DNA of 53,246 nt from an uncultured Planktomarina sp. GTDB taxonomy: Bacteria; Pseudomonadota; Alphaproteobacteria; Rhodobacterales; Rhodobacteraceae. The stretch spans positions 1 through 53,246 of the forward strand of contig CAJJBD010000019.1 of the NCBI GenBank assembly GCA_905182325.1. Reading direction: 5' to 3'. The notes beneath the pieces were generated by a model that was given only the letters and a program-made list of their open reading frames with translations, made no database searches and was not told the DNA's origin. The position numbers and the translations under genes are program-made. Below, in pieces: positions 1-53,246 of the stretch (the stretch's first letter is position 1; the number at the start of each line of letters is the position of its first letter).

Positions 1-68
1 TCAGCACAACAATTAGCAAATAGCTAAGGTATTGTTAAGATAACTACTCAGCAACATGGATCTCAACT

Positions 69-1250
69 ATGACTGATGCATCAATTCCTATAACTCAAGA
101 TTTCTTGACGGTTCCACGCAAATTGCAGGTGGGTCCAACTAACCTGGTTGGAATGACGCGTACTGAATTGCATGATATTCTGATTGTCGCTGGTACCAGC
201 AAGAAACAAGCAAAAATGCGAACGGGACAAATCTGGCAGTGGATTTACCAAAAAGGTGTTCGAGAATTTGATCAGATGACAAATTTATCAAAAGACTATC
301 GAAGTTTTTTAAAAGAGCATTTCGTGGTGATGATCCCCGAGGTTGTGTCAAAGCAGGTTTCAACAGATGGCACTAGAAAATATCTGGTGCGGATAGCGGG
401 CGGACACGAAGTTGAAACTGTCTATATACCTGAGAAAGATCGCGGTACACTGTGCATTAGTAGCCAAGTTGGCTGCACACTCACATGTTCTTTTTGTCAT
501 ACAGGTACACAAAAGCTCGTACGCAATCTGACTGCTGGAGAAATTATTGGCCAAGTTATGTTGGCACGAGATGACTTGAATGAATGGCCAGCACCTGGTC
601 GGAACCCAGTGAATAACGCGCGACTTCTATCTAACATAGTATTAATGGGTATGGGCGAACCATTATATAATTTTGAAAACGTGCGAGATGCGATGAAAAT
701 TGCAATGGATCCAGAGGGAATTTCTTTATCACGACGTAGAATTACTCTATCAACCTCAGGTGTTGTTCCAGAGATTGCAAGAACTGCCACAGAAATTGGT
801 TGCCTTTTGGCTATTTCATTTCATGCTACAACAAATGAAGTGCGAGATAAATTAGTACCCATAAATAAGCGTTGGAATTTGAGCGCCTTGTTGGATGCAC
901 TGCGCGATTATCCAAAAGTCAGTAATTCAGAAAGAATTACTTTTGAATATGTAATGCTGAAAGACATAAATGATAGTGACGCGGATGCATACCGTTTGGT
1001 AGATCTAATCAAAGGCATCCCAGCAAAGGTTAATTTGATACCATTCAATCCCTGGCCAGGCGCACCTTATGAACGTTCGTCAAATAATCGAATCCATGCT
1101 TTTTCTGAGATCATTTATGAGGCTGGCTATGCAAGCCCCATCCGCAAACCAAGAGGTGAAGATATTTTTGCAGCATGCGGTCAACTCAAGTCAGCCACCG
1201 AGCGCGCTCGAAAGAGTAGAAAAGAAATTTCAGCTGAAGCGGGACTCTGA
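69..1250 (+). CDS. rlmN: Dual-specificity 23S rRNA A2503 / tRNA A37 C2-methyltransferase RlmN
   Basis: A radical-SAM enzyme that methylates C2 of A2503 in 23S rRNA, and in many bacteria A37 of some tRNAs. The CxxxCxxC iron-sulfur motif is visible (Cys136, Cys140, Cys143, in CTLTCSFC). Cys129, in [11 protein letters not shown], and Cys370, in [10 protein letters not shown], match the two cysteines of the ping-pong mechanism. GMGEPLYN is also typical. At 393 aa it has the usual alphaproteobacterial length. The ATG at 69 has only a weak upstream purine stretch, but the N-terminus ([13 protein letters not shown]) matches the Rhodobacterales form as I remember it, so I keep this start. It is transcribed alone and converges on the LOG gene. 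The promoter is probably just outside the window. Confidence 0.96.
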
Positions 1251-1337
1251 TATTTTTTAACAGCGGTGGAAAAATATGTCTTTATATAGAGGTTTTTTGA
1301 GCTTTGTTATGTGTCTGATGGGCCTAACGCTTATAAT

Positions 1338-2144
1338 TTAAACCTGCCATTTATTGATAGCCTCCAAAGCTTCGTCCGCAGTTTCAACAAATTTAATGAG
1401 CTCTAAATCCTTTTCTGAGATAGTACCAGAATCTGCTAACGCATCCCAATTTATAATCGAGCGCCAGAAGGCTTCACCAAACAGCAACAAAGGTACCGGC
1501 TCCATGCGACCCGTTTGGATAAGAGTTAGGCTTTCAAACATTTCGTCCAGTGTTCCAAAACCACCAGGAAAAATACATATAGCACTGGCTCTCATCAAAA
1601 AATGCATCTTTCTGAGTGCAAAATAATGAAAGTTAAAACAGAGTTCAGGTGTCACATATGAATTTGGTGATTGTTCATGCGGGAGAACAATATTCAACCC
1701 TATTGAGCGTCCTCCAGCATCGTATGCTCCACGGTTTCCTGCCTCCATAACCCCTGGACCGCCACCAGTAACAATTACATTTGTGTATCCATCTGATTTT
1801 AGTGTAATTTTTTTCGCAAAAAGCCTAGCTTCTTCATAATATTTACTAAGATCAGATAACGTTTTAGTGCGAGCCTGATGATGCTTCGCAGGTTCCGGAA
1901 TGCGGGCGCCACCAAATAACACAATAGTAGATTTGATCCCTTGTTCATCCAGTATCATTTCTGGCTTAAGTATCTCCAGCTGAAGTCGTACCGGGCGCAA
2001 ATCATCACGACACAAAAACTCAGGATCATCGAATGCGAGACGAAAGGCTGGAGACCGCGTCTGAGGATTATCTGGTGCAATTTTTGCCGCGACCAAATCT
2101 TCATGGCTTGCACGCATCTGATGTTTCCGGTCTCTGTCTACCAT
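1338..2144 (-). CDS. LOG family protein (TIGR00730-type, cytokinin riboside phosphoribohydrolase-like)
   Basis: A Rossmann-fold LOG-family protein of 268 aa. The hallmark nucleotide-binding motif GGGPGVMEA is at about residues 127-135 and PGGFGTLDE at about 193-201. Characterised relatives hydrolyse nucleoside 5'-monophosphates to a free base and ribose 5-phosphate. The substrate here cannot be read from sequence. About 70 extra N-terminal residues precede the Rossmann core, as in the longer bacterial TIGR00730 proteins. It is divergent from dapD and shares a 287-bp intergenic region with it. The family is certain; the biochemical role is not. Confidence 0.88.
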   Translation of the reverse strand: MVDRDRKHQMRASHEDLVAAKIAPDNPQTRSPAFRLAFDDPEFLCRDDLRPVRLQLEILKPEMILDEQGIKSTIVLFGGARIPEPAKHHQARTKTLSDLSKYYEEARLFAKKITLKSDGYTNVIVTGGGPGVMEAGNRGAYDAGGRSIGLNIVLPHEQSPNSYVTPELCFNFHYFALRKMHFLMRASAICIFPGGFGTLDEMFESLTLIQTGRMEPVPLLLFGEAFWRSIINWDALADSGTISEKDLELIKFVETADEALEAINKWQV

Positions 2145-2431
2145 CTAAAATATCCACTTTGCTTGTTTGATTGGAGGCTCAGACTGTTCATTAAAGGGAC
2201 ACAGCAACTTCAGCGCAACAACTTTTTGTACCAACTTAAATTAATACCACATTGGAAGCCAGTAATCCAAACCAATGGGGGTAGTATTATCAGTCACCAG
2301 GACATGATTGCTAGCACTTAGCAAACTATTAAAAAGTCACTATTTAGAAAGTTATTTTAAATAGATTGGCATAGACCTGAAGCATTAGGTTCAGTAATAG
2401 ATTTATCAAATTAGTTTAATTGGAGACATTT

Positions 2432-3259
2432 ATGCCATACGCACAACTAGAAACTGCAATTGAAGCCGCTTGGGAAGCCCGAGATGGCATTAACGTTGAT
2501 ACAAAGGGCCAAATGCGGGATGCTATCGAAGACACGCTGGAGGCACTCGACAGTGGCGCCTTGCGTGTGGCGGAAAAACAATCAAATGGGGATTGGTTCG
2601 TAAACCAATGGGCTAAGAAAGCAGTCCTATTGGGTTTTCGATTAAAAAATATGGAACTTCAGACTGGCAGTGCGCAAGGTGGAAGCTGGTGGGACAAAGT
2701 TGATAGCAAATGGAAAAACTGGAACGAAAAAGATTGGGCTGAGGCAGGATTTCGCGCCGTTCCAAACTGTGTTGTAAGGAAGTCAGCATTTATAGCGCCT
2801 GGCGTGGTTTTAATGCCTTCATTCGTAAACCTTGGCGCTTACGTTGATGCTGGCACAATGGTAGACACATGGGCCACCGTAGGCAGCTGTGCCCAAATTG
2901 GAAAAAATGTGCATCTGTCAGGCGGCGTTGGAATTGGTGGTGTATTAGAACCAATGCAGGCTGGTCCCACCATTATTGAGGATAACTGTTTTATTGGAGC
3001 TCGTTCAGAGGTAGTTGAGGGATGTATTATCCGCGAAGGTGCAGTGCTAGGGATGGGTGTATTCATTGGAAAATCAACGAAAATCGTAGATCGTGACACA
3101 GGTGAAGTAATGTACGGCGAAGTACCAGCGTACTCTGTTGTTGTAGCAGGCTCAATGCCGTCAAAAAACAACATAAACCTCTACTGCGCTGTTATTGTTA
3201 AGCGCGTAGATGCTCAAACTCGTTCCAAAACAGCTATTAACGAACTTCTGCGTGATTAA
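2432..3259 (+). CDS. dapD: 2,3,4,5-tetrahydropyridine-2,6-dicarboxylate N-succinyltransferase
   Basis: Catalyses the succinyl-CoA-dependent step of the meso-diaminopimelate/lysine pathway in the cytoplasm. The protein has the left-handed beta-helix hexapeptide pattern, seen from about residue 105 onward ([45 protein letters not shown]). I choose the ATG at 2432 (MPYAQLE), with a GGAGA ribosome site 5 nt upstream, over an in-frame TTG at 2420 that lies partly inside that site. This gives 275 aa, the standard DapD length. A conserved small gene and dapE follow, so two pathway steps are clustered. Confidence 0.97.
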
Positions 3260-3415
3260 TTTATTGAGATTCAGCAAAAAGTCAGATTCTAATGTGAGCC
3301 TTTTGGGGTGAGCTTAATTAACAGGCCTATAAAGAAAATTTTTCTTTTCAGCCCACCCTCTGCCCAATACAGTCATAAAAGGGTACACAAGGTAAACCGA
3401 TAAAGATTTAAAAAT

Positions 3416-3763
3416 ATGACCGAAAAGAAAAAACGCCCCCAGTACGTATTCACCCTGCTTGTTGAGGTTGGACGTAAGGATGGAGATGGCCTTCCATCCG
3501 AAGCCATTGGTGGTTCATTGATGATATATGCAAGCGGCGTAGACGAAGCTGAAGCCGTACGTGAAACTGTTGCTATATTAAAGCAGGCTGATCTCGCTCC
3601 TTTAGATGTTACAGGATATGGAACTCTGGACGAACGCCTGAGTGAGGGTCATGACATCTCACAAGACGAGCGCGACTTGATGCAACGCTCCCTAAATGAA
3701 AACAGCGTCATTGTTGCACAAATGACTCCATTTTTTGAAACAGTTTCAAGAGGGGTGCAATAA
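3416..3763 (+). CDS. Conserved protein of unknown function between dapD and dapE
   Basis: A 115-aa soluble protein that I do not recognise as a named domain. It starts with a basic patch ([10 protein letters not shown]) followed by a predicted beta strand (VFTLLVEV), and the rest is mixed alpha/beta and acidic. There is no signal peptide, membrane segment or cysteine. Its stop codon overlaps the dapE start as TAATG (shared A at 3763), so the two are translationally coupled, and it is probably co-transcribed with dapE. I recall a similar small gene at this position in related Rhodobacterales, which would favour a role linked to diaminopimelate synthesis, but no function can be assigned. Confidence 0.8.
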
Positions 3764-4893
3764 TGGTTAATGCTGCAGATCTTACTGCCGATTTAATTCG
3801 ATGTTCCAGTGTAACACCAAACGAAGGTGGTGCACTGAAGTTACTTGAAGCAATACTTTCTGATCATGGGTTTTCATGTACCCGAGTTGATCGAGGCAAG
3901 GTTTCCAACTTATTTGCACGCTGGGGAAGTGGGAAAACCTTTGGCTTTAATGGGCACACAGATGTAGTTCCCGTAGGAGATATTTCATCTTGGACATTTG
4001 ATCCCTTTGGCGCAAAAATTCATGATGGTTGGATGTATGGGCGCGGCGCGGCAGATATGAAATCCGGAGTTGCCGCTTTCGCAGCAGCGGCGATAGATTT
4101 CGTTACTGACACCCCCCCTTCTGGGTCGATTGTTCTGGCGATAACTGGAGACGAAGAAGGACCTGCCAAAGATGGCACCTTAGCGTTATTGGACTGGATG
4201 GAAGCAAAAAACGAGTTTATGGATGTTTGCCTTGTAGGTGAGCCAACATGTCCAGATGAAATGGGCCAAATGATAAAAATTGGGCGCAGAGGATCAATGA
4301 ATGCCCACTTCAAAGTTACTGGCAAGCAGGGTCATTCAGCTTATCCACATCGCGCTAAGAACCCTTTGCCAGCAATGGCACGATTAGTTGACCAACTTAG
4401 TGTGGCCGAATTAGATCACGGGACTCAACATTTTGATGCTTCAACGATTGCCGTGGTAACTATTGATACAGGAAACTCAACAACAAATATAATTCCAGAG
4501 CAAAGTCTCGCGACAGTAAATATTCGCTTCAATGACTCACATTCTGGAGATAGCCTCACAAAATGGCTAAAAATACAGACTGAAGGGATCATGGAAACCT
4601 TTGGTGTTGAAATAAGTACAGAGGTCCATATTTCTGGAGAAAGTTTTATTACACCACCTGGCGCGCTTTCTGATCTTGTTGCCCGAGCAGTTCAAGTTGA
4701 GACCAACCGCAAGCCAATACTTTCAACGAGTGGCGGAACCTCAGATGCCCGCTTCGTTCAGCATCATTGTCCAGTCATAGAGTTTGGACTGGTCGGCAAA
4801 ACTATGCATCAAGTAGATGAGAGAGTAGAAGTTGCACAAATCCACCAGTTAAAATCAATCTACACTAGGGTTTTGAGTGATTATTTCACCTAA
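3763..4893 (+). CDS. dapE: Succinyl-diaminopimelate desuccinylase
   Basis: A di-zinc M20 metallohydrolase that releases succinate from N-succinyl-LL-2,6-diaminopimelate in lysine and peptidoglycan-precursor synthesis. Metal ligands and catalytic acids are visible: His65 and Asp67 in GHTDVVP, Asp98 in [10 protein letters not shown], Glu131-Glu132 in TGDEEGP, and the C-terminal His in [15 protein letters not shown] and GGTSDARF are also typical. At 376 aa the length is normal. The start overlaps the stop of the upstream small gene. The 3' end overlaps the DUF2064 gene by 17 bp, so three genes form one coupled unit. Confidence 0.97.
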
Positions 4894-5464
4894 ATATCGC
4901 AGAAGACTAGTAATTATGGTTAAAGAACCACGTGCCGGTAGAGTGAAAACACGGCTAGGACGCAGTATTGGAATGACAGCTGCAGCTTGGTGGTTTCGGC
5001 ATCAAAGTCGACAACTAATACGGCGCTTAATCGATCCAAGATGGGACCTCATTTTGTCGGTCTCTCCAGACCATCAAGGCATAAAAAGCAGGTTTTGGCC
5101 ATCAAATATTGCCCGGATTCCACAGGGGCATGGCTGTCTGGGTGATCGAATGACGTCTATATTCAAATTTTTACCACCTGGGCCTGTATGTATCATTGGG
5201 GCTGATATACTTAAGGTCGACATTAATGAAATATGGGCCGCCTTTCGGAGCCTGGGCACCCATCAGGCTACGTTAGGCCCAGCACAGGACGGTGGATATT
5301 GGCTGATTGGGCTCAAACGAAGTAAGGCTGTTTCTAGCCAAATATTTGAATCTGTGCGCTGGTCGAGCAAATCAGCTTTAAAAGATACTGTAGCCAGCAT
5401 GCCTGACCTAACCATCAGCTACGTATCAACTTTAAGAGATGTAGATGATATCAGTGACTTGTAA
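4877..5464 (+). CDS. DUF2064 / TIGR04282 glycosyltransferase-like protein
   Basis: A 195-aa protein of the TIGR04282/DUF2064 family, a GT-A-like nucleotide-sugar-transferase fold related to CofC/MobA-type proteins. Typical elements are [17 protein letters not shown] near the N-terminus, IIGADI in the middle and [16 protein letters not shown] near the C-terminus. I choose the GTG at 4877, inside the end of dapE, because a start at the ATG at 4918 would delete the first beta strand of the conserved N-terminal motif. The 17-bp overlap implies translational coupling. The substrate is unknown and a link to lysine synthesis is not implied. Confidence 0.8.
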
Positions 5465-5616
5465 GATAAATACAAAACCTTCACTTAAGCCCAAGACTAA
5501 GAGTACCATGAAAATAGCGGAGATTTATATTGCTAGAGCAATACTCAGATATTCTTTTTAACCAAATTTGGACTGAGGTTTCATCCTACAAGAATTAGTT
5601 TTCTGTACGAGTGTGT

Positions 5617-6486
5617 CTAATCCAAAGTCTGACGAGCCAATTGTACGGCGAGGATGCCAGCCATTATCACAATTACACCTATAATGTCCGAAAACCTTAA
5701 GCTCTCACCCAAAAAAATTACTGCAATAGCTACACCAAAAAATGGGTTTAAAAAATGGAATGTAGCCGCCTTCACAGCGCCTATTCGACTCACCAGCCAG
5801 AACCAAATGAAGGTTCCCACAAGCCCAGGTATAAAAACTGAGTAGGCAAAAGCAATAATTAGATTTGGAGACAAAACTATCGTCGGCTGCTCGAACAATA
5901 ACCCAGGAATCACAAGTAATATTGAACCCACGAGCATCTGCAAACCCACTATCATCAAAAGGTTTCCACCAGAAGACGCTCCTCGCATCATCAATGTAGC
6001 AACAGTAAGTGAAATAACTGCTATGGCACATAGTATTATTCCTAAAAGGTCAGCCCCACTTTGCAATCTGACACCCATAATAAGAGCAACACCAAACGCT
6101 CCAACAAAAAGACCCAGTATCCCCAAGCGTGAGAGGCGTTCACCAAAAATTATCCACCCAGAAAACCCAACAGCCAAGGGCATTATGGATGCAATAATTG
6201 AGGCTAAAGACGCCTCAATAGACTGCATTGCTACAAAGTTTAGTCCAAGATAAAGAGCATTTTGGCAGATTCCAAAAACGATAGTGGCTTTCCATTGTTC
6301 AGGGGTCAATTTCCAAGATTGGCCTAACAATCTTGCTATTCCAACGCCTATAATACCGGAAATCATAAACCTGAGAGATAGGGCTAACAATGGGGGTGCA
6401 TCAGCTACAATAATTCGGGCAGATGTAAACGCAGATGACCAAATGAGTGCAAAGGCTAAACCAGCAAAAATCGCTCGCACATCCAT
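5617..6486 (-). CDS. EamA/DMT-superfamily transporter
   Basis: An inner-membrane protein of about 289 aa with ten hydrophobic segments in two EamA repeats (first half beginning IFAGLAFALIWSSAFTSARI, second containing FIWFWLVSRIGAVKAATFHF). Such proteins export or import small metabolites. The substrate cannot be predicted. An open frame extends 45 codons upstream to 6621 and through the HU terminator, but that extension is polar and atypical. I therefore place the start at the ATG at 6486 (MDVRAIFAGL), preceded by AAGAAG. The terminator at 6608-6643 separates it from HU. Confidence 0.85.
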   Translation of the reverse strand: MDVRAIFAGLAFALIWSSAFTSARIIVADAPPLLALSLRFMISGIIGVGIARLLGQSWKLTPEQWKATIVFGICQNALYLGLNFVAMQSIEASLASIIASIMPLAVGFSGWIIFGERLSRLGILGLFVGAFGVALIMGVRLQSGADLLGIILCAIAVISLTVATLMMRGASSGGNLLMIVGLQMLVGSILLVIPGLLFEQPTIVLSPNLIIAFAYSVFIPGLVGTFIWFWLVSRIGAVKAATFHFLNPFFGVAIAVIFLGESLRFSDIIGVIVIMAGILAVQLARQTLD

Positions 6487-6607
6487 TAGACGCTTCTTTC
6501 GCACAATACCTTTGTGCCAGCATTGGTTAATATTCGCTGAAGAAGCAAGGTTAGTTGATTTTTTAGTATAAATTAACTCAAAAAAAGCTTTTGGTGATAT
6601 CCCGTAA

Positions 6608-6643
6608 ATAAAAAAGCCCACCCATTAAATTTAGGGTGGGCTT
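6608..6643 (-). terminator. Rho-independent terminator after HU gene
   Basis: A perfect 10-bp stem (AAGCCCACCC with GGGTGGGCTT, 6614-6643) with a 10-nt loop is followed on the minus strand by a run of T. It lies 21 bp past the HU stop codon and ends that transcript. Confidence 0.9.
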
Positions 6644-6664
6644 CTGAATCAGAATTTTTTTAGC

Positions 6665-6952
6665 TCAGCTATTTACACTATCTTTTAGTGCTTTCGCTAT
6701 CGTCATTTTTACAACTTTGTCCGCACCTTTTTTGAAGCTTTCACCAGTTGCGGGGTTACGTACCATACGTTCAGGACGCTCACGGCAGTAAATTTTACCT
6801 ACACCGGGCAAAGTCACAGCACCACCACCAGATACTTCGCTTGTTATAAGATCACAAATTGCATCCAAGGAAGCTGCTGCTGATTTCTTATCTGTATTCA
6901 TTTTATCTGCCAAGGTGGCAACTAATTGTGTTTTCGTCATAGGTTTTGACAT
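6665..6952 (-). CDS. HU-family DNA-binding protein
   Basis: A 95-aa nucleoid protein that bends and compacts DNA as a dimer. The N-terminal helices (KTQLVATLADKM) and the beta-arm DNA-intercalating motif VRNPATGES are visible. The arm sequence CRERPERMVRNPATGE is the variant I associate with Rhodobacterales, in place of the more common ARTGRNP form. The ATG at 6952 has a strong AGGAG site at 6960-6964. A terminator-like hairpin lies immediately upstream of this ribosome site (6965-6985), within the predicted leader, and a clear terminator follows the gene. Confidence 0.95.
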   Translation of the reverse strand: MSKPMTKTQLVATLADKMNTDKKSAAASLDAICDLITSEVSGGGAVTLPGVGKIYCRERPERMVRNPATGESFKKGADKVVKMTIAKALKDSVNS

Positions 6953-6964
6953 TTATTTTCTCCT

Positions 6965-6985
6965 AAAAAGCCCAACACCTTGGGC
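6965..6985 (-). terminator. Terminator-like hairpin in the HU leader
   Basis: On the minus strand GCCCAA, a GGTG loop and TTGGGC form a perfect 6-bp GC-rich stem followed by TTTTT. It directly abuts the HU ribosome site. It may terminate amn read-through, act as a leader attenuator, or protect the 5' end of HU mRNA. Confidence 0.6.
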
Positions 6986-6996
6986 ACCAATCCTTT

Positions 6997-7026
6997 ATAT
7001 TAACTGCATATTGTGGTGAGACACAA
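6997..7026 (-). promoter_or_regulatory. Candidate sigma-70 promoter of the HU gene
   Basis: Minus strand: TTGTGT (7021-7026), an 18-nt spacer, then TAATAT (6997-7002). Transcription would start near 6990, so the hairpin at 6965-6985 would be at the very 5' end of the mRNA. The -35 lies within an inverted repeat, TGAGACA / TGTCTCA (7017-7038). Assigned by eye only. Confidence 0.45.
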
Positions 7027-7061
7027 CAAATTGTCTCAAATTAATTCAAAAAAATGTGAAA

Positions 7062-8537
7062 TTAAAGAAAAGCTGTCTCCTGAAAACTTCTTAATTTACG
7101 AGAATGGATGCTTTCCAATGGCATTTCTCTCAAAATTTCCATAGCCCGTATGCCTATTCTGAGATGACGGACTACTTGGGTTTTATAGAATTCAGTAGCC
7201 ATTCCAGGTAACTTCAGCTCTCCATGCAGTGGTTTGTCACTCACACATAATAATGTTCCGTAAGGTACACGAAACCGATAACCGTTCGCGGCAATTGTGG
7301 CACTTTCCATATCTAGAGCAATCGCACGGGACTGGCTTAAACGCAGTACAGGGCCAGATTGGTCCCGTAATTCCCAATTTCTATTATCAATCGTAGCTAC
7401 CGTGCCAGTGCGCATAATTTTTTTTAACTCAAAACCGCTAAACTCTGTCACTTCAGCAACTGCCTGTTCCAGGCTTGTCTGTATTTCAGCAAGAGCTGGA
7501 ATGGGTACCCAAATAGGCAAATCATCGTCCAATACATGGTCTTCTCGGAGATAAGCGTGAGCCAAAACAAAATCTCCTAAATCCTGTGAGTTTCTCAAGC
7601 CAGCGCAATGCCCAACCATTAACCAGGCGTGTGGACGTAACACCGCTATATGGTCCGTAGCAGTTTTAGCGTTTGAGGGGCCTACTCCGATGTTAACCAA
7701 TGAAATCCCACTGCCGTCAATCCTTTTCAAATGATAAGTAGGCATCTGTGGAATCTTTTCAGAGCTTTTTAACAGTCCATCACCTTTTTTAATAAAATGA
7801 TTTCCCGTTCCAACGAAGGAAAGATAGCCACTGGACGGGTCGTCCAACTGCTGACGCGCATATGCCTCAAATTCCTCGACATAAAATTGGTAATTGGTAA
7901 ATAAGACGTGGTTTTGAAAGTGCTCAGGGTCAGTAGCCGTGTAATGGGCCAAACGAGCTAAAGAGTAATCCACTCTTTGGGCTGTAAAAGCTGCAAGTGG
8001 CATGCAGCCATCAGCCTTTGGGGCCGCAACACCATTAACTATATCATCATTCATTGTGCTAAGTTCTGGTACGTCAAAAACATCTCGCAATGTAAATCCG
8101 GCAGCTTCAGGTGGGACAACTAGGCTAGGATCATTCGCAATCGCAAAATGAATTGGTATTGGAGTATCAGAATACGCTACTTGTATTGATACATTGTGGT
8201 TCTCAATAAGCAGACCCACTTGTTGCTCAAGGTAGTGACGAAACATAGCTGGTCGTGTGATAGTCGCGGCAAACGTGCCAGGACCTGTCACATGACCAAA
8301 GGACAGCCTACTATCTACTGAGGCGTAACTCGTTGTTGTAATGCGAACTTCTGGATAGTAGGCTCTGTATCGGCAGCTACTTTGCCCAGTTCCTAGCACA
8401 GAAATAAATTTTTCACATAAAAAGTCTGAAGCCTCCCGGTATAACAGTATTAGATAGGCGACGGCGTCCTTGGGGTTTTCAAAGTTTTTTGTGGGCTTGT
8501 CAGCGGGCAACATCAAATTCGGTTCACCTTCAATCAT
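7062..8537 (-). CDS. amn: AMP nucleosidase
   Basis: Hydrolyses AMP to adenine and ribose 5-phosphate. The 491-aa protein has the two-part AMP nucleosidase organisation: an N-terminal AMP-binding regulatory domain (residues about 1-190) and a C-terminal nucleoside-phosphorylase-like domain containing NIGVGPSNAKTATDHIAVLR, WLMVGHCAGL and ALDMESATIAANG. The Asp of MVGHCAG...LGDFVLAHAY and the Glu of DMESAT fit the fold. Its ATG overlaps the ade stop codon as ATGA (8534-8537), so the two enzymes are translationally coupled. Together they would convert AMP to hypoxanthine and ribose 5-phosphate. Confidence 0.95.
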   Translation of the reverse strand: MIEGEPNLMLPADKPTKNFENPKDAVAYLILLYREASDFLCEKFISVLGTGQSSCRYRAYYPEVRITTTSYASVDSRLSFGHVTGPGTFAATITRPAMFRHYLEQQVGLLIENHNVSIQVAYSDTPIPIHFAIANDPSLVVPPEAAGFTLRDVFDVPELSTMNDDIVNGVAAPKADGCMPLAAFTAQRVDYSLARLAHYTATDPEHFQNHVLFTNYQFYVEEFEAYARQQLDDPSSGYLSFVGTGNHFIKKGDGLLKSSEKIPQMPTYHLKRIDGSGISLVNIGVGPSNAKTATDHIAVLRPHAWLMVGHCAGLRNSQDLGDFVLAHAYLREDHVLDDDLPIWVPIPALAEIQTSLEQAVAEVTEFSGFELKKIMRTGTVATIDNRNWELRDQSGPVLRLSQSRAIALDMESATIAANGYRFRVPYGTLLCVSDKPLHGELKLPGMATEFYKTQVVRHLRIGIRAMEILREMPLESIHSRKLRSFQETAFL

Positions 8538-10333
8538 CTTTCTTCAATACCCCTCAATACATTTGTGATTTCAAATTTTTTGACATCCACTAGACCCAGA
8601 TCACTTATTCTAAGTTCAGGGATTACAACAAGAGCCAGCAAAGAGTGCTGCATGTAGGCATTATTTAATGAACAACCACATTCTCCCATCGCCTGCACCA
8701 TATGCTCAGCTTTGGCAGCAACAGTTGAGGCTGGCGCATCAGACATAAGTCCAGCAATCGGCAGTTCAACGAGCGCCAATTCCTCACCATCTTTCCAAAC
8801 TGTTACCCCACCACCAACTTTTGCCAAACGGTTTGCAGCTAACGCCATGTTTTTGTGACAAGTTCCTACCACAATCATGTGATGACTGTCGTGCGCAACC
8901 GTCGAAGCAACGGCCATGTCACCCCTATATCCAAAGCCAGATACGAAGGCATTTGTTACCGCTCCAGTCGCTTGATGCCGCTCAACTAAGGCAACCTGAC
9001 AAACCTCACCTTGGCTACATATAATGCCATTTCTTACCGGCAAACATGCATCTAGCGCTTTGGTAGGAGCTTGGTTTTCAACAACCCCAATAACCCGCAC
9101 ATCTACTGCAGGCATTCCTTCAGGCGCAGTAATTACAAAATCCTCAGGGTTTTTGTTTACCCCCATATTGACAGTTTGCCGCACATTTTTTGGCCAAGAC
9201 AGGTGCGGGCATTCTGCTTTGATATCACCCTTGATAGCCACAGTCTTACCACGCGCAATCACGTAATCTATTGGCAAAATTTTCAGGTCGCTAGTGAATA
9301 TAATATCTGCGCGGCGACCTGGAGTAATACTCCCTAATTCACGTTCCAACCCAAAATGAGTAGCGGTGTTTAAGGTTGCCATCTGAAGGGCTACCACTGG
9401 ATCACAGCCACAGGCAATCGCATGGCGCACCACACGGTTCATATGCCCTTCATTTACTATAGTTCCAGAATGGCAATCATCAGTGCAAAGAATGAAGTTG
9501 CGTGGATCAAGACCTTGCTCAGTAATTGCTGTAATTTGGCTTTCAACGTCATACCATGCACTACCCAAACGCAACATGGCGCGCATACCTTGTCGAACTC
9601 GCATTAAGGCATCAATCTCTCGGGTGCCTTCATGGTCATCAGCCGGTCCACCAGCTGCATAGGCGTGAAATGCAGGCCCGAGATCAGTGCTAGCATAATG
9701 CCCCCCAATCGTTTTTCCAGCATCTGCTGTTGCCGCCATTTCGGCAAGCATTTGAGGTTCGCTATTAATCACTCCTGGAAAATTCATCATCTCACCAAGG
9801 CCTATTATACCAGGCCAGGTCATCGCTTCAGAAACATCAGCGGCAGTAATTTTGAACCCAGTAGTCTCTAAGCCCGGAGCTGAGGGAGCGCAGCTTGGCA
9901 TTTGTGTGTATATGTTAATCGGTTGCATCAACCCTTCATCATGCATCAGCCTCACGCCATTTATTCCCAGAACATTTGCTATCTCATGTGGGTCTGTGAA
10001 CATCGTTGTAGTACCATGTGGGATGACTGCTCGAGCAAATTCTGCTGGGGTCAGCATCCCACTTTCAATATGCATATGGCCATCACAAAGTCCTGGTATC
10101 AAAAACCCTTCAGTACGCAAAACTTCAGTTTCATCACCAATACAATGACTTGCGTTCGGACCAACATACGCAAATCGTCCACCAGATATAGCAACATCCC
10201 AGCGTAAAATTTCTCGGGTGTGAACATTGACCAGCTGACCACCTAAAATTACTGTATCAGCCGGAATTCGACCAGCCGCCACAGAAATTAACTGAGAGGC
10301 GCTTTCAGGCCAAGTTTTAAAAAGATGTTCCAT
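8534..10333 (-). CDS. ade: Adenine deaminase
   Basis: A binuclear-metal amidohydrolase converting adenine to hypoxanthine and ammonia. At 599 aa it has the length of the long Ade family. The metal-binding HxH is at His86/His88 (GLCDGHMHIESGML). TDPHEIANVLG, ICTDDCHSGTIV and the C-terminal adenine deaminase domain (SVAHDSHHMIVVG, GGGVTVW) are present. The ATG at 10333 lies about 200 bp from the divergent class II aldolase gene. The downstream amn gene overlaps its stop by 4 bp and supplies the adenine substrate. Confidence 0.96.
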   Translation of the reverse strand: MEHLFKTWPESASQLISVAAGRIPADTVILGGQLVNVHTREILRWDVAISGGRFAYVGPNASHCIGDETEVLRTEGFLIPGLCDGHMHIESGMLTPAEFARAVIPHGTTTMFTDPHEIANVLGINGVRLMHDEGLMQPINIYTQMPSCAPSAPGLETTGFKITAADVSEAMTWPGIIGLGEMMNFPGVINSEPQMLAEMAATADAGKTIGGHYASTDLGPAFHAYAAGGPADDHEGTREIDALMRVRQGMRAMLRLGSAWYDVESQITAITEQGLDPRNFILCTDDCHSGTIVNEGHMNRVVRHAIACGCDPVVALQMATLNTATHFGLERELGSITPGRRADIIFTSDLKILPIDYVIARGKTVAIKGDIKAECPHLSWPKNVRQTVNMGVNKNPEDFVITAPEGMPAVDVRVIGVVENQAPTKALDACLPVRNGIICSQGEVCQVALVERHQATGAVTNAFVSGFGYRGDMAVASTVAHDSHHMIVVGTCHKNMALAANRLAKVGGGVTVWKDGEELALVELPIAGLMSDAPASTVAAKAEHMVQAMGECGCSLNNAYMQHSLLALVVIPELRISDLGLVDVKKFEITNVLRGIEER

Positions 10334-10449
10334 GTCGGAATTTCTCTGTTTTTACCCTAATAAGCAAGCCCCTTTTGTTACTGCAAAATGAAATTTTTAA
10401 AAATAGGGCAGTTTTTATAATATATTTTAAAGTATCCAATATACTCACT

Positions 10450-10471
10450 ATACTCCAACGTTGTTGAGTAT
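10450..10471. promoter_or_regulatory. Candidate operator between ade and class II aldolase genes
   Basis: ATACTC at 10450-10455 and GAGTAT at 10466-10471 form an inverted repeat around CAACGTTG. A further ATACTC lies at 10441-10446. The region is the divergent promoter of ade and the aldolase gene. No matching regulator gene is adjacent. Confidence 0.3.
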
Positions 10472-10538
10472 TTAAAAATAAGTTACACCACCTTTCAATT
10501 GTCGGGTTTTTAACAAAGTGAAGAAAGGTTACTTAATA

Positions 10539-11294
10539 ATGGCAAAAAGTAATCTCCATCCAAATATGGATTATTGGGAAGAACGGGTGGATTTAGCAGC
10601 CACTTTTCGTTGGACCGTACGATTAAATATGCACGAAGCAGTAGCTAACCATTTTAGTTTTGCAATTAATGAAGGCGGTACTAAATTTTTAATAAACCCA
10701 AATCAGATGCATTTTTCACGTGTTAAAGCATCGAATTTGCTTGTCGTTAACGCGAATGATCCCTCCAGTATGGAAGGGCCTGATGCTCCAGACCCAACGG
10801 CCTGGGGTTTGCACGGGGGTTTACACAGACATTGTAAACATGCCCGATGTGTAATGCATGTGCATTCGCCCTATGCGACTGCACTGGCCGCACTCGCAGA
10901 CAGTAATCTTCCTGCTGTAGACCAGAATGCTTGTATGTTTTTTAACCGCTACGTGATCGATGAGAGTTACGGTGGGTTGGCGTTTGAAAAAGAGGGAGAA
11001 CGGTGTGCGGCGCTATTTGATGACCCAAAGAAGAAAGTAATGATCATGGGTAATCACGGTATCTTGATTATTGGTGCTACTGTAGCTGAAACTTTCAACA
11101 GAATGTTTTATCTTGAACGTGCCTGCCAAACCTATTTACTAGCACTGCAAACAGGCCAAAAACTTCGCATACTAGAAGATTCCATTGCTGAAAAAACTGC
11201 GCAGGCGATAGAAAATTATCCTGAACAAGGTTCCAGGCATTTGGCAGAACTAAAAACTATTTTAAACGAGGAGGGCAGCAATTACGCTAGTTAA
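10539..11294 (+). CDS. Class II aldolase/adducin family protein
   Basis: A 251-aa zinc-dependent class II aldolase/adducin-fold protein. The metal-binding HxH is clear in CVMHVHSPYATALAAL, and the C-terminal HGILIIGATVAETFNRMFYL is typical of the family. Relatives cleave fuculose- or ribulose-phosphates or act as decarboxylases. The substrate is not evident. I choose the ATG at 10539 with AAGG upstream rather than the GTG at 10518, giving MAKSNLHPN. It is 21 bp upstream of an acyl-CoA dehydrogenase gene and is probably the first gene of that operon, although its chemistry does not obviously fit the CoA module. Confidence 0.85.
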   Translation: MAKSNLHPNMDYWEERVDLAATFRWTVRLNMHEAVANHFSFAINEGGTKFLINPNQMHFSRVKASNLLVVNANDPSSMEGPDAPDPTAWGLHGGLHRHCKHARCVMHVHSPYATALAALADSNLPAVDQNACMFFNRYVIDESYGGLAFEKEGERCAALFDDPKKKVMIMGNHGILIIGATVAETFNRMFYLERACQTYLLALQTGQKLRILEDSIAEKTAQAIENYPEQGSRHLAELKTILNEEGSNYAS

Positions 11295-11315
11295 TTGCCC
11301 AGCAAGGATTAAAAA

Positions 11316-12476
11316 ATGCATTACGGAATATCACCAGAGCAAGAGATGATTGCCAATACCGTTCGTTCGTTCGTTGAAAAAGAAATTTATCCGCACGAAG
11401 AACTCGTTGAACGTAGTGGAGAGGTCCCTGCAGAGATAGCACAAGACATAAAACAAAAAACATTAGACCTAGGGTTTTACGCATGTAATTTTCCAGAATC
11501 TGTTGGCTGTGCTGGATTGAACCATATGGATTTTGCGTTGGTAGAACGCGAACTTGGTCGTGGAAGCATGGCCCTCAATCATTTCTTTGGCCGTCCCCAA
11601 AATATTCTTATGGCTTGTGAAGGGGAACAAATTGAGCGCTACCTGATGCCTGCGGTACGTGGTGAACGTATGGATGCGTTAGCCATGACGGAGCCTGGCG
11701 CCGGCTCTGATGTCCGCGGTATGAAATGTTCTGCAGTTCGAGATGGGTCCGATTGGGTTGTTAATGGCACTAAGCATTTTATTAGTGGTGCGGATCACGC
11801 AGACTTTATTATTGTATTCATCGCGACGGGCGAAGATCAGACGCCAAAAGGGCCAAAAAAGCGGATAACGGCGTTTCTAGTAGATCGCGGGACAACAGGT
11901 TTCACAATTCGTGATGGTTATAAATCTGTTAGCCATCGTGGTTATAAAAATATGATCCTGGACTTTGATGATTGCCGTTTGCCGCAAACTCAAGTTTTAG
12001 GTGAAGTGGATGGAGGCTTTGAAGTAATGAATACGTGGCTTTATGCAACCCGCATAACTGTCGCCACCATGAGCGTTGGCAGGGCACGTCGCGTTTTTGA
12101 CTACGCCCTTAACTATGCAGCAGACCGAGAACAGTTTGGTCAAAAAATTGGAAAGTTTCAGGGAGTCAGTTTCCAATTGGCCGACATGATAACAGAAATT
12201 GATGCTGCTGACCTTCTCACACTTGCCGCTGCAGATCGCCTTGATAAAGAACTCCCCGCTAATAGAGAAATTGCAAGTGCAAAACTATATGCCAGTGAAA
12301 TGCTGGCGCGCGTCACAGATGCGGCCATCCAACTCCACGGTGGAATGGGCTTAATGGATGATTATCCTCTTGAACGATTTTGGCGGGACGCAAGAGTTGA
12401 GCGCATTTGGGACGGTACTTCAGAAATCCAACGACACATTATTAGCCGCGATCTTCTTCGCCCATTGGAAGCTTAA
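11316..12476 (+). CDS. Acyl-CoA dehydrogenase (CaiA/FadE type)
   Basis: An FAD-dependent acyl-CoA dehydrogenase of 386 aa. It has the FAD-binding signature (AMTEPGAGSDVRGMK), the middle beta domain, and the C-terminal helical domain (DREQFGQKIGKFQGVSFQLADM, ...ERFWRDARVERIWDGTSEIQ). In the motif usually written EGTSEIQ, where many short-chain members carry the catalytic Glu, this protein has Asp366. The base may therefore be Asp or lie elsewhere. It is followed by an NDP-forming acyl-CoA synthetase and a CaiD-like hydratase, which suggests oxidation of a small activated acid such as a betaine-type acyl-CoA. That substrate is inference. Confidence 0.9.
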   Translation: MHYGISPEQEMIANTVRSFVEKEIYPHEELVERSGEVPAEIAQDIKQKTLDLGFYACNFPESVGCAGLNHMDFALVERELGRGSMALNHFFGRPQNILMACEGEQIERYLMPAVRGERMDALAMTEPGAGSDVRGMKCSAVRDGSDWVVNGTKHFISGADHADFIIVFIATGEDQTPKGPKKRITAFLVDRGTTGFTIRDGYKSVSHRGYKNMILDFDDCRLPQTQVLGEVDGGFEVMNTWLYATRITVATMSVGRARRVFDYALNYAADREQFGQKIGKFQGVSFQLADMITEIDAADLLTLAAADRLDKELPANREIASAKLYASEMLARVTDAAIQLHGGMGLMDDYPLERFWRDARVERIWDGTSEIQRHIISRDLLRPLEA

Positions 12477-12548
12477 TATGGTTTCTCCTAAAGGGACCAA
12501 ACCCAATTTGATCTATAAAGACAGTTTCAGCTGGTACGGAGAAAATTC

Positions 12549-14570
12549 TTGAACCTAACTAGGTTGTTTAAACCAAAAACTATTGCTGTAGTAGGCGGCG
12601 GGGCATGGTGTGAATCAATTATGTCCGCCGCCCACCAAATTGGTTATGAAGGCACCATTTTACCAGTCCACCCATCTGGAAAAAAAATAGCTGGGGTGAA
12701 GTCTTTAAAGTCTCTGGACGCATTTCCAGGCTTAATAGATGCAGCTTTTGTCGGAGTTAATCGGCACGCCACATTAGACATTGTTACTCAATTGCAAACC
12801 TTAAATGCTGGAGGCGCCACCTGTTTTGCCTCTGGGTTTTCCGAAGCTGCGGCCGAAGATGCTTCCGGCGTAAGTTTGCAAAAAAAATTGGTCAAAGCCG
12901 CAGGCGAAATGCCTATCCTAGGACCTAATTGTTATGGATTTTTAAATGCGTTTGATAAGTGCGGCATATGGCCTGACCAACACGGTTGCCGTGAAGTAGA
13001 TCAAGGCGTAGCAATTTTGACCCAGAGTTCTAACATTGCAATTAATATTACAATGCAAAATAGGGGATTGCCTATTGGTTATGTGATTGCGTGTGGGAAC
13101 CAGGCCCAAACCTCCCAGGCAGATGTTGCTATACATCTACTAAATGATCCTCGCATAACCTCTATCGGCCTACACATTGAAGGCTTTGGCGATCTACGCA
13201 AGTGGGAAAGCCTTGCTCATAAAGCCCATCAAAAAAAAATCTCCATTATTGTTCTGAAATCAGGTAAGTCCCTTCAAGCACAATCCGCTGCAATTTCTCA
13301 TACTGCTACGGTTGCCGGCAGTGATGCCGGAGCCCAAGCTTTTTTAGATCGCCTTGGTGTTCGCCGTGCTGATAGTTTGCCCGTATTTTTAGAGATGTTA
13401 AAATTAAGTCACCAATTTGGAACAATTAAGAGCAACCAGATAGCATCAATTTCCTGTTCAGGGGGTGAGGCCGCATTAGCTGCTGACGCAGCTTACGGCA
13501 CTTCATTGAAATTTCCACCGCTCACGACTCTCCAGCGTAAGGGCTTAAGAAAAGCTCTTGGGCCGATGGTGGCTTTAGCTAATCCTCTCGATTATCATAC
13601 GTATATTTGGCGCGATGAACCAAAAATGACAGCAGCATGGGCGGCAATGGCCGATCCAACAATAGCGCTAACTCTTTTGATTAGTGATTACCCTCGCTCA
13701 GACATTTGTTCTCAAAAAGATTGGAATTGTGTGACAGGGGCTGCGATCGCAGCAGCAAAAGAAACAGGAAGGCCCTATGTAGTTGTGGCCAGCTTAGGTG
13801 AATTGATGCCAGAAAATGTTGCTAAAAAACTTATGAGTAATGGTGTCGCTGCAGCAAATGGACTGGATCACTGCATTCAAGCAGTTAATATTTTGACTCA
13901 AGATTTGCCACGAGATGAAACTCCTGTGAGTTTACCAGGTTTAGAGAGGACCTCCCATATCCTAGACGAATATACTGCAAAACAGGAACTCACTCGTTAT
14001 GGAGTTTCTGTCCCACACGGGAATGTCGTCTCAGATCGTACGAAGGCGGTACAAATAGCAACTGAGCTTGGGTTTCCAGTTGCGGCTAAAATAATGGGTT
14101 TAGCGCATAAAACGGGTGCAAACGGAATAGCCCTTGGATTAAACTCACCAAACGACATTGAAGATATATTACCTAAACTAGTATCTGGTGACGTATTAAT
14201 TGAAAATATGATTGTGGGATCCATTACCGAATTATTAGTTGGAGTAACACGAGACCCTGCACATGGGTTTGTTATGACTTTAGCCGCAGGTGGCACCACT
14301 ACCGAACTTCTTGGAGACAGTGCAAGTTTACTTCTGCCAGCAAAAAGATCCAATGTGATTATAGCGCTTAATAGCTTAAAAATGGCGCCATTGCTGCATG
14401 GATATCGCGACAAAAAGAAGGTAGATTTCAATGCCATTTTAGATTCAATTGATGGTATACAGGCCTATGTACTTGCTAATGTAGACAGTCTGGAAGAAAT
14501 TGAAATTAATCCATTAATCTGTACGCCAAAGGCTGCCATTGCTGCTGATGCCTTAATAAGGAAATCCTAA
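12549..14570 (+). CDS. NDP-forming acyl-CoA synthetase (fused alpha/beta subunits)
   Basis: A 673-aa single-chain acyl-CoA synthetase of the ADP/NDP-forming superfamily (acetyl-CoA synthetase ADP-forming / succinyl-CoA synthetase type). Order: CoA-binding Rossmann domain (residues 1-130, PKTIAVVGGGAWCE), ligase domains containing the phosphohistidine region (SHTATVAGSDAG), then a C-terminal ATP-grasp domain (about 465-673, LDEYTAKQELTRYGV). I take the TTG at 12549 as start, with GGAG 7 nt upstream. It overlaps the stop of a 24-codon reading frame as TTGA. It probably activates the acid used by the neighbouring dehydrogenase and hydratase, replacing the AMP-forming CaiC type. Confidence 0.88.
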   Translation: MNLTRLFKPKTIAVVGGGAWCESIMSAAHQIGYEGTILPVHPSGKKIAGVKSLKSLDAFPGLIDAAFVGVNRHATLDIVTQLQTLNAGGATCFASGFSEAAAEDASGVSLQKKLVKAAGEMPILGPNCYGFLNAFDKCGIWPDQHGCREVDQGVAILTQSSNIAINITMQNRGLPIGYVIACGNQAQTSQADVAIHLLNDPRITSIGLHIEGFGDLRKWESLAHKAHQKKISIIVLKSGKSLQAQSAAISHTATVAGSDAGAQAFLDRLGVRRADSLPVFLEMLKLSHQFGTIKSNQIASISCSGGEAALAADAAYGTSLKFPPLTTLQRKGLRKALGPMVALANPLDYHTYIWRDEPKMTAAWAAMADPTIALTLLISDYPRSDICSQKDWNCVTGAAIAAAKETGRPYVVVASLGELMPENVAKKLMSNGVAAANGLDHCIQAVNILTQDLPRDETPVSLPGLERTSHILDEYTAKQELTRYGVSVPHGNVVSDRTKAVQIATELGFPVAAKIMGLAHKTGANGIALGLNSPNDIEDILPKLVSGDVLIENMIVGSITELLVGVTRDPAHGFVMTLAAGGTTTELLGDSASLLLPAKRSNVIIALNSLKMAPLLHGYRDKKKVDFNAILDSIDGIQAYVLANVDSLEEIEINPLICTPKAAIAADALIRKS

Positions 14571-15349
14571 TGAGTCCGATCAAAACACGAGTTCAAGACG
14601 GTATACTCCAGGTAACCCTTGATCGACCAAAAGCGAACGCCATTGATCTTAAAACAAGTAAGGTTATGGGAGAAACCTTTAAAAAATTTCGAGATGATCC
14701 AAATTTAAAAGTTGCCATTATAACTGGAGCAGGTGAAAAGTTTTTTTGTCCCGGATGGGATTTAAAGGCCGCCGCTGATGGCGACGCTGTGGACGGTGAT
14801 TATGGCGTTGGTGGTTTTGGCGGCCTACAAGAACTATCAAATCTTAACAAACCAGTAATTGCCGCAGTAAATGGCATCTGCTGTGGAGGTGGTCTGGAAT
14901 GGGCACTTTCTGCAGATATCATTCTAGCTGCTGATCATGCCAGTTTCGCACTTCCCGAAATTAGGTCTGGAACTGTTGCTGACGCCGCCTCAATTAAGGT
15001 TCCAAAACGTATTCCATATCATATAGCTATGGAATTGCTTTTAACGGGGCGTTGGTTTGATGTGGACGAAGCAAAGACTTGGGGCATAGTTAACCATTCC
15101 TACCCAGCAAAAGAACTCATCTCTGAAGCCTGGGAATTAGCGCGACTCTTGGCAAGCGGACCTCCATTGGTCTACGCAGCGATAAAAGAGATTGTACGTG
15201 ACGCGGAAAATAGCAAATTTCAAGATGCGATGAACCGAATTACTCAACGCCGACTCCATTCAGTTGATATTTTATACGCCTCTGAAGATCAATTGGAGGG
15301 TGCTAAAGCCTTTGCTGAAAAACGAGACCCTATTTGGAAGGGTAAATAA
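14570..15349 (+). CDS. Enoyl-CoA hydratase/isomerase family, carnitinyl-CoA dehydratase (CaiD)-like
   Basis: A 259-aa crotonase-fold protein. The start (DRPKANAIDLKTS), the middle (ITGAGEKFF, GWDLKAA) and the C-terminal FAEKRDPIWKGK closely resemble E. coli CaiD as I remember it. Both acidic catalytic positions are kept: Glu110 in GGGLEWAL and Glu130 in ALPEIRSG. The following loop (GTVADAASI) differs from the usual GIVPDSGG and may reshape the pocket. The ATG overlaps the stop of the CoA-synthetase gene as TAATG. The likely role is hydration or dehydration of crotonobetainyl/carnitinyl-CoA or a related acyl-CoA. Confidence 0.87.
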   Translation: MSPIKTRVQDGILQVTLDRPKANAIDLKTSKVMGETFKKFRDDPNLKVAIITGAGEKFFCPGWDLKAAADGDAVDGDYGVGGFGGLQELSNLNKPVIAAVNGICCGGGLEWALSADIILAADHASFALPEIRSGTVADAASIKVPKRIPYHIAMELLLTGRWFDVDEAKTWGIVNHSYPAKELISEAWELARLLASGPPLVYAAIKEIVRDAENSKFQDAMNRITQRRLHSVDILYASEDQLEGAKAFAEKRDPIWKGK

Positions 15350-15377
15350 TGAACCAATTATTAATGCCCTTTTTAAG

Positions 15378-16004
15378 CTAAACACTTCTAAAAATGGCAA
15401 CGACCCCTTCGCCATCAGTGTGATCACCTTCGAAATAAATTTGTACTGTTATGAATTCAAGCTGAGTAATCTTTTTACTTAGTTGATGAAATTTTTTTTC
15501 AAAACCAGTACTTGAAAAATAAGTGCTGTTTATTGCAATACAAAATAAAGCTCCAGGCTTTGAAATTCGTAACAACTCATCCAATGCTGATGCACCAACA
15601 TGTCCATGAGTAAAAGTGCCAGCACTTATTATATAGTTATAAGTATTGTCTGGGATAAGCAGTCTTGAAAGCAAATCTCCCTCTATCATATTCTCATAGC
15701 AACCCTTAGCCCTTGCTACTTCAAGCATTTCTGGAGAAATATCCAATCCATCAATATTTGAATAACCATGAGAATTGAGGCGTTGTCCGACCAATCCTGT
15801 ACCTGCACCTACATCGAGTATCCTACCATTTTGGGATCCGTTTAGTTTTGCTGCAAATGCATCTGCCACCCGGATAGGTAAAGCATAACCCATATTTTCG
15901 GCAAAATCACAGTCGTAAGTTTTGGCCCAATCCGCATAAAGCAATCGATTGTCATCAGGTGATTGCAAAGCATATGCCGCATCAAGGCTAGGTTTTTTTG
16001 CCAT
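15378..16004 (-). CDS. Class I SAM-dependent methyltransferase (WBSCR27/METTL27-like)
   Basis: A 208-aa soluble protein with a class I methyltransferase fold. The SAM-binding motif I is RILDVGAGTGLVG (about residues 62-74), followed by the acidic motif II position in IDGLDISPEM and the post-motif YNYIISAGTFTHGHVG. The overall pattern, including the N-terminal LYADWAKTYDCDF, resembles the METTL27-type group. The substrate is unknown. It converges on the CaiD-like gene 28 bp away and is divergent from the epimerase gene across 60 bp. Confidence 0.85.
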   Translation of the reverse strand: MAKKPSLDAAYALQSPDDNRLLYADWAKTYDCDFAENMGYALPIRVADAFAAKLNGSQNGRILDVGAGTGLVGQRLNSHGYSNIDGLDISPEMLEVARAKGCYENMIEGDLLSRLLIPDNTYNYIISAGTFTHGHVGASALDELLRISKPGALFCIAINSTYFSSTGFEKKFHQLSKKITQLEFITVQIYFEGDHTDGEGVVAIFRSV

Positions 16005-16064
16005 AATCTATCCTGTCACAATTTGTATCTTCTAGTATGGGTACTTAGAGCTTATGAGAGTGAT

Positions 16065-16931
16065 ATGGCCAAGTGTTTACTTTGTATTGGATACGGTTTT
16101 TCTGCCCGCGCACTGACTGCTGATCTTCAGCAACAGGGCTGGCATGTCATCGGAACAACTCGTAACGAAGATCGCGCGCGCATTATGCGTGAGGCCGGTG
16201 TGCAACCGATTATTTGGCCAAGTCATGATCTAGACCAAGCTTTAAAAGACGCATCACATCTTTTAGTTTCCGCCTCACCTAGTTCAGAGGGTGATCCTTT
16301 TTTAAATGCGGTAGATCCGAACGCTTATAAATTTTCTTGGATTGGGTATTTGTCAACTACTGGCGTTTACGGTGATCATAATGGAGGATGGGTAGATGAG
16401 ACTTCATCCCTGAACCCAGCAACAAAACGAGGCCAATGGAGAGTAGACGCGGAGACTGCGTGGTCAAATATGGGACTTCCACTACATATATTTCGTTTAG
16501 CAGGCATATACGGCCCAGGGCGCGGGCCGTTTTCAAAAGTAAGAAATGGAACAGCTCGGAGGATTATAAAAGACGGTCAAGTGTTTAGCCGAATTCATGT
16601 CGACGACATTTCTCAAGTTTTACAAGCCTCAATCAATCAACCTCGGCCTGGAGCTATTTATAATGTATGCGATAATGAGCCTGCACCACCACAACATGTT
16701 ATCAAATATGCAGCGCAGATCCTAAAGTTGCCAGTGCCACCAGATATCCCTTTTGAGGCTGCTGAACTGACGTCAATGGCGCGCAGTTTCTATGCAGAAA
16801 ATAAGCGGGTTCGGAACGGTTTAATAAAATCAGAGCTTGGTGTAAATTTAAAATATCCTAATTTTAAAGTTGGGTTACAGAGCTTGCTGGACAAAAAATT
16901 TGCGAAAAAACCAAGCTATACTGGAGAGTAG
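16065..16931 (+). CDS. NAD-dependent epimerase/dehydratase family protein (YeeZ-like SDR)
   Basis: A 288-aa extended-SDR/epimerase-type protein. The dinucleotide-binding motif is CIGYGFSARAL at residues 5-15. The active-site Tyr region appears as STTGVYGDHNGGWVDE, and IYGPGRGPF follows. It resembles YeeZ-type proteins. The physiological substrate is not known. I place the start at the ATG at 16065, preceded by GAGAG, and reject a longer frame from 15963 that runs back into the divergent methyltransferase gene and lacks family-like sequence. Confidence 0.82.
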   Translation: MAKCLLCIGYGFSARALTADLQQQGWHVIGTTRNEDRARIMREAGVQPIIWPSHDLDQALKDASHLLVSASPSSEGDPFLNAVDPNAYKFSWIGYLSTTGVYGDHNGGWVDETSSLNPATKRGQWRVDAETAWSNMGLPLHIFRLAGIYGPGRGPFSKVRNGTARRIIKDGQVFSRIHVDDISQVLQASINQPRPGAIYNVCDNEPAPPQHVIKYAAQILKLPVPPDIPFEAAELTSMARSFYAENKRVRNGLIKSELGVNLKYPNFKVGLQSLLDKKFAKKPSYTGE

Positions 16932-17028
16932 AAAAGACCCCACATCGTGAGATAGCGCAAGGGGCCTCCAGGGTGAGTCCAATCTGATACAACACAAAAA
17001 TAAATTATGTAAAAACAGCTAGTAAAAG

Positions 17029-17059
17029 TATAAGTATTCTATCATTTAGAATACTTATA
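17029..17059. terminator. AT-rich hairpin between convergent epimerase and dxs genes
   Basis: A perfect 13-bp stem (TATAAGTATTCTA, loop of 5 nt, and its complement) lies between the two convergent stop codons. It is likely a bidirectional terminator, although its flanking T-runs are short. Confidence 0.5.
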
Positions 17060-17071
17060 TTACCATTCATC

Positions 17072-18997
17072 TCATGCTCTGACCTTGAGTGTTGAAACAG
17101 CTAAAGTTTCCAAAACTTTTTCTTGTATATCTTTGGATGATAGTTTGGCTTCACGATACATGTCATCGGGACTTGCCTGATCAATGAAGGTGTCTGGCAG
17201 TACCATCGACCGGAATTTCAAACCACTATCAAAAACAGCTTCTTCTGCTAAAAGTTGAGCAACATGGCTCCCAAATCCTCCAATAGCACCCTCTTCAACA
17301 GTGATTAATGCTTCATGGGTTTCCGCCAGTTGTAGGATTAAATCACGGTCAAGCGGTTTGGCAAAACGAGCATCTGCGATGGTAGGTGTAATACCTTGTA
17401 CAGCAAGAGCTTCTGAAGCAATCATCACTTCACTAAGCCTAGTCCCAAAAGATAGGATCGCAACTTTTTTCCCATTCTGAATAACCCTACCTTTTCCAAT
17501 TTCTAGGGCTTCAGCATTTTCTGGTATGGTGCAGCCAACTCCCTCACCCCTCGGAAACCTAAAGGCAATTGGACCAGCGTCATATTCGACCGCAGTTGCT
17601 ACCATGTGACAAAGTTCTGCTTCATCTGCTGCAGCCATCACTACAAAGCCAGGTAAATTTGCCAAAAATCCAATATCAAATGAACCTGCATGGGTCGCAC
17701 CATCAGCGCCAACAAGCCCAGCTCGGTCGATAGCAAATCGTACTGGCAAGCGCTGGATTGCTACATCATGCACAATTTGGTCATAACCCCTTTGCAAAAA
17801 AGTGGAATAAATAGCGCAGAAGGGCTTCATACCACCAGCGGCTAAAGCTGCAGAAAAAGTTACGCCATGCTGTTCAGCAATACCTACATCAAAACAGCGG
17901 CTCGGATAACGTTCTGCAAAAAGATTAAGTCCCGTACCATCTGGCATCGCCGCGGTTACAGCACAGATTTTATCATCTTTCCCTGCGTGCTCTAATAATG
18001 TTTTTGCAAAAACAGAGGTGTACGAAGGTGCATTAGAGATAGCTTTCGATTGTGAACCAGTCAAAATATCGAACTTACCCACTCCGTGGCCTTTATCACT
18101 GGCGGTCTCTGCAGGTGCGTAACCCTTGCCTTTTTTTGTAATCACGTGAACTAACATTGGCCCGTCCGCACGTTCTCTGACCATGCGCAAAACTGGCATT
18201 AATTGATTCAAGTCATGGCCATCAATTGGCCCAAGGTAATTAAAACCCAGTTGCTCAAAAATTGTCCCACCCACGGTCATGTGCTTAACCATATCTCGGG
18301 CACGCTTGGCCCCTTCCCTAAAAGGTTCAGGTAACAGTGATACTGCACCTTTGGCCGCAGCCTTAAATTCTTGAAAAGGTGCTCCAGCGTAAAGTTGGCT
18401 TAGGTATGAAGAAAGCGCCCCTACGGGCGGAGCGATTGACATCTCGTTGTCATTTAAAATTACAATCATGCGTTTTTTTAGGTGGCCTGCATTATTCATT
18501 GCCTCAAAAGCCATACCCGCACTCATAGCGCCATCACCGATTACAGCTATTGTATCCCCAATACCATGTTCAGGTGCACCACCCAGGTCCCTCGCAACGG
18601 CAAAACCTAAGGCAGCCGAAATAGATGTTGAAGAATGTGCCGCGCCGAATGGATCGTACTGGCTCTCACTGCGTTTAGTGAACCCACTAAGCCCACCCTT
18701 CATTCGCAAAGTGCGGATACGATCCCGACGACCTGTCAATATTTTGTGGGGATAAGTTTGGTGAGAAACATCCCAAATTATACGGTCTTTGGGAGCGTCG
18801 AAGATAGCATGTAGCGCCACAGTCAACTCAACCACACCCAATCCAGCACCAAGGTGCCCACCCGTTTCTGATACGGCTGAAATAGTTTCAGCACGTAGTT
18901 CGTCCGCCAACTCATGGAGTTCTGGATCAGTTAATAATTTCAAATCTGCAGGCGTTGATACTCTGTCTAAAATTGGAGTTTCGGGATGGCCAGTCAT
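17072..18997 (-). CDS. dxs: 1-deoxy-D-xylulose-5-phosphate synthase
   Basis: A thiamine-diphosphate enzyme condensing pyruvate and glyceraldehyde 3-phosphate, the first step of the MEP isoprenoid pathway. The TPP-binding motif is [12 protein letters not shown]...[21 protein letters not shown], the transketolase-like pyrimidine domain ([17 protein letters not shown]) and the C-terminal transketolase domain are present. I choose the ATG at 18997 (MTGHPETPI) with a GAAAGGG site, giving 641 aa, rather than a start at 19033 inside ispA. It is the last gene of the HDAC-like, xseB, ispA, dxs run, and so makes the precursor for the adjacent prenyl synthase. Confidence 0.97.
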
Positions 18998-19010
18998 AGA
19001 TTTGACCCTT

Positions 19011-19892
19011 TCAGTTCTTACGCGACACAACAAACTGTGCCAACTTTTTTAACATTACCGCCCTGTCCCCAAAAGGTACTAAAGCATCACAGGCCGCATC
19101 CGCAAGAGCTTGAGCCCGAAGCTTTGCCGGCGCCAAGCCTAAAAGAGATACAAAAGTTGCTTTTCCTGCCTCATTATCTTTGCCAACGGCTTTTCCAACA
19201 ATGGTGATATCACCCTCTACATCTAAAATATCATCGGCAATTTGAAACGCTAGCCCTAGTGCCTGAGAATATCTCCTCAGAGCTTTTGGATCTTCACCTG
19301 ACAAAACAGCACCAGCAACAGCAGACCATTCAATAAGGGCTCCTGTTTTATTACGTTGAAGTTCCGATATTTCGTTTAAGTTTAATGGCCTAGTAGATGT
19401 CTCTGCTGCAATATCTTGCGCTTGGCCTAACACCATCCCCTGCGCACCTACTGCACGCGCAAGACTTGAAATTAGGGTCAGTCGAATATTTGGATCATCA
19501 CTACACGCCGAACGGCTGAGTAGCTCAAACGCAAATGTTTGGAGTGCATCACCAACTAAAACTGCAGTTGCCTCATCCCATTTCTTGTGAACGGTAGGAA
19601 CCCCACGGCGCAAATCGTCGTCATCCATGCATGGTAAGTCATCATGAACTAACGAGTAAGTATGTAGGGCCTCCACAGCAGCCCCAACAGATATAGCATT
19701 AGTTTGAGGTACCCCCATTAGGGCAGCACTCTCCATTACAAGAAATCCTCGTAAACCTTTGCCACCAAGTACCGCATAACGCATACCGTCTGCAATTTTA
19801 TCTGAACCAAAAGGCTTAAGCGACTCTCCAAGGTATTTCTGTATGGAGGTGTTCGCTACGTTGAGCTTTTCAAGAAGCTTAATATCTTTCAT
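19011..19892 (-). CDS. ispA: Polyprenyl synthetase (farnesyl diphosphate synthase, IspA type)
   Basis: A 293-aa trans-isoprenyl diphosphate synthase, likely making farnesyl or geranyl diphosphate for quinone and undecaprenyl lipid synthesis. The first Asp-rich motif is [14 protein letters not shown] and the second is [18 protein letters not shown] carries the basic substrate-binding residues. At 293 aa it fits IspA and is shorter than octaprenyl-type synthases. It is 23 bp downstream of xseB and 13 bp upstream of dxs on the same strand. Confidence 0.94.
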
Positions 19893-19915
19893 CAGATTGA
19901 CATGCCGGCCTTACT

Positions 19916-20158
19916 TTAGCCTGCATCCAGCGGCACAGTACCAGTGGGCTGTCCCTCACTATTTAAAGTGATAGCCGCTACTTTTTCTTCAGCAGATTTC
20001 AGCTTTGTTTCACAATGGGCCTTCAGCGCAGCACCACGCTCATACAAAGAAATTGAGGCGTCCAGGGCAACATCCCCTCGCTCAAGTTGTGTTACCACTT
20101 GCTCGAGCTCAGACATTGCACTTTCAAAGCTCATTTCTTCAATCAACTCATCAACCAT
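19916..20158 (-). CDS. xseB: Exodeoxyribonuclease VII small subunit
   Basis: An 80-aa helical protein with the XseB pattern (SFESAMSELEQVVTQLERGDVALDASISLYERG). It pairs with XseA to form exonuclease VII, a single-strand DNA nuclease. No xseA is in this window. It sits between the HDAC-like gene and ispA with a 5-bp gap to the former. The xseB-ispA-dxs order is widely conserved in proteobacteria. Confidence 0.95.
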   Translation of the reverse strand: MVDELIEEMSFESAMSELEQVVTQLERGDVALDASISLYERGAALKAHCETKLKSAEEKVAAITLNSEGQPTGTVPLDAG

Positions 20159-20163
20159 TCGCT

Positions 20164-21081
20164 TTATCCCTTCAAAGCATTCACATGTGATACAACTGAC
20201 ACAGCCAACGCCTCAAGATCATAGCCACCTTCCAGACAGGATACCACCCGGCCATTGCTATGCTTCGCGGCCAATACACACAATTCCTTGGTCACCCAAG
20301 CAAAATCCGTTTCGTCAAGCTCCATCCCAGCCAGTGGATCAGCTTTATGAGCATCAAAACCAGCAGAAATTAGTAATAATTCTGGGGCCCATCTGTCAAC
20401 CGCTGGTAATACTTTCTCAACCATTGCAGCACGAAAAGCATGTGTGCCAGCACCCTCCAATAAAGGCACATTTATTACATTCTCATGCCCCCCCGTTTCA
20501 TGTGCATGCCCAGTTCCAGGGTATAGAGGCATTTGATGGGTACTAGCGAATAATATTCGTGCATCATCCTCTACAATGTCTTGGGTACCATTTCCATGGT
20601 GAACATCAAAATCTACAATCGCTACTCTGCTCAAACCGTGATGATCTAAGGCATGCTTAGCTGCTAAAGCCACGTTGCCAAAGAAGCAAAACCCCATCGG
20701 AGTTTCTCGCTCGCAGTGATGTCCAGGGGGCCGGGTGGCGACAAATACATTTTGCGCGTCACCAGCCATGACCATATCTACAGCGTGGATTGCACCACCA
20801 GCAGCACGCAATGCCGCAGTCAGTGTATGAGGGCAAAGATGAGTATCGTTATCCAAGGAGAGCCATCCTGAGTCAGGGACTGCGGCCTGAATTGTACTTA
20901 TGTGGCTCTTCGGATGTACCCTAAGCAAATCATCATCCGCTACTAAAGGAGCATCGACTATTTCCAATCCCAGCGGGGTTAGTGCCTCAAGGATACACTC
21001 TAAGCGCGCTACTTGCTCGGGGTGTCCAGGCGGATTTACATGCTGCAAACAATCTTTATGTGTAATAATCTTTGTTATCAT
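20164..21081 (-). CDS. Histone deacetylase family protein (acetylpolyamine amidohydrolase-like)
   Basis: A zinc-dependent deacetylase of the HDAC/AcuC/acetylpolyamine-amidohydrolase superfamily, about 305 aa. The His-His dyad is in RPPGHHCERETPMGFC. The metal ligands are in VDFDVHHGNGT (Asp and His) and SAGFDAHKADPLAGM (Asp). The conserved Tyr of the C-terminal GGYD is present. The substrate may be an acetylated polyamine or protein lysine. I choose the ATG at 21081, 8 nt after AGAGG, rather than the GTG at 21090, which is too close to that site. It lies between petR and xseB on the same strand. Confidence 0.92.
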   Translation of the reverse strand: MITKIITHKDCLQHVNPPGHPEQVARLECILEALTPLGLEIVDAPLVADDDLLRVHPKSHISTIQAAVPDSGWLSLDNDTHLCPHTLTAALRAAGGAIHAVDMVMAGDAQNVFVATRPPGHHCERETPMGFCFFGNVALAAKHALDHHGLSRVAIVDFDVHHGNGTQDIVEDDARILFASTHQMPLYPGTGHAHETGGHENVINVPLLEGAGTHAFRAAMVEKVLPAVDRWAPELLLISAGFDAHKADPLAGMELDETDFAWVTKELCVLAAKHSNGRVVSCLEGGYDLEALAVSVVSHVNALKG

Positions 21082-21092
21082 ATTGGTCACCT

Positions 21093-21791
21093 CTACTCCA
21101 AACCAAGCATATAACCTGTACCCCGAACTGTTTGCAGGTAACGCGGCTGTTTTGGGTCAGTTTCTATTTTGCGCCTCAGTCTGGCAATCTGAACATCCAC
21201 AGCGCGTTCTTGTGCTTGACCACCACCACGGCCAAGCTGTTCGACTAAAGTAGTCCTACTTAAAGGCGCACTTTTATGTTTTGAAAAAATTCGCATGAGA
21301 TGACTTTCTGTGGCAGTCAATCGAATAAGCTCATCACCTTTCCATAATTCACCACGTTCAACGTCATAGGAAACCTCGCCTAAATGCAATACTTTTGGTA
21401 CCTCAGAATTTTCTTCTACAGCCGGCGCCCGCCTCAAAATTGCAGCTAACCGCAACAATAGTTCCTTTGGTTCAAAGGGTTTGACCAAGTAATCATCTGC
21501 TCCCGCCTCTAAGCCTCTAATTCTGTCAGCCGTTTCTCCCTTTGCGGTGAGCAGTAAAATAGGGGTATTGCGCGTCTCACGAAGATGTTTGGTAAGGGAT
21601 ACTCCATCCTCCCCAGGCATCATGACATCCAGAATAATTAAATCAAAATCCAGTCCAGCAAGGATACGGCCAGCTTGCCCAGCATCTCTGGCGACGGAAA
21701 CTAAATACCCATCTCTAATAAGAAATTTCTGTAGTAGAACTCGTATACGTTCATCATCGTCTACAACTAATAAATGCAGACCAGAAGTCAT
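21093..21791 (-). CDS. petR: OmpR-family response regulator PetR
   Basis: A 232-aa two-component response regulator. The receiver domain (residues about 5-120) has the acidic pocket in VVDDDERI, the phospho-acceptor Asp in LIILDVMMPGEDG, the Thr/Lys switch positions in LLLTAKGE and VKPFEP. A winged-helix DNA-binding domain follows (about 135-232, ending TVRGTGYMLGLE). The start overlaps the stop of the MarR gene as ATGA. The gene pair matches the petP-petR pair described beside cytochrome bc1 genes in Rhodobacter, but petABC are not adjacent here. No sensor kinase is nearby. Confidence 0.9.
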   Translation of the reverse strand: MTSGLHLLVVDDDERIRVLLQKFLIRDGYLVSVARDAGQAGRILAGLDFDLIILDVMMPGEDGVSLTKHLRETRNTPILLLTAKGETADRIRGLEAGADDYLVKPFEPKELLLRLAAILRRAPAVEENSEVPKVLHLGEVSYDVERGELWKGDELIRLTATESHLMRIFSKHKSAPLSRTTLVEQLGRGGGQAQERAVDVQIARLRRKIETDPKQPRYLQTVRGTGYMLGLE

Positions 21792-22300
21792 GAACGCTGC
21801 CCATTACTACGTGTCCCATAATGCTTTTTCAGTTCAGGATCCATCATGGCCTCTAGAACTGCACGAAAACCCTGCACTGCATCCGCACCCGCTTGACGGT
21901 AAGCGGTTCGCATACGATCACTCTGGGCGTTAGATAGCGCTCGCTCAAACTCAGAGCCATCTTCTGTCAAACTTAAATGGCGTTGCCTTTTGTCTTGTAC
22001 TCCCACCTCATTCAGTACCAATCCATCTTGGATCAATGTTCTTAAAACACGGTTAAGGCTTTGCTTGGTCACACCTAATGTGGATAACAAATTATTTATT
22101 GTAATGGCGGGACTGCGTTTTATAAAATGTAGGGCCCTATGATGAGCTCGGCCATAGGACCTTTCGGACAAAATACGATCTGGATCAGCAGTAAAACCTC
22201 TGTAGGCAAAAAACATTGCCTCTATACCTTTTCTTAATTGCTCATCAGTTAAAAAAAGTAATCCACTGGAATTTTCTGACTGGCCGTACCCCAAAGACAT
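21788..22300 (-). CDS. petP: MarR-family transcriptional regulator PetP
   Basis: A 171-aa winged-helix regulator of the MarR family. Recognition elements are ALHFIKRSPAITINNLLSTLGVTKQSLNRVLRTLIQDGLV followed in part by the wing region DKRQRHLSLTEDGS. The ATG at 22300 has AAGGGA upstream and is preferred over upstream in-frame starts that add an atypical hydrophobic tail. The stop overlaps petR as ATGA, so the two regulators are coupled. The gene is divergent from ilvE over about 160 bp. Its effector and targets are unknown. Confidence 0.88.
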   Translation of the reverse strand: MSLGYGQSENSSGLLFLTDEQLRKGIEAMFFAYRGFTADPDRILSERSYGRAHHRALHFIKRSPAITINNLLSTLGVTKQSLNRVLRTLIQDGLVLNEVGVQDKRQRHLSLTEDGSEFERALSNAQSDRMRTAYRQAGADAVQGFRAVLEAMMDPELKKHYGTRSNGQRS

Positions 22301-22463
22301 ACCACTTCCCTTCTTATATAACTTGAACCAACAATACGTCAGTGTTGTTGACATTCCAAGAATCAATTGTTAAAAAATTTCACATTTTTAGTAATATTAT
22401 GTCCGAAACGGATATTTTCTGTGAAATAAATGAAAATATTGGGTGACTAAAAGGAAAACTTAC

Positions 22464-23333
22464 ATGTCCGCAGCATACGATGACCGTGATGGTGCCATCT
22501 GGATGGATGGTGAGATGGTAAATTGGCGAGATGCCAAAGTACATATTCTGACGCATGCAATGCACTACGGCAGCTCAGTGTTTGAAGGTGAGCGCGCGTA
22601 CAATGGTAAAATATTTAAGTCAAAAGAGCATTCGGAACGACTTTTGAAGTCTGGGGAGTATATGGATATTCCAATTCCTTACACAGTTGAAGAAATCGAG
22701 GCTGCAAAAACTGCGGTCATAGCTGCTTCTGGCCTTCAAGATGCATACGTGCGTGCTATATGCTGGCGCGGATCTGGCGAAGACATGGGCGTCGCTTCTT
22801 CGCGAAATCCAGTCAAAATGGCAATCGCAGCGTGGGAATGGGGTGCGTACTATGGCGACGCTAAAATGCAAGGAGCCAAACTAGATATCGCAAAATGGAA
22901 ACGACCAAGTCCAGAAACAATTCCGTGTTTTGCCAAGGCAGCTGGGCTTTACATGATATGCTCTATGTCAAAGCATGCTGCCGAAGCTAAGGGTTGCTCA
23001 GACGCCATGATGCTTGATTATCGTGGTTATGTAGCAGAGGCTACAGGAGCAAATATTTTCTTTGTTAAGGATGGTGAGGTGCACACTCCAGATCCTGACT
23101 GCTTTCTAAATGGGATCACACGGCAAACTGTAATAGACATGCTTCAGCAACGCGGCATTAAAGTAAATGTTCGCCATATTGATCCAGACGAGCTAAGCAG
23201 TTTTGAGCAATGTTGGTTAACGGGGACCGCTGCAGAAGTTACACCAGTAGGACAAATTGGAGATTATACTTTTGAAGTTGGTACTTTGGCCCGCGAAATT
23301 GCCGAAAGCTATGAGAAACTAGTTAGACAATAA
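22464..23333 (+). CDS. ilvE: Branched-chain amino acid aminotransferase
   Basis: A PLP-dependent class IV aminotransferase interconverting branched-chain amino acids and 2-oxo acids. The Schiff-base Lys is Lys158 in IPCFAKAAGLYM. EATGANIFFV and FEGERAYNGKIF are signature segments. The start at ATG 22464 (MSAAYDDRDG), with AAGGA upstream, matches the Rhodobacterales form and gives the usual 289 aa. An in-frame upstream start at 22443 would add seven atypical residues. It is divergent from petP and probably monocistronic. Confidence 0.95.
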   Translation: MSAAYDDRDGAIWMDGEMVNWRDAKVHILTHAMHYGSSVFEGERAYNGKIFKSKEHSERLLKSGEYMDIPIPYTVEEIEAAKTAVIAASGLQDAYVRAICWRGSGEDMGVASSRNPVKMAIAAWEWGAYYGDAKMQGAKLDIAKWKRPSPETIPCFAKAAGLYMICSMSKHAAEAKGCSDAMMLDYRGYVAEATGANIFFVKDGEVHTPDPDCFLNGITRQTVIDMLQQRGIKVNVRHIDPDELSSFEQCWLTGTAAEVTPVGQIGDYTFEVGTLAREIAESYEKLVRQ

Positions 23334-23383
23334 GGCAAAAATGTTGAAACCAACCCAATCTACGAGCTATAGAATAACGTGAA

Positions 23384-24292
23384 TTAATGAGGAATCTGTT
23401 CGAGGTTACTCTGACGGCCCAACCACTGCTCACGCCACAAAATCACAATGCCCGAAAGAATGATGACTGTGGCACCGATGATAGTCCACCAATTTGGGAT
23501 TTCACCAAACCAAAAATAACCTATACCTAAGGCTAATAACATCGATGAATAATCAAATGGGGCGACCACCGAGGCTGGAGCATTTCGATAGGCCGCAGTC
23601 AAAAAAATCTGACCAACTCCACCAATTAGCCCAGCGCCAATGAGCATTAAACTAGCTTCAAAAGTTGGTACAACCCACCCAAAAGGTAGGGACAGTAAAG
23701 AAAGTATGGTGACCATTAAAGAATAATAAAAGACAATCTGGGCAGTGTTTTCTGTAACAACCAGCCGCCTCACAAATATGTGAGCCAGAGCGGCTAAAGC
23801 AGCAGACGCCAGAATTGCTACCGCACCAATAAGTTCAAATATACTTCGCTCATCGCTAAAATTTATAGTAGGCCATAATACGATCAACACGCCAAAAAAA
23901 CCTAAAGTTACTGTTATTAAACGGAACACCCGCACTGTTTCACCTAAAATAACTGCCGCTAAAATTGTTAGCACCAGGGGTGTCGTGAAGCCCAATGCAG
24001 TCACTTCTGAAAACGTCAGTACTCCAATCGCGAAAAAGCGCAACGACATAGCCACTGCACCAGCCAAACCCCGCCAAATATGGCCAGAAATGTTTGAAGT
24101 ACGTAAAGCGCCAGGAAGGTCACCCCGGGCGGCCAGCCAACCAATTACAACCAATATAGAAAAAAAAGCGCGGTAAAATACTTGCTGGCCAGTCGGAACC
24201 TCGCCTGCGGTAGCTTTTATTATCGCCATCATAAAGGTAAAAATCGTAACAGCCATCACCTTAAGCAGTATGCCACGAATATTATTAGTCAT
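23384..24292 (-). CDS. EamA/DMT-superfamily transporter
   Basis: A 302-aa inner-membrane protein with ten predicted hydrophobic segments in two EamA repeats. The first repeat starts ILLKVMAVTIFTFMMAIIKA. PFDYSSMLLALGIGYFWFGE lies in the second. The form is of the RhaT/YdcZ-like drug-metabolite transporter group. The substrate is unknown. It converges on ilvE 50 bp away. It is not close in sequence to the transporter at 5617-6486 beyond the shared fold. Confidence 0.87.
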   Translation of the reverse strand: MTNNIRGILLKVMAVTIFTFMMAIIKATAGEVPTGQQVFYRAFFSILVVIGWLAARGDLPGALRTSNISGHIWRGLAGAVAMSLRFFAIGVLTFSEVTALGFTTPLVLTILAAVILGETVRVFRLITVTLGFFGVLIVLWPTINFSDERSIFELIGAVAILASAALAALAHIFVRRLVVTENTAQIVFYYSLMVTILSLLSLPFGWVVPTFEASLMLIGAGLIGGVGQIFLTAAYRNAPASVVAPFDYSSMLLALGIGYFWFGEIPNWWTIIGATVIILSGIVILWREQWLGRQSNLEQIPH

Positions 24293-24367
24293 TGATTTCC
24301 AATCTGGCTCTTTTTAAAAAAGCCAAACTACATTCAGCTTAGCGCACTCAAATACAGGACAGTCCAA

Positions 24368-24466
24368 ATGACAAGTCATACCAATGAATTTGACCGACCA
24401 ATTGGCGTCCCCATTTATTTCACTGGTCCATGGCCACATCGCTTTTTAGGAGAAGTTATAGGCTAA
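24368..24466 (+). pseudogene. Possible 5' remnant of a GNAT acetyltransferase gene
   Basis: A 32-codon frame begins MTSHTNEFDRPIGVP and ends VIG-stop. FDRPIG near the start recalls GNAT acetyltransferases of the ribosomal-protein type, where it precedes the acetyl-CoA domain. None of that domain follows. It is too short to be confident and could be chance. Confidence 0.2.
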
Positions 24467-24834
24467 CCCATACCAAACCCAAACATGCAAAAGGCCTGTT
24501 TAAGAGTTTTAGCCATGATAAATCTGCCGTAAATTGGACGTATTTTTATTTCTCTCCTGTGTGAGCAATAAAAAAACCTTGCCCAAGATTCAGCTTGGTT
24601 TTCGATAATTAACCTTAACTGGAATGCTTTGAAAGAACGCTTCAACGTTTATCTTAATCCAGTAAACTTTGACAAAACCGGGAAGCAAATTTAAAAACTT
24701 GTTGAGTGTTAAAACTTTTATTTTATGGGGGAAGTGGTAACAACCACTTACTTCGATACAGAAAATAAAAACTTCAATACTATTTTTGGATTGCTAGCCA
24801 AGTAATATATGGCTTTGCGAACAACGTGAGCAGT

Positions 24835-24862
24835 AAAGTTGTATGCAACTTGCATAAACTTT
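24835..24862 (-). terminator. Hairpin downstream of the RraA-like gene
   Basis: A perfect 15-bp palindrome, TATGCAA, C, TTGCATA (24842-24856), is flanked by AAAGTT and AACTTT, which pair around a one-base bulge. It lies about 70 bp past the stop of the RraA-like gene. It is probably the transcript end but has no clean T-run. Confidence 0.4.
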
Positions 24863-24933
24863 AAAATGGAAAGCCATCAAATCAATCAACCATGAACAAT
24901 TCCTAAAGAAATCCTTATAACCATCTTTTCAGT

Positions 24934-25587
24934 TTAAAGTTCATCCCAATTTTGAACTTCGCCGCGAAGTACTTGATCTTCTAATATTGCTTCTTGATGA
25001 GATATTGATTGAAGCATATTTAATATTTTTTCTGATATTTCTTTTGGCACACATACTACACCGCTCTCATCAGCGATTATCATATCCCCTGGAGAAATTT
25101 TTGCTTCTCCAATAATTATCGTTTCGTTAATAGAGCCAAAGGTAAATTCATTTCGACTTCGGCGAGGACAAACTCCAGTGGCCCACACAGGATAACCACA
25201 CTCACGAATTTCTTCAACATCGCGGCAAGTACCCCACATTATGGTTCCACATACGCCACGTTTTTGGGCAAGTTTAGATGCAAGCCCCCCCCACGCAGAA
25301 GCAGTTTTAGTACCACCAAGATCCATTACCACTACTTGACCTGATGACATTGTTTTTAAAACTTGTTCTAGTGGTTTCCCAACACCACCACCAAATCTCC
25401 AAGCCTCTGGATCAGCTGATTTTTCTGTAAATCTAACAGGCATAGCCTTACCTACTATTCGACCTTGGCCATAACGCTGAGCGCTCACACCCGATATGAC
25501 TCCATTTATACCTATTTCATCAAGAGCATCAGATATTGCTGCTGTCGGATATTGCGAAAATTGGGCCTCTGTTGATAAATTTTCCAT
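24934..25587 (-). CDS. RraA-like protein (HMG/CHA aldolase superfamily)
   Basis: A 217-aa protein of the RraA/class II pyruvate-aldolase-like superfamily (4-hydroxy-4-methyl-2-oxoglutarate/4-carboxy-4-hydroxy-2-oxoadipate aldolases). The catalytic Arg-Asp pair is visible as Arg122-Asp123 in WGTCRDVEEI. An acidic residue normally precedes the LLA-like helix, but here the sequence reads WGGLASKLA (Gly101), so the active site is atypical. I choose the ATG at 25587 with AGGAG upstream over 25617. It lies 13 bp after the first enolase-superfamily gene and is co-transcribed with it, so a role in cleaving or processing a 2-keto-3-deoxy acid is plausible but unproven. Confidence 0.82.
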   Translation of the reverse strand: MENLSTEAQFSQYPTAAISDALDEIGINGVISGVSAQRYGQGRIVGKAMPVRFTEKSADPEAWRFGGGVGKPLEQVLKTMSSGQVVVMDLGGTKTASAWGGLASKLAQKRGVCGTIMWGTCRDVEEIRECGYPVWATGVCPRRSRNEFTFGSINETIIIGEAKISPGDMIIADESGVVCVPKEISEKILNMLQSISHQEAILEDQVLRGEVQNWDEL

Positions 25588-25600
25588 ACAATTTTTACTC

Positions 25601-26770
25601 CTACTTAAAACTTTCAAATGATATTTGATGTTTTCTAATAAAGTCCCAATCGTATTTCACACCCATTCCTGGACCATTGGGTACCGAAACATTTCCATCT
25701 TTATCAATACAATCAAGACCATCCCTGTATTCATCAGCATAAATATTCATACACCGCCCTATTTCAGGAGTTTTTGGGTGAACTAGAGACATTTCATAAA
25801 AATTACTATTTCTGATTGCAGACATCAATTGGCGGTGTGCTGGATGTGGACCATGGATTTCAACGTCAAGACCAAAACCTTCAGAAGCATGGGCAATCTT
25901 AAATGCGCCTGTGATACCACCATCATATTCTGCATCAGCTCGAACAAAATCAGTTCCCTCAGCAACAATAAAGTTCACGTGCTCCTCAAGCCCCCGAACA
26001 TGTTCTGTTTGTAATAGAGGTGTTCTAAATCTTTGGCGCAACATTTTATGCGCAGTGGTTGAAACCCCTGAGTCCCTATATGCATCCTCCAACCACAAAT
26101 ATTGTGCATCATCACATGCTTGCCCTATTGCAAGAACTTCAGCGAACGTTCTTAATTTGCACGCAGGATCGATCATTAAAGGAAAATCGTCTCCAACAGC
26201 ATATCTTACTTGAGAAATAGTGTTTGTAAGTTCAGAAATTGAATAATCTTCCCAGATATGAATTTTATAGCCTTTATAACCCATTTCCTTGCATTGAATG
26301 GCGAAAGCAGCAAAAGCTTCAGGGCTATCTAGCCCCCCAGCTCTATCACCAGACATGGTTGATGCATATGTGGGAAGTCTAGTTCTATAGCCGCCAAGCA
26401 ACTCCCCAACCGAGCATCCATAGAGTTTACCCGCAAGGTCCCAAAGTGGAATGTCGATCATTCCAATGCCCATTTTATCAAACTTTCGCAAACACCGTTT
26501 TGCATCATTGTAAATAAGTTCACGTTGAAGAGGGTCTTTTCCAATAACATGATCTACAAATTTTTTCAGTTGTGAAAAACCTACAGCATCTCCTCCGACA
26601 AACTCACCAGTAATTCCCTGATTAGTATGTATTTGAACAGAAAATGCTTTAACCGTCTTTTCTCCACCCGGTTCATAAATCAAACTGAACCCACTTGGAT
26701 CCAGTCCTAAATCAGGGAGCTTAAAAGCAGACAACCCAACGTCAACAGATGTAATTTTAAGTTCCGACAT
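25601..26770 (-). CDS. Mandelate racemase/enolase-superfamily enzyme, copy 1
   Basis: A 389-aa enolase-superfamily protein: an N-terminal capping domain (residues 1-130) and a modified TIM barrel. Residues of the mandelate-racemase subgroup can be placed: Lys169-x-His171 (GYKIHIW) where KxK is common, metal ligands Asp201 (MIDPACK), Glu228 (LWLEDA) and Glu256 (LQTEHVRG), Asp279 (RADAEYDGG) and His306 (EIHGPHPAHR). Such enzymes dehydrate or epimerise sugar acids. It has operator site A 33 bp upstream, is followed by the RraA-like gene, and is a clear paralogue of the enzyme at 34093-35265. The exact substrate is unknown. Confidence 0.88.
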   Translation of the reverse strand: MSELKITSVDVGLSAFKLPDLGLDPSGFSLIYEPGGEKTVKAFSVQIHTNQGITGEFVGGDAVGFSQLKKFVDHVIGKDPLQRELIYNDAKRCLRKFDKMGIGMIDIPLWDLAGKLYGCSVGELLGGYRTRLPTYASTMSGDRAGGLDSPEAFAAFAIQCKEMGYKGYKIHIWEDYSISELTNTISQVRYAVGDDFPLMIDPACKLRTFAEVLAIGQACDDAQYLWLEDAYRDSGVSTTAHKMLRQRFRTPLLQTEHVRGLEEHVNFIVAEGTDFVRADAEYDGGITGAFKIAHASEGFGLDVEIHGPHPAHRQLMSAIRNSNFYEMSLVHPKTPEIGRCMNIYADEYRDGLDCIDKDGNVSVPNGPGMGVKYDWDFIRKHQISFESFK

Positions 26771-26803
26771 TTTGATCTCAGACTTCCCCCTATTCTAAAA
26801 TAA

Positions 26804-26824
26804 ATCTGCATGTAACATGTAAAT
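26804..26824. promoter_or_regulatory. Operator site A (shared palindrome)
   Basis: The right half ACATGTAAAT is exact and the left half ATCTGCATGT has two changes from ATTTACATGT. One central base separates them. It lies 33 bp upstream of enolase-superfamily copy 1, next to a TAGAAT -10-like element (26792-26797, minus strand). The core ATGT-A-ACAT fits the GT-N-AC spacing of GntR-family operators. Confidence 0.7.
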
Positions 26825-26953
26825 AGTCAACACGTAAAAAAGGTTGTGAACTTAAAAATTGGAGAAAACCGCTACTTTTAGGACGAAATGTTCAATAATT
26901 TAGAGCCCCATTTTCTCAAATAAGTTATTCAATAATAAATAGTTGACTCTATG

Positions 26954-26970
26954 TAAGATTTAAAATCTTA
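26954..26970. promoter_or_regulatory. Palindrome next to operator site B
   Basis: TAAGATTT, a central A, then AAATCTTA form a perfect 17-bp palindrome that abuts the extended site B. It is unlike the shared operator and may be a second regulator's site or part of the promoter. Confidence 0.35.
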
Positions 26971-26973
26971 TTA

Positions 26974-26994
26974 ATTTACATGTAATATGTAAAT
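26974..26994. promoter_or_regulatory. Operator site B (shared palindrome)
   Basis: ATTTACATGT, central A, then ATATGTAAAT: one change from a perfect 21-bp inverted repeat. With flanking TTA/TAA the symmetry extends to 27 bp (26971-26997). It lies 42 bp upstream of the sugar-binding-protein start. TAATAT within it (26983-26988) could be the -10, so a bound protein would block transcription. Confidence 0.75.
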
Positions 26995-27036
26995 TAATAC
27001 TTACTATTTCTAATTTGTTAATTAAGGGAGGAAGAC

Positions 27037-28311
27037 ATGTTTATTAAAAATATAGTATCAAAAGTGCTAGTGGGCTCTGTGCTCTTGGGACAAGCTGGAA
27101 TTGTTTATGCAGATAATATAAAAGTGTCCGGCTGGCATCAGCTTTTTGATTTTTCTAAGCCTGCTATTTTGATGGCTGAAAAAAAATATGAAGCAAAAAA
27201 TGCGGGTACAGACCTAATAATGGTCGATACTGCTTTTGGACAGGCTTTACAGCAAGCGACTGTATCGACAATAGCAGGCAACCCGTCCGACGTAATTCAA
27301 CTTGTTGCCGGTTGGGTTCCAGCAATGGCTGAAATTGGTGGCTTGAGGGCATTAGACAATTTATTCACCCAAGAAGAAATTAATTCAATTCCCAAGACTT
27401 CGCGAGACGCACTTACGTGGGAAGGTGAGCTTGTGGCCGTTCCATGGAATCCAGGCCCCATTTTAATGCACTATAATAGAAATTTGATGAAAGAGGCCGG
27501 ACTTGATCCAGATAGTCCACCTGCGACGTGGCCAGAATTAAAAGAAGCAATAATGGCTATCTGTAAATTGCCTGAGCGCAATGGTGGATCAGTGTATGGG
27601 ATTGCCTTACGTACGTCACAAAACCCAAACTCAGCGCAGTGGAGCATTCCAATTGTCTATGGTCATGGTGGCGATATACAAGTTGATAATGTACCCGCAG
27701 TTAACAATGAAAGCGTGAGTGATGCTTTGAATTGGATCGCTGAGATCGTAAATTCAAATTGTAGCCCAGTTGGTTTTGGCTTTGCTGAGACAAGAACTCT
27801 ATTTGCTCAAGAGCGTGCAGGGTTTATTTTTGAGGGCCCCTGGGGGCGTGGTTTGGTTAAAAACATGTCTGATGGTAAATTAACTGTGGAGCCAAAAGGA
27901 GATGTTTGGGTAGCCCAGATGCCAGCAGCGCCTGATGGTACCGTAAAAACTATCGGTAACCCCATTGTGGCAACTGTATCCTCGAAGTCAAAAAATCCAG
28001 AACTTGCAGTCGATTTCCTCAGAACTGTTCTTTTCGATAAAGAAATCACAGATGAATTTTTTACGTCATCAGGATTACTTCCGTCTAGCAGTATGGATAT
28101 TCTTGGGTCAGGCCTTGTTGGCGCTGATGCATACGCTCAGTTGTTTGTTGACGCGTTACCATTCACTTATGATACACCAATCAAGAGCTCCAAATTCAAC
28201 ATGATCCTTGGAGAGTTAGCCATTGGCATGCAAGAAGTTATCAGTGGTGCAAATTCAAATGATGTTCTCACTAAGGTTGATGAAAAGATTAAATCAAAAT
28301 TAAAGAGATAA
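27037..28311 (+). CDS. ABC transporter extracellular sugar-binding protein (family 1)
   Basis: A 424-aa periplasmic solute-binding protein of the carbohydrate-uptake type 1 group. It has a signal peptide (basic MFIKNIVSK, hydrophobic LVGSVLLGQAG, cleavage after Ala25 in VYA-DN). ALTWEGELVAVPWNPGPILMHYNRNLMKEAGL is typical in part, as is FIFEGPWGRG. It captures the substrate for the two permeases downstream. The start ATG has a GGGAGGAAG site. Operator site B lies upstream and a strong terminator directly after, so it can be made in excess over the ATPase and permeases. Confidence 0.92.
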   Translation: MFIKNIVSKVLVGSVLLGQAGIVYADNIKVSGWHQLFDFSKPAILMAEKKYEAKNAGTDLIMVDTAFGQALQQATVSTIAGNPSDVIQLVAGWVPAMAEIGGLRALDNLFTQEEINSIPKTSRDALTWEGELVAVPWNPGPILMHYNRNLMKEAGLDPDSPPATWPELKEAIMAICKLPERNGGSVYGIALRTSQNPNSAQWSIPIVYGHGGDIQVDNVPAVNNESVSDALNWIAEIVNSNCSPVGFGFAETRTLFAQERAGFIFEGPWGRGLVKNMSDGKLTVEPKGDVWVAQMPAAPDGTVKTIGNPIVATVSSKSKNPELAVDFLRTVLFDKEITDEFFTSSGLLPSSSMDILGSGLVGADAYAQLFVDALPFTYDTPIKSSKFNMILGELAIGMQEVISGANSNDVLTKVDEKIKSKLKR

Positions 28312-28333
28312 GATCAGTATCGATTGAATTAAC

Positions 28334-28374
28334 GTGACATCCGCTGACCTAGCGGATGTCACATTTTATTTTTG
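28334..28374 (+). terminator. Strong terminator between binding-protein and ATPase genes
   Basis: A perfect 12-bp stem (GTGACATCCGCT with AGCGGATGTCAC) with loop GACCT is followed by ATTTTATTTTT. Partial read-through here would give the usual excess of binding protein over membrane components. Confidence 0.92.
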
Positions 28375-28401
28375 TCTATTAGTTGGAATACAGGAAATTA
28401 A

Positions 28402-29484
28402 TTGTCTTACGTGGAACTTAATAATATTGGAAAATCATTTGACCGCGTTGAGGTCTTAAAAAAGATTAATCTAAGCATAAAAAAAGATGAGTTTTGTGTT
28501 TTAATTGGTCCATCTGGCTGTGGAAAATCAACGCTGCTAAGAATTATTGCTGGATTGGAAAGCCCTTCATCTGGAAGCTTAAGTCTCAACAATAAAGATG
28601 TTACGGAGTTACGCCCAAGGGATAGAAATATTGCTATGGTGTTTCAAAATTACGCTTTGTATCCGCATCTAACGGTTCGAGGTAATATGGAGTTTGGTTT
28701 AAAACTAGATAAAACTCCTAAAGCTAAGATAAATGACCTCGTAAACGAAGCAGCGGCAATTTTAAAACTTGAACCGTATTTAACCCGCTATCCAAAGCAA
28801 CTCTCCGGTGGGCAGCGCCAAAGAGTGGCAATGGGACGCGCCATAGTAAGAAACCCATCCTTATTTTTATTTGATGAGCCTTTATCAAATCTTGATGCCA
28901 AACTTAGAACGAAAATGCGAACTGAAATTAAAAGTCTCCATTTTCGGCTAAAAAGTACAACAGTTTATGTCACGCATGATCAAATTGAAGCTATGACAAT
29001 GGCTGATAAAATAGTCGTAATGAATGAAGGAGAAATAATTCAAGTAGGAACCCCTCTTGAGTTGTTTGATAATCCAAAGAACTTGTTTGTGGCATCTTTT
29101 CTGGGATCTCCAGAAATTAATCTTTTTGAGGGAACTGTTAAAAAATCCAGTGATGGCTATTTTCTAAAACTTGATGGAACGTCAGATTTAAATCTTCCCC
29201 AAGACCTAAACTTTAATGAAGATCAAAAAATAATAGTGGGAATAAGACCACAGTCTTTAAAAGTTTCTTCAAAAAGTACAAAATTGAAATCGGTGGTAAA
29301 TATTATTGAAAATACTGGCACCAGTACGTTTATCTTTTCAACGGTTGGTTCAAGCAATGTGTGCTCAGAAGTGGATAGGAACCTAAATTTCAAAGTTGGA
29401 GATGATATCTTTTTATCGGCTGAGCCAAATAAAATGCTAATTTTTAATCCTGAAACGGGTGAACGATTAATCAATGAAATATGA
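28402..29484 (+). CDS. Carbohydrate ABC transporter ATP-binding protein (UgpC/MsmK type)
   Basis: A 360-aa ATPase powering the sugar importer at the cytoplasmic face. Walker A is GPSGCGKST (residues 36-44), the Q-loop is [14 protein letters not shown], the signature is LSGGQRQR, Walker B is [14 protein letters not shown] and the switch His is in [11 protein letters not shown]-terminal TOBE/OB-fold regulatory domain follows (about 240-360). The start is a TTG at 28402 with AGGAA upstream. No ATG in frame would keep the first strand ([12 protein letters not shown]). The gene comes after the terminator at 28334-28374 and is closely followed by permease 1. Confidence 0.93.
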
Positions 29485-29487
29485 TGG

Positions 29488-30369
29488 GTGCCAATGTATT
29501 CTTTAAAACAAAATAAACTTTTGCTTTTAGGTTTATGCCTGCCTGCAACCCTGATTGTAGCAATCTTTATCATTTTTCCGATAGCTAACGGCGTATATAT
29601 GAGTTTTACTGACGCATCGCCCTTACGGCCAACTTCGAAATTTGTAGGTTTTGAAAATTATCGATACTTGTTTGCAGATGATGTCTATTGGCAAGTCTTG
29701 GGCAACACCATTTTTATTATAGGGTTTGCCACGATTTTGGCGATGTTGATATCAGTTTGTCTTGCATTATTGCTGAATAATACTATTCGGTTTTCCGGAT
29801 TATATCGATCACTGATTTTTCAAACTTGGGTTGTACCTTGGATAGTTATAGCAATACTTTGGGGATGGATTTTCAATACCGATTATGGATTGGTTAATGG
29901 GACTTTGGCTCAGTATGGGTTAATAGAGTCTCAAATAGATTGGCTATTTAATGGTAAGTACGCTCAGTGGGCAATAATTTTATGTTTTGCCTGGAGATCA
30001 ATCCCCTTTTTGATGGTAATAATGTTAGCCGCCCTTCAGGGCGTACCTGGCGAAGTGTTAGATGCTGCTGAGGTAGACGGAGCTAAGTACTGGCAAAAAA
30101 CATTCAAAGTTACTTTACCATTGATACAGAACATATCGTTAGCAGCGGCCTTAATGCAGGCAGTCCGAATGTTTCAGGAAATGACGCTTCCTTTTGTGTT
30201 GACAGAGGGAGGGCCAATGAATGCTACTATGGTTTTAAGTATGTATTCATACAATCTCGCATTTGACTCCTGGGACTTCGCACTTGCTGCCACGGTTGGT
30301 AGCTTATGGTTGGTAATGTTAGTACTGTTTGGTGCTATTTATCTTAAAACCGTGGTTCGAGAGATGTAG
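29488..30369 (+). CDS. Carbohydrate ABC transporter permease (MalF/UgpA type)
   Basis: A 293-aa inner-membrane permease with six hydrophobic segments. The cytoplasmic coupling motif is visible as DAAEVDGAKYWQKTFKVTLP. MALF-type features include FVGFENYRYLF in the periplasmic loop. The start is uncertain: GTG 29488 or ATG 29494, both just after the ATPase stop at 29484. It pairs with the next gene to form the channel. Confidence 0.92.
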   Translation: MPMYSLKQNKLLLLGLCLPATLIVAIFIIFPIANGVYMSFTDASPLRPTSKFVGFENYRYLFADDVYWQVLGNTIFIIGFATILAMLISVCLALLLNNTIRFSGLYRSLIFQTWVVPWIVIAILWGWIFNTDYGLVNGTLAQYGLIESQIDWLFNGKYAQWAIILCFAWRSIPFLMVIMLAALQGVPGEVLDAAEVDGAKYWQKTFKVTLPLIQNISLAAALMQAVRMFQEMTLPFVLTEGGPMNATMVLSMYSYNLAFDSWDFALAATVGSLWLVMLVLFGAIYLKTVVREM

Positions 30370-30383
30370 AGAGAAATCAAATA

Positions 30384-31235
30384 ATGAAGTTCAGTTTTTC
30401 AAAATTGGTTAGGGGTTACATTATCCCATACGGCCTCCAAGCATCTGCTCTTGCATCCACGGCAATTCTCATATCGCCAATTGTTTGGATGGTATCAACA
30501 TCTCTTAAAAAAGAGTCTGAAGTTTTTGATCGCCCGCCGGTATGGATACCATCTGAAATTTCATTTGATAGTTATTTTAGAATAATGAACAGTTTTGTAG
30601 CAAACATATTGTATAATAGCATTCTGGTTGCTTTGCTTGCCGCAATCATTGCGACGGTAATTGGAGCGATGACGGCTTATGCACTGTCAAGGTTTGCAAT
30701 TCCTGGCAAGTCTACGATAATGCTTTTTTTCTTAAGCTCTTTAGCGTTTCCGATTCCATTGCTTATGATGTCAATGTATATTCTTTTAATGAAAATGGGA
30801 CTGCTAGATACCTTATTATCGATGATCATAGGCCATACCGTTATTACTTTGCCAATTACAGTCTGGTTAATGAAAAATTTCATTGATCAAATACCAAAGG
30901 AAATAGAGGAAGCAGCTTATGTTGAAGGGGCGAGTTTTTTACGGATAATATTCTTTATAGTATTTCCTCTTTCTATGCCAGCTTTGACAGCTTCCGCTCT
31001 ATTTGTATTTGTAACCTCCTGGAATGAATTGTTTTTTGGCCTTTCTTTTATATCTTCGCCTGATTTAAGGACCGTACCTGTCGGTATTAGCCAATCATTT
31101 CTTCAGGAATTTAAAACTGACTGGACGGGAATGATGTCTTTGGCGGTTATAGTAACCATACCAATAGGAATTATTTTTGTATTTTTACAAAAATCATTCC
31201 TACGTGGAATGATTGCAGGCTCTGTCAAAGGATAA
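30384..31235 (+). CDS. Carbohydrate ABC transporter permease (MalG/UgpE type)
   Basis: A 283-aa inner-membrane permease with six hydrophobic segments. The coupling motif is EEAAYVEGASFLRIIFFIVF (with Glu in place of the usual Asp in DGA). SWNELFFGLSFI near the C-terminus is typical of the MalG group. It starts 14 bp after permease 1, with AGAGAAA upstream. Together with the binding protein, ATPase and partner permease it completes a CUT1 importer. Confidence 0.92.
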   Translation: MKFSFSKLVRGYIIPYGLQASALASTAILISPIVWMVSTSLKKESEVFDRPPVWIPSEISFDSYFRIMNSFVANILYNSILVALLAAIIATVIGAMTAYALSRFAIPGKSTIMLFFLSSLAFPIPLLMMSMYILLMKMGLLDTLLSMIIGHTVITLPITVWLMKNFIDQIPKEIEEAAYVEGASFLRIIFFIVFPLSMPALTASALFVFVTSWNELFFGLSFISSPDLRTVPVGISQSFLQEFKTDWTGMMSLAVIVTIPIGIIFVFLQKSFLRGMIAGSVKG

Positions 31236-31280
31236 TGCAATTAATTCATCACCTTTTTTTGGAATATAGGAAGGCTAATT

Positions 31281-32159
31281 ATGATAAAAATCAAACATCT
31301 CAATTTGCCACCTAACAATCATGGCGAAGGTTTAATTTGGATAGAGAAGACTAATGAGCTTGCTTGGGTTGATGTCTTTGAAGATCCTAAAATTAGAATT
31401 CTGAACTTAGACAATAACAAACACACAACCATCTCAGTTCCAGGACCTATAACAAGTATAGCCCCACACGAGAGTGGTGGATTTGTAGCAGGAATGAATG
31501 GAGGTTTTTATCTAATAACTTATAATAAAGATCCAGTGCATCTGGTTTCTCCAAAAAAAATGCATGCGAATGAACTGCTAAACGATGGGAGGTGCGATTC
31601 TAGAGGCAGGTATTTATGTGGGTCGATGGACATCGGGATGAAGGACGAAATAGGAAAAATTTATCAGCGAAATAGTGACGGTGAAGTAAAAATTGTTGAT
31701 GAAAATTTTATTGTTGGAAATGGCATAGCTTTTTCACCCAGAGAAGATATCGTTTATATATCAGACAGTCGAAAAGACATTATCTGGAAATATGACTATA
31801 ATATAAATAATGGAGCTATTTCTAATAAAAGGTTGTTCTTCTCCACTGCTGATGTACTGGGTAGACCCGACGGCGCGGCTATAGATAGTAATGGAAATTA
31901 TTGGTCTTGTCTTTTTGAAGGTAAAAAAATTATCTGCATCGATCATGTAACTGCTAAAGTCTCTGTAGAAATACCACTACCGGTCACGTACCCCACAATG
32001 TGTACCTTTGGGGGTCTGAAACTTGATCGTCTTTATGTAACCACATCGAAAAGACTATTGACTGAACTGAAGTTTAAGAAGCAACCATTGGCTGGAAAGA
32101 TTTTAGAAATTAAAAATCTTGGAGTTGTCGGGTTTAACTCAGCAAAATACGCAGCATAA
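31281..32159 (+). CDS. SMP-30/gluconolactonase-family sugar lactonase
   Basis: A 292-aa six-bladed beta-propeller of the SMP-30/regucalcin/LRE family. The metal-binding Glu is Glu16 (GEGLIW). Later ligand regions are NDGRCDSRGRYLCGSM, VGNGIAFSPRED and LGRPDGAAIDSNGNYW. These enzymes open sugar lactones to aldonic acids. In Caulobacter the xylonolactonase XylC belongs to this family. Here it follows the importer genes and precedes a GntR regulator, fitting an oxidative sugar route with the XylB-like SDR at 35293-36063. Confidence 0.9.
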   Translation: MIKIKHLNLPPNNHGEGLIWIEKTNELAWVDVFEDPKIRILNLDNNKHTTISVPGPITSIAPHESGGFVAGMNGGFYLITYNKDPVHLVSPKKMHANELLNDGRCDSRGRYLCGSMDIGMKDEIGKIYQRNSDGEVKIVDENFIVGNGIAFSPREDIVYISDSRKDIIWKYDYNINNGAISNKRLFFSTADVLGRPDGAAIDSNGNYWSCLFEGKKIICIDHVTAKVSVEIPLPVTYPTMCTFGGLKLDRLYVTTSKRLLTELKFKKQPLAGKILEIKNLGVVGFNSAKYAA

Positions 32160-32214
32160 TTCGAAATTATATTTTAAATACGGCAATATTAAAACGGTAG
32201 AAGCAAATATATCC

Positions 32215-32877
32215 ATGGCAAATATATTAAATATATCAAAAAAACATACGCTGCGAATTAGTGATAGTGTCTACGACACTATAAAGTCAGCAATCATAAC
32301 CCATGACCTCCCACCTGGATATCACCTAAGCGTCCCAGCTTTAGCTCGGCAAATGGGTGTTAGCAGAAGTCCAATTCGAGAATCTGTCCAGAAGTTGATT
32401 TCTGAAGGTTTAGCATATGAAAAACCAAGGCAAGGAGCGTATGTAAGCAAGTTTGAGACGAAAGACCTTTTGCCAGCCTTTCAGGTTCGACTTGTCTTAG
32501 ATGGTCTTGCAGCTAAATTATCAGCTAAAAATTTGTCTAAAAAACTTATTCTTAAACTTGATCGAATAATGTCAGCACATCGCGAGTCGATAAATAATAA
32601 TGATCCTGATAAATATACAAGTGCAGATATTCAATTTCATATGGCTTTACTTGATAACTCCAATAATCCTCTGTTAAGGGAGATGGCTCAATCAGTTTAT
32701 TATCAGATATATGCTGCAATGAAAACGCGGGCAGCCCCCTTAGGTCCTGAAGTTACCTATCGTGATCACACAGTAATTTATAACGCTGTTATCAATGGAA
32801 AAGAACAAGAATCAGAAACGGCAGCTCGCGACCATGTTGAACATATAATTTCGCGAGTTTTAGAAATTTCAGAATAA
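32215..32877 (+). CDS. GntR-family regulator with FCD domain (FadR subfamily)
   Basis: A 220-aa regulator: an N-terminal winged helix (SVYDTIKSAIITHDLPPGYH, then SRSPIRESVQKLISEGL) and a C-terminal all-helical FCD ligand domain (LPAFQVRLVLDGLAAKL, AARDHVEHIISRVLE). The metal-binding-type residues Asp/His of FCD proteins are suggested by DIQFHMALLDNSNNPLL. I choose the ATG at 32215. A longer frame from 32119 overlaps the lactonase gene and adds non-family residues. It is the most likely protein to bind the four ATGT-A-ACAT operators in this cluster. The inducer is probably the sugar acid or a keto-deoxy intermediate. Confidence 0.9.
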   Translation: MANILNISKKHTLRISDSVYDTIKSAIITHDLPPGYHLSVPALARQMGVSRSPIRESVQKLISEGLAYEKPRQGAYVSKFETKDLLPAFQVRLVLDGLAAKLSAKNLSKKLILKLDRIMSAHRESINNNDPDKYTSADIQFHMALLDNSNNPLLREMAQSVYYQIYAAMKTRAAPLGPEVTYRDHTVIYNAVINGKEQESETAARDHVEHIISRVLEISE

Positions 32878-32945
32878 AATTAGTCATAGCGAGTACACAA
32901 TATGCCAAAAGCTAGCTGTTAGTTTTTTCACTTGGACGAATATTT

Positions 32946-33944
32946 ATGGGGTGTTTACAAAAAGAATTGGGATTAAAGGTTGGTATAGCCAACAGGGGTA
33001 TTGTTCATCACAACACAGAGCAAGCTGTACCCTTAGACGATTGGTTCCGGATAGTTTCTGAAACGAATAGCTTTGATTATGTTGACAAAACACCACTAGA
33101 AGAAGAAATTAATCTATATCGTAAATGCAGCGAAAAATACGACCTTCCCATTTTGTGTGGAGGGTGGTTTTATACTATTGGAGCTGACGAACATCTTTTA
33201 TTCAAACATCTGGAAAATGCAGTTAGCCTTGGAACAAAGTTTCATAATGTTCAAATTAAAGCCAAACACGTAGATGGATACGACGCTACTAACGAACAAA
33301 TAGTTGATATTTATCTGCGTGCATCTGAGTACGGCGATCGCTTGGGGTGTCAGCCCTGTTTTGAAATACATATAAATATGTGGTCAGAAGATTTCCTGAG
33401 AATTTTCGAAGTTGCGGAAGAGATTGAAAAAAGAGGCGTCCCATTTAGGATGACGCTTGATCACTCTCATATCATTTTCAAAATGGATAATGATTTTGAG
33501 ATGAATTTGTTTAATTTATCTCAAAACATTCAAAATGGTAGCTTAATACTTGACCCTTACATTAAGGGGAATGTCGCACAAAGACTGATTGATAAAAATT
33601 ATGTTAATATGTTGCATGCTAGAAGCGTTATACCAAATAATCCAAAAAATATCATGGCATCTCATCCCGACGGAAGCGTTGGAAGAGGAGTTCAATATCC
33701 TTTTGTAAAACCTTTGAAGGGCCAATTTCCCAGTGCATGGGATGAAACCAAGTTAGAGCCTTGGAAAGAGGTTGTTCGCCAGGTGTTAAATTACCATTGT
33801 AAAGTAGAGAGCTCACCTTTGAAATTCATTTCAACAGAATTCATTCCTGCTACTGATTATGGTGAAGGCAACACATATTCTCTCCTCTGCAATTCTATAG
33901 CTTGCGCAAAGTGGATTAAAAGTGAAATTACGCTTAGATCTTAA
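32946..33944 (+). CDS. Xylose-isomerase-like TIM barrel protein
   Basis: A 332-aa protein of the sugar-phosphate isomerase/epimerase (AP endonuclease 2-like) superfamily, placed by pattern only. Likely metal ligands are Glu140 (CFEIHIN), Asp172 and His173/His175 (TLDHSHII), a His in NMLHARS, and a late Glu in ISTEFIPA. The fold fits an isomerase, epimerase or dehydratase on sugar-like substrates. It is not close to any named enzyme I know. It follows the GntR gene by 68 bp and precedes the second enolase-superfamily gene. It may add an epimerase step or act on a keto-sugar. Confidence 0.68.
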   Translation: MGCLQKELGLKVGIANRGIVHHNTEQAVPLDDWFRIVSETNSFDYVDKTPLEEEINLYRKCSEKYDLPILCGGWFYTIGADEHLLFKHLENAVSLGTKFHNVQIKAKHVDGYDATNEQIVDIYLRASEYGDRLGCQPCFEIHINMWSEDFLRIFEVAEEIEKRGVPFRMTLDHSHIIFKMDNDFEMNLFNLSQNIQNGSLILDPYIKGNVAQRLIDKNYVNMLHARSVIPNNPKNIMASHPDGSVGRGVQYPFVKPLKGQFPSAWDETKLEPWKEVVRQVLNYHCKVESSPLKFISTEFIPATDYGEGNTYSLLCNSIACAKWIKSEITLRS

Positions 33945-34014
33945 ATTATTTTTAATAATATTGACTTTTTAATATCAGATTGTTGTTGACAGCATAATAC
34001 TTGTTGCACAAAAA

Positions 34015-34035
34015 TATTACATGTAACATGTAAAT
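34015..34035. promoter_or_regulatory. Operator site C (shared palindrome)
   Basis: TATTACATGT, central A, then an exact ACATGTAAAT. It lies 57 bp upstream of enolase-superfamily copy 2. A candidate -35 (TTACAT, 34017-34022) lies inside it, 17 bp from TATTCT (34040-34045), so binding would block RNA polymerase. Confidence 0.72.
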
Positions 34036-34092
34036 TTTTTATTCTGGAATTACATAAATCAACAATAAAGTGGTTTAGAAAGGAAATATTAA

Positions 34093-35265
34093 TTGTCCGA
34101 TTTAAGAATTACATCGATCGATGCAAAAATATGTGAATTTGAAATACCAGATTTTGGAACTGATCAGAATGGTACTAGCCTAGTTTACACGCCTGGAAAT
34201 AAAAAAAAGGTTAAATCCTGTGCAATTCAGATTCATACAAATGAAGGAATTTCGGGTGAGTTTGTTGGTGGGGAACCAGTAGCGTTCGCTCAATTATGTA
34301 TGTTTGCAAATGACATGATAGGTAAGGATCCGACACAACGTGAGCTAATTTACAATAATGCTAAACGTTGTTTGAGAAAATTTGACCGGATGGGTATGGG
34401 TCTAGCAGATATACCGTTGTGGGACCTTGCTGGAAAACTTTATAATGCCCCCATATATCAACTTTTGGGTGGATGGAGAACAAAACTACCAGCATACGCA
34501 TCAACCCTTTCCGGCGATCGGTGTGGAGGCTTGGATTCACCACAGGCTTTTGCTGAGTTTGCTCTGCAATGTAAGGACATGGGCTACACTGGATATAAAT
34601 TACATATTTGGGATGATTACTCACTGCGTGAACTTCGTGATACAATAGAAAGTGTTCGTACTGCTGTTGGCGATGAGATGCACTTGATGATAGACCCAGC
34701 TTGTAAATTACGCACGTTCTCAGACGCATTGGAATTGGGCTGGGCTTGTGATGAAGCCAGGTTTTTATGGCTTGAAGATCCTTACCTCGATAATGGTACC
34801 GCAACAACGTCTCATAAAATGCTTAGAAGTCGGCTGAAAACACCACTTTTACAGACGGAACATATTAGAGGTTTGGAAGAGCATGTGAATTTCGTCGTAG
34901 CGGAGGGAACTGATTTTTTAAGGGCTGATGCCGAATATGATGGCGGCATAACTGGAGCATTGAAAATAGCTCATGCAGCTGAGGGTTTTGGGCTTGATTG
35001 CGAGTTACATTGTGGAGGGCCAGCTCACCGACAATTAATGGCATCTTTAAGAAATTCAAATTTTTATGAAATAGGTTTAGTACATCCTAAAACTACTGAA
35101 ATTGGTTGGAGCATGGATGTATATTCCTGTGGATACAGGGACTCATTGGATGTGATTGATGAAAATGGAAATGTAGATGTTCCAGATGGTCCTGGGCTTG
35201 GTGTTGTCTATGATTGGGATTTTATTAACCGTAATGTAATTCACGCTGTCAAATTTGGAAATTAA
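34093..35265 (+). CDS. Mandelate racemase/enolase-superfamily enzyme, copy 2
   Basis: A 390-aa paralogue of the enzyme at 25601-26770, colinear along its whole length. Lys169-x-His171 (GYKLHIW), Asp201 (MIDPACK), Glu228 (LWLEDP), Glu256 (LQTEHIRG), Asp279 (RADAEYDGG) and His306 (ELHCGGPAHR) align. The loop after His306 differs: copy 1 has GPHP, copy 2 has CGGP, so His309 is missing. The start is a TTG at 34093 with AGGAA upstream, supported by alignment to the ATG-started paralogue. Site C controls it, and it is followed by the SDR gene. It is probably a sugar-acid dehydratase with different specificity from copy 1. Confidence 0.88.
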   Translation: MSDLRITSIDAKICEFEIPDFGTDQNGTSLVYTPGNKKKVKSCAIQIHTNEGISGEFVGGEPVAFAQLCMFANDMIGKDPTQRELIYNNAKRCLRKFDRMGMGLADIPLWDLAGKLYNAPIYQLLGGWRTKLPAYASTLSGDRCGGLDSPQAFAEFALQCKDMGYTGYKLHIWDDYSLRELRDTIESVRTAVGDEMHLMIDPACKLRTFSDALELGWACDEARFLWLEDPYLDNGTATTSHKMLRSRLKTPLLQTEHIRGLEEHVNFVVAEGTDFLRADAEYDGGITGALKIAHAAEGFGLDCELHCGGPAHRQLMASLRNSNFYEIGLVHPKTTEIGWSMDVYSCGYRDSLDVIDENGNVDVPDGPGLGVVYDWDFINRNVIHAVKFGN

Positions 35266-35292
35266 ATGAAAAACTGCAATATATGAGCATCA

Positions 35293-36063
35293 ATGAATAC
35301 TAACTATGCCACCTATCCAAGTTTACGAGATCGCGTCGTTTTGATTACCGGTGGAGCTGCAGGCATTGGTGCGGCGATGGTGGAGGCGTTTCACGCTCAA
35401 GGTGCAAAAGTAGCATTTTTAGATATTGATGAACAGTCAGCCATTTTTTTAAAGGAAAGTTTATCAAAGAGTAAATGGCCAGAACCATATTTTTTGAAAT
35501 GTGATGTTCGTAATATAGAAACACTGCAAAAGTGTATAAGTAATGTTTCGAAGCAGGTAGGTAAAATCCATACTCTTATTAACAATGCTGGAGGCACTGA
35601 AAGGCTTTCAGCAAATGAAATTACATTAGATAAGTGGGAAAACTTTCAATCACTTAACTTAAGGCATGTATTGTTTGCGAGCCAAGCAGTGTTTCCAGAT
35701 ATGTGTGAAATTGGTGGAGGTTCAATCATTAACTTTACGTCCCCAACATTTAGAAGGAGAACCAAGGGCTGGGCGGGTTACGCTGCGGCTAAATCAGGAA
35801 TAGAGGGCTTGTCAAGAATTTTGGCTAGAGAGTATGGCGAAGCCAGCATTAGAGTAAACTCAATCATGCCAGGCTGGACCGCCACCGAACACCATAAAAA
35901 ACATTTTCTTACCCCTGAAGTTGAGGCTGATCTTATGAGTGTTCAGTGCCTAAAACAACTTGTATTGCCAGAAGACATCGCGCGCATCGCCATGTTTTTA
36001 TCGTCAGATGACAGTCAATTTATGACGGCTCAAGTATATAAGGCCGATGCTGGTTTGGTTTGA
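35293..36063 (+). CDS. SDR-family dehydrogenase, XylB (sugar 1-dehydrogenase)-like
   Basis: A 256-aa classical short-chain dehydrogenase. The cofactor motif is TGGAAGIG (residues 19-26), followed by NNAGG (97-101) and the catalytic Ser150, Tyr163 and Lys167 (YAAAK). The opening TYPSLRDRVVLITGG, the NLRHVLFASQAV segment and the ending with QCLKQLVLPEDIA resemble Caulobacter D-xylose dehydrogenase XylB as I recall it. Oxidation of an aldose to its lactone is therefore likely. It is 27 bp after enolase-superfamily copy 2 and converges on the PhyH gene with only 5 bp between stops. Confidence 0.88.
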   Translation: MNTNYATYPSLRDRVVLITGGAAGIGAAMVEAFHAQGAKVAFLDIDEQSAIFLKESLSKSKWPEPYFLKCDVRNIETLQKCISNVSKQVGKIHTLINNAGGTERLSANEITLDKWENFQSLNLRHVLFASQAVFPDMCEIGGGSIINFTSPTFRRRTKGWAGYAAAKSGIEGLSRILAREYGEASIRVNSIMPGWTATEHHKKHFLTPEVEADLMSVQCLKQLVLPEDIARIAMFLSSDDSQFMTAQVYKADAGLV

Positions 36064-36068
36064 AATTG

Positions 36069-36965
36069 CTAACTGTAAAAACTCCGCGCACCACCAGATT
36101 TTTGAGTTTTGAATATTGACCCACCAACCTTTAATGGTGGCACCGGCATCCTCACCGGCCAATTTTCAATCCGTGGCTCTTTGGTAGGCTGGCCTGAGAT
36201 AGTTCTAATGTGCAAGTCTTCCCACAGTTCACCAGAACCTAATTTCTGGATTGTCACAGCGGCCCCTCCTAGTAACGGCCAGGCATCTGCGGCATTGCAC
36301 TCATAAAATAGCATAAGACGCGCGCGGTCGCTGCGGTTTGGGGCTGAGCCGTGAAGTATTCGTCCATGATGTATGCTCATATCTCCAGCTTTTCCTGTAA
36401 TTGTTTTTATCTTGTCCTTTGCAAAATCAGGATCATCAGGGTTTATCGCTCCACAAAATAATCCCTGATCGTTGGAGTGGTCCAAGATAGGTCCTTTATG
36501 AGATTTTGGAACAACTTGTAGTGGGCCATTCTCAAGTGTTACGTCTTCCAGCATCAGCCCAACAGCAAGGACGCTGTCATTGGTTAGTGGATAAAACGCT
36601 AGGTCTTGATGCCATTCAACGGAAGAACCTCCGTCTGGCGCTTTAGTATTGAGTTTACTAGTTTGAAGTTGGATATTTTCGCCAAGTAGGCTTTTTATTA
36701 CAGATGTAATTTTTGATTGTTCAAGGATATCCCAAAAATAAGGATCCAACTTGTGCGGCAGCTTTATTCGATTAAGGCGAGGTAATTCTTTTGAATGACC
36801 TTCATCTAAATCATAAATATGATTACTTTCAGAAACTGTTCGGGACTCTTCGATCAAACGATAAGTCATCTCCTGTAATTTGGATAGTTGATCTGGAGAC
36901 ACAACGTTTTTAGCTAAAATGTAACCATCTTCATCATATTGAGTGATTTCGTCTTTAGACAGCAT
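36069..36965 (-). CDS. Phytanoyl-CoA dioxygenase (PhyH)-family protein
   Basis: A 298-aa Fe(II)/2-oxoglutarate-dependent dioxygenase. The iron-binding HxD is His119-Asp121 (VEWHQDLAF) and the distal His is His205 (ILHGSAPN). Arg214 or Arg216 fits the 2-oxoglutarate carboxylate. QVVPKSHKGP is typical of PhyH. It probably hydroxylates a small organic molecule. The substrate is unknown. It is divergent from the LacI gene, with a LacI-like operator 53 bp upstream. Its location within the sugar cluster suggests it modifies the incoming compound. Confidence 0.87.
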   Translation of the reverse strand: MLSKDEITQYDEDGYILAKNVVSPDQLSKLQEMTYRLIEESRTVSESNHIYDLDEGHSKELPRLNRIKLPHKLDPYFWDILEQSKITSVIKSLLGENIQLQTSKLNTKAPDGGSSVEWHQDLAFYPLTNDSVLAVGLMLEDVTLENGPLQVVPKSHKGPILDHSNDQGLFCGAINPDDPDFAKDKIKTITGKAGDMSIHHGRILHGSAPNRSDRARLMLFYECNAADAWPLLGGAAVTIQKLGSGELWEDLHIRTISGQPTKEPRIENWPVRMPVPPLKVGGSIFKTQKSGGARSFYS

Positions 36966-37018
36966 TATATTTATCCCCTTAAATTAAAATAACTTTTTTT
37001 ATTTATTAAAGATACGCT

Positions 37019-37036
37019 AATGGTATCGGTACCATT
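37019..37036. promoter_or_regulatory. LacI-type operator between PhyH and LacI genes
   Basis: AATGGTATCGGTACCATT is a near-perfect palindrome with a central CG, the form expected for LacI/GalR regulators (TGGTA-n-CG-n-TACCA). It sits between the two divergent genes and probably binds the LacI protein encoded next to it. Confidence 0.72.
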
Positions 37037-37120
37037 TTTAGAAAATTGCTTTCAATAAGTCAACATTATACATAATTTGTAATTAATTAATGTTACATAA
37101 TCTGCTTGGAGTTAATTATC

Positions 37121-38143
37121 ATGCCACGACCTATAGATGAACGTTGGTCGACCATGAAGGAAGTGGCTAACTTAGCTGGTGTAGCCAAAATTACAGTATC
37201 CCGCGTGCTGAGGTCTCCTGAGCTAGTCAGTAAAACCACGCGAGAAAAGGTAGAGAGTGCTATTAATAAGTTGGGTTATGTTCCAGAGGCCGCTGCAGGT
37301 GCTCTCTCCAGTGGGCGTAGCCAAATTGTAGCAGCTAATATTTCAACATTATCTGGATCTATTTTCCTCTCCACAATCAATCAATTGTCTAACATCCTTT
37401 CCAAGCATGGGATTCAATTAATATTGTCTAATTCGGAGTATTCCGAAGAAATGGAATTTCAACAGCTGTCAGCATTGATCGCTCAGAGGCCTCTTGGGCT
37501 CGTATTGAGTAACGCTTTTCATAATACCAAAAGGCGCTCAATGCTTTCACGGATAGGTTGCAAAGTAATTGAGATTTGGGACTTACCAGAAAATCCCATA
37601 GATTATGCTGTTGGTTTTTCAAATTTTGATGCTGGCTATTCAATGACACAATTTCTTTTTAAAGATTGCTGTTACAAAAAAATTGCTTTTCTAGGAACCA
37701 AACAAGGTTTTGATCGTCGGAGTGAAATGCGTTTCCAAGGATATAAGGACTTTCAATTGAAACACACCAGCGAAGTCAGGGCGTTTGATTTGACGGCTTC
37801 TGGGAAAGGTAATATCCATGACGGCACTGTTGGTTTAAATTCTATTTTAAATAAATGGCCTGACACAGATGCAATTTTTTGCTCTGGAGATGTTCTAGCC
37901 ATCGGAGCTGTGTGTGAAGCTAGGCGTAGGGGTTTGCGTGTACCAAAAGATATCGCAATTTCTGGATTCGGAGATATCGAATTTTCTAATGAGTATGGAA
38001 TTGAGTTAACCACAGTCAAAGTTAGGGGCGAAGAAATTGGAACTCGTGTTGCTAACATAATCGTTGGAGACATTGAGGGGGCCTTCAACATAAACAAATC
38101 TATCGACGTAGGATATGATATTGTTCGACGTTCTACTACATAA
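37121..38143 (+). CDS. LacI-family transcriptional regulator
   Basis: A 340-aa LacI/GalR repressor. The helix-turn-helix and hinge are at the N-terminus (MKEVANLAGVAKITVSRVLR, residues about 12-31, then YVPEAAAGALSSGRS). A periplasmic-binding-protein-like ligand domain follows (about 65-335, with DAIFCSGDVLAIGAV). I choose the ATG at 37121, preceded by GGAG, over a TTG at 37106. The protein likely regulates itself and the divergent PhyH gene through the operator at 37019-37036. It and the GntR protein give the cluster two layers of control. Confidence 0.92.
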   Translation: MPRPIDERWSTMKEVANLAGVAKITVSRVLRSPELVSKTTREKVESAINKLGYVPEAAAGALSSGRSQIVAANISTLSGSIFLSTINQLSNILSKHGIQLILSNSEYSEEMEFQQLSALIAQRPLGLVLSNAFHNTKRRSMLSRIGCKVIEIWDLPENPIDYAVGFSNFDAGYSMTQFLFKDCCYKKIAFLGTKQGFDRRSEMRFQGYKDFQLKHTSEVRAFDLTASGKGNIHDGTVGLNSILNKWPDTDAIFCSGDVLAIGAVCEARRRGLRVPKDIAISGFGDIEFSNEYGIELTTVKVRGEEIGTRVANIIVGDIEGAFNINKSIDVGYDIVRRSTT

Positions 38144-38207
38144 ATTACTTGTTTAAGTTATTTACTGATTAAACTTCTTTAAAGACATTTTTAAACCAGA
38201 ATTAATA

Positions 38208-38254
38208 ATATTTCAATATTATTTACATGTAACATGTAAATAATATTGAAATAT
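38208..38254. promoter_or_regulatory. Operator site D inside a 47-bp perfect palindrome
   Basis: The 21-bp core (38221-38241) is an exact ATTTACATGT, A, ACATGTAAAT. Symmetry continues without a mismatch for 23 bp on each side of the central A (38231). The right arm contains the -35 of the semialdehyde dehydrogenase promoter. The left side begins 64 bp after the LacI stop, so in RNA it could also form a terminator stem. Confidence 0.85.
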
Positions 38255-38275
38255 GTATTTAAAAAAATCTATAAA
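38246..38275 (+). promoter_or_regulatory. Candidate promoter of the semialdehyde dehydrogenase gene
   Basis: TTGAAA (38246-38251), 18-nt spacer, TATAAA (38270-38275). The -35 lies in the right arm of the 47-bp palindrome, consistent with repression by the protein that binds operator site D. Confidence 0.55.
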
Positions 38276-38345
38276 AGTATTATATTGATATGGAATTAGT
38301 CTTTCTGACTTTTAACAGGCCGATGCGTTGGCAGAAGGGATTCAA

Positions 38346-39848
38346 ATGCTTTTTGGAAAAAATTTAATTGATGGTAATTGGGTTGGATCACCACAGACAG
38401 TAATTTCAGATGATCTTAATGGTTTTGAATTTGCACAGGCATCTGCTGATCAAGTCGATCAGGCTTGTAAAGCCAGTCAACAGTGTTTTCGTAACTTCAG
38501 TACAACAACAAGAAAAGTTCGTGCAGAGTTTCTCAATCAAATTGCTGATGAAATTGAAAAGTTGGGTGAGGAGATCACTCAAACGGGTGCCCAAGAGACT
38601 GGGTTGCCTGAAGCACGGCTCAATGGAGAGCGTGGGCGAACGACTGGCCAATTGCGTATGTTCGCGCAGCTAATATTAAACGATGATTATCTAGACATAC
38701 GTATCAACCAAGCTCTTCCAGATCGCCAGCCCCTGCCCAGACCAGATATTCGCTTAATCCACCGGCCGATAGGCCCCGTTGTAGTTTTTGGTGCCTCGAA
38801 CTTTCCTTTGGCCTTTTCAACGGCGGGTGGCGATACGGCGTCGGCCCTTGCAGCTGGCTGCCCCGTGATCGTGAAGGGCCATGGCGCTCATGCTGGGACA
38901 GCTGAATTAGTTGGCCAGGCAATTATGGCTGCAGTTAAAGCCTGCAAAATGCCCAAGGCAACTTTCCAACTTTTACAAGGTGCTGGACGCATTGTGGGCA
39001 GCGCTCTTGTGGAACACCCCAAAATCAAGGCTGTTGGGTTTACTGGCTCTGCGGCTGGGGGGCGGGCTTTGTATGATTTGTGCCATGCACGACATTCGCC
39101 AATTCCGTTTTATGGAGAACTAGGTTCGATCAATCCAGTCTTTTGTTTGCCAAATGCCTTAGTTGAGCGTTCTACACAAATTGGTATTGGTTGGGCGGCT
39201 TCCCTAACAATGGGGGCTGGACAGTTCTGCACCAATCCTGGAATTATTATTGGTATAAAAGGTAAAGAATTCGACAAGCTTCAAGAAGCAGCCGTCGCAC
39301 AGTTAAATGATTCTGCTGATCAAAAGATGCTCACGGAGGGAATCCAAAAAGCATATATAGCGGGTGTTGCTCACCTTAAAGATCGTATTAGTGAGTTAAC
39401 ACAGCCTAGGCAAACAGAAAAAGAACGTTACGGAATTCCTGCCGCGTTTAAAACCTCTGCAAGCGATTGGCTGTCTGACAAAACCTTGCAACATGAAGTG
39501 TTTGGCGCAGCTGGAATCTTTGTCGAATGTGATGATGAAAGTGAGATGATTGAGTTGGCAGAGCAGTTGGATGGCCAACTCACCGTAACATTACAACTTG
39601 CAAAGTCTGATATTAAACTGTCTCGAGCACTCTTACCCATCTTGGAAGAAAAGGCGGGCCGCCTGCTATGCAATGGCTTTCCAACTGGCGTAGAAGTGAG
39701 CTCCGCAATGATGCATGGGGGACCATATCCAGCAAGCACTGATGTTCGTGCGACATCAGTGGGGACATTGGGCATTGCAAGATGGCTGCGTCCTGTTGCT
39801 TATCAGGATTTTCCAAAAGAATTGTTGCATGACGAATTAAAGAAATAG
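38346..39848 (+). CDS. Alpha-ketoglutarate semialdehyde (2,5-dioxovalerate) dehydrogenase
   Basis: A 500-aa aldehyde dehydrogenase oxidising 2-oxoglutarate semialdehyde to 2-oxoglutarate with NAD(P)+. The catalytic residues are Asn152 (GASNFPLAF), Glu258 (YGELGSINP) and Cys295 (GAGQFCTNPG). GGDTASALAAGCPVIVKGH is characteristic of the KGSADH group used in Weimberg-type sugar and sugar-acid oxidation. I choose the ATG at 38346 with AGAAGGG upstream over the TTG at 38328. Operator site D and a promoter precede it. It provides the exit of the pathway into the TCA cycle. Confidence 0.93.
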   Translation: MLFGKNLIDGNWVGSPQTVISDDLNGFEFAQASADQVDQACKASQQCFRNFSTTTRKVRAEFLNQIADEIEKLGEEITQTGAQETGLPEARLNGERGRTTGQLRMFAQLILNDDYLDIRINQALPDRQPLPRPDIRLIHRPIGPVVVFGASNFPLAFSTAGGDTASALAAGCPVIVKGHGAHAGTAELVGQAIMAAVKACKMPKATFQLLQGAGRIVGSALVEHPKIKAVGFTGSAAGGRALYDLCHARHSPIPFYGELGSINPVFCLPNALVERSTQIGIGWAASLTMGAGQFCTNPGIIIGIKGKEFDKLQEAAVAQLNDSADQKMLTEGIQKAYIAGVAHLKDRISELTQPRQTEKERYGIPAAFKTSASDWLSDKTLQHEVFGAAGIFVECDDESEMIELAEQLDGQLTVTLQLAKSDIKLSRALLPILEEKAGRLLCNGFPTGVEVSSAMMHGGPYPASTDVRATSVGTLGIARWLRPVAYQDFPKELLHDELKK

Positions 39849-39926
39849 TCATCGTAATATTGAGCTGATTGGTTTCCAAATATTGATGAGTGACACATTT
39901 TTTTAAAACCACTCACCAGTCTATGC

Positions 39927-39961
39927 ATAATTTTGAATCTTTAATTGAGTTTCAAAATTAT
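39927..39961. terminator. Hairpin between KGSADH and HupE genes
   Basis: ATAATTTTGAA and TTCAAAATTAT form a perfect 11-bp AT-rich stem with a 13-nt loop between two convergent genes. It is probably a bidirectional terminator but is weak in GC. Confidence 0.4.
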
Positions 39962-40093
39962 CATACCATCCGTAGAAGGACACCCAGCATATCTAATCCT
40001 TAGGGCCGCTAAGTAATAACTGCCAGGCACAACCGATTGCTTTTGCGGCGCGCAAGCAAACAGAGGCCGCTTGAAATTTGTTAATATCAGAGA

Positions 40094-41248
40094 TCAATGG
40101 AAAGTTCTTTCAATCGCCCACCACACCCCAACCAACGCAATGGCCAGCGATCCGGGAATTACCACAAACCTACGGTATAAATTGGCTCGTCCAAAAGGCA
40201 GTGTCAATATAATCAATGCACCGGCGATGATCGCTAACTGACCCAACTCAACTCCAAGGTTGAACGCAATTAGTGATAGAATAAACTGCCCCTGTGCCAA
40301 CCCTAGATCACCAAGTACGGACGCAAAACCTAATCCATGTAAAAGGCCAAAGCAAAAAACTACTACAATTCGCCACCATCCTAATTTTGATTGAAAGATA
40401 TTTTCGATCGCCACATATGCTATAGATGTAGCGATCAAGGCTTCAACCACCCACATTTGCCCAGCTGGGATCGCTATCACACTTAACGTTGCCAGACCCA
40501 AGGTTACCGTATGTGCTAGCGTAAAGGCTGTAATCTGCCACAATAAAGCTCGCCATATTTGTGAAAAAAGAAACAAACCAAATACAAAAAGAATGTGATC
40601 TAATCCCTTTGGAATAATGTGATCAAAACCCTCAACAACAAATCGCCAAAAAACAGCCGGCACACTTTCCTCTACTTTCCCCATTCGTGGCAATGGAACA
40701 CTCATCTCTCCACCTTCCAGAAATGCAGCATAAGCATTATCTCCAGTTCCATGTCGTACGACTAAGCCACCATTTTTTGCCACCCAGCCAATGGCAACAG
40801 GGCCATCACCGAATTTTAGGTTGGCAACCATTTCAATCATAGTATCACGGGGTAAATCTACGTCCTGCTCTTCGAGCACTTTGACACTTTGAAGTCTAAA
40901 ACGGCCTGCGCCATCAACCAACATCCCTTCTTCCAAACTCGTCCATTCTGACGCTACTAATTTAGCCAACTCGTCCACAGAAAGGGACCTCAAACGATCA
41001 TACTTTTTAGCTTCAGGAGCTTCATCTGTATTCGTTACCTTTGTAAGGTCGATATCAGCCAGTAGGGTTTCAACAGTTACTAGTAATTTTATTTGAACTT
41101 CTGTTTGAGTTACCAAAACATCAGCTATGGCTGGCCGCAGTTCATGTGCGTGGGAGGAACCAGAAAATCCTAATATTCCAAGAAGAAAGCTTGACACCGT
41201 GAAGAAAGACCACACCATCAACCTAAATTTAGGAAAGAATTTCAACAT
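40094..41248 (-). CDS. HupE/UreJ-family membrane protein
   Basis: A protein of about 384 aa. It has an N-terminal signal sequence (RLMVWSFFTVSSFLLGILGF, cleavage near HA-HELRPA), a periplasmic domain (about 40-190) and a C-terminal block of six or more membrane segments containing GLDHILFVFGLFLF and the His-rich FCFGLLHGLGFASVLGD. This is the long HupE/UreJ-2 type, associated with nickel/cobalt uptake in other systems. The start at ATG 41248 is supported by AAGGA 9 nt upstream. That ATG overlaps the start codon of the divergent DUF4198 gene. A longer frame to 41290 lacks a ribosome site. Confidence 0.85.
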   Translation of the reverse strand: MLKFFPKFRLMVWSFFTVSSFLLGILGFSGSSHAHELRPAIADVLVTQTEVQIKLLVTVETLLADIDLTKVTNTDEAPEAKKYDRLRSLSVDELAKLVASEWTSLEEGMLVDGAGRFRLQSVKVLEEQDVDLPRDTMIEMVANLKFGDGPVAIGWVAKNGGLVVRHGTGDNAYAAFLEGGEMSVPLPRMGKVEESVPAVFWRFVVEGFDHIIPKGLDHILFVFGLFLFSQIWRALLWQITAFTLAHTVTLGLATLSVIAIPAGQMWVVEALIATSIAYVAIENIFQSKLGWWRIVVVFCFGLLHGLGFASVLGDLGLAQGQFILSLIAFNLGVELGQLAIIAGALIILTLPFGRANLYRRFVVIPGSLAIALVGVWWAIERTFH

Positions 41249-42059
41249 GTTTAAGTGGTCCTTAGGTCTGTTACTGAGCATAATGTTCATAGCACCAGTT
41301 TATGCCCATGAATTTTGGATTGCACCAGTGACTTACAATTTTGATACTGGCCAACCGATCGAGGCAAATTTTCGTATTGGGCAAGACTTCAGTGGGAGCC
41401 GTCTATCATTTTTGAACCACCGCACAGTGCGAAATGAAGTTTTTCAATCTGGAAGCTCAATAAAAATTTTAGGCCGGGATGGAGATCGGCCTGCGTTTCA
41501 ATCAGGTGGGCTGAACGATGGCTTGGCCATTTTAGTTCATGAAACTAATGATAGTATTTTAAATTATAGTGATTACGAAAAGTTTAAAAAATTTGTAATC
41601 CATAAAGACTTTGGAGGGATCTTGAACGCCCATGAAGCAAGGGGCTTGCCAAAAACTGGGTTTAGCGAAAGTTATCGTCGCTACGCAAAATCTCTTATCG
41701 CAATTGGGCATGGACGTGGGGAAGATATAATAGTTGGTTTAGATATTGAGATATTAGCTTTAAAAAACCCTTACACAGAAGATTTAAGTGGGGGGATGCG
41801 CGTGCAGGTTTTGATGAATGGACAACCTCGACCCTATGTAAAAGTAGAGCTGTTTCGGAAGTTGATAGAAACTGATGAAGACTTTGGGATTAAGTCATAT
41901 CTGACCGACCAAAATGGTATTGCAATTTTTCCAGTAGAAACAGGCTACAAATATATGGTTGATAATGTGGCGCTAATACCGCTGGAACGAAAAAAAGAAA
42001 GTGATCCTGTATGGCACAGTCTTTGGGCCAACCTCACCTTTTCTGTCCCTAAAAATTAA
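41247..42059 (+). CDS. DUF4198-family periplasmic protein
   Basis: A 270-aa exported protein with a short signal peptide ([20 protein letters not shown]) cleaved before HEFWIAP. The mature N-terminus would expose His-Glu, as in other DUF4198/NikM-like proteins tied to metal uptake. The rest is beta-rich (Ig-like carboxypeptidase-regulatory form, [20 protein letters not shown]). The ATG at 41247 has AGGAAAG upstream and shares the bases CATG with the HupE start on the other strand. The pair suggests a periplasmic metal-delivery partner. The stop overlaps that of queG by 4 bp. Confidence 0.82.
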
Positions 42060-43099
42060 TTTTTTCCAAGAATTATTTTCTGTTTGGCCCAGGCAGCAGC
42101 CTCAACAATCGTTGGGTCTTGATCTGATAATAAAGCTTCAATCTGAGGGACGTAGTCACTTTCAAAAGAATTTCCAACGGCATATAAGACATTCCGGACA
42201 AAGCGGTCCCGCCCAATACGTTTTATAGGTGAGCCTGAAAATTTTTCTCGAAAGCTTTTGTCTGTAAGACCTAATAGATCTTGCAAGCGTGGAGCAGCTA
42301 AATCATCCTTTGCAGCGTATCGAATATCAGATGCTTCCACTGCAAATTTATTCCACGGGCAGACAGCCAAACAATCATCACAACCATAAATATGATTGCC
42401 AATCCCAGACCTGAGTTCGTGATCAACCGGACCCTTATGCTCTATTGTCAGGTAAGAAATACAACGTCTTGCATCCATCTTGTAAGGAGCAACAAAGGCA
42501 TTGGTTGGGCAGACATCTAAACAGCGAGTACAGTTTCCACAATGATCAGTCTCAGCCTGATCTGGTTCTAATTCAAGCGTTGTAAAAATAGAACCCAAAA
42601 ACATCCAATTGCCTGTTTCCTTACTAACTAAATTGGTATGTTTTCCTTGCCAACCCAATCCAGCGGCCTGGGCCAAGGGCTTTTCTGCAACAGGTGCCGT
42701 ATCGACGAAGACTTTAACAGACCCACCACCTTCAGCAACAAGCCACCGTGCCAGTCGCTTTAACCTCTTTTTAACCACATCATGGTAATCTTTGCCTCGT
42801 GCATAGACACTAATGTTACCAATATTGCGATCTTTTAGGTTCTGAAGTGGGTCGGTTCCTGGCGCATAGCTTTCCGCTAGCATTAATACTGATTGCACCT
42901 CTGGCCATAGAGTTTTTGGTGCGCCTCTATGGGCCTGCCGAGTTTCCATCCATTCCATCTGACCGTGAAACCCTGATTTCAAGAATGCCCCCAACTGAGT
43001 AGGCACTTCTGGAATAGTATCTGGTTTTGTTATTCGAGCATTACTAAAGCCTTCAGCAATTGCCTGCGCCAAAAGTCGCTTTTTAAGATCAAAAGTCAA
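42056..43099 (-). CDS. queG: Epoxyqueuosine reductase QueG
   Basis: A cobalamin- and iron-sulfur-dependent enzyme converting epoxyqueuosine to queuosine in tRNA. The two 4Fe-4S motifs are visible: [16 protein letters not shown] and [13 protein letters not shown]. The N-terminal DUF1730-type region and a C-terminal HEAT-like segment are present. The start is uncertain: an ATG at 43138 lacks a ribosome site and adds an atypical hydrophobic stretch, so I favour the TTG at 43099 (347 aa), which overlaps the GST stop by 11 bp. Both starts imply coupling to the upstream GST gene. Confidence 0.93.
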
Positions 43100-43778
43100 A
43101 ATCAGAATAATGGTTGGGTTGAGGGAAACCAGGCACATTATCAGAGAGAATAGATCTAAACGCTGGGCGTGACTTCATAGTGGCATACCAGTTTTTTAAT
43201 GCAGAATACTCGTTCCACACTTCTGGTGGTAAGTGACCAATATAATCTATTGTTGATAGCTGTGCGGCAGCTGCAAAATCAGCAAGGCTCATTGCATCAC
43301 CGGCTAACCAACGCCGGTTATCAAGAAACCAATTTAAATAATAAAGATGGAGCTTAATGGCTTTCAACCCGGCCTGTACATTTGCTGCTACCGGCCCAGA
43401 ACTCCTCTTTTCAGGCATATTTTGAATTTTGCGATTTACCTGTTCATATAAAAGATTCACGGTGACCTCGTGGTGGAACTTATCGTCGAACCAAGAAACA
43501 AGCCTTCGCACCTCAAACCTTACTTCAGGATCATTGGGTATCAAGCTTGGTTCTGGATTTTTTTCTTCCAGATATTCGCATATCGCTGCAGACTCGGTAA
43601 AGATTTTTCCATCCATTTTTAATACGGGAACTTTACCGGCTGGGTTACGACGCAGAAAATCTGCATCTTGTTCCCAGTAACGTTCTTCCACAAGCTGCAC
43701 TTCAATTTTTTTCTCGCCTAAGCTGAGACGAACTTTACGGCAAAATGGCGACAAAGGTACATGATATAAAATATTCAT
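43089..43778 (-). CDS. Glutathione S-transferase family protein
   Basis: A 229-aa GST-fold protein. The N-terminal thioredoxin-like domain has [14 protein letters not shown] with a Cys at the catalytic site, [13 protein letters not shown] and the glutathione-binding [12 protein letters not shown]. The C-terminal helical domain follows ([20 protein letters not shown]). The substrate is unknown. The order queG next to a GST gene is one I associate with Rhodobacterales. It is co-directional with queG and overlaps it. Confidence 0.9.
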
Positions 43779-43831
43779 AAAAATTCACTTTATTCTGATA
43801 CTTTTTCAATAACCGCTATTCCTGCTTGTAA

Positions 43832-44581
43832 TCAATCCTCAAAACACTTGGAGCGACCATCACGTCGTATCATATCACTTCCCGCAATCACTGAAGAAGC
43901 ACGTTTTCGCAGACTTTTACTTGGAGCAATTGCACTACGTCCTTTAGGATCAGGCAGCACCACAGCTAGTCGTGCAGCTTGCACCCTGTTCAGGTCTTTT
44001 GCATTAACACCAAAGTGATGCTGTGCAGCAGCCTGAATGCCAAAAATACCAGTATCAAATTCAGCAATGTTTAAATAAACTTCTAACATACGACGCTTGT
44101 TCCAAAGTAGATCAACATAAGGTGTCATCAATGCTTCGATGGCTTTTCGCAACCAACTTCGGCCTGGCCATAAAAACGCGTTTTTTACAACCTGTTGGCT
44201 AATTGTAGAGCCACCACGAATTGCCCCTTGCTTTAAAGCCTTACGAACTGCAGCACTATCTATTCCCCAGTGATAGCAGAAATTAGCATCTTCAGCAGCT
44301 ACTAACGCCCTCACCATAACTGGCGAAACGTTTTCAATATCCACCCATTCCTGTTTAACTTCACCAAGGCGCTGACTTTCTTGTATTATGTACAAAGTGG
44401 TTGGTGGGTTTACCCACCGATACATAAGACCCCAAAAAGCCATTATAATAGTGATTATTAAAATACTCCTAAAACTCCAACGGCGTATCAGTGCTAATAT
44501 ATGCCGCAATTTTGAGGGCTCTTGCGGAGTTGCAAGTGCCTCAACCGAACCAGTTTCTTGCGGAGGAGGATCGAGTTCCAT
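43832..44581 (-). CDS. mtgA: Monofunctional peptidoglycan glycosyltransferase
   Basis: A 249-aa GT51 enzyme polymerising lipid II into glycan strands. It has a short cytoplasmic tail and one membrane anchor (SILIITIIMAFWGLMYRWV, about residues 39-57). The catalytic Glu is in AAEDANFCYHWGID. GGSTISQQVVKNAFLW and EVYLNIAEFDTGIFG are family motifs. The length is normal for MtgA and no transpeptidase domain follows. It lies between the GST and gltB genes. Confidence 0.94.
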   Translation of the reverse strand: MELDPPPQETGSVEALATPQEPSKLRHILALIRRWSFRSILIITIIMAFWGLMYRWVNPPTTLYIIQESQRLGEVKQEWVDIENVSPVMVRALVAAEDANFCYHWGIDSAAVRKALKQGAIRGGSTISQQVVKNAFLWPGRSWLRKAIEALMTPYVDLLWNKRRMLEVYLNIAEFDTGIFGIQAAAQHHFGVNAKDLNRVQAARLAVVLPDPKGRSAIAPSKSLRKRASSVIAGSDMIRRDGRSKCFED

Positions 44582-44660
44582 GAATTAGCCACACCACAAC
44601 ATGCCTCCATCGTCAACGTTGGTATTGGATAAATAATTCATCTTAAGCCTTTAGAACTCA

Positions 44661-47600
44661 CTATTCAGCGGGCAATGACTGCGCAATATCTACAGTCAAT
44701 GGCTCAGGCAAATGCACTAACATCTCTTTTGGACACACCTGAACAAAATTTTCAACTTCTTGTTGCCAATGTCGCAAAATGTCCGTCGCTTTGATTGAGC
44801 CAGTTTCATCGGCATGACGCTGAATCAAATTTCTCAACTCTTTCTCCCAGTGATCAACCGTGACCCGACAAGTAACTAATGTTTCCATATTCATCATCCG
44901 ATTAGTAGTTCCCCCTGGGTCATAGAGGTATGCCATGCCACCAGTCATTCCAGCACCAAAATTTACGCCAACAGTACCTAAAATAACAGCTACGCCGCCT
45001 GTCATATATTCACATCCGTTGGATCCACAGCCCTCAATCACAGCTTTTGCCCCTGAATTTCTCACACTAAAGCGTTCTCCCGCACGCCCCGAAGCAAATA
45101 AATATCCATTTGTTGCACCATATAAAACTGTGTTTCCAATAATCGTATTTTCTGACGCGACTAAAGGGCTTATTTGCGCTGGGCGTACCACGATTAAACC
45201 GCCAGACAGACCTTTACCAACATAATCATTCGCCTCACCAGCTACTTCTAGTTTGAGTCCGGGCGCAGCAAAAGCACCTAATGCCTGCCCAGCTGAGCCT
45301 TGCAGCTTTATAGTCAAGTGGTCAGGTTGTAAGTCATTATTCATACCAAATTTTGTAACAATGTGGCTTGAAATAAGAGTGCCAATGGTGCGGGATGTAT
45401 TTTTAACAGCATACTGCAGCTGCATTTTTTCGCCTTCGTGCAAAAACCTTGCGGCGTCCACAACAATCTTAGCATCCAATGTATCAGGCACAGAGTTACG
45501 TGGTTTGTTTCGATCATATGAAATCTGATCAGCGCCATCTACTGTAATCAAAAGTGGATTAAGGTCCAAATCGTCAAGATGTGCTGAACCTCGTGAAACT
45601 TGGCTAAGTAAATCTGCTCGCCCAATTACGTCATTCATAGAACGAGCTCCAATGCTCGCTAAAATTTCACGCACTTCTTGGGCATAAAACGTAATTAAAT
45701 TAACTACCTTGTCCGCTGAGCCAGTAAATTTTTCTCTGAGCCCTTCATCTTGGGTGCAGACGCCGACAGGACACGTATTCGATTGGCACTGGCGTACCAT
45801 TATACAGCCCATTGCGATCAAAGCCGCAGTCCCTATTCCATATTCCTCCGCACCAAGCATGGCTGCCATTACGATATCCCGCCCAGTTCGCAGCCCGCCA
45901 TCAGTGCGTAAAGTAACCCTCCCACGCAAATTGTTCATAGCTAAAACTTGATGAGCTTCCGTGAGACCCATCTCCCAAGGCAGACCAGCGAACTTAATAG
46001 ACGTAGCGGGGGACGCCCCAGTTCCGCCGTTATGGCCTGATATCAAAATAATATCAGCATCAGCTTTAGCTACGCCAGCAGCGATGGTACCTACTCCAGA
46101 GGCCGCCACCAACTTCACCGTTACTTTGCAGCGTGGATTAATCTGTTTTAGATCATAAATTAGTTGCGCTAAATCTTCGATCGAATAAATGTCGTGATGA
46201 GGTGGCGGACTAATCAAAGTAACACCTTTAGTCGAGTGACGCAAACGTGCAATTAGATCAGTCACTTTGATACCAGGCAATTGCCCACCCTCACCGGGCT
46301 TAGCTCCTTGCGCGACTTTAATTTCTAACTCTTCGCAGTGGTTAAGATATTCTGCTGTGACGCCAAAGCGGCCAGACGCTACCTGCTTGATCTTTGCAGA
46401 TGGGTTGTCCCCATTTGGCTCCGGGACGAAATGTGCTGGATCCTCACCACCTTCCCCACTATCGGACTTCGCCCCAATGCGGTTCATGGCGACATTAAGT
46501 GTTTTGTGTGCCTCTGGGCTCAAAGCCCCTAAAGACATTCCAGGGGTTACAAAACGTTGCCTAATAGAAGTTATACTTTCAACTTCATCTACAGAAATAG
46601 GGTTACCCAAGGGTTTGATCTCTAATAAGTCTCTTAAATGAATGGGTGGATTTGCTTGGAGTTTTGCAGAATATTTTTTCCACATCTCGTAGCTACCCCG
46701 ACTACAGGCAGATTGTAAAAGATGCATTGTTTGTGCTTCCCAGGCATGTTTCTCACCAGATTTGCGAGCCTTGTAAAAACCACCTATTGGGAGCACATCA
46801 TTATGGTTTAGGAAGGCACTTGCGTGGATGGATTCAGCTTTATGTTGTATACCAACCACACCAATCCCAGAAATGCGCGAAGTCATACCAGGAAAGAATT
46901 CGGCACACATCGCACGTGAAAGTCCCACAGCTTCAAAGTTTAATCCACCACGATAAGAGGAAACTACTGAAATCCCCATTTTCGCCATGATTTTTAAAAG
47001 TCCTTGATCAATCGCATTTCGATAACGAGATACTGCTTCTGTAAGAGCGCAGTCTAACAAGCCCCGCTCAATACGATCAGCCAGACTATCTTCTGCTAAA
47101 TAGGCATTTACTACAGTTGCACCACATCCAATCAAAACTGCAAAGTAGTGTGGGTCAATACATTCAGCGGAGCGAACATTTATAGAGGTAAATGTTCTCA
47201 AGCCATGCCGCGTTAGCCAAGAATGCACTGCGCTGGTAGCCAAAATCATGGGAATTGAAACTAAATCTCGACTTGTCTTCTGATCCGTCAAAACCAAATG
47301 GCCACACCCAGAACGCACTGCATCTTCTGCCTCAGCGCGAATCCTGTTAAGTGCTGTTTGTAAAGAGCCAGCGGTCTCGCCTGACGGAAATGTACAATCA
47401 ATTTCCATCATTGGCGCATTGAAATTCTTCAATAATCTTTGGAATTGAATATTGCCAACAAATGGGGAGTCCAATACTAAAATTTCAGTCTGAGCGCTGC
47501 TCTCGTCTAATACGTTTTTCAAGTTACCAAATCGAGTTTTTAAACTCATAACACGATACTCACGCAGACTGTCGATGGGCGGGTTGGTAACTTGACTAAA

Positions 47601-49202
47601 ATTCTGGCGGAAAAAATGAGATAACGGACGATATTTTTCACTTAAAACTGCGGAAGGTGTATCGTCACCCATCGAGGCTAAAGTTTCTTTTCCATCTTCC
47701 GCCATAGGTACTAAGATCTGTTCTAATTCTTCGATGGTATACCCTGCAGCAATCTGACGCTGACGCAATTCACTACCAGTAAAGATTGGCGCTTCCACAG
47801 CCTTAGCCAAATCCTCATCAAGTTCATTTATCTTACCAACCCACTCTCCAAAGTCTTGACTAGCAGCTAGTAAGTCTTTCATTTCAGTATCGTGATATAA
47901 ACGCCCCTCAGCCATATCAACGGCTATCAATTGACCAGGACCAAGTGCACCTTTTTCTTTAACATCCGCTTCGTTTACATGCACCATTCCTGCTTCTGAA
48001 CCGGCAATTAACAGACCATCACCAGTCACAACGTATCGCATGGGCCGCAGCCCGTTACGATCCAAACCAGCACAAACCCAACGACCATCTGTCATCGCCA
48101 AAGCAGCAGGACCATCCCATGGCTCCATTACCGAATTGCAATATGAGTACATGTCGATCCAAGGCTTTGGTAAATCAACAGCCTGCTTAGACCAGCTTTC
48201 TGGTACCAACATAGTTTTTGCCATCGGTGCATTCCGCCCCGCACGTACAAGCATTTCGAAAACAGAGTCTAAAGCGGCTGAATCCGATGATCCACTAGCA
48301 ATTATGGGTTTAATATCGTCAGCCATATCACCAAAGGCATCTGACGACATGCGAATCTCATGGCTTTTCATCCAGTTAGTATTCCCCTTTAGCGTATTGA
48401 TCTCTCCATTATGAGCAAGCATGCGAAATGGCTGTGCCAACCACCACTGAGGAAACGTATTTGTAGAAAATCGCTGGTGATAAAGTGCGAAAGCCGACTC
48501 GAAACGGCTATCTTTTAGATCTGGATAAAACTCAGCAACATCTTGAGCTAAGAACATACCCTTGTAGATGATGGAACGACAAGACAAACTGGCCAAATAC
48601 AACTCGTTAATGCCGGCAGCAGAAGCTGCTTTTTCAATCCGACGCCTGATGACATAAAGGTCGCGTTCAAATATTTCTTCTTCTACGCCCTTTGAATTAG
48701 ATAATAGAATTTGTTCAATTTCTGGCCGGGTAGCATTGGCCTTGTCTCCCAAACTCCCAACATTGACTGGGACATGGCGCCAGCCATAAATATAATACCC
48801 CATGCGCAGTACTTCAGTTTCGACAATCGTTCGGCAAGTTTCTTGGGCGCCAAAATCAGTACGGGGCAAAAATACTTGACCCACAGCCATCAGCTCTTCC
48901 ATCCGCGGATTATGGCCAGTTCGTTCGATTTGATTATAAAAAAACGGAACTGGTATTTGGACGTGAATTCCAGCACCGTCTCCAGTTTTTCCATCAGCAT
49001 CCACAGCACCTCGGTGCCAAACTGCCTTCAATGCATCAATTCCAGCCTGAACCACTTTTCGGCTTGGCTTTCCATCGATAGATACTACTAAACCAACCCC
49101 ACAGCTGGCATGTTCTTCAGCCTCAGAATACAGTCCATTCTTAGCCATATTAACCCGCTTAGCTTTTTCTGCTTTTACCCAGCTTGCATCATATTTTGTC
49201 AT
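44661..49202 (-). CDS. gltB: Glutamate synthase (NADPH) large subunit
   Basis: A 1513-aa GOGAT alpha subunit making glutamate from glutamine and 2-oxoglutarate. Domain order: N-terminal class II amidotransferase with nucleophilic Cys34 (ASCGVGLVVS) after a 33-residue propeptide; central domain; FMN/2-oxoglutarate-binding domain with the 3Fe-4S cluster ligands in MVRQCQSNTCPVGVCTQ; and a C-terminal beta-helix (GXXGXXXG repeats such as GLSGGLIVV and GAGMTGGMAY). The length is typical. gltD lies 71 bp upstream on the same strand, so the subunits are probably co-transcribed. Confidence 0.98.
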   Translation of the reverse strand: MTKYDASWVKAEKAKRVNMAKNGLYSEAEEHASCGVGLVVSIDGKPSRKVVQAGIDALKAVWHRGAVDADGKTGDGAGIHVQIPVPFFYNQIERTGHNPRMEELMAVGQVFLPRTDFGAQETCRTIVETEVLRMGYYIYGWRHVPVNVGSLGDKANATRPEIEQILLSNSKGVEEEIFERDLYVIRRRIEKAASAAGINELYLASLSCRSIIYKGMFLAQDVAEFYPDLKDSRFESAFALYHQRFSTNTFPQWWLAQPFRMLAHNGEINTLKGNTNWMKSHEIRMSSDAFGDMADDIKPIIASGSSDSAALDSVFEMLVRAGRNAPMAKTMLVPESWSKQAVDLPKPWIDMYSYCNSVMEPWDGPAALAMTDGRWVCAGLDRNGLRPMRYVVTGDGLLIAGSEAGMVHVNEADVKEKGALGPGQLIAVDMAEGRLYHDTEMKDLLAASQDFGEWVGKINELDEDLAKAVEAPIFTGSELRQRQIAAGYTIEELEQILVPMAEDGKETLASMGDDTPSAVLSEKYRPLSHFFRQNFSQVTNPPIDSLREYRVMSLKTRFGNLKNVLDESSAQTEILVLDSPFVGNIQFQRLLKNFNAPMMEIDCTFPSGETAGSLQTALNRIRAEAEDAVRSGCGHLVLTDQKTSRDLVSIPMILATSAVHSWLTRHGLRTFTSINVRSAECIDPHYFAVLIGCGATVVNAYLAEDSLADRIERGLLDCALTEAVSRYRNAIDQGLLKIMAKMGISVVSSYRGGLNFEAVGLSRAMCAEFFPGMTSRISGIGVVGIQHKAESIHASAFLNHNDVLPIGGFYKARKSGEKHAWEAQTMHLLQSACSRGSYEMWKKYSAKLQANPPIHLRDLLEIKPLGNPISVDEVESITSIRQRFVTPGMSLGALSPEAHKTLNVAMNRIGAKSDSGEGGEDPAHFVPEPNGDNPSAKIKQVASGRFGVTAEYLNHCEELEIKVAQGAKPGEGGQLPGIKVTDLIARLRHSTKGVTLISPPPHHDIYSIEDLAQLIYDLKQINPRCKVTVKLVAASGVGTIAAGVAKADADIILISGHNGGTGASPATSIKFAGLPWEMGLTEAHQVLAMNNLRGRVTLRTDGGLRTGRDIVMAAMLGAEEYGIGTAALIAMGCIMVRQCQSNTCPVGVCTQDEGLREKFTGSADKVVNLITFYAQEVREILASIGARSMNDVIGRADLLSQVSRGSAHLDDLDLNPLLITVDGADQISYDRNKPRNSVPDTLDAKIVVDAARFLHEGEKMQLQYAVKNTSRTIGTLISSHIVTKFGMNNDLQPDHLTIKLQGSAGQALGAFAAPGLKLEVAGEANDYVGKGLSGGLIVVRPAQISPLVASENTIIGNTVLYGATNGYLFASGRAGERFSVRNSGAKAVIEGCGSNGCEYMTGGVAVILGTVGVNFGAGMTGGMAYLYDPGGTTNRMMNMETLVTCRVTVDHWEKELRNLIQRHADETGSIKATDILRHWQQEVENFVQVCPKEMLVHLPEPLTVDIAQSLPAE

Positions 49203-49273
49203 TCTGATCTCCCTTCATGTTCTAACTGAACATGGGATCCTCATGGTGAAATTTTAACCTTTTGACGTACCGA

Positions 49274-50707
49274 CTATTCTGCAGCGATGGCTTTCAACTC
49301 TTTAAGGTCAGCCAAAATAGCAGTCGCACAATCGCGTCCGTCCCTTATGGCCCAAACTACCAGTGACGCTCCACGCACAATATCTCCAACGGCATAAACG
49401 CCTGAAAGGCTCGTTTGGCCCGTTTCAAAATCTGCCTTGATTGTACCCCAGCGCGTTACTTCTAAACCTTCAGCATCCCAGAGCTGAGGTAAATTTTCTG
49501 CCGTAAAACCTAACGCTTCTATTACTAAATCTGCAGGCTCAACATAATCAGCCCCTTCAATAACTTCTGGTCTCTGGCGTCCTGTGGCATCCGCCGAACC
49601 CAGACGCATTTTCTGAACAGAAATTCCTGAGACTGGTTCTCCACAAAACTCTTTAGGCGAAGAAAGCCATAAAAATTCAACGCCTTCCTCTTTCGCATTT
49701 TGGGTTTCACGCACAGAGCCAGGCATATTGTCTTGGTCCCGGCGATAAAGGCATTTGACTGAAGTGGCGCCTTGACGAACTGCAGTACGTACACAGTCCA
49801 TAGCTGTATCTCCACCACCTATGACAATTACTTTTTTTTCTTTCGCGTTAAGGCTTCCGTCTTTAAATTTTGGGACATCATCACCAAACCCATTTCGATT
49901 GCTCGCTGTCAAGTAATCTATGGCTTTTACAACTCCATCAGCGTCCATCCCTGGAACTTTCAATTCACGGGATTTATATACACCCGTAGCAATGACAACC
50001 GCATCATGTTTTGATCGGATACTTTCAAAGCTCAGATCAACACCGACATTGCAATTATTTACAATAATTACACCACCGTTTTCCAACTGCGCAACACGTT
50101 TGAGTACAACTTCTTTTTCTAATTTAAAACTTGGGATACCGTAAGTTAGTAAGCCACCCGAGCGGTCGTAGCGATCATAAACAGTTACCTGCACACCCGC
50201 TCGTCGCAACACATCCGCTGCTGCAAGTCCACCGGGGCCCGCGCCAATTATGCCAACAGATTCAGCCAACTCAAGATCAGGCTGTATTGGCTTTACCCAG
50301 CCTTGATCCCACGCAGTATCCGTTATGTACTTTTCGACTGATCCAATCGTAACAGTACCATGCCCAGATTTTTCAATAACGCAGTTGCCTTCGCAAAGGC
50401 GATCTTGAGGGCAAATTCGGCCACAAATTTCTGGAAACGTATTAGTGGCTTGGCTGATCTCATATGCTTCCTTGAGGCGCCCTTCTGCAGTCAAACGCAA
50501 CCAGTCAGGGATATTATTATGTAGAGGACAATGCGTTTGGCAATAAGGAACGCCACATTGGCTACAACGACTTGCCTGCTCTTCGGCTTTAGAACCGACA
50601 AAATCCGAATATATTTCATTAAAATCTTGTGTACGATCTGGCGCTAACCGTTTTTCAGGCATTATCCGTGGTACATCCACAAATTTTAGCATCAAGTTTT
50701 CAGCCAT
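49274..50707 (-). CDS. gltD: Glutamate synthase (NADPH) small subunit
   Basis: A 477-aa GOGAT beta subunit that takes electrons from NADPH through FAD and 4Fe-4S clusters to GltB. N-terminal cluster motifs are CSQCGVPYCQTHCP and CGRICPQDRLCEGNC. The FAD site is GIIGAGPGGLAAADVLRRAG (about 149-168) and the NADPH site VIGGGDTAMDCVR. The C-terminal VYAVGDIVRGASLVVWAIRD closes the FAD domain. It is the first gene of the gltDB unit and is divergent from uppP. Confidence 0.98.
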   Translation of the reverse strand: MAENLMLKFVDVPRIMPEKRLAPDRTQDFNEIYSDFVGSKAEEQASRCSQCGVPYCQTHCPLHNNIPDWLRLTAEGRLKEAYEISQATNTFPEICGRICPQDRLCEGNCVIEKSGHGTVTIGSVEKYITDTAWDQGWVKPIQPDLELAESVGIIGAGPGGLAAADVLRRAGVQVTVYDRYDRSGGLLTYGIPSFKLEKEVVLKRVAQLENGGVIIVNNCNVGVDLSFESIRSKHDAVVIATGVYKSRELKVPGMDADGVVKAIDYLTASNRNGFGDDVPKFKDGSLNAKEKKVIVIGGGDTAMDCVRTAVRQGATSVKCLYRRDQDNMPGSVRETQNAKEEGVEFLWLSSPKEFCGEPVSGISVQKMRLGSADATGRQRPEVIEGADYVEPADLVIEALGFTAENLPQLWDAEGLEVTRWGTIKADFETGQTSLSGVYAVGDIVRGASLVVWAIRDGRDCATAILADLKELKAIAAE

Positions 50708-50915
50708 GGCAACCTCACTTTGGGAATTCAGGCGTATCTACTGCATCCCATATTCATTTCAGTCAGAAGAATTGACCTATATAATAATAAAAATTGAATT
50801 ACAATTAAAAAAACCAAATTATTCTTTATTTTAGGGCCACTTCGGTTATAAATTCTTAGTGGTTCTATAAAAATATAAGTATAATGTAACTTTAAACATT
50901 TGAGGATTTTGCTTA

Positions 50916-51728
50916 ATGCCGTTGTATCACTTAATTTTAATTGCGATGATTCAAGGCATTACTGAATTTTTACCAATTTCATCTTCTGGACACCTTATTT
51001 TGCTTCCCAGTTTAACTGGGCTTGGCGATCAAGGCGCTCTCATCGATGTAGCTGCTCATATTGGAACACTGTTTGCTGTAATTATTTATTTTTGGACTGA
51101 TGTGAAACTCGTCTTAAACAGTTTTCCTGAAGTATTAAGGGGCCAACTCAATAGTCCTGCCGCACGCCTGCTCACTGCGCTTACTATAGCGACAATACCA
51201 GTAATTTTTGTGGGGGCTATAATCAAAATAACTGGGCTGTCTGAAGCTATACGTTCTATTACAGTGATTGGCTGGGCCATGCTTCTTTTTGGTCTCTTGT
51301 TATATTTAGCTGATCAAACCACGACACAGCAACGTGAGTTAAAGTCTTTAACATGGCCAGATGCATTAAAGTTAGGACTATGGCAGGCAATTGCCCTAAT
51401 CCCTGGCACTTCTCGGTCAGGAATAACTATTACTGGAGCTTTATGGGCTGGCTTTACTCGAAAAGAAGCAGCGCGGATTTCAATGTTGATGTCAATTCCC
51501 ACGATCATAGCCTCTGGAAGTTTAACAAGTTTGGATTTGATAGGAGGACAAGTGCCACTCCGAGATACCAGCATCGTGATCTTATTTAGCTTTGTTGCAG
51601 CACTTTTGGCACTCAGCCTCATGATGCGACTCCTTAATAAGGTAAGTTATACCCCTTACGTCCTTTATCGCGTTTTTCTTGGTTCGTTACTAATAGTCTT
51701 GGGCTATACCAGTAGCCTAGGGTTTTAG
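50916..51728 (+). CDS. uppP: Undecaprenyl-diphosphatase
   Basis: A 270-aa integral membrane enzyme recycling undecaprenyl diphosphate to the monophosphate carrier used for cell-wall synthesis. The two catalytic regions are visible: QGITEFLPISSSGHLILLPS (residues 14-33) and LIPGTSRSGITITGALWAG (about 165-183). It has about eight membrane segments. The start is preceded by GAGG. Its stop overlaps the convergent NDUFA9-like gene by 12 bp. Confidence 0.96.
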   Translation: MPLYHLILIAMIQGITEFLPISSSGHLILLPSLTGLGDQGALIDVAAHIGTLFAVIIYFWTDVKLVLNSFPEVLRGQLNSPAARLLTALTIATIPVIFVGAIIKITGLSEAIRSITVIGWAMLLFGLLLYLADQTTTQQRELKSLTWPDALKLGLWQAIALIPGTSRSGITITGALWAGFTRKEAARISMLMSIPTIIASGSLTSLDLIGGQVPLRDTSIVILFSFVAALLALSLMMRLLNKVSYTPYVLYRVFLGSLLIVLGYTSSLGF

Positions 51729-52697
51729 ATTTTTTGCAGACGCCTTTATATCTGCAAATTGACCAGACGGACGAAAAGGCCAAAGGTATTCTGGAAGAAC
51801 GCTCGCCATCGACGCAGGTTCGATCCCTAATTCCTCAAAACCTTGGAATTTGCCACTGGGAATATTGTCAATACTGAGGCTCTTTACCTGATCACTACTC
51901 AAAGGCACGGGCACAACACCAAATGTAAGTTTGTTACCGAGTTCAAATGAAGCAGCCATTATACGGGCTGCAAAAATTGGTACATCCAGAACCAATCGCC
52001 GACGTTGAATGATATTTAGCATTCGGTACATCAAGCCACGAAAACTGTCCCGCTCCAGCCCAGCTAGCTCATAAATACCAGGTGCAGCTATGCCCATAAT
52101 TCCTAAAACAGCAGCCTTGGCTACATCCTCAACAGATACTGGTTGGAACTGTGTTTCCGCACCTACTATTGGCAAAATTGGACCAAATCGCGCCATACTC
52201 GCAAACCTGTTAAAAAATTGATCCTCGGCACCAAAAACTATTGATGGACGCAAAATCATCGCGTTGGGCATGTGTTTCAAGACACCAGCTTCACCCGCAG
52301 CTTTCGATTTGGCATAAGCACTTGGGCTGTTGGCATCTGCACCTAAAGCTGAGATATGTACAATACGGCCAACACCTTCAGATGCGGCAAGTCGCGCAAT
52401 ACGTTCAGCGCCTTCATTTTGTATCGAATTAAAGGTATTTTTTGCTTTTTCTTGTAGAATACCTACACAATTGACAACGGCGTCAGCTCCGCGCAACGCG
52501 TCCGTAACTGATCGGTCATCTCTGATGTTACAAAAAATTGGTTCAACTTGACCTACAACACCATAAGGTTTGACGAATAACGCTTCATTTGGCCGTCGGA
52601 CCGCAATTCTTACACGCCAACCCTCTTTGGCCATGCGACGTGCCAAATACCGACCAATAAAACCTGATCCACCATAAATAGTTACAAGTTTAGACAT
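51717..52697 (-). CDS. Complex I NDUFA9-like NAD(P)-dependent epimerase
   Basis: A 326-aa atypical SDR protein. The cofactor motif is YGGSGFIGRYLARR (residues 8-21), with NCVGILQEK and SALGADANSPSAYAKSKAAGE as the active-site region. The family is related to the NDUFA9 accessory subunit of mitochondrial complex I. In alphaproteobacteria its role is not settled. It converges on uppP, and the gltB-gltD-uppP-NDUFA9 order is one I associate with Rhodobacterales. Confidence 0.9.
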   Translation of the reverse strand: MSKLVTIYGGSGFIGRYLARRMAKEGWRVRIAVRRPNEALFVKPYGVVGQVEPIFCNIRDDRSVTDALRGADAVVNCVGILQEKAKNTFNSIQNEGAERIARLAASEGVGRIVHISALGADANSPSAYAKSKAAGEAGVLKHMPNAMILRPSIVFGAEDQFFNRFASMARFGPILPIVGAETQFQPVSVEDVAKAAVLGIMGIAAPGIYELAGLERDSFRGLMYRMLNIIQRRRLVLDVPIFAARIMAASFELGNKLTFGVVPVPLSSDQVKSLSIDNIPSGKFQGFEELGIEPASMASVLPEYLWPFRPSGQFADIKASAKNLKP

Positions 52698-52911
52698 AAA
52701 ACAGATCCTTGAAGCTCTTTTGAAAACTGAGCTACGCTGACAACTATACTATGACAAGTCTATAAAAATTCTGTGAATTTTAAAACTAGTCATGTCCTTA
52801 GCTGCATGAGTTGTCCAAGAAACTTTTGCCAGAAACGGCAACACCCAGTGGTAACCTGTTTCATGGTTGACCCGCCCCCACCATAAGATTAATTACTTGA
52901 GAACGAAATTA

Positions 52912-52997
52912 GCCCAGATGGCGGAATGGTAGACGCGCTAGCTTCAGGTGCTAGTGTCCTTATGGACGTGGAGGTTCGAGTCCTCTTCTGGGCACCA
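52912..52997 (+). tRNA. tRNA-Leu (anticodon CAG)
   Basis: An 86-nt class II tRNA. The acceptor arms are GCCCAGA and TCTGGGC with discriminator A and encoded CCA (52995-52997). The anticodon stem CTAGC/GCTAG encloses the loop TTCAGGT, giving anticodon CAG at 52945-52947. A long variable arm follows and the T-arm has GGTTCGAGTCC. It reads CUG codons. A recombinase gene begins 57 bp downstream, so the 3' end is a likely integration site. Confidence 0.96.
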
Positions 52998-53054
52998 CAA
53001 CTTCAAGATAACTTATTGCAATTCCTTCGAGATTAACCATCGAGGGGGACCGTC

Positions 53055-53246
53055 GTGTCACACATTCAGTACACATTATGTAGATCAGGCAGATATTATT
53101 ATAATCGTCGTGTGCCTAAACACGCAGTTCAATCCTATGGATCCTTTATAAGATTAGCACTGTCTAAAGATCCTGTTGAGGCTGAAGCTTATGCAAAACG
53201 TCTGGGTTATGTATTAGAGGGAGCTTGGAGTAATCCTTTAAGATTA
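53055..53246 (+). CDS. Tyrosine recombinase/phage-type integrase (partial, runs off window)
   Basis: The frame from GTG 53055 stays open for 64 codons to the window edge, with GAGGGGGA as a strong ribosome site 5 nt upstream. The product has the look of the N-terminal DUF6538/integrase arm-binding region: RSGRYYYNRRVPKHAVQSY, then IRLALSKDPVEAEAYAKRLG. This pattern (Y-Y-x-R-R-V-P, then a serine-lysine-aspartate 'SLxTxDxxEA' type segment) is common in tyrosine recombinases of genomic islands. The catalytic domain is outside the window. The position just after a tRNA gene is the classic arrangement for an integrated island. Confidence 0.75.
   Translation, partial: MSHIQYTLCRSGRYYYNRRVPKHAVQSYGSFIRLALSKDPVEAEAYAKRLGYVLEGAWSNPLRL

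Follow-up and report, generated by a model that had tools for sequence, protein, structure and literature searches.

Several described regulators resemble the one encoded at this locus, and we compare them here. In most operators of the FadR subfamily of GntR regulators, GT and AC are 2 or 3 nt apart, with NanR and BioR named as exceptions (PMC4494728). Atu1419 of Agrobacterium fabrum, an FCD GntR protein of the VanR group, has the operator ATGTATACAT, with ATGT and ACAT arms, in promoters of a catabolic cluster including its own (PMC7797058). DgoR, ExuR and UxuR are GntR/FadR-type regulators (PMC4494728), and DgoR represses the metabolism of D-galactonate, a sugar acid (PMC12288454). NanR is a GntR-type repressor of repeated hexamers, the direct repeat (GGTATA)3 (PMC8012715).

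The locus compared here lies in a 53,246-nucleotide stretch of DNA from an uncultured Planktomarina sp. (hereafter the window). It contains an odd 21-bp palindrome, ATTTACATGT-N-ACATGTAAAT, which very probably, at four places, forms the operators of an FCD-type GntR repressor encoded at 32215-32877. The system shares with Atu1419 the FCD GntR type, the ATGT and ACAT arms and the placement in promoters of a catabolic cluster including its own. However, one base rather than two separates GT from AC, 15-21 bp are conserved rather than a 10-mer, and the pathway differs. Likewise, the GT-to-AC distance is 3 nt in DgoR and ExuR and 2 nt in UxuR (PMC4494728), against 1 nt here. The ACATGT hexamers of the palindrome recall those of NanR, but hexamer sequence, symmetry and ligand differ. 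The gluconate repressor GntR/IdnR, of the LacI family, resembles a neighbouring LacI protein (by NCBIfam, below cut-off), which has an even, CG-centred palindrome upstream, as in that type; it represents another protein family and is not proposed as reader of the 21-mer. A literature search by sequence strings returned no GntR paper among the 30 titles listed of 109 matching papers, and the listings of further literature searches contained no description of this operator.

Four palindromes in one catabolic cluster

The predicted features of the cluster are as follows (positions in the window).

24934-25617, minus strand: RraA-like aldolase-type protein (Pfam)
25601-26770, minus strand: enolase-superfamily protein 1 (MR_MLE), probable sugar-acid dehydratase (Pfam, NCBIfam)
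26804-26824: predicted operator I, 2 mismatches, before enolase-superfamily gene 1 (minus strand)
26974-26994: predicted operator II, 1 mismatch, before the ABC transporter/lactonase/gntR operon
27037-28311, plus strand: ABC transporter solute-binding protein (Pfam)
28402-31235, plus strand: ABC ATPase (28402-29484) and permeases (29488-30369, 30384-31235) (Pfam)
31281-32159, plus strand: SMP-30/gluconolactonase-like protein (Pfam)
32215-32877, plus strand: FCD-type GntR regulator, predicted to read all four operators (Pfam GntR and FCD)
32946-33944, plus strand: protein without family assignment, downstream of gntR
34015-34035: predicted operator III, 2 mismatches, before enolase-superfamily gene 2 and the SDR gene
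34093-35265, plus strand: enolase-superfamily protein 2 (MR_MLE), probable sugar-acid dehydratase (Pfam, NCBIfam)
35293-36063, plus strand: short-chain dehydrogenase (Pfam)
36069-36965, minus strand: PhyH-type dioxygenase, transcribed divergently from lacI; no 21-mer copy (Pfam)
37020-37035: even palindrome ATGGTATCGGTACCAT, proposed LacI operator, upstream of lacI and conserved in a second genome
37106-38143, plus strand: LacI-family regulator, gluconate GntR/IdnR-like (Pfam, NCBIfam)
38221-38241: predicted operator IV, 0 mismatches, before the aldehyde dehydrogenase gene
38328-39848, plus strand: aldehyde dehydrogenase, KGSADH-like by context (Pfam)

The top NCBIfam matches of enolase-superfamily protein 1 are sugar-acid dehydratases, every one below cut-off. 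Its gene is overlapped by the RraA-like gene, and the two were judged by spacing to form one transcription unit. The protein at 32946-33944 has no Pfam match, no NCBIfam match and no convincing PDB sequence match.

Scanning the window at up to 3 mismatches gave just four matches to the 21-mer (2, 1, 2 and 0 mismatches for sites I to IV), against a chance expectation of 0.01; none of 100 shuffles gave as many. The inverted repeat at these four places with 0 to 2 mismatches, and the lack of another clear copy in the window, were thus as the first-pass annotation had reported. Pfam also bears out its statement that copies precede both enolase genes and the ABC binding-protein gene, while its KGSADH label for the fourth gene is plausible only: the two best NCBIfam models, HpaE and NF042993 (alpha-ketoglutaric semialdehyde dehydrogenase), score far under cut-off. 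The gaps between site and start codon, taken from a mechanically made ORF list, are 34 bp (enolase 1), 43 bp (ABC binding protein), 58 bp (enolase 2) and 87 bp (aldehyde dehydrogenase).

Three of the four sites read ATGT-A-ACAT, in keeping with the general GntR form N-GT-Nx-AC-N. In site II the GT/AC pair is intact on just one side, the right half having AT in place of AC in both genomes (ATGT-A-ATAT). Within the 21-mer, ACATGT hexamers repeat at a 7-bp period. Operator I directly adjoins a TTGACT (minus strand) that is kept in the second genome; a TTGACA before site III is not conserved there, and inspection of site IV revealed no convincing promoter. A perfect 47-bp palindrome (38208-38254) is centred on the copy at 38221.

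Outside the four sites, the 21-mer does not occur at up to 3 mismatches in the source genome (1,902,557 bases in 52 contigs, 78.12% complete, with further sites possible in the missing parts). A fifth match to the 17-mer in this genome (G000:C11:7770) falls within a 541-aa ORF and was set aside as chance. The 384 other genomes of the class gave 6 matches at up to 1 mismatch, compared with 7 for the reversed control. All six are regarded as chance: the 1.6-3.0 kb of sequence fetched around them contains neither a GntR nor a LacI match of significance. A high frequency of the motif at unrelated loci, which had been named beforehand as evidence against a local regulon, was therefore not found. 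In the proposed scan of the genome and its relatives, two of 20 genus genomes, the source genome being one, have exact matches to the degenerate motif.

In the second of these genomes all four sites are present again (17-mers at G203:C88:13323-13339, 13489-13505, 20534-20550 and 30654-30670 for sites I to IV). Between the two genomes, site cores are identical at 59/60 positions and whole sites at 78/84, compared with 292/514 for the intergenic flanks. The second genome has a fifth copy between divergent genes of a block that is absent from the window at that place. Across the 20 genus genomes, exact matches to the degenerate motif always lie within the cluster, and motif and GntR occur together in the same two, both of them incomplete genomes (78% and 67%). 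In the remaining 18, neither an exact match to the degenerate motif nor a GntR match exceeding 33% identity (E <= 1e-15) was found. That the four sites are present, rare and conserved is established by computation.

We also searched for similar clusters elsewhere. Enolase-superfamily protein 2 has relatives with 43-53% identity at 20 places overall, in 3 of the 393 other genomes of the family (E <= 1e-70) and 16 of the 384 others of the class (E <= 1e-80); 19 of the 20 neighbourhoods were fetched (G535 was left out). Matches to GntR, LacI, lactonase, RraA or aldehyde dehydrogenase (E 1e-5) are absent from all 19, as is the motif at up to 3 mismatches; at 4 mismatches it matches in one of them (L085). 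A PhyH match is present in seven: in three the identity is 41-45%, and in four the match is short, with 28-30%.

The GntR protein and its relatives in Deinococcus

The protein at 32215-32877 belongs to the FadR (FCD) subfamily, with Pfam matches to PF00392 (6.4e-14) and PF07729 (2.2e-22) that both exceed the gathering score. Residues D138, H142, H185 and H207 are invariant in five aligned GntR proteins and are candidates for the Asp/Asn and three His that bind metal in FCD domains, being matched to N137/H141/H192/H214 of Atu1419 by position only.

Three Deinococcus plasmids (427,730, 577,691 and 396,185 bases) encode relatives that are 30-35% identical to it and share its DNA-binding segment, and each whole plasmid contains the motif once at up to 3 mismatches, 53-85 bp before the gntR relative. 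The motif is absent from two other Deinococcus plasmids with FCD proteins of another type, and the reversed motif gave no match across all five. The segment LSVPxLAxxxxVSRSPxRE is present in all five motif-linked GntR proteins. In contrast, among 64 other FCD loci neither the motif (up to 4 mismatches) nor the segment (six frames) was found; these are best-scoring matches only, one source search alone having matched 159 of 349 genomes, and 56 of the 64 yielded a recognition segment that could be read. Each Deinococcus site fits the motif well in just one of its halves. A second, overlapping register is possible at all three, with 4 mismatches, and the register that fits best in QL22 (2 mismatches) differs from the one that aligns with the other two. 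The independent cases number two, the genus genomes being one lineage and the three plasmids another. The link of the motif to this GntR type across phyla is established by computation. The Deinococcus neighbourhoods differ in function, with pyrimidine-degradation genes at one and branched-chain-type ABC transporters at all three, and therefore the ligand inference does not transfer to them.

The spacing of the 21-mer, 1 nt from GT to AC, is not the typical 2 or 3 nt of the FadR subfamily, and inspection of the perfect 21-mer revealed no other GT..AC pair in that order. The first-pass annotation had described a GT-N-AC core of the GntR family; this agrees with the general GntR consensus but not with the 2-3 nt given for most FadR-subfamily operators in PMC4494728. 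Before FCD genes at 38 loci, GT-Nx-AC palindromes with arm 5 are enriched at spacing 3 (6 observed, 0.38 expected) and not at spacing 1 (0 observed, 0.55 expected); with arm 3, spacing 1 was observed once, at a Deinococcus site (0.57 expected). These counts (35 loci, then 38) are rough because minus-strand loci were not reoriented. On such rough counts, FCD proteins as a whole rarely have a 1-nt spacing.

Other candidate readers of the sites

Genus co-occurrence, the Deinococcus link and a separate LacI operator all point to the GntR protein as the predicted reader of all four sites, as first suggested. A regulator encoded elsewhere in the genome is a very improbable reader: the incompleteness of both genomes and the reliance on sequence evidence leave it some room, but the exact degenerate motif never leaves the cluster in the genus, and the motif turns up again next to a GntR of this type in a different phylum.

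Slightly less probable still is the LacI-family protein, the sole other regulator recognized in the cluster, whose gene lies just upstream of operator IV and which is gluconate-repressor-like by NCBIfam (below cut-off). This candidate was rejected on its own palindrome and those of its homologues: ATGGTATCGGTACCAT recurs in the second genome with 1 mismatch, and the two closest LacI homologues in the family search (45% and 42% identity, tblastn) each have a perfect ATGGTATCGATACCAT upstream, while the 17-mer at up to 4 mismatches occurs in none of 29 LacI upstream regions. The site at 37020-37035 also fits the LacI operator form (even, usually with a central CG; even palindromes in 1251 of 1303 LacI regulators, PMC4052901), which the 21-mer, odd with an A/T centre, does not. 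Moreover, no LacI is among the annotated genes in the 8.6 kb round each Deinococcus site, in plasmid gene tables that are incomplete. A separate LacI-type palindrome is established by computation, and we propose that LacI controls the PhyH/lacI divergon and not the four operators.

That the palindromes are RNA hairpins or terminators is the least credible reading, since only site IV, with its 47-bp palindrome, has a terminator-like stem score (on both strands), whereas sites I to III are shorter or imperfect palindromes without a terminator call, the Deinococcus sites preserve core letters but not full pairing, and each of the four window sites precedes a start codon by 34-87 bp.

Proposed regulation and its meaning

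Given the GntR protein as reader, we infer binding, repression rather than activation, and the kind of ligand. A GntR dimer would bind TTRCATGT-W-AYATGYAA at four promoters and repress (i) enolase 1 and the RraA-like gene; (ii) the ABC importer, the lactonase and gntR; (iii) enolase 2 and the SDR gene; and (iv) the aldehyde dehydrogenase gene. Once a sugar acid, or an acid derived from a lactone, occupied the FCD pocket, GntR would leave the DNA, so that uptake, lactone opening, dehydration and oxidation would be induced together. The position of gntR downstream of operator II, and of the motif upstream of gntR in Deinococcus, is what autoregulation would predict. LacI would run a separate switch on the PhyH/lacI divergon via ATGGTATCGGTACCAT.

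The proposed control is local and of an ordinary kind, and its recognition sequence is unusual, the 1-nt spacing being outside those found reported for the FadR subfamily in the literature searched. We give even odds to a broader proposal, that an FCD-GntR subgroup with LSVPxLAxxxxVSRSPxRE (the Planktomarina lineage and Deinococcus) reads ACATGT hexamers at a 7-bp period (GT-N1-AC), a code that would have stayed constant across phyla while the controlled pathway changed. If true, the 1-nt spacing would widen the known range of FadR-subfamily operators and imply that dimers either are arranged differently on DNA or overlap. The analysis matches a regulator to its DNA code by sequence comparison, with a cross-phylum check, and offers a testable regulon in a marine bacterial lineage, in which two separate switches, GntR and LacI, would adjoin in one mobile-looking catabolic cluster.

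Operators and their conservation in the genus

The motif search of the window confirmed the 21-mer at the four positions proposed in the first-pass annotation, with 0.01 matches expected by chance. As proposed, the sites precede two MR_MLE (enolase-superfamily) genes, an ABC binding-protein gene and an aldehyde dehydrogenase gene, whose start codons lie 34–87 bp downstream. The main features are:

24934–25617, minus strand, RraA-like gene
25601–26770, minus strand, enolase 1
26804–26824, operator I, two mismatches
26974–26994, operator II, one mismatch
32215–32877, plus strand, FCD-type GntR regulator
34015–34035, operator III, two mismatches
34093–35265, plus strand, enolase 2
36069–36965, minus strand, PhyH-type gene
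37106–38143, plus strand, LacI
38221–38241, operator IV, no mismatch
38328–39848, plus strand, aldehyde dehydrogenase

The absence of a further clear copy extends to the whole source genome (1.9 Mb, 78% complete; ≤3 mismatches). Only two of 20 genus genomes match the degenerate 15-mer TRCATGTWAYATGYA exactly: the source genome at four places and NAT682 (G203), a second, probably Planktomarina, genome, at five. The other 18 have no exact match; six of these show scattered one-mismatch matches, and the reversed control matches in four of the 18. Among 385 class genomes, TTRCATGTWACATGYAA occurs at 10 places (≤1 mismatch), four in the source genome and six in five other genomes. These six look like chance because the reversed control yields seven places. 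No significant GntR or LacI match lies near any of them (1.6–3.0 kb fetched for each).

NAT682 contains orthologous sites for all four operators ahead of the same genes, and its GntR (locus L035) is 85% identical to that of the window. The two genomes agree at 78 of 84 bases in the 21-mers and at 59 of 60 in the 15-bp cores, compared with 292 of 514 intergenic bases outside the sites (Fisher p ∼1e-11, bases treated as independent). The odd G of site I and the odd T of site II are kept in both genomes; site II carries matched changes in its two arms (TTACATG..ATGTAA to CTACATG..ATGTAG). A fifth NAT682 site, at 27210, lies between divergent lactonase-like and SDR-like genes, with a sulfatase-like gene after the SDR-like one (names from reading translations).

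This site belongs to a block (G203:C88 24660–30502; L053 4660–10502) that separates lacI from the aldehyde dehydrogenase gene in NAT682 and is missing there in the window. Its genes read as GMC-oxidoreductase-like, lactonase-like, SDR, sulfatase-like and SDR, and one substrate there could be a sulfated sugar. A perfect 47-bp palindrome (38208–38254) surrounds operator IV. Mainly its right flank is common to the NAT682 orthologue, and template switching may thus have produced the left arm as a copy of the right. The cluster (24934–39848) has a G+C content of ∼37–42%, versus ∼43–47% elsewhere in the window (4-kb windows), and other genes (SelA/SelB-like, by reading) occupy its right flank in NAT682, suggesting a horizontally moved island.

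Transcription units and predicted pathway

Judged by gene spacing, enolase 1 and the RraA-like gene that overlaps it lie downstream of operator I; operator II precedes an ABC importer, a lactonase and gntR, followed by a protein of unassigned family (32946–33944); operator III precedes enolase 2 and an SDR; and operator IV lies ahead of the aldehyde dehydrogenase gene. TTGACT adjoins site I on the minus strand and lies 25 bp upstream of site II on the plus strand; both elements are kept in NAT682, and neither was called by a generic promoter scan. At site III, the scan called TTGACA...AAAAAT, which ends on the site's first base; this TTGACA is not conserved in NAT682. We infer that the operators overlap promoters, and hence repression.

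The cluster genes suggest a predicted pathway of sugar or sugar acid import, lactone opening, dehydration by the two enolase-superfamily enzymes and semialdehyde oxidation. All NCBIfam dehydratase models score far below cut-off, and the nearest solved structures (1rvk, 4hcd and 4mmw) are named only 'isomerase/lactonizing enzyme'. Enolase 2 shares 52–58% identity with plasmid proteins that are all haloarchaeal by organism name (20 listed of 1039 matching records); these are at least as similar as the alphaproteobacterial relatives detected beyond the genus (43–53%). Three other alphaproteobacterial neighbourhoods (L082, L083 and L088) also have a PhyH-type dioxygenase gene (41–45% identity) near the enolase-superfamily gene. 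For the 332-aa protein at 32946–33944, between gntR and enolase 2, Pfam and NCBIfam give no match and PDB no convincing sequence match; NAT682 has a similar ORF in the equivalent position.

Regulators of the cluster

Two regulators are recognised in the cluster, the FCD GntR and LacI. Matches to GntR outside the source genome reach at most 32% identity in 198 family genomes; the top plasmid match among those listed, from Deinococcus psychrotolerans (35%), adjoins pyrimidine-degradation genes and has TTTTACATGTAACATGCTTT upstream. The motif also precedes the relatives in D. aetherius and Deinococcus sp. QL22 (30% identity to the window GntR). Each of these three whole plasmids contains it once (≤3 mismatches), at those same sites upstream of gntR; two other Deinococcus plasmids, with FCD proteins of another type, have none at that threshold, and the reversed control gives no match in all five. 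The motif is likewise absent from eight FCD loci compared alongside (≤4 mismatches) and from 64 further FCD loci, where the reversed control matches twice. All five motif-linked GntR proteins, which represent two independent lineages rather than five independent cases, contain LSVPxLAxxxxVSRSPxRE, a pattern found in six-frame translation of none of the 64 or the eight other loci. The co-occurrence in Deinococcus and the control FCD loci without the motif uphold the earlier proposal that GntR is the predicted reader of all four sites, and the system is, on this comparative evidence, a local FCD-GntR regulon.

LacI is an unlikely reader of the 21-mers, given a separate palindrome, ATGGTATCGGTACCAT at 37020–37035 in its divergon, and the absence of the 17-mer (≤4 mismatches) upstream of LacI homologues at all 29 loci, read in the correct orientation. 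The palindrome has a NAT682 copy with one mismatch, a perfect ATGGTATCGATACCAT precedes the two closest of the 29 homologues (L098, 45%; L099, 42% identity, tblastn), and PMC4052901 gives even palindromes for 1251 of 1303 LacI regulators. Together, these observations indicate that LacI very probably has a separate operator.

Operator spacing and the recognition unit

The window core (TGT-A-ACA) has 1 nt between GT and AC, which is outside the consensus given in PMC4494728, where FadR-subfamily sites have 3 or 2 nt and exceptions such as NanR and BioR are named. Its arms are the same as those of ATGTATACAT, bound by the VanR-group FCD protein Atu1419 (PMC7797058), but the Atu1419 site has one more central base. 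Mapped by eye, GntR has Pro at both residues that correspond to HTH positions 28 and 40 of PMC4494728, which fits T, not G, beside GT. All three Deinococcus sites are readable in two overlapping registers, most clearly in D. aetherius and QL22 (CCTGTTRCATGTAACAC), and ACATGT-like hexamers at a 7-bp period may be the real recognition unit. This hexamer and spacing reading is the least ordinary part of the system.
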